Below are positions 1 through 64,000 of a DNA stretch of 64,000 bases, one piece after another. Each line of letters starts with the position of its first letter. Within the stretch, counting starts at the first letter, position 1. This DNA is from Allacma fusca (taxonomy: Eukaryota > Arthropoda > Collembola > Symphypleona > Sminthuridae), in the NCBI GenBank assembly GCA_947179485.1, contig OX359246.1, forward strand, positions 18,972,001-19,036,000, in the 5' to 3' direction. Position numbers and translations under genes: made by a program. The notes under the pieces are model-generated. The model saw only the letters and a program-made list of their open reading frames with translations. It was not told where the DNA came from and did not search any database.

Positions 1-1484
1 TAATTAGATAGTACTAACTCTACATACAACTATGTACATATATAAATAAAAGTAAAGCCACAATAAATATAATGATAGGAAACAAATATGTTTTTATTAA
101 ATACAGTAAAACACATTTTAATCCATCCGCACAAGAATAATTATTACCTTTCACAATAAATGACGCAAGTATAAAACGTCCTTATTTTAAATTATAAAAA
201 GAACATTCAGGACAAAATATTGGAGCTGCATAACTACTGAAATTGCTAGACTTGATTCATACAGAGAAAACACGTGAATTTTTTTGTTAACTGCACAGTA
301 CGGATGAAAATTTAATAAAAATATTGTGTTGAAGGTAGGTATGTATACATTATAGGTATTTTTATATGTTTAACTGACTTCACTTCACTATTTATTAAAG
401 TCTAAAATACTGTCTAGAAACCCAGGGAACACAGTTTGTGAGGTATAATTTAAACTCTACTACTTCTTTCAAAATCTGGCCAAGCAAATTAACACATTAT
501 AATAATTTATTTCGCGTTTAAAAATTAATAATTTTAAGCAAATTGGGAACGATGAAAGCAAGCCACTAATACACCAACTTGAAATTGGTTAACAGTTTAT
601 TCTTGCACTGGCCTCGCGCCCTCCTAATAAGCCTGCGCTGAAAGTCATTTCATAATTATTACGGAAAATGACAAGATTATGAACTCAGTTCAACTTGATC
701 CTGACATACTGAAAACATTATGAAGAACCCCAGCATCAGTAATATTTTGTGCACAATTTCAGAACCGTGTCACAAATGGTTCATTGTTAAGATGCATAAT
801 GGAAGTCATAATCTCCTTATGAAAATGACATGAACTGATTATGAATTGTGAGCATTAATTACGATATCATTATGATGTTCAGTGCTAGCTGGGTTAGCAT
901 CATAAAGACTCAATAAGACAAATTGTTGGTTTGTTAGAACGTTATTTTAAATTTCTTTCCTGGAAATTTTGAAATTTTTTACGTGTAATGTCTTACACCA
1001 GAAAATATGGTATTTCTACGTAAAATTTATATCCTGGCTGCTATTTCATCTAATTAGGCATTATAACGAGTACCAGAGCAAGCAATATTAAATCAAGGAA
1101 GTTACCTTTCTTAAATTTAAAAAACTCTCATTTATCTGCCTATTCTAATATTCTAGTTTCTAAATCTTCTAAATTCTATTTTTTTGCCTTATCTAACGCA
1201 AATGTAAGGAAGTTGGAGAAGTTTTTCGAAATTTTAAGGCAAGTTATGAATTCCAACATTTGTATTGTGAAGTTAAATTTCAAAATTATTCAAAAATGTA
1301 AATTTGATATTCGGCTTTAGCAAAAACCCAAGGATGTCCAAACCCGTGCTTTTAATTTATACACACGTGGTGCGATAATTTTTGTCTGTGATCCCGATGT
1401 ATTGCAAAATAGATGAGGGTAATGTTCTCTAATTTCCGGAGGTTATCACCACAAATATTGCAAGCAAATACAAAGTTTTGACAG
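1..1484. other. AT-rich stretch, no gene seen
   Basis: No open frame above noise and no recognisable RNA gene. Between about 620 and 895 the words ATTATGA and its complement recur, and the ends (TGCGCTGAA near 630, the complement of TTCAGTGC near 883) are loosely inverted. This could be an eroded terminal-repeat element, but I could not fix its borders or a target duplication. Confidence 0.5.
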
Positions 1485-1489
1485 GTAGG

Positions 1490-2240
1490 AGCTGGAAATT
1501 AATTTTATACAAACGGGGTGAATCACATATTTTTTGGAGTCATGTAGAAAATTATTTTTCGAAGTAAATTTTAGTTTCAGAATTGTAAATGTAAAGTACT
1601 GGCTAGGTTTAAAATTTGAGCATAAACTCTAATCTAAAATGTAATCAAAATTCGTGAAGCCAGAAATCAAGTAAAGAAAAATAAGGGAGTGAATGAAGTG
1701 TTTTTTAAACCGCGGCTTCATGCCGCTGTAAATAATTTCTTATTATATAATAAATTATATATATATTTATAAATTATTCTAGCCTTGACGCCACACAAGG
1801 TATTATTTCCGAAAATTATGACACTACCAAAAGTGGTCAGGTTAGAACTTAGAACGAACGCCAGTGCACATATGTTGAGCATTAGTGCGCTTTGATAATA
1901 AGAGATACATACATATGTTACTGTTACTCGCCCATATCAGGTATTGATAAATGTGAATAGTAAAAATATGCAGGAGCATTTTGATAGTTAGAAGTTTAAG
2001 GTGATTTTTTTACATACTAGTCTAATCATGTATTTTTTTGAGTCATGTGCAAGGTTTTTTAAAAGTGAACTTTAGTTTTTTAATTTTAATTGAAAATTAC
2101 TCGTTAGCATTCAAAATTTTAACGTAAATTCTAATTCAAAATGTAATCACAATTCTTGAAGTCAGAAATCAAGTGAGGAAAATAATGGAATGAATGTAAT
2201 GTTTTTAAACTACTGCTTCCACGTCGCATTAAGCATTTTT
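1490..2240. repeat. Diverged direct duplication of about 250 bp
   Basis: The stretch at roughly 1490-1740 recurs at roughly 1990-2240 in the same orientation. Shared landmarks in the same order are a TTTAGTTT tract, an ACTCTAAT/ATTCTAAT tract, AAATGTAATCA, GAAATCAAGT, a purine run with GGGAGTGAATG or GGAATGAATG, and a run into CTTC near the right end. Substitutions and small indels are frequent, so the duplication is old. No protein or known repeat family is recognised. The bases between the copies show nothing further. Confidence 0.55.
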
Positions 2241-3260
2241 TATTTACGCCCTATTTCAAATGCTTGTTTTTCAGTAAAAAATCCAAAGTATATCGGATGA
2301 AGCAAAACCGTTTGGACTGTGCGTAAGTCGGATAAATAAAAACAATGATGTTTAAATTTCCCTGTTTTGGTCTATTGTTTATTTCACAAACGTATTTACG
2401 AAAATCCGCTCTCTCTCTTTTAACACCCTTATCAAAATTCTAAGCTACGGAGATGTTGTAGGAAATTTGAATTGGATTAACGTTGGGATTTTTGACAATT
2501 TCTACCCAAAATTAGGAAAAATTCATTTTTGACTGTATGCATTTTAATTATACCCTCAAAATTGTTCTCCTAATTTTATACACCTGAATATGCAGTTTGC
2601 CTCTAAACGCATAAATCCTCTTCCCATATTTTTTTACATACGGAACTGTTAATGATGCATCGGAATTCCAAGGATATTCCCAACAAACCAGTGTAAATAG
2701 TAATTTTAGAACCAATTTTCAATTTAAAGCAGACAACTTGAAATTTGACCATTTCAAAAGCCAGTACTGTACAATTTGCTTCAAAAATTTGCATTGCAGT
2801 AAGTATTGCTTTAACACATCCAGTCGATATTTCTCCATAGCGTTTGAAAAAAATATCTGTTTGCAAAAAACACCTGTGGCATGAAAATAATACACATAAA
2901 AAGTAAATATTGACGAATATTTGATAAAAGCGAATTAAATACATTTTGTTTAACTATTTTTAGGAAAATGAAGATGGAATGTTGAAAGATATCATCATCA
3001 TATACATTTAAAAATCTATAAATTACTTAACGTCAGAGTAGTAGCATTATTTTAATTTATTGTTATTAAGAGAATAATATCTTGAGACTTGGTTCCCTAG
3101 GAAATGGTCCTACAGTGTTTCAAAATCCCAAGTTATTTTCAATTAGGCATGTCACAGTTTATGCAATTATAAACACACGAGTACATTCTTACTTGAAATT
3201 TAAAATGCTTGTGGTCAGTGAATAATTGAGAAAGACGGTTAAATGAATGACGTTTAAAAT
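2241..3260. other. Unannotated AT-rich stretch
   Basis: Mostly AT-rich sequence with no supported gene. One minus-strand open frame (2603-2944, 113 codons) contains hydrophobic segments, but it has no relative in the window and no recognisable family, so I do not call it a gene. Confidence 0.45.
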
Positions 3261-3261
3261 C

Positions 3262-3710
3262 TCTAAGTTCGAATCGAAATTTAAATTCGAATCGAAATTT
3301 AAATTCGAATCGAAATTTAAATTCGAATCGAAATTTAAATTCGAATCGAAATTTAAATTCGAATCGAAATTTAAATTCGAATCGAAATTTAAATTCGAAT
3401 CGAAATTTAAATTCGAATCAAAATTTAAATTCGAATCGAAATTTAAATTCGAATCGAAATTTAAATTCGAATCGAAATTTAAATTCGAATCGAAATTTAA
3501 ATTCGAATCGAAATTTAAATTCGAATCGAAATTTAAATTCGAATCGAAATTTAAATTCGAATCGAAATTTAAATTCGAATCGAAATTTAAATTCGAATCG
3601 AAATTTAAATTCGAATCGAAATCTATATTCGAATCGAAGTTTAAATTCGAATCGAAATTTATATTCGAATCGAAGTTTAAATTTGAATCGAAGTTCAAGT
3701 TCTAATTGAA
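3262..3710. repeat. 18-bp satellite array, about 24 copies
   Basis: Monomer AAATTTAAATTCGAATCG repeated head to tail with very few changes in the centre and more at the right edge (3620-3710). Because the period is a multiple of three and lacks stops, both strands are open for about 150 codons (Phe-Glu-Ser-Lys type on plus, Asn-Phe-Asp-Ser type on minus). This is an artefact of the repeat, not a protein. Decayed relatives of the monomer occur at 31510-31730, 32840-33230, 48250-48465 and 49575-49970. Confidence 0.9.
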
Positions 3711-3769
3711 GTCCATGTTTTAATAAAATCGATTTAAAATTGAAGTTTAGGCTGAAGTTCATGTGCTCA

Positions 3770-4025
3770 TACTGTAAAGTCAGTAGTCGTCACGGGAACA
3801 GGTAACACCCGGGTACAGGGGAACTGGAACGAGTACAGGAACGGGTACGGTAACAAATATTTTGTTCCCAGTCAGTTTGGATATAGGAACAGGAACAAAC
3901 TCGGAGGTGGACCCGACCACGGGGAACAGGAACCGATGTTTTCAATTTGTTCCCTTTCCCGTCGGGAACGGGTACGCTCTACGCTGATCTCGTTCCCATA
4001 CCTGTTGTTCCCGGGATCGAGTGGA
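3770..4025. mobile_element. Truncated GGGAACAGG-type element
   Basis: Made of degenerate GGGAACAGG and GGGTACAGG words pointing inward from both sides, like the hAT-type element at 26740-27520. The ends (TAGTCGTCACGGGAACAGG on the left, the complement of a similar word near 4020) are only loosely inverted. No clean target duplication is visible. Shorter, right-truncated relatives sit at 33265-33480 and 50003-50218 in the tandem units, with the same left flank. Confidence 0.5.
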
Positions 4026-4904
4026 TGCTTTTTCCAACTTCTAGAAGCGCACTCAATTGATCGTGGAAGACTTGATAGTTTATTTAGGTAGAAAATTCAA
4101 TGTGCATATTCTATTCCATTTCAATCTTTTTTTCCTACAATTTCTACACACACACATATCTTCGCCTTAAAGCTAATAATGTTAGAACTCCTAATTCAGT
4201 ACAATTGCAGTATTTTCTAGAATAGTTCTGCAAGTTCGTATGATAAATATTAAAGCAATTATTATTAGTTTTTACTTTTGCTGCAAGTTTTACCCGTGAA
4301 AAATTATTGTTAGAATTTGTTGAAGAATTAATAATGTTTTATGTCAAATAAGACTAACAAAGGGAAACTATTCCGGTTGACATATATTTTTCAGATGTTT
4401 TGTCTATGCAGAAAATTATCTTTAGCTTAGCAATTGGTCTCATATATTAAGTACCATTTTGAAACCTTCATCAGGATTCAATTTTATTATTGAAAGAGTA
4501 ACATGAATGCTCTGTACATTGTTGAATTCTTTCCCAATAAATATTTTAAAGTGTTGATATTCACTCTACTCGGTACGTATATAATCTCTGCTGAATAAAC
4601 AACCAGTTATTACACTGTTACGTTTTGCTGTAGGGGTGCGTTTAGCTGCCCTGCATCTTGTCTGTTTTTAGGGTGACGCCAGCCTCTATTAAAATAGCTT
4701 TGTCCGTACGTCCGTGTGTCCCTCCGCACGAGAACTTGAAAACTACCACGCCAATTTTAATGAAATGTTTTATGGACATTACTTGTGTCAAACGTAAGGC
4801 TGATGTCATTCCATTAAGGGCCTCTTTTACGTCCTCACATTATTCTTACTCTCAGACACACGTAAATATGTTCATTTTAATAAATACTGCTTTAATACTT
4901 AACA
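4026..4904. repeat. Diverged relative of the 33.5-33.9 kb repeat block
   Basis: From about 4430 to 4830 the sequence follows 33535-33905 and 50273-50643 in the same order, including ATATTAAGTACCATTTTGAA, CATGAATGCTCT, a Gly-Arg-Thr-like GTCCGTACGTCCGTGTGTCC tract, and the AATGAAATGTTTT stretch. The part 4026-4430 is AT-rich and unmatched. No gene is supported. The open frame over the GTCCGT tract recurs only because the DNA recurs. Confidence 0.6.
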
Positions 4905-4912
4905 CCACCATA

Positions 4913-5055
4913 CAGGGGTTGATTAATAAAATAATTTTTACCCTGACCCTAACCTTTAAAATAGATTCGTGGACCTTTACACATGCAATCTGAAGACATT
5001 AGTCAACATTGTTTTTACCCTGGCCAGGATGGGTCGCCCCGTAAATCCACCCCTG
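4913..5055 (-). mobile_element. Short hAT-type MITE (CAGGGGT ends)
   Basis: 143-bp element with ends CAGGGGTTGATTAAT and, complemented, CAGGGGTGGATTTACGGGG. It is flanked by CCACCATA (4905-4912) and CTACCATA (5056-5063), an 8-bp duplication with one mismatch. The interior is GGGCCAGGGTAAA-type words. It is the same family, in inverted orientation, as 31126-31301 and 47870-48045. CAGGG ends with 8-bp duplications are typical of hAT elements. There is no coding capacity. Confidence 0.8.
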
Positions 5056-5296
5056 CTACCATATTTTAAATACTAGTTCAGTCTGTTTTTCTTAAAACTG
5101 CCATTCCCATAGTCAATCATTTGTTTCAGCTACACACATGTAATGTACATACATTTTAAATAGCGTCCTAATATTGAGGCCAAATATTATTGGGCTACAA
5201 TCAACCAATTCCATATTATTAGAAAAATAATTTGGGGCTAGTTGAGCTGCTGCACGGTCCCAAGGAATGGAGCGTGATAGGGCTCTCTGTGTACAG

Positions 5297-6906
5297 CAGG
5301 GTGCCCAGATTATTCGATTCTCAAATCAGGACTTCTAAGTGAGTTTTAAAAATATCAAAAACCAAATACGTTTTAAGTAATTTAACTATTAGTATTTGGC
5401 TTGCATATGCGAAAAATTTGTTAATTCTGGTTTCAGAATATTTCAAAAAATGGTTACCCTCATTCATCAGAATCTTCATGAAAATTTAACAAAGTATCTT
5501 AAAGCAATTATTGTAAAATTGTTTTTTTATTTCTTCCATCTGATACAATAGAAAGTTAACATTCCTGAGATATCATTTAATTTATCAAAGATTTGAGTAA
5601 AAATGGAGCTAGAACATTTTGAACTAAAGCGGCAACTTTGGTTTTTCCAAAAGGTAATGAAACTGATTTTAGAATCTGTAAATGTTAGTCTCAATAAACT
5701 CCAAAGACAATCCGAACATGTGAAAAGTTGATGATGCTTTACTCCATGATGCGTTAGGGCTAATTCGGCAGCTGTAGTTTTGTCATCACTGTTTTTTTAA
5801 ATGCTTGTAACAGCCATATTTGCTTGACTAATGCACTTAGTTTGTTCTCCAATTTTCTGTTAAAATATGCTTTTTAAAATCTGTGATCCCATCATTAGCA
5901 CAACTTGCATGAAATCTACACATGCTGCACCAAAAGTACTAATCTTCTTTGCTGCTACACTTAATAAAACAATATTACCTTTTCCACTACACATTGTAAA
6001 ACAACTATTCTTAGGCATTACGAAAATTTAATTAAGACAATTTTTACCGATCTTAACCAGAAACGAAATCTTTCAATTAAACTTTTAGTGTGGACCCATG
6101 TACCTAGTACTCGGACCAATTCAATTCTGAATTAAAAATTTTTGGTTCAGTTCAATTCATTTCAAATCAATTCACTTCATTTTTATTCAATTCCAGATGA
6201 AATTGAACCGATTGTTTCAGTTCATAACTTTGAATTGAACTGAATCGTTTCCCTTGAATTGAAGTTCAAAAATACCATTGTCCCTTATAATAAAAATCCA
6301 CGTTTACAAGCTCTCCCGATCCTCCAGTTTAGCCATTTATACCGTTAATTTAGTTACCTTGTTTTGTGCGCTTGGAAAACATTGCTGTCGTTTCTAGAAA
6401 GCGTATTTTTTAAATATATCTGCCGACCTTTGGTTAACGATTCAGTTTAATTTAATTCAAAATTTGAACAACTGAATTTGTTTTTACTAAAATAAATCCA
6501 ACATCTAGTTTCAATTCTGTTCCGCATGCGAATTGAACTGAATTGAAAAAACTTGAGCTGAACTGAACCGTTCCCACCACTACATGTACCTGTCAGATAT
6601 CATAAACTGTTATTGGTATTTGTAAGTCAATACTACAGAAATGTTCTGTACAACTGCAGTGTCGGTCAATCCTAAATTAAGCCGTTTAAAATTAAACTAT
6701 TAAAATCATTTTACATACTGTTAGTATTATAATGGAATTGATGATAAGTAGTGACAAATTTTAGTCACTTTACCCCAAAGTGCTACAAAGTGATATTTGT
6801 GCTAGCTACTTTGAAATCAGAACTAATTTCAAGCTCATCAGGTCATCAGGTGAACCTACGTCAAATCAGAACAGTCCTGATCAAATCAGGACTTCTGGGC
6901 ACCCTG
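5297..6906. mobile_element. Probable hAT-type element with CAGGGTGCCCAGA ends
   Basis: Ends CAGGGTGCCCAGA and TCTGGGCACCCTG are inverted. Just inside both ends the word CAAATCAGGACT repeats, giving subterminal repeats. The flanking 8-mers GTGTACAG (5289-5296) and CTGTACAG (6909-6916) match at 7 of 8 positions, but only if two extra bases are allowed at the right end, so the duplication is probable rather than clean. The core (5350-6100) is AT-rich with no transposase frame. It carries a nested element at 6105-6582. Confidence 0.6.
6105..6582. mobile_element. Nested hAT-type MITE, TTGAACTGAATT arms
   Basis: 478-bp element starting TAGTACTCGG and ending in the complement of TAGTGGTGGG. It is flanked by perfect 8-bp duplications CATGTACC (6097-6104 and 6583-6590). 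Both arms consist of degenerate AATTGAACTGAA/AATTCAATTC words, and the middle is AT-rich. TAGTGGTGGG ends with an 8-bp duplication fit hAT elements. There is no coding capacity. It is inserted into the older element 5297-6906. Confidence 0.85.
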
Positions 6907-7048
6907 GACTGTACAGTGAAGGCGCTGCCCGAGTATTACGTTCGCAGGAACCCCCTCCCCTCGTCTACTACAGCGAGCAAGCAATGCTTGCATGCTGGCT
7001 AACGCCTGACATAGATATGTATATAAATTACCCGTTTCGGATTTTCCC

Positions 7049-7163
7049 CGATTTGACTGCCGGCAGACGCAAATATGCACTTTTTAAAAATTTTACAACG
7101 TAGTCTTTATGGTTTCCTGGAGTATAAATATTTTTAAAAGTGCATATTTGCGTCTGCCGACAT
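7049..7163. repeat. Hairpin element, TGCCGGCAGACGC arms
   Basis: TGCCGGCAGACGCAAATATG at the left is mirrored at 7131-7163, with a short loop between. Relatives lie at 32060-32175 and 48797-48913, where the arms are about 38 bp. The arm core TGCCGGCA is itself palindromic. This looks like a short fold-back MITE. Its target duplication is not clear. Confidence 0.65.
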
Positions 7164-7324
7164 TCAAAAATAATTCCATAGTTAAAAAAACGTGCATGTG
7201 ATTTTTCAATAAAATCCGAAAAGAAGAATGTAGTATCTAGTTAGACAATACAATTGATATAACCCATCTTCTCATATTCGAATTGGTATAGCTATAATAA
7301 GTTTCTTGACCTTCCCATTGGTAT

Positions 7325-7960
7325 TTACGGTAAAAAAACTTGCTGAACTTTTGTTTCATCCAATTTTTCATCTAATGGGTCCTGTAAGTATTTCATAAAA
7401 TAGTTACTTTCACGGGTGGCCATTTTAAAAAACAGACCCGGCCAACGATGGAGCATACAAACGGAAACGATTAAATTTTTTGGATGATTTTTCAGTAGAA
7501 CGCCAACTTCGTCTTTAATACCATTACGTAAATACATACGAATGATGTCATATACATATAGTCAGGATTGACAGTGTATTATTGCTTATAGTCAGTGAAT
7601 CACAAAAAGACTCTACTTTGCATGACATCATTTGAGTCCAGTCTAATTCTATCTTTTCAAACATTTTGCGTTTATTTTTAAAGAACTTAAAATAATCAGA
7701 CGCAATTAAACATTCAAATCCCCTTTCGTTGTCAGTGATCACCAAAAACGCTGATGTAGAGTTCTCATAAATCAAAATGTGTCTGGTTGGCAGTATCGAT
7801 ACAATTTGAAATTACATACGGCATATTGAAATCGGGTCTGTTATGAATATTTTCTAAAGAAAGAACATGTTGTACATACAGGGAGACCACAATCATTTGT
7901 CTCCCTCTGACTCACATAAGGCAATCCATGATGCAACACTTAATTAAGGATTTGTAGCTA
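7325..7960 (-). pseudogene. Decayed minus-strand gene with Ulp1-like (C48) cysteine protease motif
   Basis: Read on the minus strand from 7960 down, three conserved pieces occur. The first (about 7945-7868) reads GLPYVSQRETNDCGLPVC, which carries the Gln-x5-Cys spacing and Asp-Cys-Gly core of Ulp1/SENP proteases. The second (about 7770-7560) contains STSAFLVITDNERGFECL. The third (7537-7325) contains KNLIVSVCMLHRWPGLFF. The first two recur in units 2 and 3 and are better preserved there in part. The pieces are in different frames with no full protease domain, so the locus is broken. C48 proteases occur both in host SUMO pathways and in DNA transposons, and I cannot tell which this was. Confidence 0.45.
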
Positions 7961-8981
7961 ATTTATTCCCAGGTTTACCAAAATTTTTTCATTGACCTTT
8001 CTCCAACTACTGAACAATTCAGGCTCAGATGAAAGTAACAAAAAGCTTGTTTTCTGTTTTCTGTAAAATATCTTACAAGTTAGAATGAAAGCATTTAAAA
8101 CTCTCGAAGAATCCAAAAATGAAGGAATTGTCAGCAAAAAATGATTTTGCTTGACAGTTCTTCTCGCTGAGACCTCAAATAATGAAGCAGGTCAATTAAT
8201 TAAATTTGAGGAGATATGAAACTAAATCACTGCAAAACGGGTCAACCAAATATTTTATTAGTATTCGCTGTGTGAGCTAGATAGATCGACAAATGCTTGT
8301 AGACACCCTGTACATGAACATCGGAAGATACTGTATTAAATAGCAAACGACGGAGTCACTGCAGTGTGTATTGAGTTGATAGGAAACACGCTCTTATGAA
8401 GTGTAACCTATGCGATGAGCACATAAAATCCTTATCGTTTTAATGCTTGGTTTGGATAATTTGTCTCTTTATCTTTTCAGCATAGCTTTAGTGGGAAAGT
8501 CCACTTTAGGAGTCACGAGTTTTGAAGGCTTGCTGAATTTGAATATTGTTTTGACGCATTTACAGTTAGACTGGAGGATTACGATTTGCATTTACAGCGA
8601 GATATTTTCAGGCAATTCTTCCTTTCGTGTGCAGGTATTAAAAAGTGCATTTGGAAGCTGCAATTAACAGACAACTGTTCTCACATCATTTCAAAAAACC
8701 CAATCACTTGTTCTTGTAATGAGTTCTGACCTCTGACCTCCAATAATTCCTCTCTTGGACTTCTCTCAATTCGCAGATATGTAAGTTCATTTTTTGCGTA
8801 ACTCGAACTGAAAATAAAATTATTGCCTTGATCTCTTTCCACTTTGACAGGGAAGCCAAAAGACTGAAGAAAATAAGTACAGCATGCCGAAAATATTTCT
8901 CCCCCTATACTGAAAAACTGAAAAGGACATCGCTTAATCCCTACGAGAAAATACCCTCTGTTCGATTTTAACAAAAAATTA
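7961..8981. repeat. Unit-specific spacer of the segmental array (unit 1)
   Basis: Homologous to 34870-35888 and 51605-52630. It contains a plus-strand stretch (about 8560-8660) that in units 2 and 3 lies in a 65-codon open frame (LEDYDSHLQRDIFRQLFLSC). Unit 1 has lost that frame. A possible exon is not excluded, but no family is recognised. The words GACACCCTGTAC near 8304 resemble the terminal word of Tc1/mariner-type elements. Confidence 0.5.
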
Positions 8982-8989
8982 CTGCACGG

Positions 8990-10265
8990 TAGTGCCCCTC
9001 ATGGGTACAGGTTTTACCCGGGTATTTGGGTACAGGTTCAGGTACAGGTACGTATCAGGTACATACTTCTTGTACCCATCCAATTTGGGTACAGGTTCAG
9101 GTTCAGTCGTTAGATACCTGAAAATTCAGGTCCAGGTTCAGGTATGGGTACAGGTACAAAATGAAATCTTTTGGGTATAAACCCATCAAGTACGGGTACG
9201 CACTGGGTAAATACCTGAACCTGAATGTAAAATACCTGAACTTTCAGGTACTTTTCAGTCAATAATAATTTCCAAGTAACGCCTGTAAAGGTGTTGTTGA
9301 GCTTTAAAAACTCCTCCGAATTTTTGACCTTGAAACATTTTACATTAAAATTTATACGTATAAACTCAGTCAGGAAAACTAATTCCACCGTATAGGAACG
9401 CGTGGCTAGTTACCCAGCATAGCATTAGCTGGAATGACCAGAGATTTTTTATCAGTTCCTGGAACTGCTAAAGAACAGAGATCTAAGATTGAGCGAGCCT
9501 TCTCTTATGGCCCAGATCTTCTGACGCATAAACGCTTATATAAGAGTGGAGTTACGGTAGGAAATGTTTTTGTTTCAAAGCTTGGCTCAAGTTAAAATCT
9601 GAGGAGTTTGAATCTATAAAAATGTTTTCCATTGCAAAAGCAATTGCAGGGTGCAAAACAAATTCTTAATCGTTTAATTTCTCGACATTATTGAACGTTT
9701 AGGAAATATTACACTGCATTTGTATTGTTGGATTGAACTTATTCATATCGTAGATTTTGCTATCTATTATCCTTTTCTACCTTTATGTAATCATTTTTAG
9801 CCACTGATAATTCCAGTACTTAGTCGTTCTTTCGAAGAATAAATAATAAAAATATATCTAATCTGATAAATAAATTTATTGAGTCAAAATGTCGCAGATA
9901 TTTAAATTTTTTATTTCGTGTAAAATATTTGGTAATCCTTTAAATTAGTAGAATGGAAAATACCCGGGTAGGTTCAGGTACTTTTAAAATATACCCGGGT
10001 ACAGGTACTTTTTTGGGTACTTTTTGGGTACAGGTACTTTTAAAATATACCCGGGTACAGGTACTTTTTTGGGTACTTTTTGGGTACAGGTACTTTTCAG
10101 GTACAGGTACTCCTGATTTGGTTTGAGTACAGGTACAGGTTCAGGAAAATTGAACCCAGGTATTCAGGTACAGGTACGGGTATAGGTTTAAAAAATCCAT
10201 ATACCCATGATTCAGGTACAGGTTCAGGTCCAGGTGCAACATTTTTGTACCCATGCGGAGCACTA
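8990..10265. mobile_element. hAT-type non-autonomous element, GGGTACAGG arms
   Basis: 1276-bp element with 19-bp inverted ends TAGTGCCCCTCATGGGTAC and (complemented right end) TAGTGCTCCGCATGGGTAC, 17 of 19 matching. It is flanked by perfect 8-bp duplications CTGCACGG (8982-8989 and 10266-10273). Both arms (8998-9255 and 9958-10260) are long runs of degenerate GGGTACAGGTTCAGG words, inverted relative to each other. The core 9260-9955 is AT-rich with no transposase. It sits exactly at the edge of the fold-back repeat, and the matching sites in units 3 and 4 are uninterrupted. Confidence 0.92.
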
Positions 10266-11832
10266 CTGCACGGTGCGCCTTGATGCGTAGATCATTTTTG
10301 ATACTTGCTCCAATAAAATGTGACGACGTGATTTGGAGATATCCCGTGTCAAACTCACAAAAAATGACGGGGGGGGGGTGGGCTCATGGGGTACCAGAAA
10401 ATTCAAACAGTGAAAATTAGCAATATAACTTCAAAAATGGAAAAAATTAAATAAGGTTAAAAAAAATCACCGAGATATGACCTCAAAACTCCAAGATACT
10501 GACCTCAAGAGGTCAAAGAGCGTCGATACCGGTTTCATAATTCAAACGACAATGAAACTGGCCCAGATTAGAACTAGAGCTTTGACTAGACACATATTAA
10601 ACATGTGCCGAGTTTGGTTCCAGTTTGTGACAGGATGACCCAGCTGTGACCCCCGAGGCCAATATCTTAACCATACCGGATTTGGTACCTAACATTCGTT
10701 CGAATTAACTTAAAACAGGCTAGAACTTTTGATTTAAGACCAGATGAGTTGCCTGTCAAGTTTAGTTCCAGTTGGTGACACGATGACCCAGCTGTGACCT
10801 CAGAGGTCAATATCACACTCATACCGGATTTGGTACCTAAATATTATTCGAATTACCCGCAAATAGGCTAGAACTTTTGGTTTAGGCCCTGATGTGTTTC
10901 CCGTCAAGTTTGGTTCCAGTTGGATGATTTTAGGTACCTAATCCGGTATGGGTGTGATATTGACCTCGGGGGTCACACCTGGGTCATTGTGTTGCTAACT
11001 GGAACCAAACTAGGCAGGCACCTCATCGGAGCTGAAATCAAAGGTTCTAGCCTATTTGCGGGCAATTCGGATGATTTTTAGGTACCAAATCCGGTATGTG
11101 TGTGATAGTGACCTGGGAGGTCACAGATGGGTCAATATGTCACCAACTGGAACCAAACTTGACGGGAAACACATCAGGGCTTAAACCAAAAGTTCTAGCC
11201 TATTTTCGGCCGATTTTAATAATTTGTATGCACCAAATCCGGTATGGGTGTGACATTGACCTCTGAGGTCACAGCTGGGTCATCGTGTCACCAACTGGAA
11301 CTAAACTTGACAGCCAACTCATCTGGTCTTAAATCAAATGTTCTAGCATATTTGAGGTTAATTCGAACGAATGCTAGGTACCAAATCCGGTATGGGTAAG
11401 ATATTGGCCTTGGGGGTCACAGCTGGGTCATCCTGTCACAAACTGGAACCAAACTCGGCACACGTTGAATATGTGTCTAGTCAAAGCCCTAGTTCTAATG
11501 TGGGCCAGTTTCATCATCGTTTAAATTATGAAACCGGTATCGACGCTCTTTGACCACTTGAGGTCAGTATCTTGGAGTTTTGAGGTCATATCTCGGTGAT
11601 TTGTTTTGCACGTTATTTAATTTTTATTTAATTTTTATTATATATTATTATTATTTTTTTTTTTCATTTTTGAAGTTATATTGCTAATTTTCACTGCTTG
11701 AATTTTTTGGTACCCCATCAGCCCCCCCCTCATTTTTAGCAACTCTGACCCGATATATCTCCGAATACCATCGTCAGATTTTATTGTGGCAATTAGCAGA
11801 AATGACCTACGCATCAAGGCACACCCTGCAGT
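10266..11832. repeat. Fold-back repeat, unit 1 (about 165-bp monomers in inverted arms)
   Basis: Outer ends CTGCACGGTGCGCCTTGATG and the complement of CATCAAGGCACACCCTGCAG are inverted. Inside, monomers of about 165 bp, each with a TCCGGTATGG word, a GGTCACAGCTGGGTCA word and CCAACTGGAACCAAACT, run in one direction on the left and the opposite direction on the right, with the turn near 10920. Unit 1 has more right-arm monomers than units 3 and 4. Inverted similarity fades outward for another 40 bases. No protein is encoded. Target duplication is not evident. Confidence 0.85.
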
Positions 11833-12394
11833 ACTTTTTTGTTAAAATCGAAGAGAGTGCATTTTTTGAAGGATTGTGCGGTATCCTTCAAACGTTTCTG
11901 AATGTTTACTCAAATTTTAAAGTTTTGGGAAAGTTTAAGACTTCTTACCGTGAACTGAGGACAGCTCAACATATGTTTAGGCACCCTTTATTTATTCAAT
12001 TGATCTGATCGCTATTACACTTCTTCATCGTTTGTTAAAAATAGAATGCACGATTATTTCATTTTGAATTTACATCACGTACAACAAGAATTCTCAATTT
12101 TGAAAAGTCTTTCATTTCAAAAATAAAAGCAAATAAAACTTATTTTAGTTGGATTTTGATTCCGTACACTATTAAACTGTGAATGATTAAAAAGTTGTAA
12201 TTTAATGTTTTATTTTCTACACACAACTTTCAAGACACATTGAAAATTTTCCAGCAAAAATACGTAAATTCTCAGTTGGGATGATTTGCTCCCGCAACTT
12301 ATTCACATTTTCATCACGTCATCGCGATCTTGTTGATGGTACTTTGATAAACCCATCCCCACCCTAGTTTTTAAATCCGTCTCTGAATTCACAG
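11833..12394 (+). promoter_or_regulatory. 5' flank or first intron of gene copy 1
   Basis: Conserved between the four units up to the splice acceptor TTCACAG at 12388-12394. The first coding exon and promoter should lie here or further upstream, because the first visible exon begins at an acceptor with an in-frame stop just before it. No start codon conserved in all four copies is visible, and I cannot place a TATA box. The position of the first exon stays open. Confidence 0.35.
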
Positions 12395-14490
12395 GAAAAA
12401 TATCCTCCTTCGCATCGAGTCCCGATTGGACGATTTGACAAAAGCCGTTCATCAACTCAGGACCGAAAATGAGATTCTGCGGAAAGAGATCACTGGAGTC
12501 TCGTCTTTGCAAAATTCCCAGGCGTTTGCATTAATGGAAACCAGGACTTTGAGGGAAATTGTGGAAAGGACTGAATTTTGTGTCAACAAAATTAATTGGA
12601 AAAATTTGAAAAATGAAAGCGACCACGACGTTCCGAGGAAGTCAAAACCACAGGGAAAGGTGAAAGCAATTGAAACTGATGAAAGTGACAGCGAAAGTTC
12701 GGAGGAATCTGCAGAAGAATTTCCAGTTGTTGAAATTCGATCCAAAACATTGGCGGATGAAAGAGAATTTTTGAAGGAAACTTTCAATAAATTGATAAAA
12801 CAGAAAAAAGTCAAAGATGGTGAAAGCCTTCGTGGAACTTCTGTCCAAACGATTTCCAACTCAATTCCAGGAACATCGTGTACAATGAAGTTGTGTAAGA
12901 TTTTAAAATAATTAAGTTGTAAATCCGTGTTGCAATGAAATCTTATAAAGTTGGATGTAAACAATTTTTCAGCCAACTTTCTAGAATCCGCTCTCACAGA
13001 TCTCCAGTGTCATTTTTGGTATGGCTCAAAACACAGGGGACCTGCGAGTGTAGTTGGAAATTTTAGCGAAGTATTTTCTTTTGGAGGAGCTATGATAAAC
13101 AATGTGTAAGTTGAAGAACTTGGAACAATGACGAAAAATTTAATTTGGAATCCACGCAGCGTTTCCTTGAAGTTCATTTACAAAATTCGGCTCAAAATTA
13201 TTTAATTATGACTCAAATAGTTCAAATTGATTTACATTTTTAGTTATTGTTCCAATCATGATTACACTTTGTTTTTGCTTTAAACAATGAATTTGTTTCA
13301 GGAATTGGTGTAACTTCTTGTGCTCGTTCACAATTTCTAAAGTCCTGCGGTTAGCCATTTATTGTTATAGTAATCCTAATGGTACTATCCTATTCGGTAT
13401 TGGATTCATCCCAGCGGACGTTCCTACAAATAACACATTGTTGAACATATTACATCAATTGCCACCTGCACCGGATGTTTGGATGATGACTGTAATAACT
13501 TGTAATTATCTAACCAATAACAAAAAGCATGGAATAAAATCATTACATGAATTTATTTTCCGCAGAAAGAATGGAGCAAAATCCCACTAGAGCTTTTTGT
13601 AACCCGCGGAAATTTACTTGTGAGAGGTCACATGACCAATGGCCCACGATCCCTGGTTCATGTCGAAATTTTGGAATTAAATGGAATCTCATGGCCACAT
13701 TCTGTCTTTAATGGAAAGAAACGCCTTAGTAATGGAAAAGGTGTCGAATTCAATCAATCCACTAAAAAAGACGGCTCAAGTTCGAGATCAGTTGGAAAAT
13801 GCAGATTTTCTTGCAATGTTGAGATTGGTCAGTGATTTCAAACCTTTACAATTATTCACGGGAAATAAATGCAAATCGCAGTTGCATTTGGTTTAATTTT
13901 TTCAGTTAACTGTTTGAACGTTCCGTTGAGAAATAGGACTCAATTCTATTCCAATTCCAACGATAAGGATTTTTGGCCTCTGGAAATTCAATCTTTTCAT
14001 CGAGAAAGTTTTCTCGGATCAAGTGACACGTTGGACCTTATTTTATAAATTTTAATTGATGAGTACAAATCGGGTTTATTCCATTTGGTGATTTCAAATT
14101 ACGATCTCTTAATTTTGCAGGAATTTGGAAGCAATGTTTTCCTACGAAATTCTTTCCACGGACCTCGCTTTGGTAATTGCTTTAAAAGTTGGTCCTGGAA
14201 CAAATTCATTTGCGGCTGCTTTTGCTCAAATTCCAGCCGTCACTGAGAAAAAAGACCTGGAAGCTTTGATGAATCCAAATGAATGGAAAATCCATGATTA
14301 CGTGAAATATTCCAATGTAAGTATTTGTCTTCAAATATTGATTTTTTTTGTTTTTTAGCACTAATCGGGAGTACGCATTTTTTAGGCAAGCAAAACCTTG
14401 GAAGTAATTTCTGATCGAAATATTCGAGCTGAAATTCTGATGACGGAGGGAGAAAAATCAGTTTTGAAAATTCGAATTTATGGAGTGTAA
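12395..14490 (+). CDS. Two-domain actinoporin-like protein with coiled coil, copy 1 (5' partial)
   Basis: Seven exons fit with GT-AG introns: 12395-12894, 12973-13105, 13302-13491, 13566-13827, 13906-14029, 14121-14316, 14386-14490. The frame is open throughout, giving about 502 residues and a stop at 14488. The exon 5 donor (AC before GTTGG) is the weakest junction. Residues 1-35 form a leucine/charged coiled coil (LTKAVHQLRTENEILRKEI). Residues 75-150 are acidic and lysine-rich. Two similar domains follow at about 161-314 and 356-502. Each starts Ser-Cys-x-hydrophobic, has a Leu-x-Leu-Ala-Ile or Leu-Ala-Leu-Val-Ile core strand, and ends with Met-Thr-x-Gly before a hydrophobic strand (LVRGHMTNGPRSLVHVEI; IRAEILMTEGEKSVLKIRI). 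This pattern resembles actinoporin-like beta-sandwich proteins, which bind membranes and in some lineages form pores. Function here is inferred only. The start codon and any signal peptide lie on an unplaced upstream exon. Confidence 0.7.
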
Positions 14491-16260
14491 CCCAGGCATT
14501 ATTTTAGTGTATTTTGAACCAAAAATGCAATAAGATTCCACTGTTCACTATTTAATTAGTTTTCAGATGAAATTGTCAGATTCCTTGTGCTAAAATATTT
14601 TGGTTGTACATATTTAGTGGCAATACGTTGCACAGTATTTTATTATGAACATATAACTCTATAGCACAGCGGGTTAAACGAAGCGTTTTACATCCCTTCA
14701 GATTCCTCTCCTCTGTCCCCAAAAAGATTTTTAAAGTAAAAGGATTTTCTGGTAACCATGAATTAGTAAAAACTATTCTTAACAAAAAATGTTTTTCCAA
14801 CCCCATACACATATACAACATTGTCAAAAATATGGTTCCAATTTGTAAGAACTAGTTTCACTATTGCAGCCCAGAAATTTGCCCAGAATTTCAAAGTAGT
14901 AGTGTTAAAATAAATATTTTTACCATAACTAACATTTTGTTATTTTGAATAATAAATTGTGGCAATGTCTTGGGTTTCCAAACGAGCAGAACAAGAGCTC
15001 CCCAAGACGCATTTGTTTACTAGATTTTCCAGAATTTATTTCTAGTGCTGTTTCTGTAATCACAAGGAACACATGCTTAGGCAAAAATCTATATTCTTCA
15101 CGGATTTTGAAATAAAACGTTGTCTATTTCCACACAAAGCTTTTTCTAAAAATAGTTGTGAAGCAATGGGTTTTTTAACGGAAAACTTAATCATCACCAA
15201 CTGCATGTTTTAAATTTGTTTTCGAAAAATACAAAGGTAAATGGTAAACGTGCCAGGCGTCATGAAAAAATATTAATACGAGCCATTTAAACAAACTATT
15301 GACGTTCTTTGTCCTCCTTTTGAATTACATTACTAAATGAAGCATTTACGATAACTGGAATTAATTACTTATTTATGCCAATTAACTCATGTTAATTAGC
15401 ATGCAATTCAAACATACATCAATCCGCATAACTTTCCAAGTAAAACTCACTTTCTTCTACAAATGACAAAACACGACTTGTACATATTCCCATAATGCGT
15501 TCTCATTAAATGCTGTTGTTAAATATACGAAAGACACGGGTATTGACGCAACTATATGCATGTTTCGTATCTATATACCCCATAGCCCACATTAAGAACA
15601 GCGGCACAAAATATGTGATTCCCCTTCTTTAACAAATATAAGATGATATAATACTTAAGAAATATGCTAAGATTCAAATACCGAAACCGGAAAGTTTGAA
15701 CTTAGGGCTGGAACTGAAACGATTTTGGTAAAGCATGAAAATTTGTTAGAATTGGTGCAATGCAATGCATTTTACCGTTGCCTTTTCTATGTTGTGTGGT
15801 TAGGGTTAGAGCGGGGTACAAACGGATTATGCCAACCCTTTTAGTGCAGTTTGCCTTTATTCAGCTTTTACAGGTGCAAGTATCAAAAGGCAGAGTTTTT
15901 GCTGAGAAGAAATTAAATACGAGACATATGAAAGTTCCTTGACAGAGTCAATCCATCAAAATTTTGTCTACTTACTAAAAGACACTTGGGAAAATGTTAA
16001 AAACCAGTTGTCAGTTATCGCCACTTATGCTGACGTAATTTTTATCAATTAAAATGTGTGGTTGATTGCATTGAAAAATATCCTTTTAATTGTATACAAA
16101 GTAATTACTCTTATTGCGTTATTTCTAAATAACAACGCCTAAGGCACATGTTCTGAATTTAAACTGCAAATAATTCTAACAAAACCAAGGCGCCAATAAT
16201 GGTGGAGCATTATAAATATTATTTTATAATATTATTATTTTATTTTATTATTTATTACTA
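14491..16260. other. 3' spacer of unit 1
   Basis: Shared with units 2 and 3 (22049-23882, 39787-41774), with unit 4 lacking the stretch equivalent to about 14695-15375. It should contain the 3' UTR and polyadenylation site of gene copy 1, but no signal stands out. A minus-strand open frame at 14576-14827 is preserved in unit 2 but not in unit 3, so I do not call it a gene. At about 15990-16060 a decayed minus-strand relative of the STSAFLVITDN-encoding piece (see 7325-7960) is visible. Confidence 0.5.
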
Positions 16261-16942
16261 ACTTTGACGGATGAAAGAGAATTTTTGAAGGAAACCTTAA
16301 ACAAATTTAGAAATATAATTTATAAATAAAAATTATACATAGCAAAAGTACATTTGGCACATCTTTGCTCTTGAAAAGGAATTTCCTCCACCTTGCTCTC
16401 GGTTCTAGCAGTTCGTGCACCGTTCTGTAAATGACGTCCTCTCGAATAGCTTCCTGAAAAAGCAATAATTTGAAAAATATTAAAAAACCTAACCCAATTC
16501 AAACGATAAAAGCAACTGATTGTCAGTTTTGGTTTGATTTCTATTCTCCATCCATTCCATTCCTAAATTATAAAGGAAGTAAAAACCTATAGTTAAATAT
16601 TTTGTTTCAACATATAACATCATAGGGACATTCAAAACTCTGCCACAAAAATACGGAATTGTCATTCCAGATCCTTTCGTGTCGTTATTGATTCTCATAT
16701 TCATTTTCCAACTTCCGTACATTTTTAAATAGGAATTTTGTAAAATCCGCACGTTTGAATTAGGAGAAAAAAAGTCCTATTTCGCATCGAGCTCCGATTG
16801 GACAATTTGAGAAAAACCTTTTCCCATCTCAATACCTAAAATGAGACTTTGCGGAAAAAGATCCGTGGAGTCTCATTTCTGCAAGTTCCGAGTCATTGGG
16901 ATTAATCGAGAGCAGAACTTTGGGAGAAATTGCCAAAGAAAC
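16261..16942 (+). pseudogene. Fossil pieces of exon 1 of the actinoporin-like gene, unit 1
   Basis: 16261-16310 matches the end of exon 1 of the seven-exon gene, and 16741-16942 matches its beginning, including the splice-acceptor side and the coiled-coil codons. The pieces are in reversed order and separated by a minus-strand gene. They carry several breaks and are not expressed as this protein. Equal pieces occur at 23883-24565 and 41775-42460, so the fossil predates the expansion of the array. Confidence 0.75.
16320..16722 (-). CDS. Hypothetical 120-residue protein, unit 1
   Basis: Two exons on the minus strand, 16722-16494 and 16453-16320, with a 40-base GT-AG intron whose removal keeps the frame. 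The protein starts MYGSWKMNMRINNDTKGSG, has a hydrophobic middle (residues about 25-60, with a Tyr-Phe-Cys-Gly stretch) and a basic tail with a Cys-x2-Cys near the end. The start is the ATG at 16722-16720. The open frame continues upstream, so a longer form is possible. Unit 2 keeps an equivalent frame, while the unit 3 copy is disturbed. It lies between two fossil pieces of the actinoporin-like exon 1, on the opposite strand. No family is recognised. The main support is conservation plus a plausible tiny intron. Confidence 0.4.
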
Positions 16943-17450
16943 TTTTTTTTCTATTGCGCATTGGAAATATGTAAATTGAGTAATTTGCAAATTGATGAAA
17001 AATCCATTTTCGAAACCACGGCACCGCACCTTTAAAATGAAATAAAAAGAATGGGCTTCAAATCATATGTCTATGACTCAACTAGTCCGTAAGGATTAAC
17101 GTTTTAAATTTTTCCGGACGAAACATTGTAGTTTGCTACATAGTGGGAGAATCAAACTTTTAGTGAATTGCTACCTCAATATGCTAGGAAAAAACGCTGT
17201 ATTGATATGCTGTATAGGGAATAATGAACAGACGACTGGAACTAATAATTAGCCAGCCTCTTTAAGACATGCACTAACAATTAGCGTAATTTGTTGTTGC
17301 ATTAAATGCTAAATGCATTGCAGATTATTTTACTTTTAAGGGACGCTTAAACATTTCAAACTTGCATCTCAAGTAAACCATTTATTTTAAAATTGTAAAT
17401 CCATCTGAAGATACCACATTTTCACTTTGCTCTGCCTCTCACGGGGGAAC
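16943..17450. other. Spacer, no gene seen
   Basis: Nearly identical to 24566-25072 in unit 2 and recognisable at 42461-42965 in unit 3. The open frames here are tails of the fossil exon on both strands. Nothing else is recognised. Confidence 0.5.
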
Positions 17451-18675
17451 CAGAGCTGCGCTCAAGTTCAAGTAGACCATGAGTATTTCAAGTCATGGTC
17501 AAGTTCGGGTCATGGTCAAGTAAAATATAATGGATACTTGAACATTCAAGTCATGGTCAAGTTATGTAGAATACTTGACCCTGAGATTTGAAATCAAGTA
17601 GTTATCATGGTCAAGATTAAAAATTCTACTTGAGAGTCAAGTCATGTTCATGGTCAAGTAAAGATGTATAAATCCTTGACCATGAACCATGAGTATTTCA
17701 AGTACTTATTCAAGTAACTAAACGTTACCCATATCAAAGTTGTGGCGCCATATATTTCAATAGGCTTTCTTTCTAAGTGTCGTTGTCGTTACTCCGAGAC
17801 TCCGTACCCATGCAAGTTCGTCAAAAAACATATTTACGCGTTACGATTCAATATCTCCAGATCCGCTTGGAAAGCCACGGTTGCACTAGTGAACCGAAAG
17901 AATAAGAATATAAAATGTTCGGAGCACCACCTCTGAAAGCGACAAAGTTCAATTGGTTTACTGTATTATTGTATAAAATAAATGCATTGTTCATGAATCA
18001 AGTTACTTAAATTCAAGTACTCTTTTCGTTCTAAATAATGTAACATTTGTACAACGTTAACAACTGTACTACATATATAAGCCAGTTTGTTGCATTGTTG
18101 CATAGGGCGGACGCTGAATTGTGAATATTTCGAGTGAAGCAACCTAAACTTGTATATTAGCACAAAGTAATTATTATTAATAGTAAAATTCAATGGGAAA
18201 TGATTTACTTGCACCAATTTAAGACATTAATTAATCATCGAGATTTAATCAATCAAAATATTTTTGGTGAAGCTTGTGAATTGTGAATAATATTTTCATT
18301 TGCTGTTTTAGTCGATTAATTGAATGCAGTAAGAAAAATCAAGAGTATTTGATCAGATTATTTAGAATTAGTGTTGTTGCTATATTTTAAGTGTGAATAC
18401 TATTTTTATATTTCTATTTTGAAAAACTTGACAATTCAAGTCAAGTTCAAGTTCGGGTCATGGTCAAGTCATGGTCAAGTCAAGAGTTGTCCCGGCTATA
18501 CTTGACCAGGTTCAAGTTACGCGAAAAGTACTTGAATACTTGACCCTGAATTTTCAAGTAATTGTCTGACCATGAACCGTCAAGTTCAAGACAGTCTGAA
18601 AAACCTACTTGACTGTCAGGGTCAAGTCAAGTTCAGGGTCAAGTTTGGGTTTTACTTGACTTGAACGCAGCTCTG
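17451..18675. mobile_element. hAT-type non-autonomous element, TCATGGTCAAGT arms
   Basis: 1225-bp element with ends CAGAGCTGCGCTCAAGT and, complemented, CAGAGCTGCGTTCAAGT. It is flanked by perfect 8-bp duplications GGGGGAAC (17443-17450 and 18676-18683). The empty site is present at 25065-25072 in unit 2. Both arms are degenerate repeats of GGTCAAGT/TTCAAGTC words, and the core 17720-18410 is AT-rich with no transposase. It shares its ends with the element at 57162-58390. CAGAG ends and 8-bp duplications fit hAT elements. Confidence 0.93.
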
Positions 18676-18782
18676 GGGGGAACTCTCTAAGAGTACAATT
18701 TACGTATCCGGAAAGTAATTATTGTGAATAATTATTTAATTATTATTGAAATTTGCTTCCCAAAAGGAATCCCTAAAAAGTG

Positions 18783-18982
18783 NNNNNNNNNNNNNNNNNN
18801 NNNNNNNNNNNNNNNNNNNNNNNNNNNNNNNNNNNNNNNNNNNNNNNNNNNNNNNNNNNNNNNNNNNNNNNNNNNNNNNNNNNNNNNNNNNNNNNNNNNN
18901 NNNNNNNNNNNNNNNNNNNNNNNNNNNNNNNNNNNNNNNNNNNNNNNNNNNNNNNNNNNNNNNNNNNNNNNNNNNNNNNNNN
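18783..18982. other. Assembly gap (200 N)
   Basis: Exactly 200 N. The base before the gap corresponds to about 25170 in unit 2 (about 43060 in unit 3), and the base after it to about 36710 (about 53430). The stretch between those points is 10.4 kb in unit 3 and 11.5 kb in unit 2, so the 200 is a placeholder. The gap ends inside the right arm of the fold-back repeat. Confidence 0.95.
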
Positions 18983-19370
18983 TGTGTGTGATATTGACCT
19001 GGGAGGTCACAGATGGGTCATCGTGTCACAAACTGGAACCAAGCTCGGTACACGTTTAATATGTGTCTAGTCAAAGACCTAGTTCTAATCGGGGCCAGTT
19101 TCATCCCCGTTTAAATTATGAAACCGGTATCGAAGCTCTTTGACCTCTTGAGGTCATATCTCGTTGATTTTGTTTTGCACATTATTTAATTTTTATTCTT
19201 GCCATTTTTGAATTTATAATGCTAACTTTCATTGTTTGAATTTTTGGTACCCCATTAGTCCCCCCCATCATTTTTTGTAACTTTGACCCGATATATCTCC
19301 GAATACCATCGTCAGATTTTATTGGGGCAATTAGCAGAAATGACCTACGCATCAAGGCGCAACCTGCAGT
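18983..19370. repeat. Fold-back repeat, unit 2 (right arm only)
   Basis: Matches 53431-53839. The left arm is lost in the adjoining gap. The outer end reads GGCGCAACCTGCAG. Confidence 0.85.
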
Positions 19371-19939
19371 ACTTTTTGTTAAAATCGAAGAGAGGGCATG
19401 TTCTCGTAAGGATTGTGCGGTGTCCTTCAAACGTTTCTGAATGTTTACTCAAATTTTAAAGTTTTGGGAATGTTTTACACTTCTTACCGGCAACTGAGGA
19501 CAGCGCAACATATGTTTAGACACCCTGTACTTTATTCAATTGATCTGATCGCTAATACACCTCTTCAACATTTTTGTTAAAAATATAATGCACGAATATT
19601 TCATTTTGAATTTACATCACGTACAACAAGAATTCTCAATTTTGAAAGGCCTTTCATTTCAAAAATAAAAGTAAATAAAACCTATTTTAGTTGGATTTTG
19701 ATTCCGTCCACTTTTAAACTGTGAAAGAATTAAAATGTCGTAATTTAATGTTTTATTTTCTACACACAACTTTCAAGAGACATTGAAAACTTTCCAACAA
19801 AAATACACAAATTCTCAGTGGGGATAATTTCCTTCGGCAGTTTATTCACATTTTTATCACTTCGTCGCTATTGTCGAACGAATTGCTAAATTGTAGTTTT
19901 GATTCACCCGAGTTTTTAAATCCGTCTCTGAATTCACAG
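19371..19939 (+). promoter_or_regulatory. 5' flank or first intron of gene copy 2
   Basis: Aligns with 11833-12394 and ends at the splice acceptor TTCACAG (19933-19939). No conserved start codon or promoter word is visible. Confidence 0.3.
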
Positions 19940-22048
19940 GAAAAATATCCTCCTTCGCATCGAGTCCCGATTGGACGATTTGACAAAAGCCTTTCATCAA
20001 CTCAGGACCGAAAATGAGATTCTGCGGAAAGAGATCACTGGAGTCTCGCCTTTTCAAAATTCCGAGCCGTTTGGATTAATGGAAACCCGGACTTTGAGGG
20101 AAATTGTGGAAAGGACTGAATTTTGTGTCAACAAAATTAATTGGCAAAATTTGAAAAATGAAAGCGACCACGAAGTTCCGAGGAAGTCAAAACCACAGGG
20201 AAAGGTGAAAGCAATTGAAACTTACGAAAGTGACAGCGAAAGTTCGGAGGAATTTACAGAAGAATTTCCAGTTGTTGAAATTCGAACCAAAACATTGGCG
20301 GATGAAAGAGAATTTTTGAAGGAATCTTTCAATAAATTGATAAAAGAGAAAAAAGTCAAGGATGGTGAAAGCCTTCGTGGAACTTCTGTCCAAACGATTT
20401 CCAACTCAATTCCAGGATCATCGTGTACAATTAAATTGTGTAAGATTTTAAAATAATTAAGTTGTAAATCCGTGTTGCAATGAAATCGTATAAAGTTGGA
20501 TGTAAACAATTTTTCAGCCAACTTTCTAGAATCCGCTCTCACAGATCTCCAGTGTCATTTTTGGATTGGCTCAAGACACAGTGGACCTACGAGAGTAGTT
20601 GGGAATTTTTGCGAAGTATTGTCTTTCAGAGGAGCCATGGCTGTTGACAATCAGTAAGTTGAAGAATTTGGAGCAATGACGAAAAATTGAATTTGGAATC
20701 CACGCAGCGTTTCCTTGAAGTTCATTTACAAGAATCGGCTCTAAATTATTTAATTATGACTCGAATAGTTCATAATGATTTACATTTTTAGTTATTGTTC
20801 CAATCATGATTACACTTTGTTTTTGCTTTAAACAATGAATTTGTTTCAGCTTTTATTGTAACTTCTTGTGCTCGTTCGCAATTTCTAAAGTCCTGCGGTT
20901 AGCCATTTATTGCTATATTCGTTATGATGGTTCTATTCGTTTCGGTATTGGATTCACCTCAGCGGACGTTCCCACAAATCACACATTATACACCATATTA
21001 GATCAAATGCCACCTGCACCGGATGTTTGGATGATGAATGTAATAACTTGTAAATATCTAAGCAATAACAAAATGCATGGAATAAAATCATTACATGAAT
21101 TTATTTTTCGCAGAATAAATTGAGCAAAATCCCACTAGAGCTTTTTGTAACCCGCGGAAATTTACTTGTGAGAGGTCACATGACCAATGGCCCACGATCC
21201 ATGGTTCATGTCGAAATTTTCGAATTAAATGGTATTTCATGGCCACATTCTGTCTTTAAAGGAAAGAAACGCCTTAGTAATAGAAAAGGCGCCGAATTCA
21301 GTCAATCCACTAACAAAGACGGCTCAATTTCAAGATCAGTTGGAAAATGCGGAAGATTCTCTTGCAATGTTGAGATTGGTCAGTGATTTCAAACCTTTAC
21401 AATTATTCACGGAGAAATAAATTAAAATCGCAGTTGCATTACTGGTTTAATTTTTTCAGTCAACTGTTTGAACGTTCCGTTGAGAAATAGGAATAAATTC
21501 TATTCCAATTCCAACGATAAACATTTTTGGCCTCTGGAAATTCAACCTTTTCATCGAGAAAGTTTTCTCGGATCAAGTGACACGTTGGACCTTATTTTAT
21601 TAATTTTAATAGATGAGTGCAAATCGGGTTTATTGCATTTGGTGATTTCAAATTATGATCTCTTAATTTTTTGCAGGAATTTCGAAGCAATGTTTTCCTA
21701 CGAAATTCTTTCCACGGACCTCGCTTTGGTAATTGCTTTGAAAGTTGGTCCTGGAACCAATTCATTTGCGGCTGCTTTTACTCAAATTCCAGCCGTCACT
21801 GAGAAAAAAAACCTGGAAGCGTTGATGAGTCCAAATGAATGGAAAATCCATGATTACGTGAAATATTCAAATGTAAGTATTTGTCTTCAAATATTGATTT
21901 TTTTTTTGTTTTTTAGCACTAATCGGGAGTACGCATTTTTTAGGCAAGCAAAACCTTGGAAGTAATTTCTGATCGAAATATTCGAGCTGAAATTCTGATG
22001 ACGGAGGGAGAAAAATCAGTTTTGAAAATTCGGATTTATGCAGTGTAA
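19940..22048 (+). CDS. Two-domain actinoporin-like protein with coiled coil, copy 2 (5' partial)
   Basis: Exons 19940-20439, 20518-20653, 20850-21039, 21114-21378, 21460-21583, 21677-21872 and 21944-22048 keep one frame to the stop at 22046. The plan matches copy 1: coiled coil, acidic linker, then two beta-rich domains, with lengths within two codons. The first domain reads CYIRYDGSIRFGIGF at the region that binds lipid headgroups in actinoporins, which is more variable between copies than its surroundings. Unlike the other copies, intron 5 (21584-21676) is 93 bases long, a multiple of three, and has no in-frame stop, so its retention would insert 31 residues between the domains. Family assignment is by pattern, as for copy 1. 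Confidence 0.7.
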
Positions 22049-23882
22049 CCCAGGATTTATTTTAGTGTATTTCGAACCAAAAATGCAATAAGATTCCACT
22101 GTTCACTATTTAATTAGTTTTCAGATGAAATTGCCAGATTCCTTGTGCTAAAATATTTTGGTTGTACATATTTAGTGGCAATACGTTGCACAGTATTTTA
22201 TTATGAACATATAACTCTATAGCACAGCGGGTTAAACGAAGCGTTTTACATCCCTTCAGATTCCTCTCCTCTGTCCCCAAAAAGATTGTTAAAATAAAAG
22301 GATTTTCTGGTAACCATGAATTAGTAAAAACTATTCTTAACAAAAAATGTTTTTCCAACCCCATACACATATACAACGTTGTCAAAAATATGGTTCCAAT
22401 TTGTAAGAACTAGTTTCACTATTGCAGCCCAGAAATTTGCAACAGCTTTCAAAGTAGTGGTGTTAAAATAAATATTTTTACCATAACTAACATTTTGTTA
22501 TTTTGAATAATAAATTGTGGCAATGTCTTGGGTTTCCAAACGAGCAGAACAAGAGCTCCCCAAGACGCATGTAAAGCGATCTTGAGGCACAAAGTTATAA
22601 AATAAAATATTTTATTTTACCAATTTGTAGGAGATTATTTCCTAGATTTTCCAAAATTTATTTCTAGCGCAGTTTCTCTAATCACAAGGAACACATGCTG
22701 TGGGAAAAATTTATATTCTTCTCGGATTTTGAAATAAAACTTTATCTATTTCCACACAAAGCTTTTTCTAAATATAGTTGTGAAGCAGTGGGTTTTTTAA
22801 AGGAAAACTTAATCATCACGAACTACATATTTTAAATTTGTTTTCGAAAAATATAAAAGTAAATGCGAAACCTGCCAGGCGTCATGAAAATATATTAATA
22901 CGAGGCATTCAAACAAATTATTGTCGTTCGTTGTCCTCCATTTGAATTACATTACTATATAATGCATTTACCATAACTGGAATTAATTACTTATTTATGC
23001 CAATTAACTCATGTTAATTAGGATGCAATTCAAACATACATCAATTCGCATAACTTTCCAAGTAAAACTCACTTTCTTCTACAAATGACAAAACACGACT
23101 TGTACATATTCCCATAATGCGTTCTCATTAAATGCTGTTGTTAAATATACGGAAGACACGGGTATTGACGCAACTATATGCACGCTTCGTATCTATATTC
23201 CCCATAGCCCACATTAAGAACAGCGGCACAAAATATGTGATTCTCCTTATTTAACAAATATAAGATGATATAATACTTAAGAAATATGCTAAGATTCAAA
23301 TACCGAAACCGGAAAGTTTGAACTTAGGGCTGGAACTGAAACGATTTTGGTAAAGCATGAAAATTTGTTAGAATTGGTGCAATGCAATGCATTTTACCGT
23401 TGCCTTTTCTATGTTGTGTGGCTAGGGTTAGAGCGGGGTACAAACGGATTATGCCAACCCTTTTAGTACAGTTTTCGTTTATTCAGCTTTTACAGGTGCA
23501 AGTATCAAAAGGCAGAGTTTTTGCTGAGAAGAAATTAAATACGAGACATATGAAAGTTCCTTGACAGAGTCAATCCATCAAAATTTTGTCTACTTACTAA
23601 AAGACACTTGGGAAAATGTTAAAAACCAGTTGTCAGTTATCGCCACTTATGCTGACGTAATTTTTATCAATTAAAACGTGTGGTTGATTGCATTGAAAAA
23701 TATCCTTTTAATTGTATACAAAGTAATTACTCTTATTGCGTTATTTCTAAATAACAACGCCTAAGGCACATGTTCTGAATTTAAACTGCAAATAATTCTA
23801 ACAAAACCAAGGCGCCAATAATGGTGGAGCATTATAAATATTATTTTATAATATTATTATTTTATTTTATTATTTATTACTA
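22049..23882. other. 3' spacer of unit 2
   Basis: Nearly identical to the unit 1 spacer apart from a short insertion near 22570-22640 that unit 3 shares. No gene is supported. The minus-strand open frame 22110-22385 parallels 14576-14827. Confidence 0.5.
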
Positions 23883-24565
23883 ACTTTGACGGATGAAAGA
23901 GAATTTTTGAAGGAAACCTTAAACAAATGTAGAAATATAAATTATAAATAAAAATTATACATAGCAAAAGTACATTTGGCACATCTTTGCTCTTGAAAAG
24001 GACTTTCCTCCACCTTGCTCTCGGTTCTAGCAGTTCGTGCACCGTTCTGTAAATGACGTCCTATCGAATAGCTTCCTGAAAAAGCAATAATTTGATTCTA
24101 TAAATTGATAATAACCCAATTCAAACGTTAAAAGCAACTGATTGTCGGTTTTGGTTTGATTTCTATTCTCCATCCATTCCATTCCTAAATTATAAAGGAA
24201 GAAAAAACCTTTAGTTAAATATTTTGTTTCAACATATAACATCATAGAGACACTCAAAACTCTGCCACAAAAATACGGAATTGTCATTCCAGATCCTTTC
24301 GTGTCGTTATTGATTCTCATATTCATTTTCCAACTTCCGTACATTTTTAAATAGGAATTTTGTAAAATCCGCACGTTTGAATTAGGAGAAAAAAAGTCCT
24401 ATTTCGCATCGAGCTCCGATTGGACAATTTGAGAAAAACCTTCTCCCATCTCAATACCTAAAATGAGACTTTGCGGAAAAAGATCCGTGGAGTCTCATTT
24501 CTGCAAGTTCCGAGTCATTGGGATTAATCGAGAGCAGAACTTTGGGAGAAATTGCCAAAGAAACT
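23883..24565 (+). pseudogene. Fossil pieces of exon 1 of the actinoporin-like gene, unit 2
   Basis: Same arrangement as 16261-16942: the piece from the end of exon 1 lies first (23883-23930) and the piece from its beginning lies second (24363-24565). Several breaks. Near-identity to unit 1 contrasts with the greater difference between the live gene copies. Confidence 0.75.
23942..24344 (-). CDS. Hypothetical 120-residue protein, unit 2
   Basis: Minus-strand exons 24344-24116 and 24075-23942, again with a 40-base intron. The intron sequence has diverged in its middle while both exons stayed open and in phase, which favours a real gene. The protein is nearly identical to the unit 1 copy, with the same Tyr-Phe-Cys-Gly middle and Cys-x2-Cys tail. 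Function unknown. Confidence 0.4.
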
Positions 24566-25918
24566 TTTTTTTCTATTGCGCATTGGAAATATGTAAATTG
24601 AGTAATTTGCAAATTGATGAAAAATCCATTTTCGAAACCACGGCACCGCACCTTTAAAATGAAATAAAAAGAATGGGCTTCAAATCATATGTCTATGACT
24701 CAACTAGTCCGTAAGGATTAACGTTTTAAATTTTTCCGGACGAAACATTGTAGTTTGCTACATAATGGGAGAATCAAACTTTTAGTGAATTGCTACCTCA
24801 ATATGCTAGGAAAAAACGCTGTATTGATATGCTGTATAGGGAATAATGAACAGACGACTGGAACTAATAATTAGCCAGCCTCTTTAAGACATGCACTAAC
24901 AATTAGCGTAATTTGTTGTTGCATTAAATGCTAAATGCATTGCAGATTATTTTACTTTTAAGGGACGCTTAAACATTTCAAACTTGCCTCTCATGTAAAC
25001 CATTTATTTTTAAATTGTAAATCCATCTGAAGATACCACATTTTCACTTTGCTCTGCCTCTCACGGGGGAACTCTCTAAGAGTACAATTTACGTATCCGG
25101 AAAGTAATTATTGTGAATAATTATTTAATTATTATTGAAATTTGCTTCCCAAAAGGAATCCCTAAAAAGTGCTTATTTGAATTCTAGAAACGCCTTTGTT
25201 CTCAGTCATCACCAGATATGCTGATGTAGTATCATCCTGTAATAGAACACGTAGTCTTTTTGATAGCATCGAAAGAAATCTTTTAATTGTATGCAATGTC
25301 AGTGTAGTAGTAATTTGTATTGCTAGACAAGTTTTGGAAATCCGATAGTTTGAATTAAATCTACTCGTGTTACTTTTCACTCCTGCAAGAACATACATGA
25401 GCACTGTATTCCATATATGTAGCTTTCATAGTGGAGCTTATACAGCTTCGCTCTTAATGTAGTGCAAATATACATATGTCGTGGAAACATTCCCCAGTAG
25501 TAATGAGCATTGAGAGTATGCTGAATTTGCATATTGTTCGCAAACGTGTTCAATGCGTCCCTTCGTGTTAATACGTTTCCCTCCGTTAAGAAATAACACT
25601 TGAAAAGGGAAATTTAAACCATGAGCAGACTGTTTTCCTAATCGTTTTCACACTGGAGCTTGTAATTCTTGCCGCTTGCACTTAATGGTTTCAAAATATT
25701 TATCTGTTGAGGAATCATTCCACTGTAATCATCAGTTTTGAGAGTTGCTTAATTCCCATATAATTATTTCTGAAACATTTCCAATCGACTTGTTCAATTC
25801 GCAATTCGCGGGATTCGCGCTCATAACTTGTGTTCATGAATCGATATTACCCTGAACAAAATACCGTTAGATACGAAACAAAAGTGTATGCAAAAATTGA
25901 GTTTTTCACAATTGTACA
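24566..25918. other. Spacer with a decayed minus-strand coding remnant
   Basis: 24566-25170 matches unit 1. From about 25190 to 25404 the minus strand reads SKRLRVLLQDDTTSAYLVMT, a relative of the STSAFLVITDN piece in the decayed gene at 7325-7960. It is therefore a third, older copy of that exon within the unit. 25500-25560 also resembles the spacer at 35430-35560. No intact gene. The same stretch lies at 43060-43817 in unit 3. Confidence 0.5.
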
Positions 25919-26268
25919 CAGTGCACTCTTGCTATAAGAGGCCTCCGTATAAGAGCATGTTCAATATAAGAGCACTCCTAGGCATACATGTACAAAGGGC
26001 ATACCAAAGTTACTTTTGACCCCCCTTGGAAAAATCGGAAAATTTTGACCCCCCGGCCCGTCCTGAGGCCGGGCCGGGGGGTCAAAATCAATGTCATGAC
26101 CTTGTACGTTAAAGTTATGCGGAATAAAGTAGGCTAAACGGTAGTTTGAAAATTTGTAAAGCCAAAAAACCTGAAATTCATTAAAAATATGGCAGGAATT
26201 ACATAAAACTTATTTTAGACGAAAAATGTTTCAGAGGCGCTTTGCATGAGAAACGCATCGTAAGACAG

Positions 26269-27782
26269 TAGAGCATCTCGGGCGGTTAAAATTTGCGGGT
26301 AAGCCCGTAAAAAGCCCGGGCTTTGGGCGGGTACGGGTAAAATTTATTACACTTGACGGGTTACGGGCGGGTACAGTTTTTTCAATGCGGTTAAAAAAGA
26401 CAGTGAAAACCCCTTAAAAGCCCGTGAAAAAATTCATGTGTGGTGCACGCTGGATCGGGGGTTGTAAAAGTACATTAACTTGAATACATGGAACGATTTT
26501 CAAACTTTTGCAATTTTGCCTTTAAAACCAAGCCTTGACATTCAATGTCAACGACTTTAATTACAGGAAATAGTCGGAAGATTTCATGGTTGGAAAACAT
26601 TTAAACATATACTAGTTGAACATAGGTGTCTATAAATTATGTGAAGTGCAACGAATGCAGGGATAATTTAGCAGGCAATCGCGCCAATGAGGGAAATCAA
26701 CTCTGGCCAAACATAATTGTAAGAATTCTGCAGTGGAAGTAGTGCTGTCCATGGGAACTGGAGACACCCAGGTTTTTGGGAACAGGAACAGGAATGGGTG
26801 CGTACGGGAACACAAATTTTGTTCCCAAACCATTTTGGGAACGTTTGGGAACATAGAAATTGTTGACGAAATATGGGAACAAAAACGGGTTTGGGAACAG
26901 GAACAAAACGTGTACATACATACCTACCTGGTATTTACATGAAGTTTATAATATAAAAATACCTCACAAACAAAGTATAATTTTAAAAGTACGTCGCAAC
27001 TTATCAAATAAGTCGCTCCTTCACATCATTATTTAACAACATAATAAATAATTATTATTATTATTAACCACGTGGCAAAATGGAATTCTCTGGAACTTAA
27101 ATTCAAAATTGTAGCTCACAAAACTCCAACGTTCTCATTCCCTTATTAGTTCAGCCATATCATAATGAAGGTTCTACCTGTCATATCTTTCAGTTACTAT
27201 TGTACTTTGCGCTGCGATAATTAATTTAGCGCCTGTTACTGAGTAATCATATAAATTCGAGTAGCTAAAGGTATTACAGATGGTGTGTTGTTATTTATTT
27301 TTAATAAAATCGATTTGATATTTGGTTTTTTAAAGCGACGCTTTTTGTAATTTTGGGAACCGGAACAGGAACATTCCTGTTCCTGCAGGAACAGGTCCAG
27401 GAACTTTGAATTGGTACCCATTTTTATGGGAACAGGGCTATTGCTTTAGTTTCTGAAAAAATGGGTATAGGTACAGGAACAGGTATGGGTACCAAATTTC
27501 CGTTCCCATGGACAGCACTAAGTGGAAGCAACCACAGCTCTTACCAATTTCATTAAAAAAAGGCGAAAATTAAAAATTGGATATGAAAATTGTTCTGGGT
27601 CTATAGCTATGGATACAAAAGCTGGACTGGTATTAGCGGGCGGGTTACGGGCTTTTTTAAATTTGACGGGAAGGGCCGGGATTTATTTTTGAACTTTAAT
27701 TTCGGGCCGGGCGGGCACGGGTAAACATTTATGGGCCGCGGGAGGCTACGGGCCTAAAATATCTCACGGGTATGATGCTCTA
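26269..27782. mobile_element. Middle nested hAT-type element (TAGAGCATC ends)
   Basis: 1514 bp including its guest. Ends TAGAGCATC are inverted, and flanks are perfect 8-bp duplications TAAGACAG (26261-26268 and 27783-27790). Arms are made of GCGGGTACGGG and GGGCCGGG words. Contains 26740-27520. No transposase. Confidence 0.9.
26740..27520. mobile_element. Inner nested hAT-type element (TAGTGCTGTCC ends)
   Basis: 781 bp with perfect 19-bp inverted ends TAGTGCTGTCCATGGGAAC, flanked by perfect 8-bp duplications AGTGGAAG (26732-26739 and 27521-27528). Arms are degenerate GGGAACAGG words, and the core is AT-rich. The ends resemble those of 8990-10265 (TAGTGC...CATGGGTAC), so both probably used the same transposase source. 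Confidence 0.93.
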
Positions 27783-28585
27783 TAAGACAGTGAGTAGCTA
27801 AATTTGACCCTCCGTGAAATGCAGTTGACCCCCCCTGAAATTCCATTTTTTTTAAATGTTGACCCCCCTTGGAAAACACGCCTTGTACATGTATGCTCCT
27901 AGGTCCTCCCGATAGGATTGTTGGGCTGTAAATGTTCCCTATATGAGCACCGCTTATAGGAGCATTTTCGATGTAAGAGCTGGCATTTTACATCCTCATG
28001 GTAAACAAGATCCATTATAAGAGCATATGAGCAGACATGATTACGTTATGAAACGTTTGCAGGAAAATCTCACGAACGTGAATGCGTATAATATACTGAA
28101 GGTGATGACGAGGGAGCAGAGTACATGTACCCATCACATATAGAAACAATTTATCCTGGCTAATTTGCCAAGATGCATATGAACCTGAACTACTGGATTC
28201 TCTGGATACAATTGAAAATATTGTAGACAAATCTCTTGCAATAAATTTTCGGCGGGCTCACATATTACTATTTCATTCTAACAAGTAACCCTCGCCCCAT
28301 GCCCACTCGGGATAGAAATGAAATTCTGTGGGAGCTTAGGTACCTGGCCCAATGAGCCAGCGAGACCAAAAGTTTGGGCCATCTCGCCCTGGTTTGCGCG
28401 GGAAATCGCGCAGAAGTTTTTAATTATAATTCATGACCAAAAGGGGGGTCCCTTTGCTCATGAATTAAACCTGTCCAACCTAAATTTTCCAATGTTAAAT
28501 CCCATAAAGAAACTTCATTTTTAAATTTCACGAAAAAAATAAAAATGCTTAAAAACTCATTAATATCCCTTATAACACAATACAA

Positions 28586-29448
28586 GCATGTTTGCAAACT
28601 TGGGTTGGACCATCTCGCCTTCGTTTCCGGTTGAAACAGAATTGCGTTAGAAATTTTTGCAAAATTTAAGATTATTTTTAGTTTAATTCCTCTCGTACCA
28701 GCAGGAAGTAAATCATTGCCACGTTTTTAATAAAACTTCGAATTTGGTTTCCGAAGGATAAACTTATTCACTAAAATTTCAAGATTTGTTTCCGATAATT
28801 TTTAACGTTGTTTGTTAAGAAATAATTTCATGGGTTATTCAGCAGACGTCGTTGCCCCTGAAGATAAATTTGCCCAAACTGCTGGTCTGTTCTAAGGGGT
28901 CATGACCACAAATTGCAACATAGAGACCTGCTGAATAGCTCCTCTGATAGCCAATGGATGTTTCTACAAGCCTGCCTTTAAAGGTATTTGAGGAAAAATT
29001 AGGACTGGGAACAAAACATTTGTGTCTGCATCATGTTGTTGTTGATTGTGACGGCAACTCTCGGCCTAAGTCAATGGATTTGTTTTGAAAATCTGAACAA
29101 TATAATTTTAAATGGGACAATCACGCATTTTGCGTCATCGTCTCTTATATGGGCTTGGGTGGAAACAATGTTATGAAACACATCGTATAAAATTAAAATA
29201 AATAAAGACATTTCCACTAGTAGTGTCCTATTGGTATAGTTTGCTAACATATGTGCTAATATAATATATAAATATTCAGTTGTTACAAATTTTTAGAATT
29301 TGTTTGCTAAATTTGAAACGTTTTCCTATACGATATTACATGCAACATTTTAAAGTAGACGAGGGACCCATATCTTTTTTTTTTAAATTCTTTCCGGTTT
29401 CAACCGGAAACGAGGGCGAGATGGTCCAAACCAAGTTTGCAAACGTGC
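28586..29448. mobile_element. Inverted-repeat element, GGACCATCTCGCC arms, unit 2
   Basis: Arms of about 51 bp at 28586-28636 and 29398-29448 are inverted with about four mismatches. They begin GCATGTTTGCAAACTTGG and contain GGACCATCTCGCC and TCGTTTCCGGTTGAAAC. A third word GGGCCATCTCGCC lies outside, at about 28376. The interior has no gene and the flanks show no clear target duplication, so the superfamily is open. The same element lies at 45327-46192. Confidence 0.75.
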
Positions 29449-30600
29449 ATATTTTCTGACACTTCATTCTATTTGAAAATTTGAAATCAGCCAGCCAATA
29501 TTTCGGAGGTGAACTAAATGTTAAAGTGGTCAGAATTACAAATACATTCTAAATGTCAAATCTGAACTTCTTAATTCCCTCTGTTGGGTAAATATTTATT
29601 TTGATTATTCAATGGTTGAGTTTAAATCTACAATGTAAATTCTTTTGAATTTAAAAATGTCAGAAACAATGCTAACAATTGCAGCTAATGCTAAAAGAAT
29701 GAAACGCGATCTCTGCAATAAGTAGATTATTGTGGAGGTTCATTCTGCGTTTATAATATTGAGCAGTCCTGGTGCGTTGGGTTCTGTCTTGATTTCTTCG
29801 ATTCTGCGTCACATTTAGTCTCTGAATAAATGCAAAATGCAGTTGTACTAATCTACGAATAGGCTAGTATCTCCTTCTTCTGATTATAGTTTACCTCAAT
29901 TTTGATACTAGATAACTATAGGGAAGCCTTTTATCTCCGTCATTCAAAATTCCCCAAATCCATCAAAGTTACACTGATTCTTGTAGGAAAATTTGAGTCT
30001 CGTTTTTTTGCGGTTGGTCTCACTTATGTTTTTAATTTTTGGAAATTTCTATCTAAAATAATGAAAAATCCATGCGCCACTGTAGACATTTTTAATACAT
30101 CATCAATATTGTCCTCCCAATTTTTGACGAAAGGATTTGTCTGTGGAAAACAATACAATTCGGATTGCAACTTTTTCAGACCAACTTTGGCAAGGTGAAC
30201 TTTGAAAATTGACACATACATACATATACTAAGTGTAGTCTCAACTTGGTATTACAATTATTATTGTTTTAACATATCCGACATGCTGGTCTCCAATAAC
30301 GCTTGGGTACCCTTTTGCTTCAAACGACTGTGTTCACCAGGAATTGAGACAGACCATGGAAGGAATATTTTTGTTTTCAATTCATGAGCTTCCACCCCAG
30401 TTAAATCTTCTTCGTTTGTAACCTGAATTATGTTGGCACTAGATTCAGATCTAATGTGTCGTATGTCAGCCTCTTTAGAACTGTATGATTTTGAAATACA
30501 TTTATATCTTTATAAAAATTGGAAACAAAAAAAAGCCAGGAACAAAATGGTAAACTTAACTTTGTTAGGGACTGAAACATGCAGGACACTGAAACAGGTT
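29449..30600. other. Near-identical block, no supported gene
   Basis: Shared almost base for base with 46193-47345. Open frames on both strands recur only because the DNA recurs. A minus-strand stretch 30420-30270 (containing VTNEEDLTGVEAHELKTKIF) follows an acceptor-like TAATTCAG and looks protein-like, but I could not find a partner donor or a family. Confidence 0.4.
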
Positions 30601-31450
30601 CAGCCTATCCTATATCCTTCCTATTTATAAAATTTGAACCGAGCCTACATATATGCCTTCATTTTAACCGCCGAATAGGTCAGCCTATCCTACATCCTTC
30701 ATATATGGGGAGCACGAAGCCTATATATTAGCCTACATTTCATTGACAAATTAGATCAACGAATTCTACACCCTTCCTACATTTTATGTGCTTTTCGTTA
30801 CTGACAGACTATTAAAGGGCATTCTACTCTGATTCTACGACAAAATATCTCAGTAAATCCTGTTTGAAATTTGAACTGTGTTCAAACGCAAATTTTCGCT
30901 TCAGTGGTCGAGTTTATACAATTTCCACTTTACCGAGTATTTTGAAGTTTTAATTTTGGTGAAGTTCTAGCGCATATCAAGGCGAGATAGCACGAACTTT
31001 TCTTGCTTGAACCGCACCATGAAACATACAATCTGTAAGTATCAGTCGTGGATTATTCTTTAATTTTCCTTTTGCCCGTTCCATATACCATTAAATGAAA
31101 ATGACAAGTATCAATAGCCTACATACAGGGGTGGATTTACGGGGTGGCCCACCCTGGCCCGGCCAGGGTAAAAAATTTAGGGCCAGGGTAAACAAAAATG
31201 TTGACTAAGGCCCTTAGATTGCACATATCGTGTGTCAAGGCCCACAAATCTATTTTGAGGGTTAGGGCCAGGGTAAAAATTATTTTATTAATCCACCCCT
31301 GCCTACATATATGCCTATAATAATACTACGATGACTGAGCCTACCTATTTTATAGGCTAGGCTTTTAGCGTAAATTCTTGCACCCTATTTTGCCTACAAG
31401 CCTCTTTAATAAAATCCTCGCAACCTATAAATAGCCTACAAATAGGCCTA
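30600..31450. mobile_element. Inverted-repeat element with GCCTATCCTAYAT ends, unit 2
   Basis: GCCTATCCTATATCC near 30603 is mirrored by TATATGTAGGATAGGC near 31450, with many CCTACA/TATAGGC words between. It hosts the MITE 31126-31301. The target duplication is unclear. The same block lies at 47340-48215. Confidence 0.5.
31126..31301 (+). mobile_element. Short hAT-type MITE (CAGGGGTGGATT ends), unit 2
   Basis: 176 bp with inverted ends CAGGGGTGGATT and AATCCACCCCTG, and perfect 8-bp duplications CCTACATA at 31118-31125 and 31302-31309. Interior words are GGCCAGGGTAAA. Same family as 4913-5055. Confidence 0.9.
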
Positions 31451-31734
31451 TATGTAGGATAGGCGGACACCTTTGCAATTCTCTGTTAAACCTCGTCGTT
31501 AGTTCCGCTGTGGATTAATTCAAGTTTGGTTCTGGTTTCAATTTTGAATTAGGTTCACTTTTTGAATTGGATACAAGTTTTGATCTAAGTCCAAGGTTGA
31601 ATTTTATTTCAAGTTTGAATTGAAATTGATTTTGAATCTAAGTTTAAGTTCGATTCGGAGCTCAAGTTTGAATTTAAATTCTTGTTTTAGCTTAAATTGA
31701 CGTACAATTTCAATTTCAAGTTGAGAGTCTGTTT

Positions 31735-32833
31735 TTTTGAAAACGGCCACCGGGAAAATCACTATTTTTTGAAACACTTTTAGAGGTGCCCAACGGATGC
31801 AAAATAAGATGACAAAAATTCCAAGAAATGTTTTTCCTCTGAATCTCAATAGGAAGGTCAAAAACCCCAAAAAACCAAAAAAACCCAAAAAATACTCTAA
31901 TTTATTACAGCCTTACCAATTTGAATATTCAAAAACTGGCTATCTCGAATATGTTGCACAACTGACTCCTACACTCATGATTTTTTTCCACATCGTAGCA
32001 TCAAATTTTCGATTTTTTTTTTAAAATCACATGGACATTTTTGAAATTTCGGATTTTTTTTTGACTGCCGGCAGACGCAAAAAAACGATTTTTTAAAACT
32101 CTAATCTCAAGAAAAGCATGATAACAGTAGTGAAAAATTTTGAAAAAGCGTTTTTTGCGTGTGCCGGCAGTCAAAACGGGGAAAATCCGAAGCGGGTAAT
32201 TTATGTACATATCTGCTTAAGGCGTGGTGCACTTAATTGCGTTCCCAAATATGACTGTAACCCTGCGCAATCTCAATGGATTTATGTACAAATAAATCAG
32301 TATGACCCATGCGGTGAATAATGGTGTTACAAAGTTCAATGTCAGCCCCCACTAAAATGGGTGGGGTACAACCATGTAATGTGTACCCCCCTGAATTTTT
32401 TAAAGCAACAACAAACAATTTTTTAATAAAACAGCGAGGAAAAAATAAGCCGCTAACCGACAGCCTACTACAATAAATGAGAGTGGCAGGCGGCATGCTC
32501 GTCTAGATCCATAGCGCATGGATTGTATACGTATACATACAACCAGCATTGCTTGCTGTAGTAGACGAGGAGAGGAGGTTCCTCACTACGTAATACACGG
32601 GCAGCGCCTTCCATGTAAATAGAAGACCACATCACGCTCCATTGTTTGGTGCCGTGCCGCAGCTCAAATAGTCCCATTTTATTTTCTTAATAATTTCGGA
32701 TTGGTTGGCTACAGCCCTTTCATATTTGGACTCAATATCATACACATCATTAAAAATGTGTGTACGTACTTTATAAGTACATAGCTAAAAAATGCTTTAC
32801 TATGGGAATGGCCGTCTTCAAAAAAACAGACTC
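31735..32833. mobile_element. 1.1-kb element with GAGTCTGTTTTTTTGAA ends, unit 2
   Basis: Inverted ends of about 24 bp (GAGTCTGTTTTTTTGAA then an ACGGCCA word). It lies inside a decayed 18-bp-type satellite whose remains flank both sides (31510-31734, 32834-33230). It contains the hairpin element 32060-32175. No transposase frame and no clear target duplication. The unit 3 copy is at 48469-49571, and a diverged, split copy is at 5087-7110. Confidence 0.65.
32060..32175. repeat. Hairpin element, TGACTGCCGGCAGACGC arms, unit 2
   Basis: About 38-bp arms with the loop at 32100-32135. Relatives lie at 7049-7163 and 48797-48913. Confidence 0.7.
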
Positions 32834-33249
32834 GAATTAGAATTTAGATTCACGTTAGAATGAGTTTAAGGTTCGGATCCAAGTTCAAGTTTGAACTTAC
32901 AATTAGATTCGAATTTTAATGTTGTTGCACGTTTGGATTAAGTTTAAGGTTTCTGATATAAGTTCAAGTATGAATTGAAATGAATTCAAGTTTGAAAAGA
33001 AGGTCAAGTTTGGATCGAAGATGAATTTGTATTCGAAATTTCAATTTCAAACGAAGTTGCAGTTTCGATCGAAGTTCAAGTATGAATTGAAATTCAAGTT
33101 TGAGTCGAAGATCAAAATCGATTCGAAATTTAAATTCGAATTGAAATTTAAATTCGAATCAAAATTTATATTCGAATCGAAGTTCAAGTTCTAATTGAAG
33201 TCCAAATTTTAATAAATTCGATTTAAAATTGAAGTTTAGGCTGAAGTTC

Positions 33250-34530
33250 ATGTGCTCATAAAGTCAGTAGTCGTCACAATAACAGGTAAAACCCGGGTAC
33301 AGGGGAACTGGAACGAGTACAGGAACGGGTACGGTAACAAATGTTTTGTTCCCAGCCAGTTCGGATATAGGAACAGAAACACACTTAGATGGACCCTACC
33401 ACGGGGAACAGGAACCGATATTTTCAATATCAATTCGATATTCCCATCGGGAACGGGTACGGTCTACGGTGACTATTTTACGCTGGCATGTATTTGTAAG
33501 ACGTTTTGTACATTGTATATGCAGAAAATTATCTGAAATTGATCTTATATATTAAGTACCATTTTGAAACCCTCATCAGCATTCAATTTTATTATTGGAA
33601 GAGCAACATGAATGCTCTATTCATTGTTGCATTATTTCCCAATAAACATTTTAATGTGTTGATATTTATTCTACTCGTTACACAATCTCTGCTGATTTAA
33701 ACAATCAGTTATTACGTTGTTATGTTTTGCTAAAAGGATGCGTTAGCTGCCCTGCATTTTGTCTGTTTTTAGAGTGACGTCAGCCCCCTAGTAAAATAGC
33801 CTTGTCCGTACGTCCGTGTGTCCCTCCGCACGATAACTCGAAAACTACCACAAAAATTTTAATGAAATGTTTTACGGACATTACTTGTGTCAAACGTAAG
33901 GCTGCGTTCGTATTTGGTTGAAATCGGCCGGATAGCTTTTGATAAAAAATTATTGAAATTTTGAACTTCAAGTCAAATTACAGTTAACTCCAAAACTACT
34001 AAATCGATTTCAATGAAATTTTTTGTTATTACTGCTTATGCTAATAGTAATGTTTATTGCCTATGTGTTTGAAATCGGCCCGATAAAATTTTCTGAAAAA
34101 AATCTGAAATTTCAAAAAAAAACTCAAAATTCATCCTACTTTGACGGCGGTAGCTGACGACACCCTACGCGGAGCCTCGAATTATCGCGCAGTGATGATT
34201 TGTTATCTGCAAAACGAAGGGTTGGGTAATTTACAGAAATTCTGATAATAATTCTTACCACACATAAGTAAAATACGGCTTGGACCCGGGAACGTAACCC
34301 GGAACACCAGGTATGGGAACAGGTACGGGTCCACAACATTTTGAATTTCTGGGTGCGGGAAAAGGAACAGGTTCGGGTACGAATCTTTATTAAATTCGTG
34401 GGTACGGATACCTAAAATACAGTTCCCACTATCATGGGAACGGGTCCGGGTGCGGGAAAACTTAAGGGGAGTACCCATTCAGTTGGAACGGGAACAAACA
34501 TTTTTTACCCATAACGACCGCTGTAATAAT
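33250..34530. repeat. Mixed repeat block, unit 2
   Basis: 33265-33480 is a right-truncated GGGAACAGG-type element. 33535-33905 is the block shared with 4430-4830, including the GTCCGTACGTCCGTGTGTCC tract. 34265-34528 is another GGGAACAGG-type element whose right end, complemented, reads CAGCGGTCGTTATGGGTA. Its left end is not visible. No gene is supported. Shared with 49988-51270. Confidence 0.6.
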
Positions 34531-34574
34531 ACTAATTACGAAACACTTGACAGTCACTCTCTAATTCAATCCTT

Positions 34575-35888
34575 AACAACATTTTGCGTTTATTTTCAAA
34601 GCACTTAAAATAATCAGACGCAATTAAACACTCAAATCCCCTTTCGTTGTCAGTGATCTTCAAAAACGCTGATGTAGAGTTCTCATCAATCAAAATGTGT
34701 CTGTTTGGCAGTATCGATACAATTTGAAATTACATACGACATATTGAAATCCTGTCTGCTTTAAATAGCACTGCAGAAAGAACATGTTGTACATACAGGG
34801 AGACCACAATCATTTGTCTCCCTCGGACTCACATAAGGCAGTCCCTGATACAACATTTCATTCAGCAATTTGTAGCTAATTTATTCCCAGGTTTACCAAA
34901 ATTTGTTCATTGACCTTTATCAAACTACTGAACAATTCAGGTTCAGATGAAAGTAACAAAATGCTTGTTTTCTGTTTTCTAAAAAATGTTTTACAAATTA
35001 CAATGAAAATATTTAAAACTCGGAGAATCCAAAAATGAAGGAATTGTCTGCAAAATTTATTTTCTTTGACAGTTCTTCTCGCTGAGGTCTTGAATAATGA
35101 AGCAGGTCAATTAAATAAATTTAAAGAGATATGAAACTAAATAACTGCGACAGGAGGAACCAAATATCTATTAATAATAACTGTGTGAGCTGGATAGATC
35201 GACAAATGCTTGTAGACACCCTGTACATGAACAGCGGAAGATACTGCAGGAGCAAACGACGGAGTCACTGCACTGTATTGAGGTGAAAGGAAACACGCTC
35301 TTATAAAGTGTACCCTATGCGATGAGCAAATAAAATCCTTATCGTTTTAATGCTTGGTTCAGATAATTTGTCTCTTTATCTTTTCATCATAACCTTTGTG
35401 GGAAAATAGTCCACTTGAGGAGTCACGAGTTTTGAATGATTGCTGAATTTGCATATTGTTTTGAAGCGTTTACAATTAGACTGGAGGATTACGATTCGCA
35501 TTTACAGCGAGATATTTTCAGGCAACTCTTCCTTTCGTGTGCAGGTATTGATAAGTGCTTTTGGAAGCTACAATTAGCAGACAACTGTTCTCACATCATT
35601 TCAAAAAATCCAATCACTTGTTCTTCTAATTAGTTCCGACCTCGGACCTCCAATAATTCCACCTTGGTCTTCCCCCAATTCGTAGACATGTAAGTCCATT
35701 TTTTCCGTAACTCGAACTGAAACTAAAATTTTTGCCTTGATCTCTTTCCAGTTTGACAGGGAAGCCAAAAGGCTAAAGAAAATAAGTACAAGGTGCCGAA
35801 AATATTTCTCCCTATCTACTGAAAAACTGAAAACGTCATTGTATAATCCCTAAGAGAAAATGCCCTCTGTTTGATTTTAGCAATAATA
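34575..35888. repeat. Unit spacer with decayed minus-strand coding remnants, unit 2
   Basis: Homologous to 7640-8981. On the minus strand it keeps GLPYVSPRETNDCGLPVC (about 34865-34795) and STSAFLKITDNERGFECL (about 34680-34630), the Ulp1-like and following pieces of the decayed gene. On the plus strand 35436-35633 is open for 65 codons and recurs in unit 3, with no recognisable family. Broken overall. Confidence 0.45.
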
Positions 35889-35891
35889 TCA

Positions 35892-37112
35892 CTGCAGGGT
35901 GCGCCTTGATGCGTAGGTCATTTCCGCTAATTGCCCCAATAAAATCTGACGATGGTATTCGGAGATATATCGGGTCAAAGTTACAAAAAATGAGTTGGGG
36001 GGACTAATGGGGTACCAAAAAATTCAAACAATGAAAATTAGCATTATAAATTCAAAAATGGCAAGAATAAAAATTAAATAATGTGCAAAACAAAATCAAC
36101 GAGATATGACCTCAAGAGGTCAAAGAGCTTCGATACCGGTTTCATAATTCAAACGGGGATGAAACTGGCCCAGATTAGAACTAGGTCTTTGACTAGACAC
36201 ATATTAAACGTGTGCCGAGTTTGGTTCCAGTTTGTGACACGATGACCCAGCTGTGACCCCCGAGGTCAATATCTTACCCATACCGGATTTGGTACCTAAA
36301 ATACGTTCGAATTGTCTGCAAATAGGTTAGAACGTTTGATTTAAGACCAGATCAGTTGCCTGTCAAGTTTAGTTCCAGTTGGTGACACGATGACCCAGTT
36401 GTGACCTCAGAAGTCAATATCACACTTATACCGGATTTGGTACCTAAAAATTATTCGAATTACCCGGAAATAGACTAGAATTTTTGGTTGAAGCCTAGAT
36501 GTGTTGCCTGGCAAGTTTGGTTCCAGTTGGATGATTTTTAGGTACCTATTCCAGTATGGGTAAGATATTGACTTCGGGGGTCACAGCTGGGTCATTGTGT
36601 TGCTAACTGGAACCAAACTAGGCAGGAACATCATCGGAGCTGAAACTCAAGGTTCTAGATTATTTGCGGGCAATTCGGATGATTTTTAGATACCAAACCC
36701 GGTATGTGAGTGATATTGACCTGGGAGGTCACAGATGGGTCATTGTGTCACCAACTGGAACCAAACTCGGCGCACGTTTAATATGTGTCTAGTCAAAGAC
36801 CTAGTTCTAATCTGGGCCAGTTTCATCCCCTTTTAAATTATGAAACCGGTATCGAAGCTCTTTGACCTCTTGAGGTCAGTATCTTGGAATTTTGAGGTCA
36901 TATCTCGTTGATTTTGTTTTGCACATTATTTAATTTTTATTTTTGCCGTTTTTGAATTTATAATGCTAATTTTCATTGTTTGAATTTTTTGGTACCCCAT
37001 TAGTCCCCCCTCATTTTTTGTAACTTTGACCCGATATATCTCCGAATACCATCGTCAGATTTTATTGGGGCAATTAGCAGAAATGACCTACGCATCAAGG
37101 CACACCCTGCAG
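35892..37112. repeat. Fold-back repeat, unit 3
   Basis: Ends CTGCAGGGTGCGCCTTGATG and its inverted counterpart CAAGGCACACCCTGCAG. Fewer internal monomers than unit 1. Nearly identical to the unit 4 copy. Confidence 0.88.
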
Positions 37113-37682
37113 TACTTTTTTGTTAAAATCGAAGAGAGGGCATGTTCTCGTAAGGATTGTGCGGTGTCCTTCAAGCGTTTCTGAATGTTTACTCAAATTT
37201 TAAAGTTTTGGGAAAGTTTAAGACTTCTTACCGTGAACTGAGGACAGCTCAACATATGTTTAGGCACCCTGTATTTATTCAATTGATCTGATCGTTATTA
37301 CACCTCTTCAACATTTTTGTTAAAAATATAATGCACGAATATTTACTTTTGATTTTCCATCACGTACAACAAGAATTCTTAATTTTGAAAGGCCTTCCAT
37401 TTCAAAAATAAAAGTAAATAAAGCCTATTTTAGTTGGATTTTAATTCCGTCCACTTTTAAACTGTGAAAGAATTAAAATGTCGTAATTTAATGTTTTATT
37501 TTCTACACACAACTTTCAAGAGACATTGAAAACTTTCCAACAAAAATACACAAATTCTCAGTGGGGATAATTTCCTTCCGAAACTTATTCACATTTTCAT
37601 CACGTCGTCGCGATGTTCGAACGAATTGCGAAGTAGTAGTTTTGATTCACCCGAGTTTTTAAATCCGTCTCTGAATTCACAG
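37113..37682 (+). promoter_or_regulatory. 5' flank or first intron of gene copy 3
   Basis: Aligns with the other 5' flanks and ends at the acceptor TTCACAG (37676-37682). First exon not identified. Confidence 0.3.
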
Positions 37683-39786
37683 GAAAGATATCCTCCTTCG
37701 CATCGAGTCCCGATTGGACGATTTGACAAAAGCCGTTCATCAACTCAGGACCGAAAATGAGATTCTGCGGAAAGAGATTACTGGAGTCTCGCCTTTTCAA
37801 AATTCCGAGCCGTTTGGATTAATGGAAACCAGGACTTTGAGGGAAATTGTGGAAAGGACTGAATTTTGTGTTAACAAAATTAATTCAAAAAATTTGACAA
37901 ATGAAAGCGAAGCCGAAGTTCCGAAGAAGTCAAAACCACAGGGAAAGGTGAAAGCAATTGAAACTGATGAAAGTGACAGCGAAAGTTCGGAGGAATCTGC
38001 AGAAGAATTTCCAGTTGTTGAAATTCGATCCAAAATTTTGGCGGATGAAAGAGAACTTTTGAAGGAAACTTTCGATAAATTGATAAAAGAGAAAAAAGTC
38101 AAGGATGGTGAAAGCCTTCGTGGAACGTCTGTCCAAACTATTTCCAACTCAAATCCTTACACATCGTGTACAATGAAATTGTGTAAGATTTTAAAATAAT
38201 TTAGTTGTAAATCCGTGTTGCAATGAAATCGTATAAAGTTGGATGTAAACAATTTTTCAGCCAACTTTCTAGAATCCGCTCTCACAGATCTCCAGTGTCA
38301 TTTTTGGTATGGCTCAAGACACAGTGGACCTACGAGAGTAGTTGGAAATTTTAGCGAAGTATTTTCTTTCAGAGGAGTTATGGTAAACAATCTGTAAGTT
38401 GAAGAATTTGGAACAATGACGAAATATTTTATTTGGAATCCACGGCAGCGTGTCGTTGTAGTTCATTTTCAAGAATCGGCTCTAAATTATTTAATTATGA
38501 CTCAAATAGTTCATAATGATTCACATTTTTAGGTATTGTTCCAATCATGCTTACACTTTTTTTTGCTTTCAACAATGTATTTGTTTCAATTCAAGGTGTG
38601 GCTTCTTGTTCTCGTTCGCAATTTCTAAAGTCCTGCGGTTAGCCATTTATTGTTATAGTAATCCTAATGGTAATATTCTATTCGGTATTGGATTCACCCC
38701 AGCGGACGTTCCTACAATTCACACATTGCTCACCATATTAAATGAAATGCCACCTGCACCGGATGTTTGGATGATGGATGTAATAACTTGTAAATTCTAA
38801 GCAATAACAAAATGCATGGAATAAAATCATTACATGAATATTTTTCCGCAGAAAGAAGCGAGCAAAATCCCACTAGAGCTTTTTGTAACCCGCGGAAATT
38901 TACTTGTGAGAGGTCACATGACCAATGGCCCACGATCCATGGTTCATGTCGAAATTTTGGAATTAAATGGAATCTCATGGCCACATTCTGTCTTTAAAGG
39001 AAAGAAACGCCTTAGTAATGGAAAAGGTGACGAATTCAATCAATCCACCAACAAAGACGGCTCAATTTCAAGATTAGTTGGAAAATGCGGAAGATTCTCT
39101 TGCAATGTTGAGATTGGTCAGTGATTTCAAACCTTTACAATTATTCACGGGGAAATAAGTGAAATCTCAGTTGCATTACTGGTTAAATTTTTTCAGTTAA
39201 CTGTTTGAACGTTCCGTTGAGAAATAGGAATAAATTCTATTCCAATTCCAACGATAAGGATTTTTGGCCTCTGGAAATTCAACCTTTTTATCGAGAAAGT
39301 TTTCTCGGATCAAGTGACACGTTGGACCTTATTTTATAAATTTCAATAGATGAGAACAAATCGGGTTTATTGCGTTTGGCGATTTGAATTTATCATCTCT
39401 TAATTTTGCAGGAATTTGGAAGCAATGTTTTCCTACGAAATTCTTTCCACGGACCTCGCTTTGGTAATTGCTTTGAAAGTTGGTCCAGGAACCAATTCAT
39501 TTGCGGCTGCTTTTTCTCAAATTCCAGCCGTCACTGAGAAAAAAGACCTGGAAGCTTTGATGAATCCAAATGAATGGAAAATCCATGAATACGTGAAATA
39601 TTCAAATGTAAGTGTTTTGTCTGCAAATATAGATTTTTCTGTTTTGCTTTTTAGCACTAATCGGGAGTACGCATTTTTTAGGCAAGCAAAACCTTGGAAG
39701 TAATTTCTGTTCGAAATATTCGAGCTGAAATTCTGATGACGGAAGAGGAAAAATCAGTTTTGAAAATTCGAATTTATGCAGTGTAA
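37683..39786 (+). CDS. Two-domain actinoporin-like protein with coiled coil, copy 3 (5' partial)
   Basis: Exons 37683-38182, 38261-38393, about 38596-38779, 38852-39116, 39197-39320, 39412-39607 and 39682-39786 keep the frame to the stop at 39784. The beginning of exon 3 differs from the other copies and is the least certain junction. Domain layout is as in copy 1: coiled coil, acidic linker (ETDESDSESSEESAEE), and two similar beta-rich domains with Met-Thr-x-Gly words near their ends. Several residues in the linker differ from copies 1 and 2 (about 6 percent of bases over the first exon). Whether this copy is expressed cannot be judged from sequence. Confidence 0.6.
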
Positions 39787-41774
39787 CCCAGGATTTATTT
39801 TAGTGTATTTCGAACCAAAAATGCAATAAGATTCCACCAAAAACAATTTAATTAGTTTTTTTAGATGAAATTGTCAGATTCCTTGTTCTAAAATATTTTG
39901 GTTGTACATATTTAGTGGCAATACGTTGCACAGTATTTTATTATGAATATATAACTTTATAGCACAGCGGGTTGAACGAAGCGTTATTCATCCCTTCGGA
40001 TTCTTCTCCTCTGTCTGCACAAAAATGTTAAAAGTAAAATTCAGACTTAATTCTGGGGATTCCTATTATGGTTATGAAAGACAGTCAATTTGACTTTGCA
40101 TAAACGTCGTATTAATTTTAAATCTAGATTTGCAACTGAATTTTAAAATTGCGAGGTCGTTAAATTCAGTAAGCAAGTAAAAATTATCAGTCGTATATCG
40201 TAAATTTCATTGAAATAACAGAATTTTTGGGTAACCGTGAATTTGTAAAAACTATTGTTAGCAAAAAATGTTTTTTCAACACCACGCCACTTGGGAGGTA
40301 AAATTGTATCATAGCATCTATTATAATGTATGTATGTACACATACGTATATTACATTGTAAAAAATATTGTTCCAATGTGCAGGAACTAGTATAACTATT
40401 CGAGCCCATAAATTGGCAACAGGGTTCAAAGCAACGGTGTTAAGGCAATTATTTTTACCAACACTAACATTGTGTTATTTTGAATAACAAATTGTGGCAA
40501 TGTCTTGGGGTTCCAAAATAACAGAACAAGAGCTCCCCAAGACGCATGTTAAGCAATCTTGAGGCACAAAGTTATAAAATAAAATACTTGATTTTACCAA
40601 TTTGTAGGAAATTGTTCCCTAGATTTTCCAAAATTTATTCCTAGTGCGGATTCTCTAATCACAAGGAAGAAATGCTAAAATCTATATTCTTCACGGATTC
40701 TGAAATAAAACGTTGTCTATTTCCACACAAAGCTTTTTCTAAAAACAATTGTGAAGCGGTAGGTTTTTTAACGGAAAACTTAATCATCACGAATTACATA
40801 TTTGAAAGTTTTCGAAAAATACAAAGGTAAATGGGAAACGTTACCAGGCGTCATGAAAAAATATTAATACGAGCCATTCAAACAAATTATTGACGTCTTT
40901 ATCCACCATTTGAATTACATTAATATATGAAGCATTTACCATAACTGGAATTAATTACTTATTTATGCCAATTAACTCATGTTAATTAGCATGCAATTCA
41001 AACATACATCAATCCGTGTAACTTTCCAAGTAAAACTCAGTTTCTTCTACAAATGACAAACACGACAAGTACATATTCCCGTAGGGCGTTCTCATTAAAT
41101 ACTGCTGTTAAATATACGAAAGACACGGGTATTGACGCAACTATATGCATGCTTCGTATCTATATACCCCATAGCCCACATTAAGAACAGCGGCACAAAA
41201 TATGTGATTCTCCCTTTTTAACAAATATAAGATGATATAATATTTAAGAAATATGCTAAACTTTAAACACCGAAGCACACCAATACATTTTACCTTTGCC
41301 TTTTCCATGTTGTGTGGTTAGGGTTAGAGCGGGGTACAAACGGATTATGCCAACCCTTTTAGTACAGTTTTCGTTTATTCAGCTTTTACAGGTGCAAGTA
41401 TCAAAAGGCAGAGTTTTTGCTGAGAAGAAATTACACACGAAACATGAAAGTTCCTTGACAGAGTCAATCCATCAAAATTGTGTCTACTTACTAAAAGATA
41501 CTTGGGAAAATGTTAAAAACCAGTTGTCAGTTATCGCCACATATGCTGACGTAATTCTTATTAATTAAAATGTGTGGTTGATAGCATTAAAATATATCCT
41601 TTTAATTGTATACAAAGTAATTACTCTTATTGCGTTATTTCTAAATAACAACGCCTAAGGCACATGTTCTGAATTTAAACTGCAAATAATTCTAACAAAA
41701 CCAAGGCGCCAATAATGGTGGAGCACTATAAATATTATTTTATAATATTATTATTTTATTTTATTATTTATTAC
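39787..41774. other. 3' spacer of unit 3
   Basis: More diverged from units 1 and 2 than those are from each other, with an extra stretch at about 40020-40210. No gene is supported. A decayed minus-strand relative of the STSAFLVITDN piece is visible near 41500-41570. Confidence 0.45.
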
Positions 41775-42460
41775 TAACTTTGACGGATGACAGAGAATTT
41801 TTGAAGGAAACCTTAAACAAACTTATAAATATTAATTATGAGTAAAATGTATACATATCAAAAGTACATTTGGCACATCTTTGCTCTTGAAAACGAATTT
41901 CCTCCACCTTGCTGTCGGTTCTAGCAGTTCGTGCTAACCGTTCTATAAATGACGTTCTCTCGGATAGCTTCCTGAAAAAGAAATAATTTGAAAAATATTA
42001 AAATAACTAACCCAATTCAAACGATAAAAGCAACTGATTGTCAATTTTGGTTTTATTTCTATTCTCCATCCATTCAATTCCTAAATTATAAAGGAAGTAA
42101 AAACCTGTAGTTAAATACTTTGTTTCAACATATAACATCATAGAGACACGCAAAGCTCTGCCACAAAAATAGGAATTGTCATTCCAGATCATTTCCTCTC
42201 GTTATTGATTTTTATATTCATTTTCCAACTTCCGTACATATTTAAATAGGAATTTTGTAAAATCCACGCCATTGAATTAGCAGGAAAAATGTCCTATTTC
42301 ACATCGACTTACGATTGGACAATTTGAGAAAAACCTTTTCCCATCCCAAGACCTAAAATGAGACTTTGCGGAAAGAGATCCGTGGAGTCTCATTTCTGCA
42401 AGTTCCGAGGCATTGGGATTAATGGAGAGCAGAACTTTGGGAGAAATTGCCAAAGAAACA
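41775..42460 (+). pseudogene. Fossil pieces of exon 1 of the actinoporin-like gene, unit 3
   Basis: Same reversed arrangement as in units 1 and 2 (41775-41820 and 42262-42460). Several breaks. Confidence 0.7.
41838..42239 (-). pseudogene. Hypothetical 120-residue protein, unit 3, disturbed copy
   Basis: Aligns with the minus-strand genes at 16320-16722 and 23942-24344, but the frame is interrupted in the first exon, where one base is missing compared with the others near 42170. The rest of the exon (MMLYVETKYLTTGFYFLYNL) remains open. Confidence 0.45.
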
Positions 42461-43817
42461 TTTTTTTCTATTCCGTATTGGAAATATGTAAATTGAGTAA
42501 TTTGCTAATTGATGAAAAATCCATTTTCGAAACCACACCACTTAACCTTTAAAATGAAATTAAAAGAATGGGCTTCAAATCATATGTCTATGACTCAACT
42601 AGTCCTGAAGGATTAACATTTTAAATTTTTCCGGACGAAACTTTGTAATTTGCTACATAGCGGGAGAATCAAACTTTTAATGAATTGCTACCTCAATAAG
42701 CTAGGAGGAAACGCTGTAGTGAATAATGAACAGAAGACTGGAACTAATAATCAGCCAGCCTCTTTAAGACATGCACTAACAATTAGCGTAATTTGTTGTT
42801 GCATTAAATGCTAAATGCATTGCAGATTATTTTACTTTTAAGGGACGCTTAAACATCTCACACTTGCCTCATTTTGCATCTCATGTAAACCATTTATTTT
42901 TAAATTGTAAATCCATCTGAACATACTACATTTTCACTCTGCTCTGCCTCTCACGGGGGAATTCTCTAAAAGTACAATTTACGTATCCGGAAAGTAATTA
43001 TTGTGAATAATTATTTAATTATTATTGAAATTTGCTTCCTAAAAGGAATCATTACCAAGTGCTTATTTGAATTCTAGAAACGCCTTTGTTCTCAGTTAGC
43101 ACCAGATATGCTGACGTAGTTATCATCCTGTAATATAACACGTAGTCTCTTTGATAGCATCGAAAGAAATCTTTTTAATTGTATGCAATGTCAGTGTAGT
43201 AGTAATTCTTAGTGCTAGACAAGTTTTGGAAATCCGATAGTTTGTATTAAATCTACTCGTGTTACTTTTCACTCCTGCAAGAACATACATGAGCACTGTA
43301 TTCCATATATGTAGCTTTCATAGTGGAGCTTATACAGCTTCGCTCTTAATGTAGTGCAAATATACATATGTCGTGGAAACATTCCCCAGTAGTAATGAGC
43401 ATTGAGAGTATGCTGAATTTGCATATTGTTCGCAAACGTGTTCAATGCGTCCCTTCGTGTTAATAGGTTTCCCTCCGTTAAGAAATAACACTTGAAAAGG
43501 GAAATTTAAACCATGAGCAGACTGTTTTCCTAATCGTTTTCACACTGGAGCTTGTACTGCTTGCCGCTTGCACTTAATGGTTTCAAAATATTTATCTGTT
43601 GAGGAATCGTTCCACTGTTGACTGTAATCATCAGTTTTGAGAGTTGCTTAATTCCCAAATAATTATTTCTGAAACATTTCCAATCGACTTGTTCAATTCG
43701 CAATTCGCGGGATTCGCGCTCATAACTTGTGTTCATGAATCGATATTACCCTGAACAAAATACCGTTAGATACGAAACAAAAGTGTATGCAAAAATTGAG
43801 TTTTTCACAATTGTACA
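42461..43817. other. Spacer, no intact gene
   Basis: Counterpart of 24566-25918. It contains the empty site region of the 17451 element (about 42955-42962, slightly diverged) and the old minus-strand coding remnant at about 43075-43290. Confidence 0.5.
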
Positions 43818-45030
43818 CAGTGCACTCTTGCTATAAGAGGCCTCCGTATAAGAGCATGTTCAATATAAGAGCACTCCCAGGACCCCCCTATAGGATTGTT
43901 GGGCTGTAAATGTTCCCTAAAAGAGCACCGCTTATAGGAGCATTTTCGATGTAAGAGCTGGCATTTTACATCCTCATGGTAAACAAGATCCATTATAAGA
44001 GCATATCGTTGGCTAAATTACAATAAGTACCATTTTCAAAAAAGCTTAATTTTAAAAAGTACCATATTGCCGTTTGCACTAATTCTCAAAGGTACCATTT
44101 TCATGCTTTGCGCTTAGAGTACAAATAACTTTTCAACTTCAAATAAAAATAGTATTTTAATTACAAATATTAAATTTTGTAATTATGACAATGATTTAGG
44201 AAAACAGCACATGAGACTGCTAACTACTTGGATAGTGCATGAAGATATAAATGGAGCGTTTACTTAAAAAACAACGTATTTTATGTAACAACTTGTTGAA
44301 GTAATTCCATTTAGTGTATGGTTTTGGTAGTTTTTTTATTTGCAGTTATAAAAAAGTCAAATTAAATTTTAAACCCATACGATTACTTAGAGCACTATAT
44401 TATACACAAACGAACAAATATACACTATTTCGAAACTCGTGGCACTTAACTTTTATAAAAAATATAAATGATCCAGAAGAATACTTTTACAAAGCAGAAA
44501 CTTACAATTAGTGGGGTAGATTAGAATAAAATTCTCTGCAATCACTTAGAAGGTACATTTTAAAATCCTGGAGATCGCGCCATTTTCGCTCATTGAGTTT
44601 GATTGCTTAAATACACAGTTTGCTAATGCATGTACATGAGTATACGTACATTTGGCAAGTAAAAATGGTACTTTCTCACTGGGGAATTTTAACCGGAAAG
44701 CATATGGTACTTTTTCAAATTAAGCTCGCAGCAAAATGGTATCTTTCGTAATTTAGCCAACGATATGAGCAGACATAGAAACGTTTATGAAACGTTTGCA
44801 GGAAAATCTCACGAACGTGAATGCGTATAATGTACTGAAGGTGATGACGAGGGAGCAGAGTGCATGTACCCATCAATATAGAAACAATTTATCCTGACTA
44901 ATTTGCCAAGATGCATATGAACCTGAACTACTGGATTCTCTGGATACAATTGAAAATATTGTAGACAAATCTCTTGCAATAAATTTTCGGCAGGCTCACA
45001 TATTAATGACTATTTCATTCTAACAAGTAA
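43818..45030 (+). mobile_element. Pogo/Tigger-like element remnant, unit 3, split by insertion
   Basis: Same remnant as in unit 2, starting CAGTGCACTCTTGC. Here it lacks the triple nested insertion and instead holds the element 44006-44763. The EPELLDSLDTIENIVDKSLA stretch is at about 44925-44985. Confidence 0.45.
44006..44763. mobile_element. TA-flanked inverted-repeat element (Tc1/mariner-type), unit 3 only
   Basis: 758 bp with perfect 16-bp inverted ends TCGTTGGCTAAATTAC, flanked by TA on both sides (44004-44005, 44764-44765). Unit 2 has the empty site, AGAGCATATGAGC, near 28021-28033. The wider flank ATAT would also allow a 4-bp duplication. Just inside each end AGTACCATTTT words repeat three times, pointing inward. 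A 66-codon open frame (44314-44511) shows no transposase feature. Confidence 0.85.
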
Positions 45031-45326
45031 CCCTGGCCTATGCCCACTTGGGATAGAAATGAAATTTTGTGGGAGCTTAGGTACCTGGCCCAATGACCCA
45101 GCGAGACCAACAGTTTGGGCCATCTCGCCCTGGTTTGCGCGGGAAATCGCGCAGAAGTTTTTAATTATAATTCATGAGCAAAGGGGGGGACACTTTGCTC
45201 ATGAATTAAACCTGTCTAACCTAAATTTTCCAATGTTAAATCCCATAAAGAAACTTCATTTTTAAATTTCACGAAAAAAATAAAAATGCTTAAAAACTCA
45301 TTAATATCCCTTATAACACAATACAA

Positions 45327-45986
45327 GCATGTTTGCAAACTTGGGTTGGACCATCTCGCCTTCGTTTCCGGTTGAAACAGAATTGCGTTAGAAATGTTTG
45401 CAAAATTTAAGATTATTTTTAGTTTAATTCCTCTCGTACCAGCAGGAAGTAAATCATTGCCACGTTTTTAATAAAACTTCGAATTTGGTTTCCGAAGGAT
45501 AAACTTATTCACTAAAATTTCAAGATTTGTTTGAGATAATTTTTAACGTTCCTTGTAAGAAATAATTTCATGGGTTATTCAGCAGACGTCGTTGCCCCTG
45601 AAGATAAATTTGCCCAAACTGCTCGTCTGTTCTAAGGGGTCATGACCACAAATTGCAACATAGAGACCTGCTGAATAGCTCCTCTGATAGCCAATGGATG
45701 TTTCTACAAGCCTGCCTTTAAAGGTATTTGAGGAAAAATTAGGACTGGGAACAAAACATTTGTGTCTGCATCATGTTGTTGTTGATTGTGACGGCAACTC
45801 TCGGCCTAAGTCAATGGATTTTTTTTGAAAATCTGAACAATATAATTTTAAATGGGACAATCACGCATTTTGCGTCATCGTCTCTTATATGGGCTTGGGT
45901 GGAAACAATGCTATGAAACACATCGTATAAAATTAAAATTTCCACTAGTAGTGTCCTATTGGTATAATTTGCTAACATATGTGCTA

Positions 45987-46022
<36 letters not shown>

Positions 46023-46192
46023 GTTGTTACAAATTTTTAGAATTTGTTTGCTAAATTTGAAAAGTTTTCCTATAGGATATTACATGCAACATTTGAAAGT
46101 AGACGAGGGACCCATATCTTTTTATTTTAAATTCTTTCCGGTTTCAACCGGAAACGAGGGCGAGATGGTCCAAACCAAGTTTGCAAACGTGC
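45327..46192. mobile_element. Inverted-repeat element, GGACCATCTCGCC arms, unit 3
   Basis: Counterpart of 28586-29448. Inside it an (AT)n tract near 45993-46018 is longer than in unit 2, and a 16-base stretch present at 29204-29220 is missing. Confidence 0.75.
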
Positions 46193-48465
46193 ATATTTTC
46201 TGACACTTCATTCTATTTGAAAATTTGAAATCAGCCAGCCAATATTTCGGAGGTGAACTAAATGTTAAAGTGGTCAGAATTACAAATACATTCTAAATGT
46301 CAAATCTGAACTTCTTAATTCCCTCTGTTGGGTAAATATTTATTTTGATTATTCAATGGTTGAGTTTAAATCTACAATGTAAATTCTTTTGAATTTAAAA
46401 ATGTCAGAAACAATGCTAACAATTGCAGCTAATGCTAAAAGAATGAAACGCGATCTCTGCAATAAGTAGATTATTGTGGAGGTTCATTCTGCGTTTATAA
46501 TATTGAGCAGTCCTGGTGCGTTGGGTTCTGTCTTGATTTCTTCGATTCTGCGTCACATTTAGTCTCTGAATAAATGCAAAATGCAGTTGTACTAATCTAC
46601 GAATAGGCTAGTATCTCCTTCTTCTGATTATAGTTTACCTCAATTTTGATACTAGATAACTATAGGGAAGCCTTTTATCTCCGTCATTCAAAATTCCCCA
46701 AATCCATCAAAGTTACACTGATTCTTGTAGGAAAATTTGAGTCTCGTTTTTTTGCGGTTGGTCTCACTTATGTTTTTAATTTTTGGAAATTTCTATCTAA
46801 AATAATGAAAAATCCATGCGCCACTGTAGACATTTTTAATACATCATCAATATTGTCCTCCCAATTTTTGACGAAAGGATTTGTCTGTGGAAAACAATAC
46901 AATTCGGATTGCAACTTTTTCAGACCAACTTTGGCAAGGTGAACTTTGAAAATTGACACATACATACATATACTAAGTGTAGTCTCAACTTGGTATTACA
47001 ATTATTATTGTTTTAACATATCCGACATGCTGGTCTCCAATAACGCTTGGGTACCCTTTTGCTTCAAACGACTGTGTTCACCAGGAATTGAGACAGACCA
47101 TGGAAGGAATATTTTTGTTTTCAATTCATGAGCTTCCACCCCAGTTAAATCTTCTTCGTTTGTAACCTGAATTATGTTGGCACTAGATTCAGATCTAATG
47201 TGTCGTATGTCAGCCTCTTTAGAACTGTATGATTTTGAAATACATTTATATCTTTATAAAAATTGGAAACAAAAAAAAGCCAGGAACAAAATGGTAAACT
47301 TAACTTTGTTAGGGACTGAAACATGCAGGACACTGAAACAGGTTCAGCCTATCCTATATCCTTCCTATTTATAAAATTTGAACCGAGCCTACATATATGC
47401 CTTCATTTTAACCGCCGAATAGGTCAGCCTATCCTACATCCTTCATATATGGGGAGCACGAAGCCTATATATTAGCCTACATTTCATTGACAAATTAGAT
47501 CAACGAATTCTACACCCTTCCTACATTTTATGTGCTTTTCGTTACTGACAGACTATTAAAGGGCATTCTACTCTGATTCTACGACAAAATATCTCAGTAA
47601 ATCCTGTTTGAAATTTGAACTGTGTTCAAACGCAAATTTTCGCTTCAGTGGTCGAGTTTATACAATTTCCACTTTACCGAGTATTTTGAAGTTTTAATTT
47701 TGGTGAAGTTCTAGCGCATATCAAGGCGAGATAGCACGAACTTTTCTTGCTTGAACCGCACCATGAAACATACAATCTGTAAGTATCAGTCGTGGATTAT
47801 TCTTTAATTTTCCTTTTGCCCGTTCCATATACCATTAAATGAAAATGACAAGTATCAATAGCCTACATACAGGGGTGGATTTACGGGGTGGCCCACCCTG
47901 GCCCGGCCAGGGTAAAAAATTTAGGGCCAGGGTAAACAAAAATGTTGACTAAGGCCCTTAGATTGCACATATCGTGTGTCAAGGCCCACAAATCTATTTT
48001 GAGGGTTAGGGCCAGGGTAAAAATTATTTTATTAATCCACCCCTGCCTACATATATGCCTATAATAATACTACGATGACTGAGCCTACCTATTTTATAGG
48101 CTAGGCTTTTAGCGTAAATTCTTGCACCCTATTTTGCCTACAAGCCTCTTTAATAAAATCCTCGCAACCTATAAATAGCCTACAAATAGGCCTATATGTA
48201 GGATAGGCGGACACCTTTGCAATTCTCTGTTAAACCTCGTCGTTAGTTCCGCTGTGGATTAATTCAAGTTTGGTTCTGGTTTCAATTTTGAATTAGGTTC
48301 ACTTTTTGAATTGGATACAAGTTTTGATCTAAGTCCAAGGTTGAATTTTATTTCAAGTTTGAATTGAAATTGATTTTGAATCTAAGTTTAAGTTCGATTC
48401 GGAGCTCAAGTTTGAATTTAAATTCTTGTTTTAGCTTAAATTGACGTACAATTTCAATTTCAAGT
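46193..48465. repeat. Near-identical counterpart of 29449-31730
   Basis: Contains the same GCCTATCC-ended element (47340-48215), the MITE 47870-48045 with its CCTACATA duplications, and decayed 18-bp satellite. Differences from unit 2 are very few. No gene is supported. Confidence 0.6.
47870..48045 (+). mobile_element. Short hAT-type MITE (CAGGGGTGGATT ends), unit 3
   Basis: 176 bp, duplicated with the unit and not a new insertion: it has the same flanks and the same 8-bp duplication as 31126-31301. Confidence 0.88.
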
Positions 48466-48468
48466 TGA

Positions 48469-49571
48469 GAGTCTGTTTTTTTTGAAAACGGCCACCGTGA
48501 AAATCACTATTTTTGAAACACTTTTAGAGGTGCCCAACGGATGCAAAATAAGATGACAAAAATTCCAAGAAATGTTTTTCCTCTGAATCTCAATAGGAAG
48601 GTCAAAAACCCCAAAAAACCAAAAAAACCCAAAAAATACTCTAATTTATTACAGCCTTACCAATTTGAATATTCAAAAACTGGCTATCTCGAATATGTTG
48701 CACAACTGACTCCTACACTCATGATTTTTTTCCGCATCGTAGCATCAAATTTTCGATTTTTGGTGGCGATGGACATTTTTGAAATTTCGGATTTTTTTTT
48801 GACTGCCGGCAGACGCAAAACAACGATTTTTTAAAACTCTAATCTCAAGAAAAGCATGATAACAGTAGTGAAAAATTTTGAAAAAGCGTTTTTTGCGTGT
48901 GCCGGCAGTCAAAACGGGGAAAATCCGAAGCGGGTAATTTATATACATATCTGCTTAAGGCGTGGTGCACATAATTGCGTTCCCAAATATGACTGTAACC
49001 CTGCGCAAGCTCAATGGATTTATGTACAAATAAATCAGTATGACCCATGCGGTGAATAATGGTGTTACAAAGTTCAATGTCAGCCCCCACTAAAATGGGT
49101 GGGGTACAACCATGTAATGTGTACCCCCCTGAATTTTTTAAAGCAACAACAAACAATTTTTTAATAAAACAGCGAGGAAAAAATAAGCCGCTAACCGACA
49201 GCCTACTACAATAAATGAGAGTGGCAGGCGGCATGCTCGTCTAGATCCATAGCGCATGGATTGTATACGTATACATACAGCCAGCATTGCTTGCTGTAGT
49301 AGACGAGGAGAGGAGGTTCCTCACTACGTAATACACGGGCAGCGCCTTCCATGTAAATAGAAGACCACATCACGCTCCATTGTTTGGTGCCGTGCCGCAG
49401 CTCAAATAGTCCCATTTTATTTTCTTAATAATTTCGGATTGGTTGGCTACAGCTCTTTCATATTTGGACTCAATATCATACACATCATTAAAAATGTGTG
49501 TACGTACTTTATAAGTACATAGCTAAAAAATGCTTCACTATGGGAATGGCCGTCTTCAAAAAAACAGACTC
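48469..49571. mobile_element. 1.1-kb element with GAGTCTGTTTTTTTGAA ends, unit 3
   Basis: Counterpart of 31735-32833, including the hairpin element at 48797-48913. Confidence 0.62.
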
Positions 49572-49574
49572 GAA

Positions 49575-51270
49575 TTAGAATTTAGATTCACGTTAGAATG
49601 AGTTTAAGGTTCGGATCCAAGTTCAAGTTTAAACTTACAATTAGATTCGAATTTTAATGTAGTTGCACGTTTGGATTAAGTTTAAGGTTTCTGATATAAG
49701 TTCAAGTATGAATTGAAATGAATTCAAGTTTGAAAAGAAGGTCAAGTTTGGATCGAAGATGAATTTGTATTCGAAATTTCAATTTCAAACGAAGTTGCAG
49801 TTTCGATCGAAGTTCAAGTATGAATTGAAATTCAAGTTTGAGTCGAAGATCAAAATCGATTCGAAATTTAAATTCGAATTGAAATTTAAATTCGAATCAA
49901 AATTTATATTCGAATCGAAGTTCAAGTTCTAATTGAAGTCCAAATTTTAATAAATTCGATTTAAAATTGAAGTTTAGGCTGAAGTTCATGTGCTCATAAA
50001 GTCAGTAGTCGTCACAATAACAGGTAAAACCCGGGTACAGGGGAACTGGAACGAGTACAGGAACGGGTACGGTAACAAATGTTTTGTTCCCAGCCAGTTC
50101 GGATATAGGAACAGAAACACACTCAGATGGACCCTACCTCGGGGAACAGGAACCGATATTTTCAATATCAATTCGATATTCCCATCGGGAACGGGTACGG
50201 TCTACGGTGACTATTTTACGCTGGCATGTATTTGTAAGACGTTTTGTACATTGTATATGCAGAAAATTATCTGAAATTGATCTTATATATTAAGTACCAT
50301 TTTGAAACCCTCATCAGCATTCAATTTTATTATTGGAAGAGCAACATGAATGCTCTATTCATTGTTGCATTATTTCCCAATAAACATTTTAATGTGTTGA
50401 TATTTATTCTACTCGTTACACAATCTCTGCTGATTTAAACAATCAGTTATTACGTTGTTATGTTTTGCTAAAAGGATGCGTTAGCTGCCCTGCATTTTGT
50501 CTGTTTTTAGAGTGACGTCAGCCCCCTAGTAAAATAGCCTTGTCCGTACGTCCGTGTGTCCCTCCGCATGATAACTCAAAAACTACCACACCAATTTTAA
50601 TGAAATGTTTTACGGACATTACTTGTGTCAAACGTAAGGCTGCGTTCGTATTTGGTTGAAATCGGCCGGATAGCTTTTGATAAACATTTCTTGAAATTTT
50701 GAACTTCAAGTCAAATTACAGTTAACTCTAAAACTACTAAATCGATTTCAATGAAATTTTTTGTTGTTACTGCTTATGCTAATAGTAATGTTTATTGCCT
50801 ATGTGTTTGAAATCGGCCCGATAAAATTTTCTGAAAAAAATCTGAAATTTCAAAAAAAAACTCAAAATTCATCCTACTTTGACGGCGGTAGCTGACGACA
50901 CCCTACGCGGAGCCTCGAATTATCGCGCAGTGATGATTTGTTATCTACAAAACGAAGGGTTGGGTAATTTACAGAAATTCTGATAATAATTCTTACCACA
51001 CATAAGTACAATACGGCTTGGACCAGGGAACGTAACCCGGAACACCAGGTATGGGAACAGGTACGGGTCCACAACATTTTGAATTTCTGGGTGCGGGAAA
51101 AGGAACGGGCCCGGGTACGAATCTTTATTAAATTCGTGGGTACGGGTGTCTAAAATACTGTTCCCACTATCACGGGAACGGGTCCGGGTGCGGGAAAACT
51201 TAAGGGGAGTACCCATTCAGTTGGAACGGGAACAAACATTTTTTACCCATAACGACCGCTGTAATAATAC
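49575..51270. repeat. Mixed repeat block, unit 3
   Basis: Counterpart of 32840-34530: decayed 18-bp satellite, truncated GGGAACAGG-type element, GTCCGTACGTCC tract, and a second GGGAACAGG-type element at 51003-51266. No gene is supported. Confidence 0.6.
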
Positions 51271-51309
51271 TAATTACGAAACACTTGACAGTCACTTCAT
51301 AATTCAATA

Positions 51310-51606
51310 CTTCCGAACATTTTGCGTTTATTTTCAAAGCCCTTAAAATAATCAGACGCAATTAAACATTCAAATCTCCTTTCGTTGTCAGTGATCTTCA
51401 GAAACGCTGATGTAGAGTTCTCATCAATCAAAATGTGTCTGGTTGGCAGTATCGATACAATTTGAAATTACATACGGCATATTGAAATCGGGTCTGTTAT
51501 GAATAGCACTGTGGAGAGTACATGTTGTACATAAAGGGAGACCACAATCATTTGTCCCCCTCTGACTCACATAAGGCAGTCCCTGATACAGCATTTCATT
51601 CAGCAA
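51310..51606 (-). pseudogene. Ulp1-like (C48) protease remnant, unit 3
   Basis: Best-preserved copy of the motif: the minus strand reads GLPYVSQRGTNDCGLPLC followed by a Cys-Thr-rich stretch and RPDFNMPYVISNCID. Gln and catalytic-type Cys are six residues apart, as in SENP/Ulp1 proteases (QMNGSDC in human SENP1), and the downstream Pro-x-Phe-x-Met-Pro-Tyr stretch also resembles SENP sequence. The His and Asp parts of the active site are not seen upstream, so this is a fragment. A second piece (STSAFLKITDN-like) lies at 51420-51330. Confidence 0.45.
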
Positions 51607-52630
51607 TTTGTAGATAATTTATTCCCAGGTTTAACAAAATTTGTTCATTGACCTATTTATCCAGCTACTGAACAATTCAGGTTCAGATGAAAGTAACAAA
51701 ATGCTTGTTTTCTGTTTTCTAAAAAATGTCTTACAAATTACACTGAAAATATTTAAAACTCGGAGAATCCAAAAATGAAGGAATTGTCTGCAAAATTTAT
51801 TTCCTTGACAGTTCTTCTCGCTGAGGCCTTGAATAATGAAGCAGGTCAAATTAAATAAATTTGAGGAGATATGAAACTAAATAACTGCGACAGGGGGAAC
51901 CGAATGTCTATTAATAATAACTGGGTGAGCTAGATAGATCGACAAATGCTTGTAGACACCCTGTACATGAACAGCGGAAAATACTGCAGGAGCGAACAAC
52001 GGAGTCACTGCACTGTATTGAGGTGAAAGGAAACACGCTCTTATAAAGTGTACCCTATGCGATGAGCACATAAAATCCTTATCGTTTTAATGCTTGGTTC
52101 AGATAATTTGTCTCTTTATCTTTGCATCATAACTTTTGTGGGAAAATAGTCCACTTGAGGAGTCACGAGTTTTGAATGATTGCTGAATTTGCATATTGTT
52201 TTGAAGCGTTTACAATTAGACTGGAGGATTACGATTCGCATTTACAGCGAGATATTTTCAGGCAACTCTTCCTTTCGTGTGCAGGTATTGATAAGTGCTT
52301 TTGGAAGCTACAATTAGCAGACAACTGTTCTCACTTCCTTTCAAAAAATCTAATCACTTGTTCTTCTAATTAGTTCTGACCTCTGACCTCCAATAATTCC
52401 TCTCTTGGACTTCACCCAATTCGCAGATATGTAAGTCCATTTTTTCCGTAACTCAAACTGAAACTAAAATTTTTGCCTTGATCTCTTTCCACTTTGACCG
52501 GGAAGCCAAAAGGCTAAAGAAACTAAGTATAAGGTGCCGAAAATATTTCTCCCTATCTACTGAAAAACTGAAAACGTCATTGTATAATCCCTAAGAGAAA
52601 ATGCCCTCTGTTTGATTTTAGCAAAAATAT
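51607..52630. repeat. Unit spacer, unit 3
   Basis: Homologous to 34870-35888 and 7961-8981. It includes the 65-codon plus-strand frame 52176-52373, which is not assigned to a family. Confidence 0.45.
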
Positions 52631-52632
52631 TA

Positions 52633-53839
52633 CTGCAGGGTGCGCCTTGATGCGTAGGTCATTTCTGCTAATTGCCCCAATAAAATCTGACGATGGTATT
52701 CGGAGATATATCGGGTCAAAGTTACAAAAAATGAGTTGGGGGGAAAAATTCAAACAATGAAAATTAGCATTATAAATTCAAAAATGGCAAGAATAAAAAT
52801 TAAATAATGTGCAAAACAAAATCAACGAGATATGACCTCAAGAGGTCAAAGAGCTTCGATACCGGTTTCATAATTCAAACGGGGATGAAACTGGCCCAGA
52901 TTAGAACTAGGTCTTTGACTAGACACATATTGAACGTGTGCCGAGTTTGGTTCCAGTTTGTGACACGATGACCCAGCTGTGACCCCCGAGGTCAATATCT
53001 TACCCATACCGGATTTGGTACCTAAAATACGTTCGAATTGTCTGCAAATAGGTTAGAACGTTTGATTTAAGACCAGATCAGTTGCCTGTCAAGTTTAGTT
53101 CCAGTTGGTGAGACGATGACCCAGTTGTGACCTCAGAAGTCAATATCACACTTATACCGGATTTGGTACCTAAAAATTATTCGAATTACCCGCAAATAGA
53201 CTAGAATTTTTGGTTGAAGCCTAGATGTGTTGCCTGGCAAGTTTGGTTCCAGTTGGATGATTTTTAGGTACCTATTCCAGTATGGGTAAGATATTGACTT
53301 CGGGGGTCACAGCTGGGTCATTGTGTTGCTAACTGGAACCAAACTAGGCAGGAACATCATCGGAGCTGAAACTCAAGGTTCTAGATTATTTGCGGGCAAT
53401 TCGGATGATTTTTAGATACCAAACCCGGTATGTGTGTGATATTGACCTGGGAGGTCACAGATGGGTCATTGTGTCACCAACTGGAACCAAACTCGGCGCA
53501 CGTTTAATATGTGTCTAGTCAAAGACCTAGTTCTAATCTGGGCCAGTTTCATCCCCTTTTAAATTATGAAACCGGTATCGAAGCTCTTTGACCTCTTGAG
53601 GTCAGTATCTTGGAATTTTGAGGTCATATCTCGTTGATTTTGTTTTGCACATTATTTAATTTTTATTTTTGCCGTTTTTGAATTTAAAATGCTAATTTTC
53701 ATTGTTTGAATTTTTTGGTACCCCATTAGTCCCCCCTCATTTTTTGTAACTTTGACCCGATATATCTCCGAATACCATCGTCAGATTTTATTGTGGCAAT
53801 TAGCAGAAATGACCTACGCATCAAGGCACACCCTGCAGT
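52633..53839. repeat. Fold-back repeat, unit 4
   Basis: Inverted ends CTGCAGGGTGCGCCTTGATG. Differs from unit 3 mainly by a short deletion near 52741. Confidence 0.88.
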
Positions 53840-54395
53840 ACTTTTTTGTTAAAATCGAAGAGAGTGCATTTTTTGAAGGATTGTGCGGTATCCTTCAAAC
53901 GTTTCTGAATGTTTACTCACATTTTAAAGTTTTGGGAAAGTTTAAGACTTCTTACCGTGAACTGAGGACAGCTCAACATATGTTTAGGCACCCTGTATTT
54001 ATTCAATTGATCTGATCGCTATTACACTTCTTCATCGTTTGTTAAAAATAGAATGCACGATTATTTCATTTTGAATTTACATCACGTACAACAAGAATTC
54101 TCAATTTTGAAAGGCCTTTCATTTGAAAAATGAAAGTAAATAAAACCTTTTTCAGTTGGATTTTGATTCCGTCCACTTTTAAACTGTACAAGAATTAAAC
54201 AGTTGTAATTTAATGTTTTATTTTCTACACACAACTTTCAAGAGACATTGAAAACTTTCCCACAAAAATTGGCAAATTCTCAGTCGGAATAATTTCCTTC
54301 GGCAACTTATTCACATTTTCATCACGTTGTCGCGATATTCAAACGAATTGCGAAATATTAGTTTTGAGTTTTTAAATCCGTCTCTTAATTCGCAG
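53840..54395 (+). promoter_or_regulatory. 5' flank or first intron of gene copy 4
   Basis: Aligns with the other flanks and ends at the acceptor TTCGCAG (54389-54395). It shares with unit 1, but not units 2 and 3, an uninterrupted open stretch 53752-54015, whose meaning is unclear. Confidence 0.3.
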
Positions 54396-56491
54396 GAAAA
54401 ATATCCTCCTTCGCATCGAGTCCCGATTGGACGATTTGACAAAAGCCGTTCATCAACTCAAGACCGAAAATGAGATTCTGCGGAAAGAGATCACTGGAGT
54501 CTCGTCTTTTCAAAATTCCGAGCCGTTTGGATTAATGGAAACGAGGACTTTGAGGGAAATTGTGGAAAGGACTGAATTTTGTGTCAACAAAATTAATTGG
54601 CAAAATTTGAAAAATGAAAGCGACCACGAAGTTCTGAGGAAGTCAAAACCACAGGGAAAGGTGAAAGCAATTGAAACTGATGAAAGTGACAGCGAAAGTT
54701 CGGAGGAATTTGCAGAAGAATTTCCAGTTGTTGAAATTCGATCTAAAACATTGGCGGATGAAAGAGAATTTTTGAAGGAAACTTTCAATAAATTGATAAA
54801 AGAGAAAAAAGTCAAGGATGGTGAAAGCCTTCGGGGAACTTCTGACCGAACGATTTCCAACTCAACTCCAGGAACATCGTGTACAATGAAATTGTGTAAG
54901 ATTTTAAAATAATTAAGTCATAAATCCGTGTTGCAATGAAATCGTATAAAGTTGGATGTAAACAATTTTTCAGCCAACCTTCTAGAATCCTTCCTCACAG
55001 ATCTCCAGTGTGATTTTTGGCTTGGCTCAAGACACAGTGGACCTGCGAGTGTAGTTGGAAATTTTAGCGAAGTATTTTCTTTCAGAGGAGATATGATAGG
55101 CAATCTGTAAGTTGAAGAATTTGGAGCAATGACGAAAAATTGAATTTGGAATCCACGCAGCATTTCCTTGAAGTTCATTTACAAGAATCGGCTCTAAATT
55201 ATTTAATTATGACTCGAATAGTTCATAATGATTTACATTTTTAGTTATTGTTCGAATCATGATTACACTTTGTTTTTGCTTTAAACATTGAATTTGTTTC
55301 AGGTCTAGGTGTAGCTTCTTGTGCTCGTTCGCAATTTCTAAAGTTCTGCGGTTAGCCATTTATTGCGATATTCATCCTGATGGTTTTATTTGTTTCGGTA
55401 TTGGATTCACCCCAGCGGACGTTCCTACAGATGAAACATTGTTCACCATATTAAATGAAATGCCACCTGCACCGGATGTTTGGATGATGAATGTAATAAC
55501 TTGTAAATATCTAAGCAATAACAAAATGCATGGAATAAAATCATTACATGAATTTATTTTCCGCAGAATGATTGGAGCAAAATCCCACTAGAGCTTTTTG
55601 TAACCCGCGGAAATTTACTTGTGAGAGGTCACATGACCAATGGCCCACGATCCATGGTTCATGTCGAAATTTTGGAATTAAATGGAATCTCATGGCCACA
55701 TTCTGTCTTTCAAGGAAAGAAACGCCTTAGTTATGGAAAAGGTGTCGAATTCAATCAATTAACTAACAAAGACGGCTCAATTTCAAGATCAGTTGGAAGA
55801 TTTTCTTGCAATGTTGAGATTGGTCAGTGATTTCAAACCTTTACAATTATTCACGGGGAAATAAATGAAAATCGCAGTTGCATTTGGTTTAATTTTTTCA
55901 GTTAACTGTTTGAACGTTCCGTTGAGAAATAGGAATAAATTCTCTTCCAATTCCAACGATAAGGATTTTTGGCCTCTGGAAATTCAACCTTTTTATCGAG
56001 AAAGTTTTCTCGGATCAAGTGACACGTTGGACCTTATTTTATAAATTTCAATAGATGAGAACAAATCGGGTTTATTGCGTTTGGCGATTTGAAATTATCA
56101 TCTCTTAATTTTGCAGGAATTTGGAAGCAATGTTTTCCTACGAAATTTTTTCCACGGACCTCGCTTTGGTAATTGCTTTGAAAGTTGGTCCTGGAACCAA
56201 TACTTTTGCGGCTGCTTTTACTCAAATTTCAGCCGTCGCTGAGAAAAAATACATGGAAGCGTTGATGAATCCAAATGAACAGAAAATCCATGATTACGTG
56301 AAATATTCAAATGTAACTGTTTTGTCTCTAAACATGGATTTTTCTGTTTTGCTTTTTAGCACTAATCGAGAGTACGCTTTTTTTAGGCAAGCAAAACCTT
56401 GGAAGTAATTTCTGTTCGAAATATTCGAGCTGAAATTCTGATGACAGAAGGAGAAAAATCAGTTTTGAAAATTCGAATTTATGCATTGTAA
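54396..56491 (+). CDS. Two-domain actinoporin-like protein with coiled coil, copy 4 (5' partial)
   Basis: Exons 54396-54895, 54974-55106, 55303-55492, 55567-55822, 55902-56025, 56117-56312 and 56387-56491 keep one frame to the stop at 56489. The layout equals copy 1. The linker between domains is two codons shorter than in copy 1, and the lipid-site-like stretch of domain one reads CDIHPDGFICFGIGF. Splice phases entering each domain are 1, 2 and 0, as in all copies. The unit around it ends soon after the gene: part of the 3' spacer is missing and a transposon follows at 57162. Confidence 0.7.
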
Positions 56492-57161
56492 CCCAGGCCT
56501 TATTGTAGTGTATTGTAAACCAGAAATGCAATGAGATTCCACCATTAACAATTTAATTAGTTATTTATAGATGAAATTGTCGAATTCCTTGTTCTAAAAT
56601 ATTTTGGTTGTACATACATAGTTGCAATACGTAGCACAGTATTTTATTTTGAAAATATAACTTTATAGCACAGCGGGTTAAACGACGCGTTATACACCCC
56701 TTCCTTAATCACGCCAATTAACTCATATTAATTAGCATGCAATTCAAATAAACATCAATCCGCATAACTTTCCAAGTAAAACTCACTTTATTCTACAAAT
56801 GACAAAACACGACTTGTACATATTCCCATAGGGTGTTCTCATTAAATTGCGGATGCTGCTGTTAAATACACGGAAGACCCGGGTATTGACGCAACTATAT
56901 GCATGCTTCGTATCTATATACCCCATAGCCCACATTAAGAACAGGGGCACAAAATATGTGATTCCCCTTTTTTAACAAATATAAGATAATATAATATTTA
57001 AAAAATATGCTAAACTTAAATTATCAAAACCAGAGAGTTTGAACTTAGGGCTGGAACTGAATCGATTTTGGTAAAGGAATTTGTTAAAATTGGGGCAATG
57101 CAATACATTTTACCGTTGCCTTTTCTATGTTGTGTGGTTAGGGTTAGAGCGGGGTACAAAC
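56492..57161. other. Shortened 3' spacer of unit 4
   Basis: Matches unit 1 to about 14695, then jumps to about 15375, so about 680 bases are missing. No gene is supported. Confidence 0.55.
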
Positions 57162-58390
57162 CAGAGCTGCGTTCAAGTCAAGTTATTTTAGATAACTTGA
57201 CTTGAACTTGACTTGAACTTGACTTGAACTTGAAAAGTTGTCTAAACGAGGTATCCGCACTTGTACTTGATGAATCAAGTTTCTCAAGCAACTTGAGTAT
57301 TCAAGTACACGTTTTTCAAGTTCATTTTGTAGAACTTGAACTTGATTAGAACTTGACGTTCTAGTTGGACACATAATTTGACTTGAACGTGAACTTGAAT
57401 TTGTACTTGAACTTGATTATTCAAGTATTTTTTTTCGTAAATGAATAAAAATTACTAGAAATTTCGTTCACAATTTTTATAGCTGATAATGGTTAGGTCA
57501 TAATTAGGATAAACTAAACGCCATGCGGACGAAATTCTTTACTTTAAATTTCCAAAGAGTTTAAAATACATGATCAAAAACCTGCAAGCATTGTAGTCTA
57601 ATTTATTAGTTTCTACAATTAACAGGTTAGCAATCATATTATCGGCCTGTTCACATTATGTTGCATTTGTTTGGTGAGTGTAAACAGCAGTTATAATCAT
57701 AAATATTTTTTGTCGTTAATTTTGCTTAACCAATATATATTTAGAAGATTGTTTGGTGTTCATCTGCTCCATCATGTTTAATACCAGCAAAAATCATTCT
57801 TACAGGGAATAATAAAATTTCTCGTAAACTTCTTCTTAGCTTCAAATCAGGTGAACTAAACAATCACTTCATTTTCATAATGGAACAAGAACCCCGAGTA
57901 TCAAGAACATCCTTAGAAAACAATAAGTCGGGACTTAAGGAAAGTGTGGAAACAGGACACAAGAATTATTCTCGATCTCGAACACTGGGATTCGTGGAGG
58001 CCACTTTAATGCCGATGGAATAAAAACAAACTCAAAGAGGTTATTATTATTATGATTCGCATTCGATGTTATTTTTAGTGGGTTGCAAAGATGCCACTAA
58101 TTCCGCAATGCTTACATTGCTTTTCAGCGACAAAAACCCAAGTTATACTCAAGTTTTATTCAAGTACTTCCATTCAGTGTATTTAAACTTGACTTGATTT
58201 TGTTATCAAGTATTAAATTATTAACTTGAACTTGATCGAATTTGAACTTGAAAATTCAAGTTAAAATTATAATTTCACTTGAATTTGATGTTCAAGTTTG
58301 AAGTTACAAAATTTTCTGCACTTGACTTGACTTGAACTTGATACGCACTTGAACGTTTCAAGTTATACTTGATTTTGATACGCAGCTCTG
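57162..58390. mobile_element. hAT-type non-autonomous element, ACTTGAACTTG arms
   Basis: 1229 bp with ends CAGAGCTGCGTTCAAGTC and (complemented) CAGAGCTGCGTATCAAA, and perfect 8-bp duplications GTACAAAC (57154-57161 and 58391-58398). The empty site is at 15816-15823 in unit 1 and in units 2 and 3. Arms are runs of TTGAACTTGAC words. The core (57430-58135) holds a 47-codon frame (57880-58023) that is not recognisably a transposase. Same family as 17451-18675. Confidence 0.93.
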
Positions 58391-58630
58391 GTACAAACGG
58401 ATTATGACAACCTTTTTAGTACAGTTTGCCTTTATTCAGCTTTTACAGGTGCAAGTATCAAAAGGCAGAGCTTTAGCTGAGAAGAAATTACACACGAAAC
58501 ATATGAGGAGAGTTCTTTGTAAGAGTCAATCCATCAAAACTGTGTCTACTTACAAGGCACTTGGAAAAATTTTAAAAACCAGTTGTCAGTTATCGCCACA
58601 TATGCCGACGTAATTCTTATCAATTATAAA

Positions 58631-58832
58631 TTAGTAGCTAAAAAAAGCTAAAACAGAAGTTGCTTAATACTAAATTATACACATATCGTAGCGTTGCTTT
58701 TCGTCGTTTCAAGCGTTTTCATCATTTTCAGTAACAGAATATGGATTCCTTTGACAAACCCAACCAGAAAACTTGTTTTTAACTTTGAAGGGCGCAAAAG
58801 CAACTTCTGTTTTAGCTATTTTTAGCTATTAA
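58631..58832. mobile_element. Palindromic MITE with 33-bp arms
   Basis: Arms starting TTAGTAGCTAAAAA (58631-58663) and mirrored at 58800-58832 with few mismatches, running to AACAGAAGTTGC. A TTA on each side would fit a PIF/Harbinger-type 3-bp duplication, but it overlaps the arm, so the class is uncertain. Confidence 0.7.
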
Positions 58833-59959
58833 TTTATTTCCAAGTTTTTGATGCAAAAGCACAGATTACAATGGTATCGAATGCTAACGGAGAAAAATGA
58901 TACTCACGTCCAGTAATGTTAACAACACAGGACAACAAATTATTTATTTCAACCATCAAAAATGTTAACTAAAATATTCCTTAATCTCTGGACCTCTTCC
59001 ATAGCCTGTTGGTTAGCTATATCTACTAGTTGTTCAATATCTGTATACCCCGACCGGCACTTTAACTTTGAGGGAATTATTGTGCCTGCTTAGATTGCAT
59101 CATTATATATTATGCAGGTAAGTCTGCTTAGCTGAATAGTATTAAGTTTAAGATTTTAATAATTATTTAAAAGACCAATATAAATTTTAATTATTTTTTG
59201 TTTAGATTGTAAGAATTTATGAAATTTAGTGTTTATTAATTTCAATATTTATTGTGCAGAAAGTTAAAAATGTTGTTAATAACAGGCTTAAGGAAAACTA
59301 TATTTGAGGACTGATCCCTTAAAGATCCCAGTACCAAATTTTTACACTAACGTCCTAGTTACTAAAAGCACACTCCGGAAAAATTTCATGTAGTTCGAAG
59401 GGGTGGAACACACGTTTCTAGCTTGCAATGTTAAATGAGCGGAGGCCATGAATTTTTGTTTAGGAATTTGGTGTCAAGTTTTGTTTATTTTGCAAAGGGG
59501 CGCCAAACCTTAAGGACTATGCGATTGTAAAAATTCGTGGAGATTCGCCTTGCATTCCCATTGACTTTAAGGTTTTGACATTCCAAGTACGACCATTGGT
59601 TCACGAGTTATCTGAGAAAGTTACTTTTTGAAGTATGGGTAAAAGCATATAGGTTGCTTTATGTAGTTTATAATATATAGGGGACAAACCTGGGCACGTA
59701 CACAGACCTGGGCACATCTCCTTTAAAAGCAACTTAAAAATGTAAGGTTGATAGCGTTGAAAAATATCGTTTTAATTATATACAAAGTAATTGCTCTTAT
59801 TGCGTTATTTCTACGTTATGTCATATGTTTTTCTGGGATCGGGTAACAAAATAATTTACTATTTGCTGGAGTGTAATAATTGTAATATTTTTGAACCATT
59901 GGTATCATTTTAAATTTTCTGTGTGTTGAGTTAAATTGTTCATTACTGACTTATTTTAA
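58833..59959. other. Unit 4 breakpoint region
   Basis: 58400-58625 and 59740-59815 match neighbouring stretches of the unit 1 spacer (15820-16045, 16060-16125). The stretch between them, including the palindromic MITE, is absent from other units and is unannotated. No gene is supported. Confidence 0.5.
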
Positions 59960-60660
59960 AGGGAATGCATATTTTTATTCTCATTTGACATTGGAACTAC
60001 TCTATTACGCCTGACCATATTTTGCGACATTGATCGCATTGGGAATTGTAAATTGGGTATCGGATTTTCTCCGACAAGCCTTCCTTTGGATGAACCGCTG
60101 TATTTCGGTTTGATAGGAATGTCATGTTAGTAGTCCATTTTAATTATGGTTTTTGACCCCCGTCAATTAATCTGGGTTTTTGACGGGGGTCAAGTAATCT
60201 CGGAATTTGCCTTTTTCCTAGCATTCAACATTGTTGAAGGTGTAGGAAAAGGTACACATGGGAAATAAGGGTGCGAGTAAATAAATCTCGTAGTACGAAG
60301 GTTGGAGAATATGGGTACTTTTGTAGCAAATGGGAGAAAAAAATAAGGAGGGCTGATACAGGATTGAAATGTTTGTACGATAATTTCAATGAGAAAAGAT
60401 GCTTGGAAAAATGGGCCAGGCAGGAAACGAGAGCTATTTTATTACTCTGTTTACACAGCGTGCGTTTCCGTCAATGCTGTTATTTAAGGGACAAGATATT
60501 TATGGTCATGTTGACGCTGTAGGAATCAATGGATAAACATAAGAATAGGCTTGAGCTGCAGTTCAAGGTAAGGACACTTTCATACACATTACTGGCGACA
60601 TTTATTAAAAACATGAGCCTCAAACACGAACTAATTTCGAAGCAAGGAAGGTCGGAGTGA
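59960..60660 (+). pseudogene. Diverged fossil relative of the actinoporin-like gene
   Basis: 59960-60125 encodes LRLTIFCDIDRIGNCKLGIGF, clearly akin to exon 3 of the four intact genes (LRLAIYC...FGIGF). 60425-60535 encodes a stretch ending GHVDAVGING that resembles exon 4 (LVHVEILELNG), and a weak exon 5-like stretch follows to about 60650. It is much more diverged than the four genes are from each other, appears incomplete and has several breaks, so it is treated as a fossil. It marks an old member at the edge of the array. Confidence 0.55.
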
Positions 60661-60725
60661 AGCAATTTTGAGATCTGAGTGAGAAAACGGATATTTTACA
60701 AAAATTGGGGTAAAGTCGGGATTTT

Positions 60726-61230
60726 TAGCAAGAAATATTTTGTACTGGCTGGCATTGAAAGTTTTTGCTTAACTGTAAACACCTGTGAACTTAAAAACTG
60801 TTGTGATTGATGTGATTTATAATTGGTGGCTGAAAGTTAATAATTGTGAGTAATTACTAGATATTACTAGTCAATTAATACATCGTGACTGCACACGTGA
60901 GATTAGGACACACTAACAAGGTTTTAGTCAAAACTGATGGATCAAATGTCAAAGGCAAATGTTGAAATATTATTACTAGCAAGAAATATTTTGTACTAGC
61001 TGGCATTGAAAGTTGTTGATTAACTATATATACCTGTGAACTTAAAACACTATTGCGATTGGTGTGACTTATAATTGGAGACTGAAAGTTAAAAATTGAG
61101 AGTAATTACTAGATATTACTAGTTAATAATTACATCGTGATTGCACACCTGAGATTAGGGCACACGTACAAGTCTTTACAGTCTAAACTGATGGATCAAA
61201 TGTCAAAGGTAAATATTGAAATGTTATTAC
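60726..61230. repeat. Tandem duplication, 251-bp unit, two copies
   Basis: 60726-60976 and 60977-61230 both start TAGCAAGAAATATTTTGTAC and end AAATRTTATTAC, with about 90 percent similarity by eye. No gene or known family. Confidence 0.85.
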
Positions 61231-61358
61231 AAATTTGTTGCTAACTAGAATCTTAAATATATTTTTTTTTCATTCCTGGTATATAATTTAAAAAAGCTTT
61301 GAGTTGGGTATATATGTGCAAATTAAAATGTCGAACCAGATTCGGGTCTTTAAAATTA

Positions 61359-61597
61359 AATGCACCAGATTTGTGCCAAAAAATTCGAATGCACCAGATT
61401 TGTGCCAGAAAATTCGAATGCACCAGAATTGTGCCTATAAATATGTAATGCACCAGAAATGTGCGTATAAAAATGTAATGCACCAGATATGTGCTTACAA
61501 AAAATGTAATGCGCCAGATATGTGCTTGCAAAAAATGTAATGCTTTAGAAATGCGCTTATAAAGATGTAGTGCACCAGATATGCGCTTATAAAAATT
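61359..61597. repeat. Minisatellite, eight 29-31-bp units
   Basis: Units start TGCACCAGATATGTGC and end in an A-rich stretch with AATGTAA. The first two units carry AATTCGAA instead. Open frames on both strands over it are a by-product of the repeat. Confidence 0.88.
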
Positions 61598-63425
61598 GCA
61601 ATTGTGTATCATATTCCCTATATATATTCCCTATAATAATCGTAACGCCGAGACATTTTCACGCTGATGTTTAATGCATACAGTATTTAGTTAACAAGAC
61701 AGCGGTAAATTTTACTTTTTTTGCTTGAATACCATGAAGAAAAAAATTATTACAAAGCCACGTTTCTCCTTTCTTTCCTATAGTACACTAGGCTTTATAT
61801 GTATCTTTTGTAAAGATTTTTTGTTTTTGCTCAAAAGGAAATATGGTTATAAGATTTTCAAATGAGCCTTTCTAGAAGGTAAATTGGTAACTGCTACTTA
61901 CAATGACCACGCTTTGTTAACATCACGTATTATTTCCTATGGAACACACAGCGTTTCTGTATCAAGCTATTATTTTATCATGATTTCACATTAATTTAGC
62001 ATTTTCATTTTAGTATTTACAAAAACAAATTAGCGGAATGGTGTAGAGCTCAGAGTCAGTGAAATGAGGAGAGCTAGAGATAACATGTAATTATGTACTT
62101 ATATTGACTGACGGCAAATTACGGAAATTAGGACTCTTGTCAGCAAATACCATAAATCAATTTAGTAGTAATTTGTTGAGCCATAGATCATGTTAACAGG
62201 GTGTCTTCGGCTTTAAAAGTAATTACATACATGAGGTTTTAGTGCTTCGGGTAAATGAGTTTGGGAGTAATTAATCCTAAAATGCGACCCTATATTGCTT
62301 CCGTAATGGAACATAACACAAGAAGCCGAGGAAGCTAGGATTTTTAGACTGCTATTAAAAAAAGAACACGCTGGATAGATACTGATTATGTTCATTCCGC
62401 CTTTCGATCGGAATTAACTGAACTCGTAAACTTGAAATGTAATTCTCAAATGCTGTGTCGTTTCGGCTTTAGAAAATCCCAGTAAATGCAAAGCAACGTC
62501 AAGGTTGATCGACCTTGTGAATTTCCGCCGCCTCTTTATTGAATCTCAAGAGATCCCACCATTGCATCCGTATTTATGGCTAATTTTAGACATGGACACA
62601 ATAATGTCTATAAAGTTTTCTGACTTGAACTCAAGCCGTATCTTCGTTAGGTAATCGCAATGCAATGACAGCAAGGATTGATGTATTTATTTCCCCTGAA
62701 AAGATTGGGAAAAAACAGAAATTCGCATTTAGTCAGGCCGAAGGTCTCCTGAGGTTTCCTGGGAAAGCAGATCTGTATGTATACACCGTTAAGTCGATCA
62801 GTTCACACAAACACACATACATAAATACATGGAGGCATTTAGGTTACCAAAGCAATCACGACAGCTCACAAGGTACGTGGAAGTAATTGAATATCACTGT
62901 CAGACGGGCTTTCATACATATGTATAATGCATTAAGTGTATAAAGATTTTTGTCGATATTGTTTGATAACCCTGGTGCTTAAAAATAATAAGGAAGGCCA
63001 TGTTTAAAAAGTTGTAATCAAAACGAGGTTTCACGATGGAGCTGGTGCCAATGTTTTCATTTGTAAATTATGTGTTTACACTTTCCAGACTTTTCCCTAC
63101 CTACTATAATCTCCAGCACTGTGACGTTTCCCCATGGGTTGTGTCGCCCTGATAAGATAAGTTTGTTTGGGACAAGCCCTCCTTCTATTTACTTGTCTGA
63201 GTACCGGCCCTCACGATTTGCAATGTTTCTTGTTATAGTTTCCAAACAAAATATAAATTAGAGCAATGGGTGATATGATACCTGATCCGGTTCTTGTGAA
63301 CGGGTTGAAATCAATCCTGTATTTTACCTCCAGACTCCCAATCCCAGCCAGACTGTAAATAATCCCACGCAGCTTTGACCAGTCCGACGGTGAGTAATAT
63401 TGGCTGGCTTTTACTTTCCCGACCA
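61598..63425. other. Unannotated AT-rich stretch
   Basis: No similarity to the array, no convincing open frame (longest 77 codons), and no RNA gene or inverted-end element recognised. Confidence 0.45.
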
Positions 63426-63429
63426 GATT

Positions 63430-64000
63430 TTCGAATACTACCACCTACCACCTGACATACCACTTTACATACCACCTACCGGTAATTTTGCATACCACCT
63501 ACCGGCAGTCTTACATACCACCTACTGTTGTGGTGGTATGTTGGTGGTATGTTGGTGGTATGTTGGTGGTATGTTTTGGTGGTATGTTGGTGGTATGTTG
63601 GTGGTATGTTTTGGTGGTATGTTTAGGTGGTATGTTGGTGGTATGTTGGTGGTATGTTTTGGTGGTATGTTGGTGGTATGTTGGTGGTATGTTGGTGGTA
63701 TGTTTTGGTGGTATGTTGGTGGTATGTTTTGGTGGTATGTTTAGGTGGTATGTTGGTGGTATGTTGGTGGTATGTTGGTGGTATGTTGGTGGTATGTTGG
63801 TGGTATGTTTTGGTGGTATGTTGGTGGTATGTTGGTGGTATGTTGGTGGTATGTTGGTGGTATGTTTTGGTGGTATGTTGGTGGTATGTTGGTGGTATGT
63901 TGGTGGTATGTTTTGGTGGTATGTTGGTGGTATGTTGGTGGTATGTTGGTGGTATGTTGGTGGTATGTTGGTGGTATGTTTTGGTGGTATGTTGGTGGTA
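63430..64000. repeat. GGTATGTTGGT minisatellite with inverted left edge
   Basis: From 63530 to the window end an 11-bp word GGTATGTTGGT alternates with 14-bp forms GGTATGTTTTGGTG and a rarer TTTAGGT form. To the left (63440-63520) the complementary word CATACCACCTAC is repeated, so the two orientations meet at about 63525 and can form a hairpin. The array continues beyond the window. The plus-strand frame Tyr-Val-Gly-Gly-Met is a by-product. Confidence 0.92.

Follow-up and report, generated by a model that had tools for sequence, protein, structure and literature searches.

In classical actinoporins, an aromatic stretch serves to bind phosphocholine and sphingomyelin. These toxins include FraC, equinatoxin II and the sticholysins, and are represented in Pfam by PF06369 (Anemone_cytotox). 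The fold that defines actinoporin-like proteins, a ten-strand beta sandwich with helices, is set out in section '2. Actinoporins' of PMC12197748, which places the actinoporin lipid-binding region beneath the C-terminal helix. According to passages of PMC8778704 and PMC12197748, such proteins are reported from cnidarians, molluscs, sponges, fish, plants, fungi, oomycetes and bacteria. A crustacean representative is named from Xibalbanus (PMC8778704), and the material found on these proteins in the remipede venom paper PMC5577568 is only an InterPro number in its methods. HALT-4, Fav and LitP-4 are described with an extra N-terminal region preceding the actinoporin fold (PMC10305222, PMC12197748), and the long N-terminal part of HALT-4 of Hydra, which is cytolytic, is said to contain a coiled coil (PMC10305222).

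The locus analyzed here, from the globular springtail Allacma fusca, likewise encodes a protein with an extra N-terminal region. The evidence supports a protein of ~503 residues composed of a zipper helix, an acidic linker and two domains (D1 and D2) that come from a duplicated three-exon unit of a single-domain actinoporin-like gene. Unlike HALT-4, which is described with a signal peptide, the springtail protein has none that was seen, and the zipper-plus-tandem form is absent from what the passages of PMC10305222 and PMC12197748 say on actinoporin-like proteins with long N termini. No description of a tandem, zipper-linked or hexapod form was recognized among the open-access papers searched, which does not prove its absence in print.

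Gene organization

The window is the whole 64,000-nucleotide stretch analyzed, C8:18972001-19036000, where C8 is chromosome 2 of the 392,743,791-base A. fusca genome (published assembly, 392.8 Mb; PMC10427803). It holds four copies of the gene with the following features:

8770..8780, forward strand: 3' end of the probable 5' non-coding exon of copy 1, conserved 5' of copies 1, 3 and 4, donor AT/GTAAGT
12395..12894, forward strand: copy 1 exon 1; heptad zipper helix, acidic linker, more helices and the beginning of D1 strand 1
12973..13105, forward strand: copy 1 exon 2, phase 1 entry; remainder of D1 strand 1 through strand 3
13302..13491, forward strand: copy 1 exon 3, phase 2 entry; D1 strands 4-6 and helix, with 17 of 30 hypervariable positions
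13566..13827, forward strand: copy 1 exon 4, phase 0 entry; D1 strands 8-10, linker and D2 opening residues
13906..14029, forward strand: copy 1 exon 5 (124 bases), phase 1 entry; remainder of D2 strand 1 through strand 3
14121..14316, forward strand: copy 1 exon 6, phase 2 entry; D2 strands 4-6 and helix
14386..14490, forward strand: copy 1 exon 7, phase 0 entry; D2 final strands and stop
19940..22048, forward strand: copy 2, seven exons, frame open
35679..35689, forward strand: 3' end of the probable 5' exon of copy 3, with the conserved sequence pattern
37683..39786, forward strand: copy 3, seven exons, frame open, exon 3 acceptor moved 6 bases
52420..52430, forward strand: 3' end of the probable 5' exon of copy 4, in the conserved stretch, with an in-frame stop 5' of the split ATG
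54396..56491, forward strand: copy 4, seven exons, frame open

The seven GT-AG exons of copy 1 join into a single frame of 502 residues. All four window copies keep one open frame of 501-505 codons counting the stop (500-504 residues). The coordinates and the entry phases (1-2-0 for exons 2-4 and again for exons 5-7) given by a preceding sequence-only reading of copy 1 are confirmed. Copies 2-4 are 93-94% identical to copy 1 at the DNA level. Copy 3 has lost its exon 3 acceptor, and an AG six bases downstream preserves the frame.

The first exon, which that reading had left to be found, is probably non-coding and ends at 8780, 35689 and 52430 in copies 1, 3 and 4, judging from the conserved stretch that closes in AT/GTAAGT. 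In these copies the start codon is divided AT/G between the donor and exon 1, and copies 1 and 4 have an in-frame stop a short way 5' of the split ATG. The protein would then start M-K-N-I-L-L, the same beginning as the database protein P0001. A hydropathy scan, as distinct from a trained predictor, detects no signal peptide in the N terminus that follows the upstream stop and the inferred 5' exon (best 11-residue hydropathy 0.15), and the protein probably lacks one.

P0001 (503 aa, source jgi) is encoded without introns on a 1663-base contig and spans the whole model at 87% identity; since it is intronless, it is taken to be a transcript. The compared parts of its exons 2-6 agree at every residue with the copy at C8:19104-19106 kb (40/40, 63/63, 87/87, 40/40 and 65/65 residues), whereas its exon 1 agrees with copy 2 at 163/166 residues and with the C8:19104-19106 kb copy at 88%. 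P0001 may therefore combine two copies, either as a recombinant allele or as an assembly chimera; with this proviso it supports the exon junctions as read.

Several other features lie around the copies. Intron 5 of copy 2 is stop-free in the frame of exon 5, leaving 21426-21965 open across the intron. Decayed exon-1 pieces, 76-89% alike, occur 3' of copies 1, 2 and 3 (16260-16313, 16756-16932, 23882-23928, 24378-24554, 41776-41829 and 42273-42449) and are probably relics of additional duplicates. Long foldback repeats, whose arms reach 483 bases at 92% complementarity, lie 5' of copy 1 (10441-10923 / 11143-11625), with similar ones 5' of copies 3 and 4 (36107-36878 and 52833-53604) and a related piece 5' of copy 2 (18983-19276). 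Also 5' of copy 2, near the expected site of its 5' exon, is a 200-N assembly gap (18783-18982). An 18-base repeat array with several open frames occupies 3206-3843, with shorter related arrays near 32965 and 49703. An Rfam search returned nothing at the gathering score.

Predicted structure

The protein front was proposed from sequence to be a coiled coil, and this is borne out by the heptad pattern of exon 1: in 27/27 exon-1 copies compared (30 loci), positions 5, 8, 12, 15, 19, 22, 29 and 33 are hydrophobic and position 26 is Asn, and among the remaining positions of the zipper stretch 15% are hydrophobic. In leucine zippers, an Asn buried at a site of this kind favors parallel dimers. A leucine-zipper-type helix followed by an acidic flexible linker is the supported description of this region. 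Classical actinoporins carry an amphipathic N-terminal helix that packs on the sandwich; here helices are modeled at 2-34, 50-73 and 120-139, and the last of these sits 5' of D1, set off by a low-confidence linker, and could be a membrane helix.

The structure model was derived from an alignment of 38 near relatives from one species and has a pTM of 0.44, with pLDDT <50 in the connecting linkers; an AlphaFold run with 9 alignment rows (pLDDT 34.8) was set aside. Both D1 and D2 are predicted to form a ten-strand sandwich with a C-terminal helix, as in actinoporins, which by prediction is the defining fold of actinoporin-like proteins. In the proposed domain-by-domain check, PF06369 finds no match in the seven exons taken apart, the spliced protein, either domain or 9 relatives, and structure prediction recovers the actinoporin fold in both domains. 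Fungal fruit-body lectins, thermostable direct haemolysin and aegerolysins align to the domains with lower Z and over shorter lengths than actinoporins do.

Weak matches to the actinoporin-like fold are seen in two uncharacterized BFVD entries, A0A4D6EIA8 of Pandoravirus celtis (E 4.5e-4, TMt 0.47) and A0A3G4ZRL1 of Terrestrivirus (E 0.03, TMt 0.52). In the viral fold library the first-ranked row has a TM of 0.10. Two matches to MS2 coat protein in a PDB profile search (E 0.04 and 0.47) were taken as chance.

Descent from a single-domain gene

Searching the A. fusca genome with PF06369 gives one match above the cut-off, on chromosome 3:

C10:20439 kb (1264-2326 of locus L031), reverse strand: single-domain gene L031, above the PF06369 cut-off, four GT-AG exons

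L031 scores 56.9 bits against PF06369 on a single open frame, and a PDB search with its third exon finds equinatoxin II (E 6e-11). Its exons of 124, 124, 220 and 132 bases are entered in phases 0, 1, 2 and 0. The three-exon sets of D1 and D2 both enter 1-2-0 as well, exon 5 also measures 124 bases, and introns 1 and 4 cut after a C-x-h-x-h stretch at the same place as in L031. The opening Ser-Cys-x-hydrophobic-x-hydrophobic-x-Asn that the sequence-only reading had noticed in both domains recurs in L031 as C-x-h-x-h-x-N, where Asn takes the place of the Ser that precedes the Cys.

Profiles of the family exons were compared with the matching L031 exons and with 2000 shuffles each. Exons 2 (12.6 bits), 3 (14.3) and 6 (6.4) are equaled by no shuffle, exon 5 (9.7) by one and exon 4 (5.6) by four, and twelve wrong exon pairings used as a control are all negative or matchless. 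Exon 7 does not rise above the shuffles in its comparison with the last L031 exon (1.3 bits, 149/2000 as good). Before the profile test, BLASTP had aligned exon 3 with the third L031 exon at E 0.010. The excess over shuffles in 5/6 exons, together with the 1-2-0 phases common to the PF06369 gene, indicates common descent with an actinoporin gene, and the shared phases, profiles and intron sites imply that each domain comes from a 1-2-0 three-exon actinoporin-like unit. L031 differs from the family in that it has one domain, shows no coil in its first exon, retains the actinoporin stretch and was found only once.

Direct comparison of D1 with D2 is insufficient to establish their duplication: BLASTP gives only a 24-residue out-of-register match (E 0.86), and hhalign is marginal (E 0.27; reversed control 14.1 vs 17.3; E 0.053 in a second comparison, 10/300 column shuffles as good). 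The duplication is instead read from the intron positions, the fold and the third gene, which together support the tandem duplication of a unit bounded by phase-1 introns. The internal duplication first proposed therefore holds in its intron phases, while the residue matches between exons 4 and 7 that had been offered for it are weaker than claimed, exon 7 in particular. The tandem two-domain architecture and the actinoporin-like nature of both domains, by predicted fold and by distant homology via L031, are likewise upheld. Neither outcome named beforehand as counting against the proposal, a different fold or unused junctions, occurred: both domains are predicted to have the actinoporin fold and the intronless P0001 uses the junctions.

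Relative to actinoporins, the springtail protein thus shares the predicted sandwich and C-terminal helix in both domains and a distant sequence homology via L031, and differs in its tandem domains, zipper front, lack of a visible signal peptide and lack of a PF06369 match. It further differs in the aromatic phosphocholine/sphingomyelin stretch, which is present in L031 and absent at the aligned place from D1 and D2. These differences bear on the possibility of a pore-forming defensive or offensive protein, in which D1 and D2 would bind target membranes, the helix 5' of D1 would insert, the coil would oligomerize or mask, and release would follow cell damage. Such a role fits the fold, which is that of pore-formers, the helix modeled at 120-139 and the precedent of HALT-4, a cytolytic actinoporin-like protein with a coil-bearing N-terminal part (PMC10305222). 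Against this, the low-confidence linker separates that helix from D1, and two further points make a secreted pore-former less likely: no signal peptide is seen, and D1 and D2 do not retain the aromatic stretch of the single-domain gene. We consider this explanation unlikely, and pore formation is not the likely mode of action.

Family size and distribution

At least 58 exon-1 places were found in the genome, of which chromosome 2 carries 54 and chromosome 1 the other 4; some are incomplete or contain stops. The count was made by hand with 85/488 candidates scored and sets a minimum for places but not for functional genes. Among 30 loci examined over stretches of ~3.5 kb, 15 have exons 1-6 all matched and stop-free, a stop interrupts a matched piece in 8, and in the other 7 some exon is missing from the stretch. 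The interval C8:33.75-33.79 Mb contains at least two divergent copies, and the family's largest cluster, C8:73.9-75.6 Mb, adjoins the end of chromosome 2.

In searches of 5.8 billion proteins, each with ~8000 candidates scored, the named relatives of this architecture are from A. fusca only; the method requires shared five-residue words, which distant relatives elsewhere may escape. Two A. fusca gene models, P0010 and P0011, join a divergent family member to an alpha-1,2-mannosidase and are probably annotation chimeras. An apparent link of the family to alpha-mannosidases, which also drew in the Prorops nasuta mannosidase P0031 and another, P0032, probably stems from these fused models and was rejected; P0031 and P0032 were left out and P0010/P0011 trimmed.

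The distribution raises the question of a selfish element or part of a meiotic-drive system, with copies spreading along with larger repeat units and their variation reflecting intragenomic conflict. Copies do stand in repeat units 7.5-17.7 kb apart that carry foldback repeats, 34 of the at least 58 exon-1 places fall in the terminal 1.7 Mb of chromosome 2, and paternal genome elimination is reported for A. fusca in PMC9630974. Seven coding exons with conserved introns in a tandem layout, and homology to an ordinary gene that the PF06369 search hit a single time, speak against such an element, which we regard as distinctly improbable.

Variation and selection

Changes among seven close copies were obtained as a minimum-change count, which is not a codon model and leaves out gene conversion between copies. 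The counts (N/S) are 45/19 for the coil (omega 0.63), 102/19 for D1 exons 2-3 (omega 1.46; not significant against neutrality, P 0.076), 20/8 for D1 exon 4 (omega 0.75) and 40/17 for D2 (omega 0.65; constraint not significant, P 0.095), and the D1 front differs from D2 (Fisher 0.044).

Hypervariable sites were defined in remote copies only, as the 30 D1 positions with entropy >=1.5 across 13-20 remote loci per exon (matches with stops left out), and changes were then counted in the seven local copies. These positions show 55 N/2 S (omega 5.9, P 0.0013), compared with 32/11 in the remainder of D1 and 33/11 in D2 (Fisher 0.0018 and 0.0020), and entropy cut-offs of 1.0, 1.5 and 2.0 agree (omega 3.1, 5.9 and 9.7). 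All but two of the sites (28/30) fall at 180-188 in strand 2, at 205-216 and 232-242 in the turns between strands 3 and 4 and between strands 5 and 6, at 256-264 in the helix, and at 277-281; the two outside these clusters are 192 and 226. Mean entropy is 1.36 in the 3-4 turn, 2.03 in the 5-6 turn and 1.62 in the helix, against 0.67, 0.73, 0.85, 0.62 and 0.35 in the 1-2, 2-3, 4-5, 8-9 and 9-10 turns; with its 0.67, the 1-2 turn does not count as variable. In the alignment to L031, the D1 5-6 turn falls on the aromatic stretch and the D1 helix on the L031 helix. The matching elements of actinoporins carry the phosphocholine site. D1 thus varies most in parts that include the counterparts of the toxin's membrane-binding loop and helix.

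This pattern bears on whether the protein is a housekeeping carbohydrate or lipid lectin (of storage, cuticle or egg) whose D1 loops vary through relaxed constraint and gene conversion, with no arms race. A lectin of that kind is made improbable by the way changes gather at positions shared between separate copy sets, at an omega of 5.9, with no excess in the rest of D1 or in D2.

Discussion

Taken as a whole, these observations are best explained by an intracellular zipper dimer with D2 as scaffold and D1 as variable reader, a reading to which we give a probability of about 0.4. The protein would stay inside the cell, its zipper would pair two chains, and D2 would be the steadier scaffold beside a variable D1. 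The parts of D1 that match the actinoporin lipid loop and helix would have become a fast-diversifying surface for binding lipids, glycans or proteins, with microbes, parasites or selfish agents as putative targets. Many specificities would then come from the number of tandem copies, from local duplication and from recurrent positive selection. The suggestion of the sequence-only reading that the protein perhaps oligomerizes and binds membranes or glycans may hold.

TRIM5-type restriction factors pair a coiled-coil dimer with a beta-sandwich bearing hypervariable loops. They offer an analogy of working only, as their fold differs and no homology is claimed. The steadier D2 and variable D1 would follow a logic comparable to that of immune receptors with variable and constant parts. 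A wider reading, in which the family is a lineage-specific, germline-diversified intracellular recognition system of zipper dimers with one steadier and one variable domain, the membrane-binding parts having become a hypervariable putative binding site, is tentative and somewhat doubtful.

Three matching intron sets make the locus a clear example of domain duplication, and L031 is a PF06369-matching single-domain gene in a hexapod genome. The hypervariable twin-domain family suggests unfamiliar recognition or defense proteins. If this is true, a hexapod would possess dozens of zipper-linked twin-domain copies with selection focused on a few elements of one domain, and this would illustrate how a toxin fold can become a recognition module that diversifies, with a concrete set of genes available for testing.
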